From: a virus
IMG/VR virus record: IMGVR_UViG_3300037487_000702
Location: 1 to 34,387 of that record
DNA length: 34,387 bases
Strand: one strand, 5' to 3'
Positions 1-34,387 of this stretch are shown piece by piece. Below the pieces are notes generated by a model. That model searched no databases, was not told the DNA's origin, and worked only from the letters and a program-made list of their open reading frames with translations. The number at the start of each line of letters is the position of its first letter. The first letter of the stretch is position 1. The translations under genes and the position numbers were made by a program.

Positions 1-126
1 ACCGCCAGTAGCCTATGGGGTGGGTGGCAAGGACGACCAGTGCGTGGCTCGACAGTCGTGGTCCGGGGGGACCCTGTGGCCCGGGGATCGGCACGCCGTC
101 AAGCCCGTCCTCGCCATCGAGGCCCG
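1..126. repeat. Terminal direct repeat, left copy
   Basis: Bases 1-126 are identical to 34252-34377. The repeat lies inside the tail hub/fibre gene, whose frame continues in phase across the join. This supports a circular or terminally redundant molecule of about 34,251 bp. After base 126 the two copies diverge because the right end continues as bases 370-379 do, not as 127 onward. Confidence 0.95.
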
Positions 127-2749
127 GTGCGCCCACCATCCCTGTCGCGCCCGGTGCCCCCGGCACGCCGTCAAGCCCGTCAAGCCCATCGATGCCGTCA
201 AGGCCGGGCACGCCCGGTGCGCCCACCATCCCTGTCGCGCCCGGTGCCCCCGGCACGCCGTCAAGCCCGTCCTCGCCGTCGAGCGCTGACACGCCCTTGA
301 TACCCTGTGGTCCCTGTACCCCCGCCGCCCCCGGCACGCCGTCAAGCCCGTCCTCGCCATCGAGGCCCGATACTCCCCGTGCCCCTGTCGCCCCCGTTGC
401 CCCGGTGGCTCCCGCTGGACCAGCCGCACCCGGCGGGCCGGGGATGCCGTCGATACCGGGCTCGCCGTCGCTCCCCGGTGCCCCTCCCACGTGCGTGTGG
501 TCCCCCGGCGCGGCCGTCGCGGCGGTGGCGCCCAGCGCCAGGTGTGCCGAGCCGGAGTGCGTCGCGTCCACGGTCGGGCTGGCCCACGTCCCGCCCAGCT
601 CGCCCCCAGGCGTGGCGCCCACGACGATCTCGGCAGATAGCCCGGCCTGTGCCGTGCCCACGAGGTAGTCGGCGGTGGTCGGCGCGCCAGTGGCCGTCGT
701 GATCGTCCAGACGGCCGCCCCCGCCGTGTTGTCAACGAGTACGTACTCGGTGCCCGTTGCCGTGTTGATCCACGTCGAGCCAATGCCGTAGCCCGCGCTC
801 AGATCATCTGTGACGGTCGGACTGGTCGCAGCCTGCGTGTGTGAGACAACCGGGACCGTGCCCCCAGTCGTCGGGACGCCGCCACCGCCAGCCTCAGAGC
901 CTTCCCACGCGTCGGCCGGGTGAGGGATCGTGTGGATGGATATCACGCCCGGAAGCTCCAGCGCGACAGCCGCGACGCCAAACGCGTTGGGTGGCTCCGA
1001 TCCCCCGGGCGAGCACGCAACCCCAACGGTTTCAGAGGTCCCGAGCCACAGCCACGGGGCCCGCCAGCCGTGCGCGCCAACCGTCGCCGGGTTGTTGTGA
1101 CCGTCGCAGTTTTGCACTTCGGTGCCCACGACCCGCGTAATGGTCGGGCCATCAGAATAGGTCGTCTGTTGAAACACCATCGCGCCGACGCGGAAGCCGG
1201 TCAGCGCCGTGCCAATCGTGACGGTATCCCCTACCTCCACGTGACCATCGCCCACTCCCGACGTCCAGGTCTCGGACGCCCCCGGATCGTCAGGTGTCAC
1301 AAACTGCCAGAGCCACGCCCCCAGGTACGAGTTGGCCGTCGGAAAGACTTCCACGGGAGTGGTCGTGTTCTCGCCAACTTCGACGCGGCGCCACCAGATC
1401 CCGATACCCACATACGCGCCGGGGCCGCCGTACTGGTGTTCATAGTAGGCTTCGGTCCACGCCGCGCCGACATTCCATGCGCCGCGCGCCGGGAGCCCGT
1501 GTGGGACATCGATACGGCTGGGCGGTCCCGGCACGTGGAAAAGGCAGATCTGTCCCACCACCAGGACCATGAGATTGCCGTCACCCGACGGACTCGGCAG
1601 GTCCGGGATGCAGGAATGCGCGATGTAGGCGTAATCGGAGGCAGCGCTCTGGTAAGTCAGGACGCCGCCCACGAGCTCCAGGTCCACGTCGTAGTAGCGC
1701 GCCAGGTCGTCAATCGGCCGCGGATCGCAGGCCACGATCCGCATGGAGACGATGCCGGTGTAGCCCACGAGATGCGAGAAGGTGACGTTCATCCGCATTC
1801 CGGCTTGGATGAGCCCGACCTGCGATGCGGGAACGCGGATGGTTGTGGTGATCCTGTCCGTTTCGGTCTTGTGCTGCGCCAGCCACGCGTCACCGGCCGC
1901 CTGCGCCGTGGACAACTTGCCGATGTACGGTTTGCTGATCGATGTCCCGCGCTTGACGAACGCAGTCGCGGTCGCATCGCAGGTCCGGTAGCAGGAACCG
2001 TTGGCGTAGTTGACGATCACATCGGAGTAGACGCCTTCTGGCGTGCGCTCCAGCCGTGACTCCGTGATCGGCGCGAAGCAGGTCGCGGTCTGGTCTGCCA
2101 ACTGGTTGCTGATCGAGAGGGTGCAGGCGAACGTGGCCGCGGCCTGGTAGTTGAAGAAGAGCCCCACCTTGCCCGCGAGGGTGTCCCAGAACGTGAAGTA
2201 GTTGATGACCGTCGCGTACCGCGTAGATAGATCGGCCAGCACGTCCGCCGGATAGCCGCCGCGGTAGTCCGTCGCGTCCATGAGCATCGTGAAGCCGGTC
2301 TGGACGAAGCCGGTGTCTTCGCACAGCACCCCATCCGGCCCGGCCAGGTAGTTGCTCGCCAGCAGCCACGCCAGCCGCGCGTCAACTGACTCTTCGGGCC
2401 GCTCGCCGTCCGTCCAGGTTATGGGGCGGAAGTTGAGGCAGGCGTTCGTGTCGATGATCGTCGTGTCGTGCACCAGCGCGTCGGGGCCGACGAACTGCGT
2501 CTGCTCGAAACTCCGGCCCATGTTGCGCTCTACCGTCCAGCCGGTGAAGAGGCGCGGCTGCGCGCAGTCAAGCTCCTCGATGATGATGGGACGATGGCCC
2601 ACGAGCGCGAGCGCCGCGGACGGATCCTCGGGGCTGATGCTGCCCATGCTCTCTTCGCCCAGCTCGGCCCGCTGTGGCATGTTGATCTTGGTGGGCGGCA
2701 CGTCATAGGCGAGCGCGCCTCCGTTGTAGGTGATCGCGATGTGACTCAT
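1..2749 (-). CDS. Tail hub / collagen-like fibre protein, N-terminal 916 codons (gene continues at 34251 to 33353)
   Basis: Starts at ATG 2749, overlapping the tape-measure stop by ATGA. It stays open to base 1 and continues in phase at the right end to a TAA at 33353-33355, for 1215 aa in all. Residues about 1-390 resemble a siphophage baseplate hub/Tal protein; this is inferred from position after the tape measure and from a beta-rich pattern with a motif such as SDVIVNYANG. Residues about 390-755 form a second Trp- and Gly-rich beta region of unknown fold, ending in an HTH metal-site-like motif (GDHTHVGG) common just before fibre shafts. Residues 756-898 are 47 collagen-type Gly-X-Y triplets. 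One glycine is replaced by alanine (GVS-ALD-GED), and a two-residue IP break precedes the last three triplets. The product probably forms the tail tip, a trimeric shaft and the receptor-binding end. The domain limits are estimates. Confidence 0.85.
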   Translation of the reverse strand, partial: MSHIAITYNGGALAYDVPPTKINMPQRAELGEESMGSISPEDPSAALALVGHRPIIIEELDCAQPRLFTGWTVERNMGRSFEQTQFVGPDALVHDTTIIDTNACLNFRPITWTDGERPEESVDARLAWLLASNYLAGPDGVLCEDTGFVQTGFTMLMDATDYRGGYPADVLADLSTRYATVINYFTFWDTLAGKVGLFFNYQAAATFACTLSISNQLADQTATCFAPITESRLERTPEGVYSDVIVNYANGSCYRTCDATATAFVKRGTSISKPYIGKLSTAQAAGDAWLAQHKTETDRITTTIRVPASQVGLIQAGMRMNVTFSHLVGYTGIVSMRIVACDPRPIDDLARYYDVDLELVGGVLTYQSAASDYAYIAHSCIPDLPSPSGDGNLMVLVVGQICLFHVPGPPSRIDVPHGLPARGAWNVGAAWTEAYYEHQYGGPGAYVGIGIWWRRVEVGENTTTPVEVFPTANSYLGAWLWQFVTPDDPGASETWTSGVGDGHVEVGDTVTIGTALTGFRVGAMVFQQTTYSDGPTITRVVGTEVQNCDGHNNPATVGAHGWRAPWLWLGTSETVGVACSPGGSEPPNAFGVAAVALELPGVISIHTIPHPADAWEGSEAGGGGVPTTGGTVPVVSHTQAATSPTVTDDLSAGYGIGSTWINTATGTEYVLVDNTAGAAVWTITTATGAPTTADYLVGTAQAGLSAEIVVGATPGGELGGTWASPTVDATHSGSAHLALGATAATAAPGDHTHVGGAPGSDGEPGIDGIPGPPGAAGPAGATGATGATGARGVSGLDGEDGLDGVPGAAGVQGPQGIKGVSALDGEDGLDGVPGAPGATGMVGAPGVPGLDGIDGLDGLDGVPGAPGATGMVGAPGLDGEDGLDGVPIPGPQGPPGPRLSSHALVVLATHPIGYWR
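56..484 (-). repeat. Collagen-like Gly-X-Y triplet region with nested DNA repeats
   Basis: This region encodes residues 756-898 of the tail protein. At DNA level it holds a 60-bp exact repeat (122-181 and 212-271, period 90 bp, ten triplets) and a 38-bp exact repeat (89-126 and 332-369). The 38-bp copies flank exactly the 243-bp (81-codon) segment that is missing from the right-end copy of the region. Recurrent triplets are GLD, GED and GVP. Such shafts normally form triple helices in phage fibres. Confidence 0.92.
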
Positions 2750-4785
2750 GTCAGCCCGATTGCCTTGACCTTGGCGCCGTTGTAGGCGGTCCGCTTCTGC
2801 GTCGCCAGCCCGACATCCCGAGCCGTGCTCACGGCCTTGACGGTGAGGCGGAAGTCGCCGGAGCCCGGCGATGGCGTCATCTTGCCCCGCGCGTCGCCTC
2901 CCGGCAAGATCGGCGCGGGGTTGACATCGTTCTCGCCTTGGCGCCCGGGGTACGGGCTCGGGATGTTGATCCCGAGAATGGCGGACACGATCCGGTTCGC
3001 GTTGGCAACGGCACCAGTGAGCGCCGCCGCAGCATCGCGCCCGCGCTCGATCAATGCGCGAGCCGCTTGGTGCTCGGCCCTGCGCGCGTAGGTTTCCTGT
3101 CTGACGGAGTTGCGTCGCAGCGTCGCGGTGATGGCGGAGGCCGTCGGCGTGAAGCCCTTGGCGACGGCGCGGGACATGACCCCGGGAGCATCGTTCACCG
3201 GCGCTGTCTGCCCGGCCCCGAGGCCGCGCACGTTGCCCGGTCCCCGCTCCGGCCGCGGCGTTTCTCGAGCCGCGATCCCGGCGTTGAGGATCTTGAGTGC
3301 TTCGGTCAGCCCCTCGTTGCTGGCCGCGGCCAGCGGATTGAGGCGTGCGGCCTCGGCAAGCTTGTTCGCGCCGTCAATAAGTGCCTGTCGGCCGGCCCGA
3401 AGCTCATCGAGGCTCGCCACCTTGACGAACTCGGCCGCCTGCGTTGCAAGCGCCGTGGACTGGTTGCTGATCTGCGTGTACTGGTCGAACGCAACGGCGC
3501 CCACGGCCGCAACCGCGCCGACAGAGAGTGCAGCCCCGGCCAGTACTGCGCCGCCCGTGAGCATGGCGCCCGCGTTGCCTACGGCCCCCGCTACGCCCGG
3601 CAGCTTGCCCGCCGCCCCGCCGAGGGCACCAGCCACGTCCGAAACGTACATCGGGTTCGCCGGTGACGATCCCCGCGAGCCGAGGAGGCCGCCCACGATG
3701 TCTGGGATGGCCGCGCCGATGAGCCCGCCCGAGAGCTTATTGACGGCGAACCCGCCCACGAGAAGCCCCTGGATCGGACCGGGCAGCTTCATGAACACGT
3801 CGAACAGCGTCTTGGCCGCGCCCGCGCTGATCTTCAGGAACTCCACCAGCGGCCCGAGCGCGTCCGTGATGCCCTTGATCGCCCGCTCAGCCCCGCCGTT
3901 CTCCATCGCGGCCGCGAACTGCTCGATGCCGCGGATGATGTCCGGGAGGATGGAATCCACGAACTTGCCGAACGCCGGCACGAGTTGACTCCCGACGACA
4001 TCCACGACCCGAGTGAGCGACGGCAGGAGCTTCATGCCCATGTCCTCGCGGATGTTCGCCAGATTCTCCCGTAGGACGCTGAGACGCACCTCCAGCGTGC
4101 CCTTCAGGGCCTCGCTGACGCCACCAAAGCGTTTCGTCAGCTCCGCCAGCACTTGCGCGTAGGCGGTGCCGACGCGCGTCATCGAGGTAATGCCGATGCG
4201 CTTCAGCGAGGTCAGGCTGCCTTGCACGGCCTTGCCGACGGCCATCGAGACGGTCTCCACGTCGCGGCCGGTGGCGGTCGCCGCGGCCACGATCAGCGGC
4301 GTGAGCGCCAGCGTCTGCTTGCCGGTCGCCTGCATCCCGAGAAGGCGCGTCTGGATTGTGGCGATCAGCTCGTCATCCTTGCCCGTCAACTGGAGGAGCG
4401 CCGCCTGCTGCGCGATCATGCCGCGGTAGTCGGCCGCGTTGACATTGCCCGCGCCCTTGAGCGTCCCGAGGTTCGTCGCCGCGACGGCATTGGACAGGAG
4501 CTTCTCGACTTTGAGTGCCTCCTGCCCCTCCTTGACTGACAGTGCGATCAGGCCGATGAGTGACGTGACGGCCCCGGCGGCTAGTACCGCCCCGTTGCGG
4601 ATGGCCGTTCCGATGCCCGCCCCGAGCGTCACGAACCCCTTGTGAAGGCGCGCGGTGGAGGCCGTCATCCGCGCCGTGGATGCTTCGAGGTTGGTGAGCT
4701 GCTTAGTAGCCGTGCCGATCACGGACGGCGCGTTGCTCTTGAAGGTGAGATCGACCGCGAGTTTCGCCGTGTCTGCCAGGCTCAC
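2746..4785 (-). CDS. Tape measure protein
   Basis: The 679-aa product follows the tail chaperones, which is the standard tape-measure position. It sets tail length and is threaded through the tail tube. The N-terminal 65 residues are polar and partly coiled. Hydrophobic alanine/glycine-rich stretches follow at about residues 65-85, 330-375 and 400-435, as is typical of tape measures, with helical repeats between. The start is GTG 4785, overlapping the chaperone T-frame stop as GTGA. The stop overlaps the hub ATG. The length is modest for the family and suggests a tail of roughly 100 nm by the usual residue-to-length rule (inference). Confidence 0.9.
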   Translation of the reverse strand: MSLADTAKLAVDLTFKSNAPSVIGTATKQLTNLEASTARMTASTARLHKGFVTLGAGIGTAIRNGAVLAAGAVTSLIGLIALSVKEGQEALKVEKLLSNAVAATNLGTLKGAGNVNAADYRGMIAQQAALLQLTGKDDELIATIQTRLLGMQATGKQTLALTPLIVAAATATGRDVETVSMAVGKAVQGSLTSLKRIGITSMTRVGTAYAQVLAELTKRFGGVSEALKGTLEVRLSVLRENLANIREDMGMKLLPSLTRVVDVVGSQLVPAFGKFVDSILPDIIRGIEQFAAAMENGGAERAIKGITDALGPLVEFLKISAGAAKTLFDVFMKLPGPIQGLLVGGFAVNKLSGGLIGAAIPDIVGGLLGSRGSSPANPMYVSDVAGALGGAAGKLPGVAGAVGNAGAMLTGGAVLAGAALSVGAVAAVGAVAFDQYTQISNQSTALATQAAEFVKVASLDELRAGRQALIDGANKLAEAARLNPLAAASNEGLTEALKILNAGIAARETPRPERGPGNVRGLGAGQTAPVNDAPGVMSRAVAKGFTPTASAITATLRRNSVRQETYARRAEHQAARALIERGRDAAAALTGAVANANRIVSAILGINIPSPYPGRQGENDVNPAPILPGGDARGKMTPSPGSGDFRLTVKAVSTARDVGLATQKRTAYNGAKVKAIGLT

Positions 4786-5066
4786 CGGCGGCCTCCCAAC
4801 ATCCTCTGCGCCCGCGCCATCGCGGCATCTTCGGCGGATTGCGCGTCGCGCTCGTGCTCACGGATGGGCGCGCCGACACGCTCCTCGGCGAGGAGCAGGA
4901 GCGCGACGCGCGCAAGGTGCCACGAGCGAGAGATCACGCCCGGGTCTCCGAATGCTCGGGCGAGAACGACTTCGATGAGGTCCGGCGCTCCGCTCGCGAC
5001 GGCCGGGTGGCTGATGTCGAGGCGACGGTCTGCCCAGGCTGCGGCGTACTCTGTGACCGACGGACT
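4782..5066 (-). CDS. Tail assembly chaperone, downstream (T) frame expressed by -1 frameshift
   Basis: This frame lies between the upstream chaperone and the tape measure, has no good start of its own, and would be read by a -1 shift at 5066-5072. The shifted portion is 94 aa, beginning SPSVTEYAAAWADRRL. The fusion would be about 213 aa (119 upstream residues plus 94). In lambda and many siphophages the equivalent gpGT protein helps load the tape measure during tail assembly. The stop at 4782-4784 overlaps the tape-measure GTG. An open frame upstream to 5138 exists but looks like read-through of the upstream gene, not an independent start. Confidence 0.82.
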   Translation of the reverse strand, partial: SPSVTEYAAAWADRRLDISHPAVASGAPDLIEVVLARAFGDPGVISRSWHLARVALLLLAEERVGAPIREHERDAQSAEDAAMARAQRMLGGRR

Positions 5067-5422
5067 AAAGGGCCGAGCACGGCCTCGCTGTACAGGTCGT
5101 TGGCGGCTTCGGACACCTCGGCCCCACCCCGGCCCCACGGCAGGAGCCGCTCCACGTTGTCGTGGTTGACGGGCTCAAGCTGGCCCTCGGCATCCGAGAA
5201 CGTCCAGCCGATGATCCCCTCGTCAATGAACACGCGGGCCAGCATGGACTCCAGCCGCGCGGCATCGTTCCCGGCGGCGGCGATCGCGCCGTTGGCACGC
5301 AGACCCAGCGTCATGGATGCCTCGGGCGCGAGCGTCACAGTATCGGTGGTGTGGGCGCCGCCGATGCAGCGGCAAGCGCCCACGTTGACAACGACGGGCT
5401 GCATCCCGTCGGCGGTGGTCAT
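4934..5422 (-). CDS. Tail assembly chaperone, upstream (G) frame
   Basis: 162 aa if no frameshift occurs. It sits directly after the major tail protein (ATGA overlap at 5419-5422) and before the tape measure, the position of lambda gpG. Protein-like character runs to about residue 119 (LYSEAVLGPL). Beyond the slippery site the sequence turns low-complexity Ser/Thr/Arg-rich, which suggests that the -1 frame carries the selected sequence downstream. It would act in the cytoplasm during tail assembly and not be part of the virion. Function is assigned by gene order and the frameshift signal; I do not recognise the sequence family. Confidence 0.82.
   Translation of the reverse strand: MTTADGMQPVVVNVGACRCIGGAHTTDTVTLAPEASMTLGLRANGAIAAAGNDAARLESMLARVFIDEGIIGWTFSDAEGQLEPVNHDNVERLLPWGRGGAEVSEAANDLYSEAVLGPLVRRSQSTPQPGQTVASTSATRPSRAERRTSSKSFSPEHSETRA
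5066..5072 (-). other. Programmed -1 ribosomal frameshift site CCCTTTA
   Basis: On the minus strand the heptamer C CCT TTA fits X XXY YYZ exactly and is in the zero frame of the upstream chaperone (GGC CCT TTA). A -1 slip enters the T frame, reading AGT CCG TCG. Six bases downstream, 5055-5059 (CGGTC) can pair with 5026-5030 (GACCG), a possible stimulatory stem. Confidence 0.82.
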
Positions 5423-6459
5423 GGCATCGTCGCCAGAGCATTGACGACGGCGGCCTTGTAGGCGTAGGTCAAGGTGGCGTCGTAGTACGCCCGGTACGTC
5501 AGGATCATAGTGGAGTTGCTGCCCTGCTCACCATCCTCGGCGGTGAACAGCCGGCAGGCACCGCGGCGGTCGTAGCTGTACGGCGCCCCGAGCCCGGCGA
5601 AGATGGTGGACGTGGTGGTAACGGCGATGAACCGCGACGGCACCGGGTCGTCATCGAGGGTCGCGCGCTCTGCGATCATCGCGGCCGTCTTGGCCACGGT
5701 GAGCACGATCTCGATCTGCCGCGGACCGCGCCCGTAGCCGCCAAGGCTGAACCGGGTAGAGTTGCCGTTGGCGAATCGCTTCTTGTCGAGATTGTTGTTG
5801 ACGCGAATCGTTGCCGCGTGGACGGTGTTCGTGAGCGGCGTGGTGCCGATGGCGCCCGCCGTCGGATCCATGAAGAACTTGGTATCGGCGCCGAAAACCC
5901 AGATCGGCGACGGGTCAATGACGAGCCCGGCCGTCCGGTTGCCGAACGTGGCGCCCGAGTAGATCCACTGGTCGCTGATCGTCCAGGGACTCAGGTCCTC
6001 CGGCATCGTCTCTTCAAGCTGATTGATCACCGCGCCGAACGCGAGGATGCCATCGGTGTTCGGCGTGGTCGCGGCATCGCTGGTGTCGTCGCCCCACTGA
6101 TCGCTGAACACGTCGAACACGTCAGCCGTGAGGGATGCGACCTGGTAGGTCCACGTCTTGGCCGCGGCAGAGACTGCCGCCACGCCGCCCTTGAGGCCAG
6201 CGTTGAGACGGATGGGGATGGGGCCGAAGGGGAGAGGTCCGGTCTTGGTGCAGGCGATCTCGGGTGCCCCGCGGTACGGCGCGAGGATCGGATCGAGACT
6301 GCCCACGTCCACGTCGGGATCTGTGGTCCCGGGATCGAAGGTGATGGCGCCGCGGTAGGGCTCCACGTAGGTCGCGGCAACCGCGCCGTTGAGCGTGGTC
6401 TGCACGCCAACCTGGTGCTTTCGGAAGCGGATGTTGCCGGGGGTAACGGCAATCGTCAT
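5419..6459 (-). CDS. Major tail tube protein
   Basis: 346 aa, positioned before the tail chaperones and after the tail completion genes, the expected place for the tube subunit. The sequence is beta-rich (for example TFDPGTTDPDVDVGSLDPI and ATIRVNNNLDKKR) with few charges clustered, consistent with tail-tube or major tail protein folds. It is larger than many tube proteins, so an extra surface domain is possible. A strong Shine-Dalgarno AAAGGAGAT lies about 6 bases before ATG 6459. This is one of the few strong sites in the late operon, in line with the high expression a tube protein needs. Its stop overlaps the chaperone start as ATGA. Confidence 0.8.
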   Translation of the reverse strand: MTIAVTPGNIRFRKHQVGVQTTLNGAVAATYVEPYRGAITFDPGTTDPDVDVGSLDPILAPYRGAPEIACTKTGPLPFGPIPIRLNAGLKGGVAAVSAAAKTWTYQVASLTADVFDVFSDQWGDDTSDAATTPNTDGILAFGAVINQLEETMPEDLSPWTISDQWIYSGATFGNRTAGLVIDPSPIWVFGADTKFFMDPTAGAIGTTPLTNTVHAATIRVNNNLDKKRFANGNSTRFSLGGYGRGPRQIEIVLTVAKTAAMIAERATLDDDPVPSRFIAVTTTSTIFAGLGAPYSYDRRGACRLFTAEDGEQGSNSTMILTYRAYYDATLTYAYKAAVVNALATMP

Positions 6460-6527
6460 GTGATCTCCTTTCGGGCCTTGAGGCGGCCCCCACCGTCCAT
6501 CGCGGGTACTGGATCGTCAGGCGTCAT
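6456..6527 (-). CDS. Possible 23-aa micro-ORF before the major tail gene
   Basis: The frame beginning MTPDDPVPAMDGGG fills almost the whole gap between the tail completion gene and the tail tube gene. Its ATG shares one base with the upstream TGA (TGATG), and its stop overlaps the tube ATG (ATGA), the same linkage seen throughout this phage. A GAGGGG stretch precedes the start. It could be a genuine micro-protein, or a translated spacer that carries ribosomes to the tube gene. No homology is recognised. Confidence 0.4.
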   Translation of the reverse strand: MTPDDPVPAMDGGGRLKARKEIT

Positions 6528-6967
6528 CAGAGGCGCCCCTCCTGAGCGACGGATGTCCCGAACGTGAAGACGGCGGCGCGGTAGATCGCCTCGCCCATCT
6601 GCACCTCGCTGTCTGTAATGCTCGTCACGCTCGTGACGCTGTTCCCCCCGAGCGCGTGCGGCGCGGCCGTGAAGGCGTCGAGGATGCCATCCACGAGTAC
6701 ATCCATGCGGTCGAGCGTCTGCGCGTTGACCGGGAACGTGTCGAGTACGACCACCGTGAGCCCGGATAACGTCCGCGTTCGGATGCCCGAGTCATGGCCC
6801 ACGGTCTCATTCCGCGCGCCAACGTAGGCGCACGGTTTTTCGAACGCCGTCCCGTCCGGGCGCGCCGAGTAGACGCCCCGGAGCAGCGTCGGATTGGCCG
6901 TCCGATAGGCGTTGAGCACCGTTAGCAGGCCGGCTACGGCGTCCGCGCGGAAGGTCGAGCTTGGCAT
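6527..6967 (-). CDS. Tail completion / tail terminator-like protein
   Basis: 146 aa. It lies between the HK97 gp10-like gene and the tail tube gene, where tail terminator proteins (lambda gpU type) are found. The sequence starts with a helical segment (DAVAGLLTVLNAYRTANP) followed by beta strands and a helix around residues 85-100 (LDRMDVLVDGILDAF), compatible with this small alpha/beta family. The family would cap the tail tube and join it to the head. The start at 6967 shares one base with the upstream stop (TGATG). The assignment rests mainly on synteny. Confidence 0.6.
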   Translation of the reverse strand: MPSSTFRADAVAGLLTVLNAYRTANPTLLRGVYSARPDGTAFEKPCAYVGARNETVGHDSGIRTRTLSGLTVVVLDTFPVNAQTLDRMDVLVDGILDAFTAAPHALGGNSVTSVTSITDSEVQMGEAIYRAAVFTFGTSVAQEGRL

Positions 6968-7488
6968 CAGTCGGCCTCATTCCAGGCGAGGATGATCGGC
7001 TCAATGCCAGAGTCGGCTACGGCCTTCTGCGCTCCGGGCCAGAGGTACGGTGTTGCCCGGCGGCCCTGTGTGGACTTGGCATATGCCCAGCCCGCGACGC
7101 CCACGCCCTTGCGCGTTCTCGAGCTGCCCGTCAGCCGAAGCTGCGCACCACCCGCTCCGCCCCCGCCCGTGTCAACGCGCCAGGCCATGAACGGCTTGCT
7201 CTTGGGCACGATGCGGCGCTTGAGCGGCCCGTGGACGCCGGTGCCGAACTCCACGAACCGCGCGTAGCCCACGCTGTTGATGCCGCCTGCCTCGATCCGC
7301 GCGGTCGTCTCCGTCACGGTCCCGACGCGGATGGATCGCTCCAGGTTGGCCGTCTTGCTGAACGTGCCGGCCGCGATGATCTTCGCTTGCTTGACACCCT
7401 CGAGCGCGATCCGGCCCAGGATCATCTTCGGGTCGCTGATCGCGGCCAGCCGCTTGCGGAGCCCGGTGAGTCCTTCGACTTCGCTCAT
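6967..7488 (-). CDS. HK97 gp10-like head-tail joining protein
   Basis: 173 aa from ATG 7488, chosen because it forms the ATGA overlap with the connector stop. The features GLTGLRKRLAAI near the N-terminus, a helical middle and the motif YARFVEFGTGVHGP followed by KPFM are typical of the HK97 gp10 family, implicated in head-tail joining or tail completion. The C-terminal part (about residues 110-150) has a Gly-rich insertion (TGGGGAGGAQ). It sits directly after the connector and before the tail terminator-like gene. Confidence 0.78.
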   Translation of the reverse strand: MSEVEGLTGLRKRLAAISDPKMILGRIALEGVKQAKIIAAGTFSKTANLERSIRVGTVTETTARIEAGGINSVGYARFVEFGTGVHGPLKRRIVPKSKPFMAWRVDTGGGGAGGAQLRLTGSSRTRKGVGVAGWAYAKSTQGRRATPYLWPGAQKAVADSGIEPIILAWNEAD

Positions 7489-8150
7489 GTCAGCACGACC
7501 TGTTCGCCCGTCTTCCACTCCGCGATGAACAGGGCCACCTCGGTAGGCAGGCGCGACAGGTCGAACGTATTGCCGTCCGGCGTCATGCGGGCGCCGGAGA
7601 GCAGCGCGTCCGGCCGGAGCGTGTACCAGGCGGCGAGCGCCTTCGTGGCGAGTAGCACCGGGTCGGGGATGTCGGCCGTCGCGTAGCCCCAGTCGCCCGT
7701 GATGGAGAGGTCGTTGGGCATCGAGCCACCCGAGCCCGGATAGCGCCACGAGTCGAGGTCGCGGTCAAACCACTCCGGGTTGCCGAGATACCAGCGCGGG
7801 TCGCTGTTGGGCTGGCTGAACGCGCGGAACTGGATGCCGGTCGCCACACCCGTCTGTTGCAGGTCCGGGAGGAGCCAGTATGTGGTGTTGGCCGTCAGCG
7901 TCGTGCCCTGGAGCGTGACGGCGGAGGCCGTCCGTAGGCCGGGGATCGCCATCTGCGCCCGGCCATCCGTGCTGAACACGAGCGTCTTGGTCACGGGTCC
8001 GAACAGGCGCCCGGTGGCCCGCTCCAGTGCCCACCCGGCCGACATGATGTTGCTGCTGATCGTGGCGTCGCTGTACTTGCTGTCCGTCCCCGGCGCGTTG
8101 AGGTCCAGGTAGTCCCTGACGGTCTGGACGCTGACAAACATCGCAGTCAT
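7485..8150 (-). CDS. Head-tail connector (HK97 gp6 / Phage_connect-like)
   Basis: 221 aa from ATG 8150, overlapping the stop of the last glycosyltransferase gene (ATGA). The N-terminal pattern VQTVRDYLDLNAPGTDSKYS, then a helix ending WALERATGR, is typical of the small helical gp6-type connectors that form a ring under the portal. The protein continues with beta-rich and helical sections, including DPVLLATKALAAWYTLRP. In related phages this gene normally sits right after the capsid gene. Here about 6.4 kb of sugar-modification genes lie between them. Confidence 0.78.
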   Translation of the reverse strand: MTAMFVSVQTVRDYLDLNAPGTDSKYSDATISSNIMSAGWALERATGRLFGPVTKTLVFSTDGRAQMAIPGLRTASAVTLQGTTLTANTTYWLLPDLQQTGVATGIQFRAFSQPNSDPRWYLGNPEWFDRDLDSWRYPGSGGSMPNDLSITGDWGYATADIPDPVLLATKALAAWYTLRPDALLSGARMTPDGNTFDLSRLPTEVALFIAEWKTGEQVVLT

Positions 8151-9397
8151 GCGGCGGCCTCCCCTCCGATCGCGGCTTCGATTATCGCACCGAACCGTTG
8201 CGCCGCAACATCCCATCTGAAGTGTTCGGCCACGTGGTACGGCCCCTTGGCCCCCAGCGTGCGGCGCTCGGCCACGTTCGACACGAGCCGTTCCACGGCC
8301 AGCCCGAAGGCGCGCTCGTCAGCCGCCCACCAGGCATGGTCGTATGGGTTGTCCACCAGGTAGCCCTCGGGCACGGTGATCCCAGCCGGGCCGATCACCT
8401 CAGTGACAGAGGAGTAGCGGGCGCCCACGACGGGCACGCCGCACGCCAGCGCCTCGGCGATGGTCAGGCCGAACCCCTCCGCGCTGTTCGTGACGTAGAT
8501 GTCAGCCGCGTTGTAGAGCGCATTCAGGATCTCGCGCGGCGCCCCGCCGTCCTCATCGTGGAAGCGCGTGGACAGGAAGCGCGATGCGATGGGGGCCGGG
8601 TACTTGGAGATCGTGTCCGCGAGGTTGCCGCCTTGGTCGGATGTGCCGCAGTGGTACAGGAAGAAGAGGTCGCGGTGCCCGGCCAGTACGGGCGCGAGCG
8701 AGCGGAGCAGGCGCGCGTACATCTTGCGCGGCATGTGGCGGTCGGCCCGGAAGAGCCACGTGGAGTCCGGCCGCCCGCCGAAGTAGGTTTTGCACTCCTC
8801 GCGCGAGCGCAGCACCTTGCCCGCCAGCCGGATCGGCCGCGCAGCCGAGACGGGCCAGAAGGCGGACGCGTCCACCCCGTGGTAGACGAGCGGCGCATCG
8901 ATGCCGGTTGCGCGCCTGATCTCATCCACGCCGAACTGACTCATCGCCACCGGCTGGACGATCCGCCAGAAGTCGGCCCACGATGGCGGCAGGTCCACGC
9001 CCTCGACCGGGACGTAGTGAAAGCATGGCACCGTGCGGACGGCCGGGAACATCTCCGGCATCCGGCGCACCGCGTGGAAGTCCCCAAGCACGATAACGGC
9101 TTCCGGTGCCCACGGCCCCAGCGGATGATCGGCCCACGTCGGCCCGGAGATCAGGCCATCCATGCGTGCGAGCATCGCCACGGCCGCGGCGTCGTCATCC
9201 GGGATGGCGAGGTAGCCGTCTCGCGCGCCGACCTGGAACGTCCGCCGCCCAATCTCGGCAGTAGGCGGCTTGTCGTCCTCGTTGATCGAGACGAAGCGCA
9301 CGTCGTCACCCTGCGCCAGCAAGGCCGAGCCAAGATCGCGCGTGACGGTGCCGAACCCTGTCCCAGCCTGGTCCCCGAACATCAGAATCCGCGTCAT
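8147..9397 (-). CDS. GT-B glycosyltransferase (family 4-like)
   Basis: 416 aa from ATG 9397 (ATGA overlap with the upstream gene). The C-terminal half carries the classic GT4 donor-binding signature: NAADIYVTNS, then EGFGLTIAEALACGVPVVGA with the E-x7-E pair, then SVTEVIG. The N-terminus begins with a Rossmann-like strand and Gly-rich loop (ILMFGDQAGTGFGTVTRDLG). It would transfer a sugar from a nucleotide donor onto a glycan or protein acceptor. It is the last gene of the sugar cassette and is coupled directly to the head-tail connector. The virion is the likely target (inference). Confidence 0.88.
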   Translation of the reverse strand: MTRILMFGDQAGTGFGTVTRDLGSALLAQGDDVRFVSINEDDKPPTAEIGRRTFQVGARDGYLAIPDDDAAAVAMLARMDGLISGPTWADHPLGPWAPEAVIVLGDFHAVRRMPEMFPAVRTVPCFHYVPVEGVDLPPSWADFWRIVQPVAMSQFGVDEIRRATGIDAPLVYHGVDASAFWPVSAARPIRLAGKVLRSREECKTYFGGRPDSTWLFRADRHMPRKMYARLLRSLAPVLAGHRDLFFLYHCGTSDQGGNLADTISKYPAPIASRFLSTRFHDEDGGAPREILNALYNAADIYVTNSAEGFGLTIAEALACGVPVVGARYSSVTEVIGPAGITVPEGYLVDNPYDHAWWAADERAFGLAVERLVSNVAERRTLGAKGPYHVAEHFRWDVAAQRFGAIIEAAIGGEAAA

Positions 9398-10707
9398 GCG
9401 TGCATCGCCTCCCAGCGTTTGCGGTCCGCATCGATCACCGGCGCCAGCTCGCTCCACCGTTTCCCAGACGATCCGTTGGGCGTGTGGCGCACCGGCACGC
9501 CGAGCACGCGGCACGTCCGAAGCCCACGCGCGCGGACGGCCTCCTCGAAGGCGTCATCGCCGTACCACCAGCCGAAGCCCTCATCGAACGGGATCCCCAG
9601 CTCGGCCTTGAACATGAAGGCGAAGCCGGTCATTCCCCCAGCGCCCCACGAACCGGTTGTCTCCTCGACGGTCCCCGAAGGAGCCAGGACGCCCCACGGC
9701 GCGCGCTCGTCCGGGTAGGCGATACCGGCGTTGGGCCTGGTGCGGAGCGCGTCCCGCAGAGCCGGAAGCGAACCCGGCAGAAGCGCCACGTCGTCGTTGA
9801 GGATGGCGATCTCCGTTGCCCCGGCGGCGCGGGCCATCTGCACCCCGGCGTTCCACATCGCATGGATGCGGTGCCCGAATCGCTCTGACTCCATGAGGTA
9901 GACGCGGATGCGATCCGCCGCCAGCACGCGGAGTAGCTCGGCCAGCTCAAGAGGGTGGTAGCGCGTCGGGATCACGGCCGCGATGGTCGTCCAGTCGCGC
10001 GCGTAGATGGGCGGCAGGGCCGGGAGAGGAGCCGGCGCCGGTCCGGGATATGGCGTCGTGATCCGCGTCCGGATGTCGATTGCGTGCGTCCCGTGGTTGC
10101 TGCCGAGTGCGCCGGGCTCGCGCAGCAGTGCGTGGCCCGCGATCATGCCCGGCACCTGCCCGATGCGGAATCCTGCGGCGCGTGCCGACATGAAGAAGTG
10201 GATGTCCTGTTGCCCGAACCGAGCCGCGGGATCCCCGTCAGCCCGCTCGGCCACCCACGTCCCGCCGTCCAGTTGGTAGCGCCAGTCCGTCGTGAACCAC
10301 GGCCGCGGGGTCTTCTCGAAGACGCGGCGCCGAATGAGCGTGGCGCCGAGTCCGGCCCAGAGGATGTGCTTTGCCTTGTCGCGTACCAGGCAGCCCCACG
10401 CGGCGTCCAGCGCGCCCACCGGGTAATCCACGGCGGCCACGTCGTGCCCCTCGGCCAGCATGGCAAAGCTCGCGGCAAGCGCGCCCGGTGGCGGGATCAC
10501 GTCCTCCTCGACGAACCAGAGCACGTCCGCGCCGGAGGCGAGCCCCAGCTCCGTTACCTGTTCGTCGCAGTCGGGGATCGGCAGATCGTGCGTCACGAAC
10601 CAGCCGCGGAAGCCCTTGCGCCCGGCGATGTTGCCGAGTACGGCCTCCACCGTGCGCGAGTGGATCAGCCCGCGGGACGGCGTGACAACCGCGAACGTGT
10701 CAGCCAC
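9394..10707 (-). CDS. Two-domain GT-A glycosyltransferase-like protein
   Basis: 437 aa, apparently two GT-A-like halves. The first half (residues about 1-215) has an N-terminal strand (FAVVTPSRG) and an acidic metal-site candidate (WFVEEDVIPPPGAL). The second half has a DXD-like motif (IAILNDDVALLPGS) and GFGWWYGDDAFEEAVRARG, typical of GT2 enzymes. It could add two sugars, or one half may be regulatory. The start is GTG 10707, an 8-base overlap with the preceding nucleotidyltransferase. Cytoplasmic; acceptor unknown. Confidence 0.8.
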   Translation of the reverse strand: MADTFAVVTPSRGLIHSRTVEAVLGNIAGRKGFRGWFVTHDLPIPDCDEQVTELGLASGADVLWFVEEDVIPPPGALAASFAMLAEGHDVAAVDYPVGALDAAWGCLVRDKAKHILWAGLGATLIRRRVFEKTPRPWFTTDWRYQLDGGTWVAERADGDPAARFGQQDIHFFMSARAAGFRIGQVPGMIAGHALLREPGALGSNHGTHAIDIRTRITTPYPGPAPAPLPALPPIYARDWTTIAAVIPTRYHPLELAELLRVLAADRIRVYLMESERFGHRIHAMWNAGVQMARAAGATEIAILNDDVALLPGSLPALRDALRTRPNAGIAYPDERAPWGVLAPSGTVEETTGSWGAGGMTGFAFMFKAELGIPFDEGFGWWYGDDAFEEAVRARGLRTCRVLGVPVRHTPNGSSGKRWSELAPVIDADRKRWEAMHA

Positions 10708-11359
10708 GCGCGCTCACCCAGCGGTCGTAGTCGGCCGGGTAATCGAAGTCGTCTGTCATGTCATCGATCACGGTGGCGTCGCCCATGTTGCGGACGCACC
10801 CGCCATCGGCATCCATCATGCCCGTCACGACCGCGCCGTGGTCAAGCAGGTACGACTCCCAGAGTCCGCCGCGCGGGATGTGTCCGGCCTCGTGCAGCGC
10901 ATTCACGGCGCGGAGGGACGCCTCGTGGTCCGCGTGGTGCTCCGGCCAGAAGCTGTTCGCGAATATCTCCGCCCACGGCTTCCCGGTGCGCTTGCTCGGC
11001 CCGAACCGCGCGAAGAGATGCCGGTCGCGCCACACGTGGCTGCCGATTGTCTGCATTGCCGCGTCGCTGTACCAGACATCGCCCATGAGGATGATCGTCC
11101 GCCCCGCGTCGTTCCAGAGTCCGCGGACGCCGAGTCGCCCATCGACCGGATCGATGTCCCACTCCGGGATCACGGTCCGGCATCCTTCGACGCGGAATGC
11201 GCCCGAGATCACGATGTCTCTGATGCCCTCCCGGTGCAGCAGCCGGATTATCCGGTCAAGCAGCGTCTCGCCATCGATGGGGATGAGCTGCTTCGGCACG
11301 CCAAGGTGATTGCCCCATCGCTCCTCGCTGCCCGCGGCCGCGATGATGGCTCGCGTCAC
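10700..11359 (-). CDS. Nucleotidyltransferase (sugar-phosphate or related NTP transferase)
   Basis: 219 aa from GTG 11359 (GTGA overlap). The N-terminus has the NTP-transferase pattern: AIIAAAGSEERWG, then GVPKQLIPIDGETLLDRII (Gly-rich loop plus the PKQ lysine). A probable metal aspartate follows in ILMGDVWYSD. The C-terminal DDFDYPADYDRW resembles the end motif of this fold. Such enzymes activate sugar phosphates or small alcohols as NDP/CDP donors. Within this cassette it may supply a specialised donor for the phage glycosyltransferases. The substrate cannot be read from the sequence. Confidence 0.78.
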   Translation of the reverse strand: MTRAIIAAAGSEERWGNHLGVPKQLIPIDGETLLDRIIRLLHREGIRDIVISGAFRVEGCRTVIPEWDIDPVDGRLGVRGLWNDAGRTIILMGDVWYSDAAMQTIGSHVWRDRHLFARFGPSKRTGKPWAEIFANSFWPEHHADHEASLRAVNALHEAGHIPRGGLWESYLLDHGAVVTGMMDADGGCVRNMGDATVIDDMTDDFDYPADYDRWVSARG

Positions 11360-12084
11360 CACGTCGCCAACCCCTCCGGCCGCGTCCAGTCGGCCCACCA
11401 CTCGCGCAGTTGGTCGTCACCGTAGGCGCCCCAGGTCTGCCAGTGGAAGCCCTCGGTAGGCGGCATCCCGGCAGCTAGCAGCACCTCTCGGCCATGGCGG
11501 ACCTTGCGCCGGGCCTGCTCGAAGCTGCGGAAGGGAACGTGCCGAAGGCGCAGCGGGCCAACCGGAGGCTGCACCTCGCCCGTGAGCCCGTGATTGCCTT
11601 GCTGGATGTGCCGACCAGGACCGGGGCGGAATGCCACCTTGCCGTATGTCGGCCGTGACCACAGTGAGCCCGGACGGTAGTGCGTGATCCGGGAGAACGG
11701 GTTGGGGTCAGGCGGATCGTCGGCCTGCGGCACCATGTCCCACGTCCGCGTCGTGGTGGCGTCCGCGTCCAGCGCCATGAGCACATCCGCGATCCGGCCG
11801 CCTGCGCTGTCCCACCACTCGTCTGCATCGAACGGCACGATCCAGTCGGCGTCGGGCGCCATCGCAGCGAGCCGGTTCATCGTGTCAGTCTGCGAGTAAG
11901 CGTACCGCGGCTCGTCCACCACCACGAGGTCGCCTGTCTCGATGTCCGCGAGCACGGCAAGCGTCGCGTCAGTTGAGCGATTGTCGGCCACGATCACGCG
12001 GTCGCACTCCGCAAGCATATGCCGCACGACGTACCCGGCTACGTCTTCCTCGTTGTGCATCATGCTGATACCAACGACGGTCAT
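11356..12084 (-). CDS. Glycosyltransferase family 2-like protein
   Basis: 242 aa from ATG 12084 (ATGA overlap). The sequence opens VVGISMMHNEEDV and has VIVADNRSTDATL and the metal-binding VPFDADEWW. These are the hallmarks of the GT2-related family in which the acceptor half follows a short nucleotide-binding half. The C-terminal part includes SFEQARRKVRHGREVL, a helical segment often seen in such glycan transferases. It is expected to act in the cytoplasm with a UDP- or GDP-sugar. Part of the eight-gene block between capsid and connector. Confidence 0.85.
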   Translation of the reverse strand: MTVVGISMMHNEEDVAGYVVRHMLAECDRVIVADNRSTDATLAVLADIETGDLVVVDEPRYAYSQTDTMNRLAAMAPDADWIVPFDADEWWDSAGGRIADVLMALDADATTTRTWDMVPQADDPPDPNPFSRITHYRPGSLWSRPTYGKVAFRPGPGRHIQQGNHGLTGEVQPPVGPLRLRHVPFRSFEQARRKVRHGREVLLAAGMPPTEGFHWQTWGAYGDDQLREWWADWTRPEGLATW

Positions 12085-12905
12085 GTCCACTCCTGCCCGA
12101 TCGCGCAAGGGAAGAAGCGCGGGCGGAACTCCATCCAGCGGTCGTGGCCGTGCTGCCAGATCGCGCCCATCGGATTGTCGCCCGCCGGCACGCCGTTCTC
12201 AGCGCACCAGCGGCGCCACTCGCCGTCCAGGGCCGCGGCCAGATTCACCTCGGTAGACCAGCCGATGTGGTCGCACTCGACCCCGAGCGTCGCCACCCGC
12301 CAGCCCGCCTCGATCAGCTCGGCGCCCCAGATGAAGTCGTAGAAGTGGGCCGGCGGCAGCGACCGCGTGAGTGTCAGGTCGGCCAGCGCCGCTCGGCGGA
12401 AGGCCATGAAGAGGCCATCGACGGCCACGCTCGGGCGCAGGTCCGCGATGCGTGGGCCGATCTGTTCGGCCCGGGCATGGCCGCGCTCGCCCCGGAGATT
12501 GCTCATCGTGGTACCGGGCACCCGGTCGCCATCCTCACCGATGGCACACGACCCGGCGAACCCCACGAGGCCGAGCCGTGGATTGTCCGCGAAGGCGTCC
12601 TCCACGCGGAGGTTCCAGCCGGGCTCGTAGAGGATCAGGTCGTTGTGGGCCATCGCCACGACGGCCTCACCCGGAGCGGAGTCGCGCACCTGCGCCAGCG
12701 GGTACCAACTGCCCTCGTTGACGGCGTTGCGCAGCACGCGGACCGGGAACGGCAGCGCGCCCCAGTCCGTCGCGCGGTAGGGCGTCGGGCTGGCATTGTC
12801 GATGATGGCCAGCGCGAAGTCGGGGCCGCGCACCGTCTCCGCAAGCGAGGCAACCGTCTGTGCCGTCAGCTCGTGATTCGCATAGCACGGGATCCCGAGG
12901 ATCAT
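12081..12905 (-). CDS. Glycosyltransferase family 2 protein
   Basis: 274 aa from ATG 12905, overlapping the methyltransferase stop (ATGA). The pattern ILGIPCYANHELTAQTVASL, then LAIIDNASPTP, then a mid-chain acidic motif (VAMAHNDLILYEPGW) fits the GT2/rhamnosyltransferase-like fold. The C-terminal part has FDG/FMAFRRAAL-like acceptor-loop features (VDGLFMAFRRAAL, then HFYDFIWGAELI). It probably extends or branches a glycan. Donor and acceptor are unknown. Confidence 0.85.
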   Translation of the reverse strand: MILGIPCYANHELTAQTVASLAETVRGPDFALAIIDNASPTPYRATDWGALPFPVRVLRNAVNEGSWYPLAQVRDSAPGEAVVAMAHNDLILYEPGWNLRVEDAFADNPRLGLVGFAGSCAIGEDGDRVPGTTMSNLRGERGHARAEQIGPRIADLRPSVAVDGLFMAFRRAALADLTLTRSLPPAHFYDFIWGAELIEAGWRVATLGVECDHIGWSTEVNLAAALDGEWRRWCAENGVPAGDNPMGAIWQHGHDRWMEFRPRFFPCAIGQEWT

Positions 12906-13474
12906 GCCGACGCCTTGCGCACGATCACGAGTCCAGGTGCGATGTCGAGGCGCACGATTGGCGAGACGCCCATCCCGCACTGATCGACGAGGCGCTTGAC
13001 GAAGCCCACCATGCCGGCGGTGTGATCCGGCGCGTAGGCGGCGCCGTCCGACCAGTCCGGCCAGTACCCGGTGCCCCAGTCTTCGACCGCGTAGATGCCG
13101 CCCGGCGCGAGATGCCGCGTGAACAGGGGCCAGAATGACGCTTCGGCCAGCGCGCCGATATGCGAGCAATCGTCAATGATCACGTCGAACGGGCCGCGCT
13201 CGGCCCCGACGCGATCCAACAGCGCCTCGTCTTCCTGCGCGCCCGCGTACATGGCGATGTGATCCGTGTCCGGCATCGTCGGCAAGTCAAGGTCGATCCC
13301 CGTGACTTGGCCCCAGGGGAAGTAATCGCGCCAGACTAGGAGCGAGGCGCCGGTCTGGATGCCGAGCTCGAGGATGCGCACCGGCGCGTTCCGGATCGGC
13401 GCGAAGAACGACTCGTAGATCGGCAGATAGGACGGCGGCTTATTGGCGTGATGCTGTGCGACTAGCTCGATCAT
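12902..13474 (-). CDS. Class I SAM-dependent methyltransferase (CmcI/Methyltransf_24-like)
   Basis: 190 aa from ATG 13474 (ATGA overlap). SAM-binding motif I is VRILELGIQTGASLLVW, followed by an acidic post-I position (TGIDLD) and FDVIIDDCSHIG. YAVEDWGTGYW lies further on. This arrangement is typical of O-methyltransferases acting on sugars and natural products (CmcI, macrolide sugar enzymes). In this context methylation of a transferred sugar is likely. It lies between a second methyltransferase and a glycosyltransferase. Confidence 0.83.
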   Translation of the reverse strand: MIELVAQHHANKPPSYLPIYESFFAPIRNAPVRILELGIQTGASLLVWRDYFPWGQVTGIDLDLPTMPDTDHIAMYAGAQEDEALLDRVGAERGPFDVIIDDCSHIGALAEASFWPLFTRHLAPGGIYAVEDWGTGYWPDWSDGAAYAPDHTAGMVGFVKRLVDQCGMGVSPIVRLDIAPGLVIVRKASA

Positions 13475-13911
13475 CGCGGCTTCCGCAGCACGCAGCGGCC
13501 CTCGATGTCGTCCCGGACGGTCCACTCGGCCTCTTCCCAGAGGCGGATCCCGTACTCGGCGTTCGCGCGCTTCAAGCCGGTGAAGTACTCGAAGCTCTCA
13601 TGAATCCAGAAGGACACGTGCGTCGGGTCCGCCAGCGGCTCCCAGCGGCCGGGCACCATCAGCGGGACGATCACCTCGAACGTGCCGCCCGGCACCAAGA
13701 CGCGGTGCATCTCGTTCATGACGTCGATGCGCTCCTGCCCCGCCGGGATGTGCTCCATGAGATGCGAGCACCGTGCCTCTTCCACGCTGTTGTCTGGCAG
13801 CGGGAACGGGCCATCCTGCGCCCGCCGCCGCCAGATGCCGTCACCGTGGCGCGGGTCCATGTTGGTGAACCCCTCGTGGACGAACTCCCCGCCACCCAGC
13901 TCCAGCTTCAT
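13471..13911 (-). CDS. Class I SAM-dependent methyltransferase (Methyltransf_11-like)
   Basis: 146 aa, small for the family. It starts LELGGGEFVHEGFTNMDPRHGD, a short motif I form common in glycan-cluster methyltransferases. It continues with FPLPDNSVEEARCSHLMEHI, a hallmark of Methyltransf_11 (the acidic LP-D-S-V element and the HxxEHI helix), and VLVPGGTFEVIVP. Starts at ATG 13911 with an ATGA overlap on the preceding glycosyltransferase stop. Its acceptor is probably a sugar hydroxyl or a nucleotide-linked sugar (inference from neighbours). Confidence 0.83.
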   Translation of the reverse strand: MKLELGGGEFVHEGFTNMDPRHGDGIWRRRAQDGPFPLPDNSVEEARCSHLMEHIPAGQERIDVMNEMHRVLVPGGTFEVIVPLMVPGRWEPLADPTHVSFWIHESFEYFTGLKRANAEYGIRLWEEAEWTVRDDIEGRCVLRKPR

Positions 13912-14528
13912 GCTCCCTCGATCCGTGCGTAGGCCGCGTCGATGGCGGCATCATTCATGCGCGAGTGCAGCAAGTGTGCCGCCAGCGGCGCCTTCGGCAG
14001 TCCGGGCGTGCCGCGCGTCTCTTCCTCGGGGAAGCCCTCAAGCGCGATCTGTTCGTGGATGCGCTTGTACCAGCGGCCGGCGGTCCGGCGGAACAGGCGG
14101 CAGTGCCAGTGCTCCTCGAGCTCGGGTGCCTGCACGCCGTCGAACCAGTTGCGCGTGAAGAAGAGCCACCCGCGCGGGGCGTGGTATGTCACGTCCTGCC
14201 ACTCCACGTCGACCTGCGGCTCGGCGTCCACGGTGCGAATGAAGTCCAGCATGGCGGCGCTCGGCAGCTCGTCAGGGTCGAGATGCAGGATCCAGTCGCC
14301 GGTGCAGTGCGGGAGTGCGGCGTTGCGGGCCGCCGAGAAGTCGTCGCACCAGGCGAACGGGACGAGCTTCACGCCGGGCCATGCGGCCATCGTGGCGGCA
14401 GTAGCGGGCCATGTGCGGTCGTCTACCACTATCACCACCTCGCCCACGACAGGGCGCAGGTAGGCCAACAGGAGCGCCAGCCGGTCGAGCGGCGGATCCT
14501 TGACGAGGAAGGCGGCGGTGACGGTCAT
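13908..14528 (-). CDS. Glycosyltransferase family 2 protein, first gene of the glycan cassette
   Basis: 206 aa. The N-terminus TVTAAFLVKDPPLDRL and the strong GT2 block CDDFSAARNAALPHCTGDWI with WILHLDPDELPS (DxD metal site) identify the fold. The C-terminal RTAGRWYKRIHEQIALEG resembles the acceptor-side motif of LPS/TPR-type GT2 enzymes. The gene lies immediately downstream of the major capsid gene. ATG 14528 has no Shine-Dalgarno of its own. It overlaps (ATGA) the stop of a 13-codon frame that does have AGGAGG, so translation may depend on that leader. Confidence 0.87.
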   Translation of the reverse strand: MTVTAAFLVKDPPLDRLALLLAYLRPVVGEVVIVVDDRTWPATAATMAAWPGVKLVPFAWCDDFSAARNAALPHCTGDWILHLDPDELPSAAMLDFIRTVDAEPQVDVEWQDVTYHAPRGWLFFTRNWFDGVQAPELEEHWHCRLFRRTAGRWYKRIHEQIALEGFPEEETRGTPGLPKAPLAAHLLHSRMNDAAIDAAYARIEGA

Positions 14529-14566
14529 GGGATGAGGCCGGATAGCGGCAGCGTGGATGCTGTCAC
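14525..14566 (-). CDS. Possible 13-aa leader peptide before the glycan cassette
   Basis: GTG 14566 opens a 13-codon frame (product MTASTLPLSGLIP) that ends in a TGA overlapping the glycosyltransferase ATG (ATGA). An AGGAGG lies about 8 bases upstream. The leader lies within and downstream of a 10-bp stem-loop (14534-14577) that would sequester its start region and Shine-Dalgarno. It could set expression of the cassette by translational coupling or attenuation. The frame is short enough to occur by chance. Confidence 0.4.
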   Translation of the reverse strand: MTASTLPLSGLIP

Positions 14567-14577
14567 GATCCGGCCTC
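14534..14577 (-). promoter_or_regulatory. Stem-loop between capsid and glycosyltransferase genes
   Basis: GAGGCCGGAT (14534-14543) and ATCCGGCCTC (14568-14577) form a perfect 10-bp stem with a 24-base loop. The loop contains a smaller CAGC/GCTG stem (14549-14552 with 14559-14562). No T-run follows, so it is more likely an mRNA stabiliser, attenuator or processing site than a strong intrinsic terminator. It would separate very high capsid output from low glycosyltransferase output. Confidence 0.65.
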
Positions 14578-14599
14578 CTGCTATGTCAGGTTGGACTAA

Positions 14600-15913
14600 C
14601 TAGACGAGATCGGTGAGACGCTGGAAGGCGCCGGTTGCGACGGCCGTCCGTGCATCGAATGCGATGTCCTCCTCGCCGCGGAACCCGATGAGGTTGTAGT
14701 CCCACCGAGTGTTAGCCTCGGTGGACGTATCGATGCGATACCCCATCCCGATGTACAGTTTGGCCCGCTTGAAGTCACCCATGAGCAGGGTGCTCGACGT
14801 GATGGAGTTGTCCGGGTAGACGGGGATGCCCCAGACGCGAACCGTGCCGCCCACGTCGAGGTTGAACGCACCCGAGGCTGCACCACCGGCGTAGAAGCCG
14901 GCACCGTCGGCGCCCTGGGAGAACATCGTCCAATAGTCCGCGGCGTTCATCACGGCCGCGGTCGGCTTGACATCGCGCACGGCCATGGCGGACGCGCAGG
15001 CCGCGACGCCGGCGGCTACCGAACCCACGAGTGTCGCGGCGCCGGTGAAGGTGCCGTCGTAAGTCGGCGCCGACGCTGCCAGAGCCGTCAGGATGCCAGT
15101 CGGCTCCGTGGTGCCCGCGCCGCGGTAGATGTAATAACTCTCGCCCAGCGCGAAGCTCCGGGCAAGCTCGTCGATCACGTCGCGCTCTGCCGCGCCAGCG
15201 GAAGTGCGGACGAACCGAGTGCTCAGATCGTAGATCCGCGCGAGCGTGTACAGCGTCGCGGTGTAGCTCAGGTACGCCAGGTCGCTGTTCGTCTTGAGCG
15301 ATCCGGGAGCGATCACGAGCGCCTTGGTCGTCGCCTGCGCACGGTACGGCTGATCCACGCCGACGCCGGTTATGCCGTTGATGACGGTGACGAGCGAGCG
15401 GACGAGGTTCGGCGCGGTCGCCTGCTTCTCAAGCTCGGCCACCAGATTATTCGGGATGATGTAGCCGCCGGTCGCGCCGGTCAGGCCAAGCGTGGCCTTA
15501 GACTCGGCCGGGACGTTGGCGTAGCCGGAGATCGTCGCCAGCTTGGCCTTGGCCGCGCCGTAGAGTTCCGGGTCGTTGCTGTGACTGTCGATGATCGCGG
15601 TCAGGTAGTCCCCCGCCCGGTAGCCCGATGGCGCATGGCCAGGGCCGACCAGCGAAGCCTTCGACGGTGCGTGAGTTGCCGCTTTGGTGGCCTGCCAGTC
15701 TGCCACCGCCGCATCCGTGGCGGCGTCGCGCTCAGCCCGCGCCATCTTCTCCCGGATCTCCCCGAGTTCGAGGGCTGCGGCCTTGCGCTCGCTGTCCGCC
15801 GACTCCCAGCGGGCGGCGTCCTGGCCCTTGCTCTCCTGCATGACGCCAACCGCGGCGTCAATGCGTGCGGTCAGCTTGCCAAGCTGATCCGTCAGCTCAG
15901 TGATCGTGTCCAA
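14600..15913 (-). CDS. Major capsid protein (HK97 fold)
   Basis: 437 aa from TTG 15913. That start has AAAGGA about 9 bases upstream and lies just after the protease stop; other starts would overlap the protease with no ribosome site. Residues about 1-90 are charged and helical (LTDQLGKLTARIDAAVG), matching the scaffold-like delta domain removed by the prohead protease. The body has HK97-type features: GATGGYIIPNNLVAELE, DELARSFALGESYYIYRGAG, and the C-terminal GFRGEEDIAFDARTAVATGA. It forms the icosahedral shell. Conventional head genes lie upstream; the glycan cassette lies downstream. Confidence 0.93.
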   Translation of the reverse strand: MDTITELTDQLGKLTARIDAAVGVMQESKGQDAARWESADSERKAAALELGEIREKMARAERDAATDAAVADWQATKAATHAPSKASLVGPGHAPSGYRAGDYLTAIIDSHSNDPELYGAAKAKLATISGYANVPAESKATLGLTGATGGYIIPNNLVAELEKQATAPNLVRSLVTVINGITGVGVDQPYRAQATTKALVIAPGSLKTNSDLAYLSYTATLYTLARIYDLSTRFVRTSAGAAERDVIDELARSFALGESYYIYRGAGTTEPTGILTALAASAPTYDGTFTGAATLVGSVAAGVAACASAMAVRDVKPTAAVMNAADYWTMFSQGADGAGFYAGGAASGAFNLDVGGTVRVWGIPVYPDNSITSSTLLMGDFKRAKLYIGMGYRIDTSTEANTRWDYNLIGFRGEEDIAFDARTAVATGAFQRLTDLV

Positions 15914-15926
15914 CGTGGTGATCCTT

Positions 15927-16619
15927 TCAGTCTGTCGAGATGTCGAGTTTCGCCAGCACGGCGGCAAGTTCGTCGATCGCCTTTCGCAGCGCCGCCTCGT
16001 TCATGGCACTGAGCACTCGCCCCGCCTTCGCCGCATCGTCGCCCCGTTCGGAGGTTCGATGCAGGTCGGCCCGGAGGTCGGTCAGGTCCGCGACGATATC
16101 GGCCCAGAAGGCGTCCGTCGGGGTTCCGCCTGTGGCGTAGAGGTCGTCAATGCTCGCCTTGAGCGGTCGCAGCACCGACTTGGTGTTCTGTGGACTGGTG
16201 GAGAGCGTCTGCCGCCAGTACGGCCACAGCAGGATCTCGCCCGTCTCGGCCTTGCGCGTCTGGCCGGCGATGCTCTCCGATGATCCGAAGATGGGCGCAC
16301 GTTCGGCTAGACGGCGGATCAGCTCCACGCGGCGCTCGCCGTGGTTGAGCCAGACAGTCACCCACCAGCCGTCGTCCTCCATGATCGGGTCAATTGCCTT
16401 GCCGAGCGGCGTCCGGCCCAGCAGGCGGTCGCCGCCGTGGTGCCAATCGACGATGCGCTCGGTGAGCCATCCCGGCTTGATGTCCGTGTGCTCCGTGAAC
16501 GTCTCGCCGTCCACGTCCACACCGCGCGGGAAGATGGCGGACGGGATCGGGCCGCCAAACGGGATCGCCAGCAGGCGGAAGGCGTCATCGTCGAGGAGAG
16601 TCGCCTTCAGCGGGTTCAT
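15927..16619 (-). CDS. Prohead protease (HK97-like, S78-type)
   Basis: 230 aa, between portal and capsid genes. Candidate catalytic residues are His60/His61 in VDWHHGGDRLLG and the serine pair in IFGSSESIAGQ (about 113-114), followed by GEILLWPYWRQTLSTSPQN, the strand-turn pattern of HK97-type head maturation proteases. The C-terminal 80 residues are helical and may serve as scaffold. It would cleave the capsid delta domain and itself during maturation. Starts at ATG 16619, overlapping the portal stop (ATGA). Confidence 0.83.
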   Translation of the reverse strand: MNPLKATLLDDDAFRLLAIPFGGPIPSAIFPRGVDVDGETFTEHTDIKPGWLTERIVDWHHGGDRLLGRTPLGKAIDPIMEDDGWWVTVWLNHGERRVELIRRLAERAPIFGSSESIAGQTRKAETGEILLWPYWRQTLSTSPQNTKSVLRPLKASIDDLYATGGTPTDAFWADIVADLTDLRADLHRTSERGDDAAKAGRVLSAMNEAALRKAIDELAAVLAKLDISTD

Positions 16620-18757
16620 GGTGTCTCCTGCACTCGGGCGGGCACGCGAGCGTCGCCCTCGTCAAACGGAATCCAGTCAAGCGTGCCGTTCGGGTGTTCC
16701 TCGTCTGCGTCGGCCTCTGCGAGCGTCACGATGCCCCGCTCGATGCGCTCGCGGCACATGTCATCCTGGTCCCCGTCGATGGGCTGGACGTGCGTCACGC
16801 CCATCTCGGCGTAGGACTGGAGCGCGGCGCTGTTGAACGTCCGCATCGTCTCGGTCCGGGCGATCGTCTCGGCGCGTAGCTCATTGAAGAGCGGAACCCC
16901 CTTCAGGGTGACACCCTCCCGGATCATCTTGCCCAACTGCGCCGGGCCCTGGCCCTCGTCAATGCCGGCCATAATGAGTTCCTGCACCCGGTCCCGCGTC
17001 CTACGGTTGATGTCCACGATGCGCAGGCCGATGGCCTTCAGGAGGCGCAGGAATAGCGGCTGCGCCCATAGGTGCGTCGCGGCCTTGCCGGGCGCCAGCA
17101 CGTCGGCCACGGTGCCGGACACCTGTTCCGCGATGGCCGCAACGTAGGGCTTGACCGCTTCAAGCATGGCGGCATCCCAGCGCGAGTCATCCCACCATGC
17201 GTGCATGTCGGACGGCTTCGCCTCGATGTGCGCCGCGTTCGTCACGAGACGCCGGGCGATCTCCGCCCGTTGCGCGTCGAGCACCTTCGCCACGGCAACT
17301 TGCATCCGCGGCGTCCACTTCACGTTGACGGCGCGGCGGAGCCCGAGCAAGGGCCGGAGCGTGTCCGCCTTGCCTTCAGGCAGGATCGGCGGCAGGGCGG
17401 GAGGAGCCACGATGGCGGGCGGCTCCGGCTCTGGCAACGGCTCTACCGGGTTGCCCTCGGCGTCGGGCGCGGTGTACTGGCTCGTGATCGAGAGCGGCAT
17501 CCAGACCGCCTCGTCCAGCGCCGGATCTCCGAACGGGTCCAGGCCGAGGATTGCCCGCCGTTCACGGTTGCGGAGCGGCTGCGACAGCGCCAGTGCCGCG
17601 ATCTCATATTTCGGCTTCTCCTCCGTGAAGTCCGGCTCTTCGATCTCGAGCTCCACGGTGACGCCGCGAGCCAGCCAGCGGTCCAGCACCTGCGACTGGA
17701 TCACCTCCGCGAACGGCGTCAGTCGCGCATGCACGGGGCCTTCCCAGAGCACGGCCTTGTCGCGGTCCTTGGTGGTGCCGCTGTTCAGCCCGGACGGCAC
17801 GTCCATGCCAAGCTGCGACTTCGGCACGCCCCAGAAGGCGAGGATGTCGTCGCGGCTCATGGCAAGCGAGGCGATCAGGTCCAGCTCACGCGGGCTGGCG
17901 GCGGTGGCCATGAAGTCCATCGGCTTCTTGATGATGAGGTTGCGTTTGGCCGCTTGCGGATCCTCGGAGATCGTCCGCATATCGCGCACCAGGGCGAGCC
18001 ATGCCTCGTCGCTCATCTCGGTTCCCGGCTTCGGCATCGTGATTCCGGCGATGCGCCCACCGGACGACAGCACGCCCCCGGAGTGCCGCGCCGCGAGCAT
18101 CCACAGCTCAGCCAGGATGCCGGATGTTTCCGCGAGCCCGATGCCCCATGCGCCCGTGTCCGCGGGGTCAAGGCTGAACTGGATCACCTCGTCGAGTTTG
18201 AGCGGATAGCCCGAGTCGGGATCGTAGGGCACCGCGTCGAGGCGCCAGCCGATGAGGTAGCCGTTGAGGTTGTACTGCGGCGTCATCCTCGAAGGGTTGA
18301 TGTACAGGAACGCGGTCGGGATCTTGTCGAGGCTCATGCCGTCGCCCAACCAGAAGGACGTGCCGCACAGACCCATGTGGCGGCTCGTGAGCGTCCAGAG
18401 CGAGCGGCGCGACAGTTTCTGCGTCTCGCCCTTCTTGAGCGCCGCCTGCGGGTGTTCGATCAGGTCCAGCGCGGCCTTCTGCTCCGGGTTGGACTCCTCC
18501 CCGATCTCGTGGTCGTCCTCGTCCTCGAGGTGCCACTCCACGTTCGCAAAGGCGTTCGTGACGACGCGCTCGGCGGCGTTCACCCACGGGTTGATCCTGT
18601 AGAGCGCCTGCGCCGCCAGCGCCTTGGCCTGATCGTCCTTCTCGAACAGGCTGGACATGTGCCTGTCGTACATCATCGGGACGACGCCGGGGCCTGTCTC
18701 CGCCTTGGACGGGCGGGCGAAGCCGAGCGAGCGGGCGAGGCGATCGAGGATCGTCAT
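16616..18757 (-). CDS. Portal protein fused to a MuF-like head morphogenesis domain
   Basis: 713 aa from ATG 18757 (TGATG with the terminase stop). Residues about 1-420 are an HK97-type portal: INPWVNAAERVVTNAF near the N-terminus, GTSFWLGDG, DEVIQFSLDP, AFWGVPKSQLGM and LGLDPFGDP. A proline-rich linker follows (LPEPEPPAIVAPPALPP, about residues 450-470). The remainder ends in a MuF/SPP1 gp7-like segment: ELRAETIARTETMRTFN, SYAEMGVTHVQPIDGDQDDM, HPNGTLDWIP. The portal forms the DNA gate. MuF-type domains are minor head components, usually encoded separately, so this is a fusion. The stop overlaps the protease start. Confidence 0.88.
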   Translation of the reverse strand: MTILDRLARSLGFARPSKAETGPGVVPMMYDRHMSSLFEKDDQAKALAAQALYRINPWVNAAERVVTNAFANVEWHLEDEDDHEIGEESNPEQKAALDLIEHPQAALKKGETQKLSRRSLWTLTSRHMGLCGTSFWLGDGMSLDKIPTAFLYINPSRMTPQYNLNGYLIGWRLDAVPYDPDSGYPLKLDEVIQFSLDPADTGAWGIGLAETSGILAELWMLAARHSGGVLSSGGRIAGITMPKPGTEMSDEAWLALVRDMRTISEDPQAAKRNLIIKKPMDFMATAASPRELDLIASLAMSRDDILAFWGVPKSQLGMDVPSGLNSGTTKDRDKAVLWEGPVHARLTPFAEVIQSQVLDRWLARGVTVELEIEEPDFTEEKPKYEIAALALSQPLRNRERRAILGLDPFGDPALDEAVWMPLSITSQYTAPDAEGNPVEPLPEPEPPAIVAPPALPPILPEGKADTLRPLLGLRRAVNVKWTPRMQVAVAKVLDAQRAEIARRLVTNAAHIEAKPSDMHAWWDDSRWDAAMLEAVKPYVAAIAEQVSGTVADVLAPGKAATHLWAQPLFLRLLKAIGLRIVDINRRTRDRVQELIMAGIDEGQGPAQLGKMIREGVTLKGVPLFNELRAETIARTETMRTFNSAALQSYAEMGVTHVQPIDGDQDDMCRERIERGIVTLAEADADEEHPNGTLDWIPFDEGDARVPARVQETP

Positions 18758-20106
18758 CACGCCACCATGCTGAAGTCTGCCCCGGCGGTGGACTCCCCGA
18801 GCATGAGCCCCGAGAGTGCCCACACGAGCGCGTCCAGCCGGTCAGGCGACGACTCGCCCGGATCGCCAGTGTAGGAGCAAAGCTGATCCTCCAGCTCGGG
18901 GAACGGTGCGCAGTGAGTTACCTTACCCTGCTCGTAGAGCGCGGCCACCGGCTCCGCGCGGGTGCGCTTGCCGCGGCTGGCGTGGACGAGCGTCACGGGT
19001 ACCAGCGGGTCAACGGTCCGTATCACGGTGCTTACCATGTCGCCCCCCTGGTTGGCCTCCGCGATGATCCGGTCGGCCTTGTGCTCATGGTAGGCGCCGA
19101 TGGCGCGCCGTGCCCATTCGATCGGAGACATGCGCGTCGTCAGGTCCGCGAGAACGTAGCCGCGGCGGTCGTGCCCGAGGCCAGCCACGATGATGCCCGT
19201 CTCGTCGCTGTCCTCCCCGCTGGTGATCGCGGGGTCTACGGCCACGACGATGCGCGCCAGGTCGATGCACACCACACCATCCCGGATGATGCGCGGCGCC
19301 GGGCCATGCGCGAGGATCGTTCGCGTCCAGAGCGCGCCCGGCACGTCGTCGATCAGCTCGCCACCCAGCTCCTGCCTGCCGAGTCGCGTCCCGCCGTACA
19401 CCCGGTACAGGTCAGCCCGGACTGACGCTGCGAGCGATGGGTTGTCATCCGTCGTGGCGCGCGTCACCACGGTATCGGGCGAAGCCATCATCTCGCGCAG
19501 TGCCACTCGCGGGCGCGGCGTGGTCGTGAAGATGGCGCGCGGGTGCGCCCCCAGCCGAAGCCCCAGGCGGGCCATGTCCCACGTCTCTGACATGTAGCGC
19601 CATGCCGCCCACTCCTCGGCCCACAGGAGGCAATGCTGCGGCCCACGGAGCCGCTGCACGTCCTCCGGGCTGTAGGCGCCGAAGATCATCGCCTCGCTGC
19701 CGTTCGGCCACGTCAAGTCGGCCCGCTTCGCCGAGTGAGCGACGAACGTGATCGCGGCGTTGTGCGAGAGCAGGCCGGACTCACCCCGGACGCACGTGGT
19801 GTAGCCGTCGGGGTTCGTCGGCGCGATGATGGCGATCCGGTGCGGCGTCGGGCCGTCGAGACAAGCGAGGCCGGATGCGTGCGCGTCCACGAACGCACTC
19901 CCGGCGTCCGTCTTGCCGGCGCCACGCCCCGCGAGCAAGAGCCAGTGCGTCCAGTCGCCTTCGGGCGCGATCTGGTGCGGGTACGGGTGCCACGTCGGCG
20001 GAAGCTCGGCGCGAAGCTTGAGCGACGCCACGGCGAGCGCGAGCACGGCAGAACGCTGCTCCGCCGGGAGGCGGTACAGGGCGTTGCTGACGTGCTGTGC
20101 CATCAC
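18757..20106 (-). CDS. terL: Terminase large subunit
   Basis: 449 aa. The ATPase domain has Walker A LLLAGRGAGKTDAGS (Gly60-Thr66) and Walker B HCLLWAEEWAAW (Glu164/165). The C-terminal RuvC-like nuclease has acidic residues in VVAVDPAITSGEDSDETG (Asp291), IIAEANQGGDMV (Glu350, Asp356) and SPDRLDALVWAL (Asp425). It packages DNA into the prohead and cuts concatemers. The start is GTG 20106 (GTGA overlap with the small HTH protein) or the next codon, ATG 20103. It belongs to the Terminase_6/ phage terminase-like group. Confidence 0.95.
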   Translation of the reverse strand: MMAQHVSNALYRLPAEQRSAVLALAVASLKLRAELPPTWHPYPHQIAPEGDWTHWLLLAGRGAGKTDAGSAFVDAHASGLACLDGPTPHRIAIIAPTNPDGYTTCVRGESGLLSHNAAITFVAHSAKRADLTWPNGSEAMIFGAYSPEDVQRLRGPQHCLLWAEEWAAWRYMSETWDMARLGLRLGAHPRAIFTTTPRPRVALREMMASPDTVVTRATTDDNPSLAASVRADLYRVYGGTRLGRQELGGELIDDVPGALWTRTILAHGPAPRIIRDGVVCIDLARIVVAVDPAITSGEDSDETGIIVAGLGHDRRGYVLADLTTRMSPIEWARRAIGAYHEHKADRIIAEANQGGDMVSTVIRTVDPLVPVTLVHASRGKRTRAEPVAALYEQGKVTHCAPFPELEDQLCSYTGDPGESSPDRLDALVWALSGLMLGESTAGADFSMVA

Positions 20107-20507
20107 GTCTGGCCCGCCAGCACGCGCTCGGCCTCGGCAATGACGGCGGCCGGATCCAGTCCGTTAGCGGCGGCGATCCGTTCAGCCTCGCGCTTCACGT
20201 CAATCGTCATGTCCACCTTATCGCGGCGGGCGTACTCCTCGTGGCGGCGGCGTTCGAGCCACCACGCGGCGGCCTGCCACGAGTCGCCGGCGGCGGCGGC
20301 CTGAGCGACGTTGTTCAGGAAGCGTTGCTCGGCTTTGGCCTCGGCCCTTACCACTGCCTCAAGGAACGTCAGATCGGCCAACCATTGGTAGAACAGCTCA
20401 TGGCTGATGCCGGCGCCGTTCGCGGCCGCCTTGCGGGTATTGCCGATCTCCAGCGAGAGCAGGATGGCGGCCTCCCGCTCGGGACTGCGCTTCGACCGGC
20501 GAGCCAT
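20103..20507 (-). CDS. HTH protein next to TerL, probable terminase small subunit
   Basis: 134 aa from ATG 20507, beginning MARRSKRSPEREAAI. A helix-turn-helix (GNTRKAAANGAGISHELFYQWL) is followed by a long helix with WLERRRHEEYARRDKV, resembling small terminase or HTH packaging proteins where DNA recognition precedes an oligomerisation helix. Its position directly before TerL, with a GTGA overlap, supports a packaging role. A second, P27-like candidate lies at 22117-22407, so the division of work is unclear. Confidence 0.72.
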   Translation of the reverse strand: MARRSKRSPEREAAILLSLEIGNTRKAAANGAGISHELFYQWLADLTFLEAVVRAEAKAEQRFLNNVAQAAAAGDSWQAAAWWLERRRHEEYARRDKVDMTIDVKREAERIAAANGLDPAAVIAEAERVLAGQT

Positions 20508-20509
20508 CG

Positions 20510-20893
20510 TCAGGAGCCTGTGAGCACGGCGCCCGGCAGCGTCGCATGTGCCGTCTCCGCGTAGACCGCCGCTTCGACGATGGCCGTGAGCTGCTCGATC
20601 GTGACGCGCAGTCCGTAGCCCGCGAGCATGGCATCGGCGGCCTTCACGGCGGCGGCCAGCTTGGCGGCGTTGTCCGCGTCGGCGAGCGTCTGCTCCACCC
20701 ACTGCACCGCGATCCCGGCGATGCTGCGAAGCAGGGCGAGGTCGGTTGCACTCAGGTCGTGGAGGATGCGCTGGCGGATCACGACTGCGATCCACGACAC
20801 GATGGCGGTGACGACGCCGGCGAACGCGGTGAGCAGAATGCTTGTGAAGGCGTCGCTGCTCAGGACGGAGATCAGCCAGTCGGGGATTGTCAC
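20510..20893 (-). CDS. Holin, LL-H family-like
   Basis: 127 aa from GTG 20893 (GTGA overlap, GGAGG nearby). One N-terminal membrane segment (SILLTAFAGVVTAIVSWIAVV, about residues 18-39, shown in part) is followed by a soluble tail, LRSIAGIAVQWVEQTLAD and then LTAIVEAAVY. A single transmembrane segment, the AV-W-EQ helix and a C-terminal IEAAV-like helix match LL-H-type holins. It should form membrane holes at the end of infection. It directly follows the cysteine-peptidase candidate for the endolysin. Confidence 0.72.
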   Translation of the reverse strand: MTIPDWLISVLSSDAFTSILLTAFAGVVTAIVSWIAVVIRQRILHDLSATDLALLRSIAGIAVQWVEQTLADADNAAKLAAAVKAADAMLAGYGLRVTIEQLTAIVEAAVYAETAHATLPGAVLTGS

Positions 20894-21435
20894 AGTGCCT
20901 CCAGCGGGATGTGCCCGCACTGGTTGCCGAGCGTGGCGAGGAAGTCCAGGATCACCTTGAGCGGCACCCACTCGCCGTACTCGCGGATGCGGGGATTGAG
21001 CGGGTCCCAGAGACGCGCATTGCCGCTCGTGGCGCTCGTGTGGCTCACCCACATGGCGTGCGCGAAGTCGGCGCCCGCCTGGTGGCGATACTCGCGCGGG
21101 ATGGCGGCGTAGACGCCGATCACGATCAGGCCGCGGGCGTAGCGCAGATGCGTCTTGATCTCGGCCGTGGGCCAGTCGCGATGCTGGACGATCTCGCGCC
21201 CGGTGAGTGAGTGGATCGCCTCGCTGGCCTGGGTCATCGTGATGCCGTCAACGTCGCGCGGGATGACGGCGGCGCGGATCATCTTGCCGTCGAGCGCGAT
21301 CCGGCCGTTGGTGGCGAAGGCGAGCATGCTGCCGGCTGCCGTGTCCATGCACGTCTTATTGCGGACCGGGAACGGGTCGTCGCCCTCCCAATCGTTGAGT
21401 GGCAGCAGGCGCCCGCGGACCGTCGGCTGCTTCAC
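20890..21435 (-). CDS. Cysteine peptidase-like protein, candidate endolysin
   Basis: 181 aa from GTG 21435 (GTGA overlap). The arrangement NKTCMDTAAGSML (Cys29), FAHAMWVSH (His126) and RLWDPLNP (Asp144) matches the Cys-His-Asp order of C39-like papain-fold peptidases. There is no signal peptide, so it would rely on the adjacent holin. No muramidase or amidase motif was found here or elsewhere in the window, so this is the best endolysin candidate. Substrate specificity and the family label are inference. A cell-wall endopeptidase is the simplest reading. Confidence 0.55.
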   Translation of the reverse strand: MKQPTVRGRLLPLNDWEGDDPFPVRNKTCMDTAAGSMLAFATNGRIALDGKMIRAAVIPRDVDGITMTQASEAIHSLTGREIVQHRDWPTAEIKTHLRYARGLIVIGVYAAIPREYRHQAGADFAHAMWVSHTSATSGNARLWDPLNPRIREYGEWVPLKVILDFLATLGNQCGHIPLEAL

Positions 21436-21785
21436 GGCGCGATCCCCCAGTGCGTCAGCGTCATCGCGAGACTGATGATCCCGGTCATCGCGGCGATGAG
21501 GGAGCCACCAACGACCCACTTGATGCTCGCACCGATCGTCTGAACCTGCACGCGGAAGTCGTGCAGGCCCGCCAGCTCATCGGTCATCCGCATCAGGCCC
21601 GCGAGCTGGGCATGGCAGAGCGCGGTGGCCACGTCGTCGGACGCGAGGCGGACCGTGATGGCGTTGTGATCGACGGTGTGCCGCGCGATGTACGCCTCGA
21701 TCACCCCGAGCTTGGACATGATCTCGCGGTTGGATGGCTCGCCACGGTCTGTGGCGCGGCGCTTGGGTAGGTCTTCGTTCATCAT
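21432..21785 (-). CDS. Small membrane protein of the lysis cluster (XhlA/holin-like)
   Basis: 117 aa from ATG 21785 (or the next codon, 21782). The first 80 residues are soluble and partly helical (KLGVIEAYIARHTVDHN, then LAGLMRMTDELAGL). The C-terminus has one membrane segment (about residues 88-110, WVVGGSLIAAMTGIISLAM). This topology resembles haemolysin XhlA-like accessory lysis proteins. It is coupled to the peptidase gene by GTGA and lies two genes before the holin. The family is not certain. Confidence 0.6.
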   Translation of the reverse strand: MMNEDLPKRRATDRGEPSNREIMSKLGVIEAYIARHTVDHNAITVRLASDDVATALCHAQLAGLMRMTDELAGLHDFRVQVQTIGASIKWVVGGSLIAAMTGIISLAMTLTHWGIAP

Positions 21786-21922
21786 CGAGCGCCTGGGCGT
21801 GGCGACCCGCTGGCGGAGAGAGTTGCGAGCGGGTCGTCAGCCACGCGCTACAGGGTGCACCCGTGCGCACGCTTTGTCCAGAGACAAGTACAGGTCAGCC
21901 GCGGCCCAGAGCGGCGGGACTG

Positions 21923-22120
21923 TCAGCCCTTCGGGTGCCTCCCGGTCGGGCGGGGGCGGGCGAGCCAGACGGAGACGCTTCCCCACTCCCAGACGGGCGT
22001 GCCGCTCACGGTCCAGGCGGGGGCGGGGAAGTCGGGATGCCTCCGGCGCCACGAGTCAACGAGCGCGGGGGTGGTTCCGGCCCTCTGCGCGATCTCACGG
22101 CGGCCCACGAGGTCGATCAT
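21923..22120 (-). CDS. AlpA/Xis-like small DNA-binding protein
   Basis: 65 aa. The sequence MIDLVGRREIAQRAGTTPAL, then VDSWRRRHPDFPAP and WEWGSVSVWLARP, is the usual AlpA/MerR-type winged helix-turn-helix layout. Such proteins bind DNA as excision or transcription factors. No integrase is present, so a transcriptional or packaging role is more likely. Starts at ATG 22120 with an ATGA overlap on the P27-like gene. A 137-base gap follows before the next gene. Confidence 0.75.
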   Translation of the reverse strand: MIDLVGRREIAQRAGTTPALVDSWRRRHPDFPAPAWTVSGTPVWEWGSVSVWLARPRPTGRHPKG

Positions 22121-22407
22121 GAGAACCGCCCTCCCCAGGCCCTGATCTCGATCTGGGCGCGCTTCTCGATCTCAATGGCCGGATGCGGGATCGGGTAGCC
22201 CTTGGGGTCGGCGATGATGAGCCCCTCAGCGGCTATCCGGCGCTGAGCCTCGCGCATCCGGGCAACTTGGCCGACGAATGCCTCCAGCTCGGCGGACGGT
22301 CGCACGTGAGGCAGTCCTGACATGATCTCCGTCCAGATGGCGGCCTCGGATGTCGGCAGATGCACCGGCGCCGAGCGATCGGTGACAGCTGGGCGGCGTG
22401 CTGTCAT
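22117..22407 (-). CDS. P27-like terminase small subunit
   Basis: 96 aa from ATG 22407 (ATGA overlap). The C-terminal half, VARMREAQRRIAAEGLIIAD then PKGYPIPHPAIEIEKRAQIE, closely follows the P27 small-terminase pattern (helix, EG-L, PKG-P-PHPA, helix). The N-terminal third (ARRPAVTDRSAPVHLP) is a variable tail. P27 proteins recognise phage DNA for packaging. Here the gene lies about 2 kb upstream of TerL with lysis genes between, an unusual spacing. It is shorter than many family members. Confidence 0.72.
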   Translation of the reverse strand: MTARRPAVTDRSAPVHLPTSEAAIWTEIMSGLPHVRPSAELEAFVGQVARMREAQRRIAAEGLIIADPKGYPIPHPAIEIEKRAQIEIRAWGGRFS

Positions 22408-23048
22408 TCTCGAACCCCTGTCGCGATGTGCGCGTTGACCACGATCCCCAGCGCGGGAGCGACGCTCGCCATGCCGGCCACAACTGGCAGGGTTCGATCG
22501 TCGGTTGCGCCGGGTGGCAGCTCGACGAAGCACTCCGCGACGAATGACCCGAACAGCGCCGCGCGGTCGGCGTCGTCCGTCATCTCGAACTGCTCAATCC
22601 TCGGGTTGAGGTTGAGGTTCATGGACGTCGTGATGAGGACGTGCCACTCGGCGTTCTCGAGCAGCGCGAACTTGGCGTGCAGTCGCGTCGTGCGGATGGA
22701 CGCGGCGCCGAACAGGTCCGCGATCTGGACGGCGCTCGTCTGGCCGCGCTTCTGCGTCGCCGAATCCATCAGGAAGCGGATCGATCGAATGCGGCCGTCC
22801 TCGACAAAGCGGCGGGCGGCGTCCACGTCATAGAGGCCGGCGCTCCAGGTCGAGATGGCGACATCGGCCGGCCCGGTCACGTCCAGCGTCGCCTGCACCA
22901 GGTCGAGCAACGAGAACTGCCCGTACGTCAGGCCTACCACGTCCATTTCATGGCCAAAGCCGCGGATCGTGTCCGCGGCTGAGGCCACTTTGGAGAGGCG
23001 GTGGCGAGCCTGGCGCATGGGCCGGGCGTGCGCCTGTGCCGTCGGCAT
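22404..23048 (-). CDS. PLD-like (HKD) family protein
   Basis: 214 aa from ATG 23048 (TGATG with the upstream stop). A single PLD half-site is visible: RLHAKFALLENAEW (His124, Lys126), followed by VLITTSMNLNLNPRIE. This matches H-x-K-x4-D with the aspartate replaced by glutamate, plus the downstream S-N/E element. DVAISTWSAGLYDV and IRSIRFLMDS fit the preceding strands. One-motif PLD proteins act as dimeric nucleases or phosphodiesterases. It is the second gene after the late promoter. Its role in the phage cycle is not evident. Confidence 0.75.
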   Translation of the reverse strand: MPTAQAHARPMRQARHRLSKVASAADTIRGFGHEMDVVGLTYGQFSLLDLVQATLDVTGPADVAISTWSAGLYDVDAARRFVEDGRIRSIRFLMDSATQKRGQTSAVQIADLFGAASIRTTRLHAKFALLENAEWHVLITTSMNLNLNPRIEQFEMTDDADRAALFGSFVAECFVELPPGATDDRTLPVVAGMASVAPALGIVVNAHIATGVRE

Positions 23049-23470
23049 CAGGCCCGCGCCTCCCACGCTTCGGCATCGTTGAGCCAGTCGCGCACCGCGG
23101 CGTTGAGCGCCGCTGCGAATGCGTCCCCTCCGGCCTCGGTCGTCAGGTCGCACTCGTCGCGCAGGTCGCCCCACTGGGCGTCCGCGCCTGCCGCGATGCC
23201 GACGCGGTGGGACATCGTCGACACGAGCACATCGCCCGTGACCGACTCACTGAGGCCGTCCGGCGTGAAGAAGACCAGGCGCCAGGCGAGCGCCGGGTAC
23301 TGCCGGAACGGCTCCTGCGTGGAGATGCCCGCGAGGATGTCGCCCACGTCCCCGCTGCCAACCTCGCGTCCGGGGGACGTCCACTGGAGCTGGGCAGCCT
23401 CGCGCCGCAGGTCGAGGGCGCGCAGCTCGCGAAGCTCAATCGACTCGATCTGGAAGGTCCCGCTTGTCAT
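23048..23470 (-). CDS. Unknown protein, first gene of the late operon
   Basis: 140 aa from ATG 23470. This start has a strong GAGGAGAG site about 5 bases upstream and lies about 30 bases after the predicted transcription start; the longer frame from 23530 begins inside the promoter. The protein is acidic, with beta-like segments (ALAWRLVFFTPDGL, VTGDVLVST) and a C-terminal helix (AFAAALNAAVRDWLNDAEAW). I recognise no family. It is read just before the PLD-like protein, and the two share one base, so they may work together. Confidence 0.75.
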   Translation of the reverse strand: MTSGTFQIESIELRELRALDLRREAAQLQWTSPGREVGSGDVGDILAGISTQEPFRQYPALAWRLVFFTPDGLSESVTGDVLVSTMSHRVGIAAGADAQWGDLRDECDLTTEAGGDAFAAALNAAVRDWLNDAEAWEARA

Positions 23471-23501
23471 CTCTCTCTCCTCTAGCGTGGTGGATGACAC
23501 C

Positions 23502-23530
23502 ATTATACACTTCCCCGCGGCGCTTGTCAA
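23502..23530 (-). promoter_or_regulatory. Late-operon sigma-70 promoter (perfect consensus)
   Basis: On the minus strand TTGACA (23530-23525), a 17-bp spacer and TATAAT (23507-23502) match the sigma-70 consensus at all twelve positions. Transcription would begin near 23495, with the first ribosome site and ATG 23470 just after. A 13-bp palindrome (23538-23550, CGCCA-CCT-TGGCG on the plus strand) lies eight bases upstream of the -35 box and could bind a regulator. Confidence 0.9.
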
Positions 23531-23560
23531 GCATATTCGCCACCTTGGCGGTACGAGCTT

Positions 23561-23773
23561 TCACGCCGCCGCCGCTCGCCAGCCGGGGGTCCGCTCGTCC
23601 AGCGCGGCGACTGCCGCGGCTTTGCGGGCGACGCCGAGGCCGCGGTAGAGCCGGTGGAGCAGCGAGCGGAAGGCGGTGTGGCTCATGCCGAGGTTGGCAG
23701 CGGCCGCCTTATTGCAGTCGGCGGTGAGACAGGCCCGCAGCGCGTCGAGCTGGCGCGTTGTGGGCGGACTCAT
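23561..23773 (-). CDS. LuxR/sigma-region-4-like HTH protein
   Basis: 70 aa from ATG 23773 (ATGA overlap with the preceding 45-aa gene). The pattern TTRQLDALRACLTADCNKAA, then ANLGMSHTAFRSLLHRLYRG and LGVARKAAAVAAL, is a GerE-type helix-turn-helix with the usual shared-helix ending. It is the last gene of the middle unit and lies directly upstream of the late promoter, so it could activate late transcription. That role is inferred from position. Confidence 0.75.
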   Translation of the reverse strand: MSPPTTRQLDALRACLTADCNKAAAANLGMSHTAFRSLLHRLYRGLGVARKAAAVAALDERTPGWRAAAA

Positions 23774-23907
23774 GCGGCCGGGTCGCGGACCGTGCGTGGT
23801 CCGATCCGGACCGATCCGATGGCCCGGCCGCGCACCAGGGCGAGGACTCGAGCTCGAGGAACGCCGAGAAGCTCGGCAGCCTGGTCCGGACTGAGCAGCG
23901 CGTCCAT
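23770..23907 (-). CDS. Very small Xis/MerR-like helix-turn-helix protein
   Basis: 45 aa from ATG 23907. The sequence LLSPDQAAELLGVPRARVLA, then LVRGRAIGSVRIG and PRTVRDPA, is a minimal excisionase-type helix-turn-helix (AAELLGVPRARV). The stop overlaps the LuxR-like gene start (ATGA). Small DNA-binding factors of this size bend DNA or regulate promoters. No integrase is present, so excision is unlikely to be its role. Confidence 0.65.
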   Translation of the reverse strand: MDALLSPDQAAELLGVPRARVLALVRGRAIGSVRIGPRTVRDPAA

Positions 23908-23910
23908 GCC

Positions 23911-24132
23911 TCAGTCGCGGCCCTCGATGATCGCCAGGAGCGCATGCAGCTCCACGCATCGCGGCGAGCCAAACGCGGCGCGCTCGACGGCGTTGCGGAT
24001 GCGGCTGCGCTCGGCGTCGATCAGCGCCACGCAGCCGATGTCGCGGATGACCTGGAGCTCGCCGCGGCGCATGGCGGCAGCCTGCCCGCGGCGGTAGGCG
24101 GCGAGCACGGCGATGCGTGACGGGTCAGGCAT
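23911..24132 (-). CDS. Small protein of unknown function
   Basis: 73 aa from ATG 24132, overlapping the previous gene by 8 bases. It is mostly helical and basic in its first half (LAAYRRGQAAAMRRGELQVI) with two cysteines (in RDIGCVAL and GSPRCVEL). No family is recognised. It lies in the run of small accessory genes between the middle and late promoters. Confidence 0.65.
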   Translation of the reverse strand: MPDPSRIAVLAAYRRGQAAAMRRGELQVIRDIGCVALIDAERSRIRNAVERAAFGSPRCVELHALLAIIEGRD

Positions 24133-24334
24133 GGTCGGCCAGCGCGGCGCGCGCGGTCTTGCACACAACGTTCGCCCCGAAGTGCCATTGCTGGACGTGC
24201 TCCAGCGCGGCGCGGAGGCGGGCAATCTCCTGCCCTGCGTCGTCCCACACACGCTCGCTGTGGGCGAGGTCGTCCCGCAGGCGGACAATGGTGGCGTCTC
24301 GCTCCGCGCAGAGGTCGCAGGTGTGCTCGCTCAT
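24125..24334 (-). CDS. Small CxxC coiled-coil protein
   Basis: 69 aa from ATG 24334 (ATGA overlap). It opens with CDLCAERDATIVRLRDDLAH, a CxxC motif leading into a predicted coiled coil that runs through IARLRAALEHVQQW. Such proteins often pair a zinc site with a dimerisation helix. Function unknown. Its downstream neighbour overlaps it by 8 bases. Confidence 0.7.
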   Translation of the reverse strand: MSEHTCDLCAERDATIVRLRDDLAHSERVWDDAGQEIARLRAALEHVQQWHFGANVVCKTARAALADHA

Positions 24335-24666
24335 GGCAACACCTCATCCCCCCAGCCCAACGCGATGCGGGCGATGTCGGCGGGGCAGTCGGGTTCATGG
24401 GGCTTGCGTACATCCCGCCAGCCCCGCTGGCACCACTTGCACCAGCCGTACGGCCATCGGGAGTTGATCTCGATCTCGGCCTCGGCGGCAGCGAGTTTCG
24501 CCACCGCCCGCTCGTACTCGGGCCGGAAGTCGCGGATACGCCGCACGTCGTCCGCGGTCCCGCCGGGGAGGTCCATGACGACGGTGGGGGTCGTCGAGCG
24601 TGGCCATTGGCACGTGTGCACATCGCGGCCCCACCAGACGCCACACGTTGGGCAGAGCGTGCTCAT
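24331..24666 (-). CDS. Zinc-binding coiled-coil protein of unknown function
   Basis: 111 aa from ATG 24666, using the repeated GAGGGGCGATGA-type junction (see repeats). CPTCGVWWGRDVHTC at the N-terminus gives CxxC plus a later cysteine. The middle is a charged helix (YERAVAKLAAAEAEIEI). GWCKWCQRGW and PDCPADIAR form a second cysteine cluster. Two zinc sites flanking a helix are likely. A nucleic-acid or adaptor role is possible; nothing more specific can be read. Confidence 0.7.
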   Translation of the reverse strand: MSTLCPTCGVWWGRDVHTCQWPRSTTPTVVMDLPGGTADDVRRIRDFRPEYERAVAKLAAAEAEIEINSRWPYGWCKWCQRGWRDVRKPHEPDCPADIARIALGWGDEVLP

Positions 24667-24686
24667 CGCCCCTCCCCCCCGAGCGC
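24663..24686. repeat. Gene-junction repeat (one of three copies)
   Basis: On the plus strand TCATCGCCCCTCC starts this element, carrying on the minus strand a gene end (EGR-stop), a Shine-Dalgarno and the next ATG (ATGA overlap). Near-identical copies lie at 25103-25126 and 25357-25380. Confidence 0.7.
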
Positions 24687-25106
24687 GGCGAGGACGTCCT
24701 CCCACAGCACCCAATCGCCGCGAGGGTCCGGGCGCATGTTCCACGACTCATCTTCCACGTCGCGGAACCGATCCAGCTTCCCTGCCCGCGCCCGGAGCGC
24801 GGTGAGGGCGGCGGTGACGATGGCGTTTACCTCGTCGGGAAACTCATCCCCCAGCCATGCAAGGGACTCGGGCAGATCGACCACAACCTCAGTAGCTTCG
24901 TCGGTCCGGTACGTCCCCGGCGTGCGGTGCCAATGCTCGCGCTCCTCGACGGCACCGGCCTCCGTCCCGGCAGCGAACGCCTCCCCGCGGATCTCCATGC
25001 GGACTTCCGCGTCGCGCAGCCATCGCTTGCTGATTCGCCCGCCTGTGGACATGACGGGGGGCGGCGGATCGATCGGCTTGGCGAGTATCCGCGGAGTGGT
25101 CGTCAT
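24663..25106 (-). CDS. Small protein of unknown function
   Basis: 147 aa from ATG 25106. The gene begins at a junction repeat (stop, Shine-Dalgarno and start overlapping) and ends at another one, with C-terminus LAALGGEGR. The N-terminus is proline-rich (RILAKPIDPPPPVMS) and the middle is helical and acidic (FPDEVNAIVTAALTALRARA). It has no recognisable domain. The ends are shared with its neighbours, which suggests module shuffling. Confidence 0.65.
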   Translation of the reverse strand: MTTTPRILAKPIDPPPPVMSTGGRISKRWLRDAEVRMEIRGEAFAAGTEAGAVEEREHWHRTPGTYRTDEATEVVVDLPESLAWLGDEFPDEVNAIVTAALTALRARAGKLDRFRDVEDESWNMRPDPRGDWVLWEDVLAALGGEGR

Positions 25107-25126
25107 CGCCCCTCCTCCCCGAGCGG
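25103..25126. repeat. Gene-junction repeat (second copy)
   Basis: Shares all but one base with the copy at 24663-24686. It encodes the C-terminal GEEGR-stop and the ribosome site plus ATG for the next gene. Confidence 0.7.
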
Positions 25127-25360
25127 AGTCAGCAAGAGGCTGATCGCGTCGTAGCGAGCGTCCCAATCGAGATAATCAGGGGCGCCTGACTCTGCATAGG
25201 CCATCAGCGCCCGCGCCGCATCCTCGATCTTGCGGAGGCGGGCGATCTCGGCGTCACGCTGGCGGATCTCGTCGTGCAGGTTAGCGATGGTGGTGTCGGT
25301 CATGGTGCCGTGCGCTTTGCGCGGATGCACGATGGCGAGTGCCTCTTCGTCGGGGTTCAT
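25103..25360 (-). CDS. Small coiled-coil protein of unknown function
   Basis: 85 aa from ATG 25360, which has a strong GGAGGAGGGG site. The same frame is open upstream to ATG 25441, which overlaps the previous stop (ATGA), so a 112-aa form is equally possible. The central LHDEIRQRDAEIARLRKIED is a coiled coil. The end is a GEEGR tail within the junction repeat. No family is recognised. A 19-aa frame (25357-25416) ending EEEGR also overlaps this region. Confidence 0.6.
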   Translation of the reverse strand: MNPDEEALAIVHPRKAHGTMTDTTIANLHDEIRQRDAEIARLRKIEDAARALMAYAESGAPDYLDWDARYDAISLLLTPLGEEGR

Positions 25361-25380
25361 CGCCCCTCCTCCTCGATCGG
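25357..25380. repeat. Gene-junction repeat (third copy)
   Basis: Begins with the same TCATCGCCCCTCCTCC core and again joins an EEEGR-stop frame to an ATG (25360). Confidence 0.65.
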
Positions 25381-25437
25381 GGTCGGGGTGTTCGCAGGGG
25401 ATCGGCGGCTCTCCATCGACGCCGCGGTGCATCCAGT

Positions 25438-26007
25438 TCATGGCATCCTCCTGACGGCGACCCAGGCAATGCCGCGTGATCGCGGCAGGCCCGTCACGTA
25501 CTCCCACGCCTTCACCCCCAGGTCAACGATCCGGCCCTTCCGTTGCATGGCGAGCGACGGGCCAGCGTCGTTGCTCGTCATCGTTACGCACGCCGCAGCC
25601 CCGCAAACCGTCACGCGATGCCCTGCCCCTTCGGGCAACGCGAGGTAGCGGGCGCCGTAGCGCTCGGGCATCCAGGACGCCACGCCTCGGATGGACTGTC
25701 CCGTCGTGGACGCCGCCGTGACAGGCCTTGCGGCCGGTTGCTGGCGGACGGGCTGCTCGGCAGCCGACGGGAAGAACCGGACGGGCAGAACCGCCCGGTG
25801 AGAGGCGCCGCCGGCAACCCCCAGCCAGCGGGCCGGAGCGACGGCGGTTGGGGGAGTCGGCGCCTCAGCGGTGCCCGCGGTCGTCAGTGCCGGGTAGCGA
25901 CCTCGGCATTCCGCTGGCGGATTGGATACCGCTACGGTCGTGGGCACCGCTGATGAGCCGATCATCGCCCCCGAGGCGATGAGGAGGGCGAGGATGAGGC
26001 GGGTCAT
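25438..26007 (-). CDS. Secreted RlpA-like (double-psi beta-barrel) protein
   Basis: 189 aa from ATG 26007. The N-terminus is a signal peptide or membrane anchor (TRLILALLIASGAMIGSSAV). A low-complexity Pro/Ala/Thr region follows (about residues 25-100). The C-terminal domain, GVASWMPERYGARYLALPEG with VTVCGAAACVTM, NDAGP, GRIVDL and RGIAWVAVRRM, follows the RlpA/DPBB order, including the NDxGP and DL elements. RlpA-type proteins act on cell-wall glycan. A role in lysis or wall remodelling is likely but not shown. Its position before the late genes is unusual for a lysis protein. Confidence 0.68.
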   Translation of the reverse strand: MTRLILALLIASGAMIGSSAVPTTVAVSNPPAECRGRYPALTTAGTAEAPTPPTAVAPARWLGVAGGASHRAVLPVRFFPSAAEQPVRQQPAARPVTAASTTGQSIRGVASWMPERYGARYLALPEGAGHRVTVCGAAACVTMTSNDAGPSLAMQRKGRIVDLGVKAWEYVTGLPRSRGIAWVAVRRMP

Positions 26008-26034
26008 GCGCCCAGCCCCAGCGGGCAGTCGGGT

Positions 26035-27051
26035 TTACGCATGAGCAAGACGGCCTAGCTGGGCGGCTGAGTGGATTGGCTCGGCGTCCCAAAGACCCTG
26101 CTTGAGACACCAAGGGGAAAACCAGATCCGCTCGCGCGTCTGGTTCTTCGCGGCTGGCCCGCCGCGACCGCCCCCATAACCGCCCTTTGTGGTCCAGCCA
26201 ACCTCGCTCCACCCCGGCATCTCCCCCTCGTACCCGCACAGGGCAATCCGGAGGCGCACGTCGTCACCGTTGGCGATGGCCCACTCGCGGACGGCGTCCG
26301 CGACGCTCAGGCTGTCCTTGGCGTACAAGTCGGGGGTGCGGCCGTCGGCGTAGGGCGGATCGAGGAAGACGGCGCAGGCGCCCTCGTTGCCGGCGCGGCT
26401 CCTGCTCGCGCCGAACAGCACGGCGGGGGTGACGACGCGCGTCCAGTCGCCGGCCATAATCATCACGTCGTGCAGCCGCTCGGCCAGCGGCTCGAACACC
26501 GACATCAGCCCGCCCGCGCGGAGAAGCTTCCGGTGGATGCCCTTGCCGTCGTCGCCCGCGTGGAGAAGCTTCCGGTGGATGCCCTTGCCGTCGTCGCCCG
26601 CGTGGAGAAGCTGCCCATCCGTGACCTTCCACGGCCCTTTACCGGAGCACCAGCCGCCACCGATCCACAGGCCGATCCCCCACAGCCACCAGCCCGCCGC
26701 CTTCGCGTCGAACCAGTCCGGGTCGCCCTCCAGGCTCGCTGTCAGCGCCTCGCGGTGCCCCACGAGCCAAGCGTGGCGGGCGTGCATGTCGCTCTCGGTC
26801 GCCGGGTAGTCCGCCCACTCCGCGACGGCATCGGGATCGCGCTGCATCGCCCGCCAGACGTTGACGAGCAGGCCGTCGCTGTCGTTGACAATCTCTCGCC
26901 CGCCGAACGGCTGGGGCCTGGCGAGGAGCACCGCGAGCGATCCGGCGAACGGCTCGATGTAGCGCGGCACGTCGCCGAACCGTTCCCACACGAACCCGGC
27001 AGCGCGGGACTTGCCACCGAAGTACGGGAACGGAGCCTTGATTGCCGTCAT
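26035..27051 (-). CDS. dam: DNA adenine methyltransferase (D12 class, Dam-like)
   Basis: 338 aa from ATG 27051 (ATGA overlap). The N-terminus has the SAM-binding FPYFGGKSRAA and YIEPFAGSLAVL. The catalytic motif IV is FLDPPYADG (Asp231-Tyr234), as in D12-class N6-adenine methyltransferases. The enzyme would methylate phage DNA, most simply to evade restriction. Residues about 147-176 contain two exact copies of a 14-residue unit (KLLHAGDDGKGIHR type, 42-bp DNA repeat at 26521-26604), an insertion between SAM site and motif IV. No cognate restriction enzyme is visible. Confidence 0.9.
   Translation of the reverse strand: MTAIKAPFPYFGGKSRAAGFVWERFGDVPRYIEPFAGSLAVLLARPQPFGGREIVNDSDGLLVNVWRAMQRDPDAVAEWADYPATESDMHARHAWLVGHREALTASLEGDPDWFDAKAAGWWLWGIGLWIGGGWCSGKGPWKVTDGQLLHAGDDGKGIHRKLLHAGDDGKGIHRKLLRAGGLMSVFEPLAERLHDVMIMAGDWTRVVTPAVLFGASRSRAGNEGACAVFLDPPYADGRTPDLYAKDSLSVADAVREWAIANGDDVRLRIALCGYEGEMPGWSEVGWTTKGGYGGGRGGPAAKNQTRERIWFSPWCLKQGLWDAEPIHSAAQLGRLAHA
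26521..26604. repeat. Perfect 42-bp tandem duplication in the methyltransferase gene
   Basis: 26521-26562 and 26563-26604 are identical. They encode two in-frame copies of HAGDDGKGIHRKLL, with a third partial match just after. The repeat keeps the reading frame and sits in the variable region between the SAM and DPPY motifs. Confidence 0.9.
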
Positions 27052-27221
27052 CGCAGCGCCGTCAGCAGCAGGAGTCCCACGGCCATCCGAACGAGCGCCA
27101 GGGGCGAGACGGAGCGAGGGCCGCACGCGGCGTTGCGGCACAGGCGGTCGGGCTCGCAGGCGGCGCCGAAGCGCCGGGCATGGGCGCGGCGAGGGGAATC
27201 GGGGGCGAGGGAGCGGGTCAT
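27048..27221 (-). CDS. Small Cys-containing membrane protein
   Basis: 57 aa from ATG 27221 (ATGA overlap). The basic N-terminus includes three cysteines (FGAACEPDRLCRNAACG). A C-terminal hydrophobic segment, LALVRMAVGLLLLTAL, is long enough to anchor in a membrane. Function unknown. It is coupled to both the HTH gene and the methyltransferase gene. Confidence 0.6.
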   Translation of the reverse strand: MTRSLAPDSPRRAHARRFGAACEPDRLCRNAACGPRSVSPLALVRMAVGLLLLTALR

Positions 27222-27394
27222 GCTGCCCGCCGCCCCGGCTTGCCCAGCGACTCGGCGCGGTATCGCTCGACTTCCGCGGGCTGGACGTGCCAGTCGCGGC
27301 CGATCTTCTCGGCGCCGAACTTCCCGCGGGCGATCTGCTGGCGCAGGGTCGGGGGCCTCACACCGAGGAGTGCCGCCGCCTCGATCAGGGTCAT
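27218..27394 (-). CDS. Excisionase-type helix-turn-helix protein (HTH_17)
   Basis: 58 aa from ATG 27394. It matches the HTH_17 layout: TLIEAAALLGVRPPTLRQQI, then ARGKFGAEKIGRDWHV and QPAEVERY, that is HTH, wing and final helix. Such proteins bind DNA as excision or transcription factors. No integrase is present. It is the second gene of the middle unit and may regulate the nearby promoter at 27622-27650. Confidence 0.78.
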   Translation of the reverse strand: MTLIEAAALLGVRPPTLRQQIARGKFGAEKIGRDWHVQPAEVERYRAESLGKPGRRAA

Positions 27395-27585
27395 CGGATT
27401 CCCACCGGGCCTGCCGCGCCAACCTTCCGGTAGCAGTCGCTCCCGACCTCGAACCATCCCTGGTTCTCTCGCTCTTCAAGAGCGGGTGCATGGCGGGCCG
27501 TCCAGAGCGTCCCGTCGATCCTCATCTGCACCATCCGCGCCTCGCCCTTGATGAGCTTCCCACACCTGATGCACCGGATCGTCAT
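27391..27585 (-). CDS. Small zinc-finger-like protein
   Basis: 64 aa from ATG 27585, with a GGGAGACGAGAG-type ribosome site. IRCIRCGKLIKGEARMVQM gives a CxxC near the N-terminus, and a later cysteine (VGSDCYRKVG) with TARHAPALEE may complete a zinc site. It is the first gene after the middle promoter. Function unknown; an antirepressor or small adaptor role is possible (inference). Confidence 0.65.
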   Translation of the reverse strand: MTIRCIRCGKLIKGEARMVQMRIDGTLWTARHAPALEERENQGWFEVGSDCYRKVGAAGPVGIR

Positions 27586-27621
27586 CTCTCGTCTCCCGTT
27601 CGTGCTTCCCTTGACTCTTAT

Positions 27622-27650
27622 AGTATCTACCAATGCGTAGCCATTGTCAA
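27622..27650 (-). promoter_or_regulatory. Middle-unit promoter with operator-like palindrome
   Basis: TTGACA (27650-27645), a 17-bp spacer and GATACT (27627-27622) form a good sigma-70 promoter. The spacer holds CAATG-CGTAGC-CATTG (27631-27646), a perfect 5-bp inverted repeat overlapping the -35, a likely operator. The first gene begins at 27585. Confidence 0.75.
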
Positions 27651-27680
27651 GAGGGAAACGGGGGGAGTTGTCCACAATCT

Positions 27681-28154
27681 CTACGGGAGCGTCCCGACAT
27701 GCAGCGCGAGCCAGTCGCGCTCATCGATCACCACCAGGCGCCGCTCGCGCTTTCCGGGGCCGGGTGCCTCGACGATGCCCAGGATCGGAGTCTTGCCGGT
27801 GGCGAGTGCCGCGAGCTTCTCGAGCTCGTCGCTCATCCAGCCGGGGAAGCTGCCCGTCTGGCGTGTCTTGAGCTGGCCGACGAACAGCGCGTTGGCGCCG
27901 TCGACGGTGCCGCCAAACTGGCCGGTGTGCTCGAGGGCGAGCCGATGGCACCAGGCGCGCTCCTTGGCGTTGCCGCGGCTGCGGTTGTTCTTTGATCGGC
28001 GGGAGACTTCCGGGACGCGGATGACGCCGCAGCGTTCGCAGGAGGGTTCAGCGCCGAGGTAGGTGATCCAAGAGTGACGCCGACACTTGGCGCGGCCGGC
28101 GGCGCCGTTGCGGAACGGCGCGTCGTCGCCGGTCGTCCAGGGGAGATCGCTCAT
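27681..28154 (-). CDS. PD-(D/E)XK-like nuclease with zinc ribbon
   Basis: 157 aa from ATG 28154. KCRRHSWITY and SCERCGV (Cys24, His27, Cys39, Cys42) suggest a zinc ribbon. The following GNAKERAWCHRLALEH, GGTVDGANALFVGQLKT and the later RRLVVIDERDWLAL fit a Holliday-junction-resolvase-like nuclease core, with Glu65, Asp85 and Gln94/Lys96 as candidate catalytic residues. It would process recombination or replication structures. It is the last gene of the early unit. Assignment by pattern; moderately sure. Confidence 0.6.
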   Translation of the reverse strand: MSDLPWTTGDDAPFRNGAAGRAKCRRHSWITYLGAEPSCERCGVIRVPEVSRRSKNNRSRGNAKERAWCHRLALEHTGQFGGTVDGANALFVGQLKTRQTGSFPGWMSDELEKLAALATGKTPILGIVEAPGPGKRERRLVVIDERDWLALHVGTLP

Positions 28155-28909
28155 GGCTTCCTTCCCGCTGCTGCCAGCGCTTCTGGTGTCACCAACTCGG
28201 AGAGCGGCACTTCCCCGTTACTAGGTGCCAGGTAGAGCTTCGCGATCTCATCGCTCACCCTCGTCATCCCAGAGCCGTTCGTCCGCTTCGGCTTTGGCAC
28301 CTCGGATGCCAGCGCCTCGGCCTTGCGCTCTTCCCGGAAGGCGGCGAGGTCTTCCTTCATGGCCCCGATCGGATCGTCCGGGTGTCCCCAGATCAGCCGG
28401 GATGCGCGCTCCGGCCCCGTCTGGTCGAACGTGGCGACGTAGGCATCCATGAATGCCCGTTGACCAGGGGTTGGAAGGCGGGAGCGGGTAGCAACAAAGG
28501 CGTCAATATCGACCCGCTCGTCTAGCGGGTCGCCTTGCTCTGCTTTGCTTTGCTTTGCTTTGCTCTGCTTTGCTAGGCTGAGCGGGGGCATAGCGTTTGC
28601 TGAACGTTCGCTAAGCGTACGCTGTCGTGCCCTACCACCGATCGCTGCCGCCTCCTTCCTCCGTTCACGCTCAGAGTCGAGTCCGTGCACCCTGAAACGG
28701 CCACCCGGAAGCATCTCAATTAGTCCGCAGCTCGTCAGGACCGCGAGCGACGCTCGGCGCTCTGTCGCGGGAATGTGAGCGGATGCGGGCCACATTGCAT
28801 CGGCAAGTAGCAGAAGTCGGAGCCAAGTCGCTAGGTGCGGAGTGCCGTAGACGCACTCAAACCGTTCGTCATCGACGATCGAGTAGTACACCCGGACGTA
28901 CTGCGTCAT
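28151..28909 (-). CDS. Winged-helix replication protein with origin-like repeats in its gene
   Basis: 252 aa from ATG 28909 (ATGA overlap). The N-terminal 90 residues (FECVYGTPHLATWLRLLLLA, then RRASLAVLTSCGLIEMLPGG) fit a winged-helix initiation or DnaD-like domain. The middle is Lys/Gln/Ser-rich (LSLAKQSKAKQSKAEQGD), encoded by an eight-fold pentanucleotide repeat. A C-terminal helical part follows (LPTPGQRAFMDAYVA and AMKEDLAAFREERK). Gene position, plus iterons and palindromes inside the coding region, suggests it initiates replication at its own gene, as lambda O does. The family is not fully certain. Confidence 0.68.
   Translation of the reverse strand: MTQYVRVYYSIVDDERFECVYGTPHLATWLRLLLLADAMWPASAHIPATERRASLAVLTSCGLIEMLPGGRFRVHGLDSERERRKEAAAIGGRARQRTLSERSANAMPPLSLAKQSKAKQSKAEQGDPLDERVDIDAFVATRSRLPTPGQRAFMDAYVATFDQTGPERASRLIWGHPDDPIGAMKEDLAAFREERKAEALASEVPKPKRTNGSGMTRVSDEIAKLYLAPSNGEVPLSELVTPEALAAAGRKP
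28511..28531. promoter_or_regulatory. Perfect inverted repeat at the candidate origin
   Basis: GACCCGCT (28511-28518) and AGCGGGTC (28524-28531) form an 8-bp perfect stem with a five-base loop. It lies directly next to the pentamer array at 28535-28574. Confidence 0.65.
28535..28574. repeat. Pentamer iteron array (eight copies)
   Basis: Eight contiguous 5-mers of TTGCT or CTGCT form the symmetric order TTGCT, CTGCT, four TTGCT, CTGCT, TTGCT. On the minus strand this is an AGCAA/AGCAG array. Together with the nearby palindromes it is the best candidate for initiator binding sites (origin). Confidence 0.7.
28591..28623. promoter_or_regulatory. Cluster of palindromes beside the iterons
   Basis: TAGCG (28591-28595) pairs with CGCTA (28609-28613), AACGTT (28603-28608) is a palindrome, and AGCGTACGCT (28614-28623) is a perfect 10-bp palindrome. 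These could be further initiator or regulator sites. Confidence 0.55.
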
Positions 28910-29331
28910 GCGTGCTTCCACCGGTCCACAAAGGACTCCCACTCCGGGCGGTCCAGGGATGCCGCCCAGAACGTGCAGCCCTCGGCGCACGCAATCAGGA
29001 GAATGGCGTTCGGACACTGCCCCCAGATCGCCTCCATGCGCGTCCTCGCCAGGGGCACCTCGGCCAGCGTGGGCTTCACTTCGATGTAGTAGTCAGCCCC
29101 CGGGGTTGAGACGTGGAAGTCCGGCAGGTAGCCAGATCCCTTGCGCCCGAACACCCGCGGCTCGTAGGTCCAGGCAACCCCGAGGCTGTCGAGGTGACGC
29201 GCAAAGTCGGCCTCGAGCTGTGAGCGCATCGTCACTCCGCCGTGGGTGCACGGTTTGGAGTCGATGGGACCATCGATGATCGCGCCTACGCGCTGCAGAT
29301 CGTGATACTGCTGTCGCGGTACATCGGTCAT
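28906..29331 (-). CDS. PD-(D/E)XK family nuclease
   Basis: 141 aa from ATG 29331, with a strong AGGAGG. The core is complete: RSQLEADFARHLDSLGV (Glu40), then GSGYLPDFHV (Asp71) and DYYIEVKPT (Glu84, Lys86). This matches the PD-(D/E)XK fold used by TnsA-like, VRR-type and many phage nucleases. It may process replication or recombination intermediates or defend against other DNA. It follows a 73-base gap holding a strong hairpin. Confidence 0.83.
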   Translation of the reverse strand: MTDVPRQQYHDLQRVGAIIDGPIDSKPCTHGGVTMRSQLEADFARHLDSLGVAWTYEPRVFGRKGSGYLPDFHVSTPGADYYIEVKPTLAEVPLARTRMEAIWGQCPNAILLIACAEGCTFWAASLDRPEWESFVDRWKHA

Positions 29332-29352
29332 CTATCCCTCCTAGTCGAGGTG

Positions 29353-29393
29353 CGGGCGGGCCGGTGGTGACTAGCCCACCGGCCGCAAGCCCG
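29353..29393 (-). promoter_or_regulatory. Strong hairpin in the gap before the nuclease gene
   Basis: GGCCGGTGG (29359-29367) and CCACCGGCC (29376-29384) form a perfect 9-bp stem with an 8-base loop. An outer CGGGC/GCCCG pair (29353-29357 and 29389-29393) surrounds it. No T-run follows, so terminator, attenuator or RNA-processing site are all possible. It lies between two coupled gene groups. Confidence 0.55.
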
Positions 29394-29404
29394 ACACCCG
29401 TATT

Positions 29405-29536
29405 CTACTCCCTCTCCAGCCGCCGCCACCAGCCGCGGTGCCACGGCGTGCGGTTGTGGCGCAGCACCTCCGGCCCCGGATCGCGCACGTCGGCGGTGAT
29501 CTCACCCCCGCACACGCATTTCATCGTCACAGTCAC
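29405..29536 (-). CDS. Very small protein of unknown function
   Basis: 43 aa from GTG 29536, which overlaps the previous stop (GTGA). An ATG at 29524 is the alternative. The sequence has VTMKCVCGGEITADVR (CxC) and a basic, Trp-rich end (WHRGWWRRLERE). It is too short to place in a family. The coupling supports it being real. Confidence 0.5.
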   Translation of the reverse strand: MTVTMKCVCGGEITADVRDPGPEVLRHNRTPWHRGWWRRLERE

Positions 29537-30012
29537 ACCGCGGCCCTCCGCGTCAGCGGCAGCGGCGAGAACGGCTGCAACTGGCAGCGGTGCGTCCGAC
29601 AGACTCCCTCCGGCTCGCAGTCCCGGCAGAACAGGTCCACGGCGGCCTGGATGCCGGACACCGGCGCCTTCACGCCCAGTTCGTGCGCGATCCGCCGGCA
29701 CTCGTCGCTGCAGTACCGCCGCCGCGTCGTGCCCCGGAACCGCTCCCGGCCACACTGCGCGCAGCGGATGACGGCACCGGCCGTCGCCATCCGCACCAGC
29801 TCTCCCGAGCACAGCGCGTCGGCCATAAGGACGCCGATCTCCGGCCGCGGCAGGTAGCGCGACTGGCAGTAGTAGCCGACGGCCGTGGATGACACGCCCA
29901 CCCGGCGGGCCAACTCGTTCCGGCTCATGCCGGTACGGGCCAGCTCAGCGCGCAGGACGGCGGCGTAGCGGACGCTGGTGGCCTTCCATGCCGTCGTCTC
30001 AAGGCGGCTCAT
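29533..30012 (-). CDS. HTH (Xre-like) and zinc-finger DNA-binding protein
   Basis: 159 aa from ATG 30012 (ATGA overlap). The first third has a helix-turn-helix: AELARTGMSRNELARRVGVS, then STAVGYYCQSRYL. The middle carries a zinc site, RCAQCGRERFRGTTRRRYCS, then DECRRIA (CxxC and C-x3-C type). A further cysteine group follows (FCRDCEPEGVCRTHRC). It could be a transcription or replication factor of the early unit. The zinc arrangement is clear; the role is inferred. Confidence 0.7.
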   Translation of the reverse strand: MSRLETTAWKATSVRYAAVLRAELARTGMSRNELARRVGVSSTAVGYYCQSRYLPRPEIGVLMADALCSGELVRMATAGAVIRCAQCGRERFRGTTRRRYCSDECRRIAHELGVKAPVSGIQAAVDLFCRDCEPEGVCRTHRCQLQPFSPLPLTRRAAV

Positions 30013-30200
30013 GCCAGCGCCTCCTCGACCGGCACGTAGGCCACTTCCACGGCCCACCATCCCAGCCGGTCCGTCGGCCGGCACCGTGTCACCGTCCGCA
30101 GTTTCCGCGTCGGATCCTCGCGCACCTGCCGTACCGCCTCCTGTTGTGCCTCCTGCGCCGTGCGCGCCTCGACGGTGTAAACGTGGAGCAGGGTGCTCAC
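30009..30200 (-). CDS. Small protein of unknown function
   Basis: 63 aa from GTG 30200, which overlaps the RecT stop (GTGA). The N-terminal half is a short strand and helix (LLHVYTVEARTAQEAQQEAV) and the rest is beta-like (LGWWAVEVAYVPVEE). No family is recognised. Linkage to RecT suggests a recombination accessory role (weak inference). Confidence 0.65.
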   Translation of the reverse strand: MSTLLHVYTVEARTAQEAQQEAVRQVREDPTRKLRTVTRCRPTDRLGWWAVEVAYVPVEEALA

Positions 30201-31126
30201 GCTCCCCGCCAATCGAGCTCGAGCTCGTCCGCGAGCACGCCCAGCTCAACCGGCGTCATCGCCTTGACGCGGGCGCCCATGTCGCCCACCTCGCAGCCGA
30301 TGGCAGCCGCGATCCTGGTGCTGAGCAAGCCGCCCTTGACGCACAGCTCCTTGAAGGTGTCGAGGCTCAGCCCGACGCTCACGGCCGGTTCCATCGAGTC
30401 CATGAGTGAGTCAAGCTCGGCGTCCGATGCGCTGATGGTGGCCTCGAAGCCGTCCGGCTCCCGGCTGAGCACCTTGACTTCGGCCGCCTTCGCGGCGGCG
30501 CGCTCGGCCAGCGTCACGCGGGCGGGCGGCTCGGCGGCCGGCGGTCCCGCCTGCGCCATCTCATCGGCGGTGTACACGTCGGCCCCGATGCCCATGCGGT
30601 TCTCGGGGTCGTACGGGAATGCCTTCCGAAGCGCCAGCGCCTCGGCCACCTTGGCGAGCATCACCCGCGGCATCTTCCGCCACATGATGTCCCCGTCGCC
30701 CGACGCCCCCTGCGCGGGGACGTACTCGTGCCAGAACGCGCTCGCGGCGATGGCCCGGCTCACGCCCTTACGATAGACGCGGACGGTGGCGCTCTCCGGG
30801 TGCCCGGCCGGCCGATTGTCACCACAGGCGCACGTCGCACCGTACTCGGGCTCATCCTGGCCGTCGTACAGGCCCGTCCGGGCCGCGATGCTGCGGTAGC
30901 CGTCGATTCCGGTTTGGAACGTGACCTTGCCCTTGCGCTTGACGGCGTAAATCTGCTTCGCGAACGGGTCCAGCCCGCTCCGGTTGGCGACCATCGCGAA
31001 GAGCCTCAGCTCATCCGCATTCAGGTCCGGCGCCAGCACGGATCGGACGGTGTTCAGCCCGGCGAGGATCTGGCTCGACGAAAGCTGCGCGTCTGGTGCC
31101 TTGACGAGTGCGCGTTCGGTGGTCAT
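30197..31126 (-). CDS. recT: RecT/Bet single-strand annealing protein
   Basis: 309 aa from ATG 31126 (AAGGAG site, ATGA overlap). The diagnostic core is ELRLFAMVANRSGLDPFAKQ, then IYAVKRKGKVTFQTGIDGYR and SIAARTGLYDG, as in Redbeta/RecT annealases. It includes the basic and tyrosine-containing strand-annealing region. The C-terminus is acidic (DAELDSLMDSMEP), typical for protein interaction. It anneals complementary single strands made by the neighbouring exonuclease, for recombination or concatemer formation. Confidence 0.92.
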   Translation of the reverse strand: MTTERALVKAPDAQLSSSQILAGLNTVRSVLAPDLNADELRLFAMVANRSGLDPFAKQIYAVKRKGKVTFQTGIDGYRSIAARTGLYDGQDEPEYGATCACGDNRPAGHPESATVRVYRKGVSRAIAASAFWHEYVPAQGASGDGDIMWRKMPRVMLAKVAEALALRKAFPYDPENRMGIGADVYTADEMAQAGPPAAEPPARVTLAERAAAKAAEVKVLSREPDGFEATISASDAELDSLMDSMEPAVSVGLSLDTFKELCVKGGLLSTRIAAAIGCEVGDMGARVKAMTPVELGVLADELELDWRGA

Positions 31127-32082
31127 GCGATCTCCTTGAGCAGCCGCAGGACCCTTGGCCCCTGCGAGGTCTCGGAATGGGTGGACACGAGCGCGTCCAG
31201 CTCATCGGCGTCGTGGCCGTCGATCAGGGCGCGATAGGCCGTCGCGACAGCGGGCCAGTTGACCCGGGTCGAGTCGGCCGACTTGCGGTAGGTGAGGAGT
31301 CCCTCGATGCCGCTGGCGTCGCGGAGCAGCGCCCGCAGCGCGTTCCCGATGCCCTTCTCGGAATCCACGGCCGACTTGGCCGTTTCCTTGGCCGCGCGGA
31401 ACATCGCGACAAGCTCGACGAGATCGGGAGTCGCCGGGAGGTACGTCCCGTTGTCGGCCGGGAAGTGCCGCGCCGCGCTGTCCGCGCTCTGCGCGAACGG
31501 CCCGCCGGCCATCAGTCGCCGGCGGAAGTCCTCGGCGATCTGGACCAGGTCCGCCGCCAGCGTCGCGTTGGCTCGCACCTCGAAGACACGGATGCGGCCC
31601 TCGTCGACGGTGAGCGTCGCCACGTCCGCCACCTCGGCCTCGGCCACGAGCATCTGCCACGCAACCTGCGCTTCCACGTCTTTCGGCAGCCCACCGGCGA
31701 ACCGGCTCCGGCTACCCGTCCACTTGAGTTCCACGAGCCTCCCGGCGGCCGTGGCGTCCGGGCTGGCGGCGGCCCACGGGTAGCGGCGGCTCTCCCAGAG
31801 CCCGCGGACGCGGCGCACGGTGCGGCCTTCCTGCGCGGCGTAGGCGTCGGCGATCAGATCCTCAAGCGCCGAGCCTACGCGCATGACGAGCGTGCTCTCG
31901 ACGCTGGCACCGGCGAGCTTCTCGTCTGCCACGTCCTGCTCGCACTTCCACGGGGATATCCCGAGGAGCGCGGGAATGTCGGTAGCCGTGATGTGCTCGC
32001 GCCGCGCGGCGAGCCATTCAGGCGATCCCTGGAGCAGCCGCAGCTTCCGCGGCCCCACGGTGCGTACGGCAATGGCGTTCAC
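31123..32082 (-). CDS. YqaJ-type viral recombinase exonuclease
   Basis: 319 aa from GTG 32082 (GTGA overlap). The N-terminal GSPEWLAARREHITATDIPA with LLGISPWKC is the YqaJ signature. Catalytic PD-(D/E)XK residues are seen in WAAASPDATAAGRLVELKWT (Asp, Glu-x-Lys) and DVEAQVAWQMLV (Gln). The C-terminal helical part (LVELVAMFRAAKETAKSAVD) is typical of phage forms. It degrades one strand of DNA ends and works with the adjacent RecT protein. Confidence 0.92.
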   Translation of the reverse strand: MNAIAVRTVGPRKLRLLQGSPEWLAARREHITATDIPALLGISPWKCEQDVADEKLAGASVESTLVMRVGSALEDLIADAYAAQEGRTVRRVRGLWESRRYPWAAASPDATAAGRLVELKWTGSRSRFAGGLPKDVEAQVAWQMLVAEAEVADVATLTVDEGRIRVFEVRANATLAADLVQIAEDFRRRLMAGGPFAQSADSAARHFPADNGTYLPATPDLVELVAMFRAAKETAKSAVDSEKGIGNALRALLRDASGIEGLLTYRKSADSTRVNWPAVATAYRALIDGHDADELDALVSTHSETSQGPRVLRLLKEIA

Positions 32083-32267
32083 GGCAGCGCCCGCCGCGCC
32101 TCGCCCAGCAGGTCGTCGAGCCGCGCCAGCGAGGCGTCGGTCAACCGGGTGGCGTCGGGGTGTGCGTCCATGTAGGCGATCAGTGCGGCCAAGCGCCGCC
32201 TCATCCGCGCCGAGGCCCGCCTGTAGACGAGCGAGCGGCGAATGATGGGGACGGGGTGGCGCGTCAC
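32079..32267 (-). CDS. Small helical protein of unknown function
   Basis: 62 aa from GTG 32267, which forms the GTGA overlap with the upstream stop. It is strongly basic in the first half (HPVPIIRRSLVYRRASARMR) and ends in LTDASLARLDDLLGEARRAL, a helix. It may interact with nucleic acid. No family is recognised. Coupling to the exonuclease gene supports its reality. Confidence 0.6.
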   Translation of the reverse strand: MTRHPVPIIRRSLVYRRASARMRRRLAALIAYMDAHPDATRLTDASLARLDDLLGEARRALP

Positions 32268-32431
32268 GCCAGCACCGGCAGGAGGAACAGGAAGAAGACG
32301 ACGAACAGCACCATCGCCAGCGTTGCGCAGGCCAGCCGGGCGGCCGACTCGCGCGGCGGATCGGTGGCCAGCCACTCGGCGCAGATGCGGCAATCCGGCT
32401 TGCCGCAGGCCTTGAAGAAATCGCGGCTCAT
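32264..32431 (-). CDS. Small membrane protein with Cys pair
   Basis: 55 aa from ATG 32431 (ATGA overlap). A Cys-rich N-terminus (FKACGKPDCRICAEW) is followed by a clear membrane segment at the C-terminus (TLAMVLFVVFFLFLLPVL). It has no signal peptide and would be a tail-anchored membrane protein. Small early membrane proteins of phages often act on host cells or in exclusion, but nothing here shows which. Confidence 0.6.
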   Translation of the reverse strand: MSRDFFKACGKPDCRICAEWLATDPPRESAARLACATLAMVLFVVFFLFLLPVLA

Positions 32432-32673
32432 GGCCGCATCCCGGCCGCGATAAGCTCGTGCGCCGCCGTCTCGGCCGCGGCGCAGGCTTCCTCGATCGTC
32501 CGCTCGTACCCGAGTTCCGCGAACGCGACGACGCGGTGGCCGGCGAGCGTGCCGACGATGCTCCAGCGGGCGCCCAGGCCCTCGGCCTCGGCGTGCAGCG
32601 TCAGCCCGCCGATCTGCCGCTCCGTCTTCTGACGCGTGACTACCTGGGCGAGCACGGGGGTGGTCCAGTCCAT
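32428..32673 (-). CDS. Small protein of unknown function
   Basis: 81 aa from ATG 32673, with a GAGAGAGGGAGAG ribosome site. The sequence alternates beta-like stretches (GARWSIVGTLAGHRVVAFAE) with a C-terminal helix (TIEEACAAAETAAHELI). It could be a small single-domain binding protein. No family recognised. Follows the Xre-like gene in the early unit. Confidence 0.6.
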   Translation of the reverse strand: MDWTTPVLAQVVTRQKTERQIGGLTLHAEAEGLGARWSIVGTLAGHRVVAFAELGYERTIEEACAAAETAAHELIAAGMRP

Positions 32674-32696
32674 TGCTCTCTCCCTCTCTCCGGCGG

Positions 32697-32909
32697 CTAC
32701 AGCGCGTCGGCGTTCATCACCAAGAGCGCGTAGAACGTCCGCAGTTGGTGCGCCTGCGCCCGCGTCGGGGTGAGTCCCCGCTCGATCAGGCTCAGGTGCC
32801 CCCGCTTCGTCCATCCCAGGCGCCGCTCGACTTCGCGCTGAGAAAGGCCCGTGGTCAGGCGCAGAGCCAACCATGGGCCGATGTGTTGCTGTTCAAGGTC
32901 GCTTTCCAT
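32697..32909 (-). CDS. Xre-family helix-turn-helix regulator
   Basis: 70 aa from ATG 32909. The DNA-binding unit is GLSQREVERRLGWTKRGHLS with LIERGLTPTRAQ, a typical Cro/CI-type helix-turn-helix (turn at about residues 22-42). Its ATG lies only about seven bases after the -10 element and lacks a Shine-Dalgarno, so the mRNA is probably leaderless, as for lambda cI. It probably regulates its own promoter and the early unit. No partner repressor or integrase is seen. Confidence 0.8.
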   Translation of the reverse strand: MESDLEQQHIGPWLALRLTTGLSQREVERRLGWTKRGHLSLIERGLTPTRAQAHQLRTFYALLVMNADAL

Positions 32910-32916
32910 GGCGCCT

Positions 32917-32945
32917 ATGCTATTAGCCGCTACGCGGCATGTCAA
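32917..32945 (-). promoter_or_regulatory. Early-unit promoter with palindromic spacer
   Basis: TTGACA (32945-32940), a 17-bp spacer and TAGCAT (32922-32917) form a good sigma-70 promoter. The spacer contains the perfect palindrome GCCGC-TAC-GCGGC (32926-32938), a plausible operator. Its core, read GCGTAGC on the minus strand, matches the centre of the middle-promoter palindrome. Confidence 0.78.
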
Positions 32946-32998
32946 GCGGTATTCTGCGGCCCCCTACAGGAGCCCCCGCGCAGTAGGCGCACCGGCCC

Positions 32999-33340
32999 CT
33001 AGACGACGGCCTGCTCCCCAATCACGGTGATGGTCAGGGACGTTGCCGCGCTGGCGAGGCCCGACAGGAACTCCGTGCTCAGCAGCTTGAGCCCCGGCGA
33101 CCAGTACAGGTCGTCCACCCCGCCCGCCGCGACGCTCTTGGTGAACGCGATCTCGGTCCCGGCCGCCGAGCCGCCGGTCGCCCCGACGTACAGCGTGTAG
33201 GTGACGGCCCCGGCCGTCTTATTGGCCACGTGAATCTGTCGGATCACCGTGTAGATCGTTGCCGCCGCCGGGGTGTAGATGTCGGCCGCCGCCGCCGCGA
33301 GGTACGCGGGGCCGCTGATCTTCTTAAGTTGTCCTGCCAT
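32999..33340 (-). CDS. Small beta-rich virion-associated protein, last late gene
   Basis: 113 aa from ATG 33340, with AAGGAG 12 bases before it, right after the tail fibre stop. The sequence is rich in beta strands and small residues (IYTVIRQIHVANKTAGAVTY, TLYVGATGG). Such short beta proteins after tail fibres are often minor tail or decoration proteins. No clear family match is recognised. A 53-base gap with no strong hairpin separates it from the early promoter. Confidence 0.65.
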   Translation of the reverse strand: MAGQLKKISGPAYLAAAAADIYTPAAATIYTVIRQIHVANKTAGAVTYTLYVGATGGSAAGTEIAFTKSVAAGGVDDLYWSPGLKLLSTEFLSGLASAATSLTITVIGEQAVV

Positions 33341-33352
33341 GTCGGGTTCTCC

Positions 33353-34387
33353 TTACCAGTATGTGCCGGTGCCAAGGGTTGCGTTGACCACTGTTAGCTT
33401 TACCCACCACCCCATAGGTATGCCTAGCTCTACCGTCTCCACCAGCCCTGCCAACGTTGCCAACATAGGGTAGGTCTTGGTAGTAACCGTTGTGAACGTA
33501 GAGTTGTCCGGTGACACCTCTACCGTACATGTTGCAGTGGCGACCGCCGACGGGTTGTAGGTCACTGGCACCACAAGGTGTACGTCCCGCGTGTCTGTAG
33601 GGCGGAACGCCGCGCCGCTGACCGGGGTAACGACCGGGAGCGCCCCTGCGGTGATTGTGTTCCCTACCACCGTTGGGGCGACCCTTCCCGCCGCGTACAG
33701 CGCCGCGACCTCGGCCGCCGTCAGCGCGCGGTCCCAGACGGCGGAGTCGTCGAGGGTGCCGATCAGCCCCCCGAATCGCCTCACGGTACCGGTGGTTGCC
33801 AACTTGATCGGCGCGTCGACGCCGCTGCCGGCGATGGGCAACCCGTCGTAGTAGACCGCCGTTGTGGCTCCCGACTTGGCGAACACCCAGAAGTGAGCAC
33901 CAAGATCGGTGTAAGCAGCCGTGCTCCGCCACACGTACCCGGACCCCGACGGAGAAATCCCCATCCGGTTGTCAGCCTCCCACAGGACTGCAAGCGCACC
34001 CGTCCCGCCGTCCAGAAAGCGATCCAGGGTGCCCGCAGCAGCCCTGGCGACCCAGAAGGCAAACGTCCAGTCGTCCACTGACTCAGGGAGCCCCGAGCAA
34101 GTCATCTTCTGGGGCGTCCGGTCGCCGAACGCCACCGCCGTATCCGCATCGCCCGTCAGCAGCCCCGCCACGCCGAGCGTCGGCGCGCCGACGTAGGTGC
34201 CGGGATACGCGCCCATCTCGTCGCGTGCAACCGTGCCTGACGCCTCCCCGAACCGCCAGTAGCCTATGGGGTGGGTGGCAAGGACGACCAGTGCGTGGCT
34301 CGACAGTCGTGGTCCGGGGGGACCCTGTGGCCCGGGGATCGGCACGCCGTCAAGCCCGTCCTCGCCATCGAGGCCCGATACTCCCCG
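33353..34387 (-). CDS. Tail hub / fibre protein, C-terminal part: collagen end, LamG-like domain and C-terminal domain
   Basis: This is the in-phase continuation of the gene at 1-2749. It enters from the right edge with collagen triplets (GVS, GLD, GED) and the IP break. Residues about 905-1105 are a LamG/concanavalin A-like domain: THPIGYWRFGEASGTVARDE, then DDWTFAFWVARAA, TAVYYDGLPIAGS and GTLDDSAVWDRALTAAEVAA, a typical end motif. Such domains bind carbohydrates, so receptor binding is likely. The last 110 residues are another beta-rich domain (TATCTVEVSPDNSTF) encoded by DNA of lower GC content. A GTG at 34345 could mark a start but lies inside the collagen, so it is not taken as one. The stop is TAA 33355-33353. 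Confidence 0.85.
   Translation of the reverse strand, partial: RGVSGLDGEDGLDGVPIPGPQGPPGPRLSSHALVVLATHPIGYWRFGEASGTVARDEMGAYPGTYVGAPTLGVAGLLTGDADTAVAFGDRTPQKMTCSGLPESVDDWTFAFWVARAAAGTLDRFLDGGTGALAVLWEADNRMGISPSGSGYVWRSTAAYTDLGAHFWVFAKSGATTAVYYDGLPIAGSGVDAPIKLATTGTVRRFGGLIGTLDDSAVWDRALTAAEVAALYAAGRVAPTVVGNTITAGALPVVTPVSGAAFRPTDTRDVHLVVPVTYNPSAVATATCTVEVSPDNSTFTTVTTKTYPMLATLAGLVETVELGIPMGWWVKLTVVNATLGTGTYW
34252..34377. repeat. Terminal direct repeat, right copy
   Basis: Identical to bases 1-126. The final ten bases (34378-34387) instead match 370-379 (34340-34387 equals 332-379), so this end reads a shorter version of the collagen region. Confidence 0.95.

Follow-up and report, generated by a model that had tools for sequence, protein, structure and literature searches.

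Glycosylation of virion proteins by phages is already known, as the preliminary description of the locus reported here had stated, and genes comparable to those of this locus are carried by Corndog-type phages. Capsid and tail glycans have been reported for the mycobacteriophages Che8 and Rita (Freeman et al. 2023, as related in PMC11256854 and PMC12619734); in Maravista, a relative, the glycosyltransferase genes lie near the 3′ end of the genome and not beside the capsid gene. Cluster O mycobacteriophages (Corndog and its relatives) carry an O-methyltransferase, two glycosyltransferases, and a putative GlcNAc-transferase in the virion operon, for which a complex modification of the capsid by methyl groups and glycans was proposed (PMC4351075). 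These genes are however fewer than those described below and lie between portal and protease, and no lineage-wide exchange is shown for them in the part of that article which concerns them. STIV A197 is an essential viral glycosyltransferase that possibly acts on the glycosylated capsid protein of that virus (PMC10551542).

The nearest annotated phage with a layout like that reported here is the Pontimonas phage phiPsal1 (MG835450), in which an HK97 capsid gene, a GT4, a SAM methyltransferase, a GT2, and an HK97 gp6-type neck protein follow in order. It differs in having only three such genes, in a methyltransferase on the opposite strand, and in a GT4 that is 24% identical and comes first, not last. 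A capsid-hypothetical-glycosyltransferase order also occurs in Microcystis phage Mae-JY09. Streptomyces phages Yara and Rooney carry a homologue of the nucleotidyltransferase (31-35% identity over 99% of its length) with an overlapping glycosyltransferase neighbor and an adjacent methyltransferase, but this three-gene group is found at the tail end of its operon, where it follows a large gene lying beyond the minor tail genes. Mycobacterium prophages carry methyltransferases about 35% identical to MT_B (below) beside a glycosyltransferase, upstream of the terminase.

Gene content of the head operon

The window analyzed here comprises 34,387 bases and is the entire IMG/VR record IMGVR_UViG_3300037487_000702. 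Its end repeats its first 136 bases (131 matching), and because this repeat sits within a gene for a collagen-like tail fibre that is cut by both contig ends, the record is probably a genome of about 34.25 kb that is nearly complete and circularly permuted. The recognizable genes for terminase, portal, a protein at the protease position, capsid, the cassette described below, connector, neck, and tail proteins lie on the minus strand; a holin gene and a RecT/YqaJ pair for recombination are located elsewhere in the genome, and a D12 adenine DNA methyltransferase is also encoded. The phage is of soil type, and its lineage is one of small siphovirus-like phages. An HK97-type major capsid protein is encoded by the minus-strand open reading frame at 14600..15967 (Phage_capsid PF05065, 1.4e-23; phrog_10, 4e-33), in which the true start is probably near 15915, and the head-tail connector by 7485..8150 on the same strand (phrog_442, 2.5e-8).

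Eight minus-strand genes, running from 14528 to 8147, separate capsid from connector. Pfam, PHROG, and structural searches identified five glycosyltransferases, one of which consists of two GT-A domains, together with two SAM methyltransferases and one nucleotidyltransferase, so that the content given in the preliminary description was confirmed by the open reading frames and family searches alike. The first gene, GT_A1 (13908..14528), encodes a GT2-type glycosyltransferase (Glycos_transf_2 PF00535, 4e-8). It is followed by a short SAM methyltransferase, MT_A (13471..13911; Methyltransf_11 PF08241, 4e-5; phrog_6636, 1e-8; ATGA overlap), and by a second one, MT_B (12902..13474), which matches a PHROG methyltransferase family (phrog_21658, 5e-20) and Pfam weakly. 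Two further GT2-type glycosyltransferases come next: GT_B1 (12081..12905), with a match to Glyco_tranf_2_5 at the cut-off (PF13712, 4.6e-6) and one to PF00535 (2e-4), and GT_A2 (11356..12084; Glyco_tranf_2_4 PF13704, 1e-11). The sixth gene (10700..11359) encodes a MobA/IspD-like nucleotidyltransferase (NTP_transf_3 PF12804, 2e-6; phrog_33187, 8e-35), whose presumed role is activation of the sugar-nucleotide donor. The seventh, GT7 (9394..10707), encodes the 437-residue double glycosyltransferase, and the terminal GT4 (8147..9397) completes the cassette. All eight downstream junctions, including that of GT4 with the connector, are short overlaps: seven are 4-base ATGA/GTGA overlaps, the last of them the ATGA that couples GT4 to the connector, and one, between the nucleotidyltransferase and GT7, is the 8-base overlap GTGGCTGA. 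Starts and junctions thus agreed with the 4- to 8-base coupling noted earlier.

GT7 has no Pfam family. Its halves were aligned separately and modelled separately with AlphaFold. Both models (pLDDT 80 and 85) showed GT-A folds, and in structure comparison both matched solved GT-A enzymes with probability 1.00. The top solved match of the N-terminal half was STIV A197 (PDB 2c0n; E 5e-7; TM-score 0.58/0.66), at 20% identity, from an unrelated virus and with a donor and acceptor that are putative there too; the C-terminal half matched many GT-A enzymes, bacterial GT2 enzymes among them. Since other phages encode each half by a gene of its own, the GT7 of the window is a fusion, and the two GT-A-like halves that had been proposed from the letters were borne out. 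The terminal gene product belongs to the GT4 family, of GT-B fold, by its Glycos_transf_1 domain (PF00534, 1e-11) and an EX7E motif (E314-x7-E322) that is invariant in five aligned sequences. The best solved relatives of its profile are mycothiol- and PIM-type GT4 enzymes.

The cassette encodes soluble enzymes only. The preliminary description also held it to be self-contained in donor activation; the nucleotidyltransferase makes activation plausible, but a complete sugar-nucleotide pathway was not seen in the window, and the nucleotidyltransferase gene is missing from most relatives. The capsid sequence has no obvious added acceptor tail.

Constant position and variable interior among relatives

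A close relative (L002) carries the identical eight-gene order, with 80-92% identity for cassette proteins and about 82-97% for structural proteins. In the comparison with this relative, dN/dS was about 0.13-0.34 for cassette genes and 0.05-0.22 for structural genes, ranges that leave out GT_A2 and the gene at 6967-7749; the measured cassette genes are thus under purifying selection. Distant relatives were collected by profile, which yielded 68 loci for GT4, 43 for the capsid, and 23 for the major tail protein. Among related contigs bearing both flanking genes, GT4 lay between capsid and connector in 51 of 51, a count obtained with profiles built from cassette-bearing phages, so that more distant cassette-free relatives may be missed. 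The capsids of these contigs are about 60% divergent on average. Four of the 51 were ambiguous by frame boundaries only, and domain coordinates settled three of them directly; in L029, both domains lie in order within one frame. The capsid-seeded scan alone found GT4 in place in 27 of 27 contigs, a few being near-copies, and in the tail-protein-seeded scan all 17 contigs with more than about 1 kb of sequence upstream of the connector carried GT4 there. Furthermore, the stop codon of GT4 and the start of the connector overlap in 38 of the 51 contigs, by 4 bases in 36 and by 1 base in 2.

GT4 distances correlated with those of the connector (r = 0.68), portal (0.66), and capsid (0.59), and the distances of virion genes correlated among themselves at 0.54-0.75; the mean divergence of GT4 (0.51) was lower than that of the capsid (0.60). 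On these distances, GT4 is inherited like a virion gene. That the arrangement is kept under purifying dN/dS in the close relative, and that GT4 holds the terminal position in all 51 relatives, indicates that it is not a product of chance. The cassette had been described as inserted between capsid and connector, and this part of the description did not hold, because the cassette occupies the same place in every one of the 51. A recent insertion was rejected, as zero cassette-free relatives occurred among the contigs with both flanks. The cassette is an ancestral feature of the lineage.

Unlike the terminal GT4, which is constant, the interior genes have been repeatedly exchanged. The distance from capsid stop to GT4 stop ranged from 2.2 to 8.1 kb (median 5.0 kb) across the 51 relatives, and two main architectures were found between capsid and GT4. 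Type I, in 31 contigs, mostly comprises an FkbM methyltransferase and two proteins, one of them weakly glycosyltransferase-like; type II, in 19 contigs including the window, starts with GT_A1. Well-supported branches of the capsid tree force at least five switches between the two. Other interior families include epimerase/GDP-mannose dehydratase-like proteins, an asparagine-synthase-type amidotransferase, a hexapeptide transferase, a cytidylyltransferase, extra methyltransferases, and further GT2 enzymes. Two interiors (L024 and L101) add GNAT, a short-chain reductase (SDR), and KAS III, as well as a small ACP-like gene without a Pfam match, so that even acyl-building functions are brought in, and the smallest cassettes (L042 and L043) consist of GT_A1 and GT4 only.

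Bacterial O-antigen and capsule loci have conserved flanks around an exchangeable block of glycosyltransferase, sugar-nucleotide, and decoration genes. The phage cassette differs from them in having no flippase, polymerase, or lipid-carrier enzymes and in being located in the head operon. The membrane flippase or membrane-bound transferases that mark gtr/O-antigen serotype conversion did not occur among the families of the cluster representatives searched, and the cassettes showed no multi-pass membrane protein: one same-strand interval protein had two hydrophobic stretches and none had more.

Proposed virion glycosylation and competing substrates

The glycosyltransferases are encoded by the phage itself, and their genes lie in the virion operon and are conserved with it. 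We consider the block to be probably, though by no means certainly, a virion-glycosylation locus in the head operon, with a fixed GT4 and a variable interior that makes a methylated glycan. A methylated virion glycan, as the preliminary description had suggested, is the best reading of the locus in view of its fixed head-operon position, the coupling to the connector, the soluble enzymes, the match of the GT7 N-terminal half to A197, and the published glycosylation of phage capsids; the glycan itself and its acceptor, whether capsid, connector, or tail, are what we infer. The genes for the glycan- and methyl-transferring enzymes form part of the head operon and are coupled to the capsid-connector genes. 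As they come without a flippase or multi-pass membrane protein, these enzymes would act in the host cytoplasm during head assembly, on a protein acceptor. A constant GT4 would imply a constant acceptor, common to all these phages, and this would most simply be a virion protein (capsid, connector, or another head or tail protein). GT4 would probably prime the glycan by attaching its first sugar, although it may instead have a capping role; the variable GT2 and GT-A enzymes would extend the glycan, the methyltransferases would cap it, and the nucleotidyltransferase would supply an unusual activated sugar. The resulting particles would bear a methylated glycan surface open to exchange, encoded like an O-antigen locus with fixed ends and an exchangeable interior, and exchange may occur because different surfaces are favored in different hosts or settings. 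A bolder form of this proposal, which we advance only tentatively and rate as somewhat short of an even prospect, is that head-protein glycosylation is fixed in a deep lineage of uncultured phages, GT4 priming a conserved capsid or connector residue and the O-antigen-like cassettes, in two main architectures and some with ACP/KAS III, giving each particle its 'serotype'.

The folds of glycosyltransferases and methyltransferases do not reveal their substrate, and where a gene lies may be a matter of conveniently timed expression and need not point to the acceptor. The enzymes could thus alter glycans of the host wall or surface, blocking superinfection or adsorption to debris, with the operon position serving late expression only. 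Such a role is often assigned to phage glycosyltransferases (PMC7029224, PMC10202952) and would suit the resemblance of GT4 to mycothiol- and PIM-type enzymes. It nevertheless leaves the strict position and connector coupling in every member unexplained, and it sits poorly with a GT4 that is inherited like a virion gene and with cassettes in which the searches showed neither a flippase nor a polymerase, nor a polyprenyl-phosphate transferase or any other multi-pass membrane protein; modification of a wall soon to be lysed would be of little use, yet might still act against superinfection or rebinding to debris. We regard this explanation as quite unlikely. Less probable still is that these enzymes serve to place sugars on the bases of phage DNA as a protection from restriction. 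Phage DNA glycosyltransferases do exist (cited in PMC12619734; PMC12838424) and the window encodes the D12 adenine DNA methyltransferase, but the thymidylate-synthase/hydroxymethylase family PF00303 had, in searches with working controls, no match in the window and none in 24 of 25 records, and neither the FkbM and sugar-methyltransferase content nor the exchange of cassettes at a head locus would be explained. A search for the Tet/JBP family gave no match, but its positive control gave none either. Modification of DNA or of the host surface is less likely than glycosylation of the virion.

Within virion glycosylation, and as a part of the probability given to it, the target might be a tail protein, either the collagen-like fibre or the tail tube, and not the head. 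The fibre is encoded across the contig ends, the related glycosyltransferase-nucleotidyltransferase-methyltransferase trio of Streptomyces phages follows a large tail-region gene, and tail-tube glycans of Mycobacterium phages are mentioned in PMC12619734. However, capsid and connector, and not the fibre, are the fixed neighbors of the locus, and Thr takes the Y position in only 3 of the 22 Gly-X-Y triplets of the longest repeat; we judge a tail target unlikely. With so few Thr at Y, a BclA-like glycosylated collagen-like fibre was not retained as the main target. Capsid and connector lead as candidate acceptors, with tail tube or fibre as further possible ones.

Lineage context and significance

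In the open-licence literature searched, coverage of which is incomplete, we found no description of lineage-wide fixation with a constant GT4, of a locus of this scale relative to its genome, or of repeated exchange of the interior. Nearly one fifth of the 34 kb genome is taken up by the cassette. If the proposal of virion glycosylation is true, glycosylation would be an obligatory and diversifying trait of a whole phage lineage, not an occasional add-on, and the lineage would offer a clean comparative system of one constant enzyme and many variable cassettes, with which the purpose of virion glycans (shielding, adsorption, stability, or evasion of recognition by hosts or predators) could be addressed. 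Genes for glycosyltransferases and methyltransferases on viral contigs, often called host-surface auxiliary metabolic genes, may then be virion-building genes.

A DNA-level search of phage isolates gave zero matches to the window, and since neither capsid nor portal had a tblastn match among 50,697 phage records, the evidence on the lineage comes from IMG/VR contigs. A Chloroflexota host is a lead rather than a result. The capsid profile found a strong match in only two Chloroflexota genomes, and one contig links a mnmA-like gene and a tyrosine integrase, names assigned by eye, to the capsid gene.

Cassette genes in other head loci

Relatives of the two cassette methyltransferases, MT_A and MT_B, and of the first half of the fused glycosyltransferase GT7 occurred at positions 4235-7630 of another locus, L003, upstream of a different capsid gene that was named by eye. 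Genes of the cassette thus seem to be mobile among the head loci of phages unrelated to each other.

The interval between the capsid gene and the last glycosyltransferase gene, GT4, carried a GNAT acetyltransferase, a short-chain reductase, a KAS III and a small ACP-like gene in the related contig L024 (4437-7451), and a matching stretch with the same gene set lay in this interval of a second contig, L101. These genes constitute an acyl-building module within the presumed virion-glycan cassette.

Variation at the cassette locus

Four relatives carried an opposite-strand gene of unknown family on the minus strand, namely L002 (5536-6111), a close relative with the same eight-gene order, L011 (9802-10566), L024 (9204-9773) and L028 (9111-9950). 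These genes are distant kin of one another, and their position within the locus varies; no such gene was found in the window's cassette. It is possibly a mobile or immunity gene. In another relative, L029, a single open frame without an intervening stop spanned GT4 and the head-tail connector (5881-7869). Natural fusion of the two genes, loss of the stop codon or an error in sequencing would each account for this.

Possible host and genome ends

Capsid relatives were present in two Chloroflexota genomes, L128 and the metagenome-assembled contig L123, and the latter carried an mnmA-like gene, a tyrosine integrase and the capsid gene together. This suggests prophages and a Chloroflexota host.

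Positions 1-136 and 34252-34387 of the window form an end repeat (131/136 identical) inside a collagen-like tail-fibre gene. Given this near-identical repeat, the window probably represents a complete genome in circularly permuted form, though the record is possibly classed as linear. The ORF at 26035-27141 matched a D12-class adenine DNA methyltransferase only over the first 70 of 253 positions, and may be truncated or wrongly framed.
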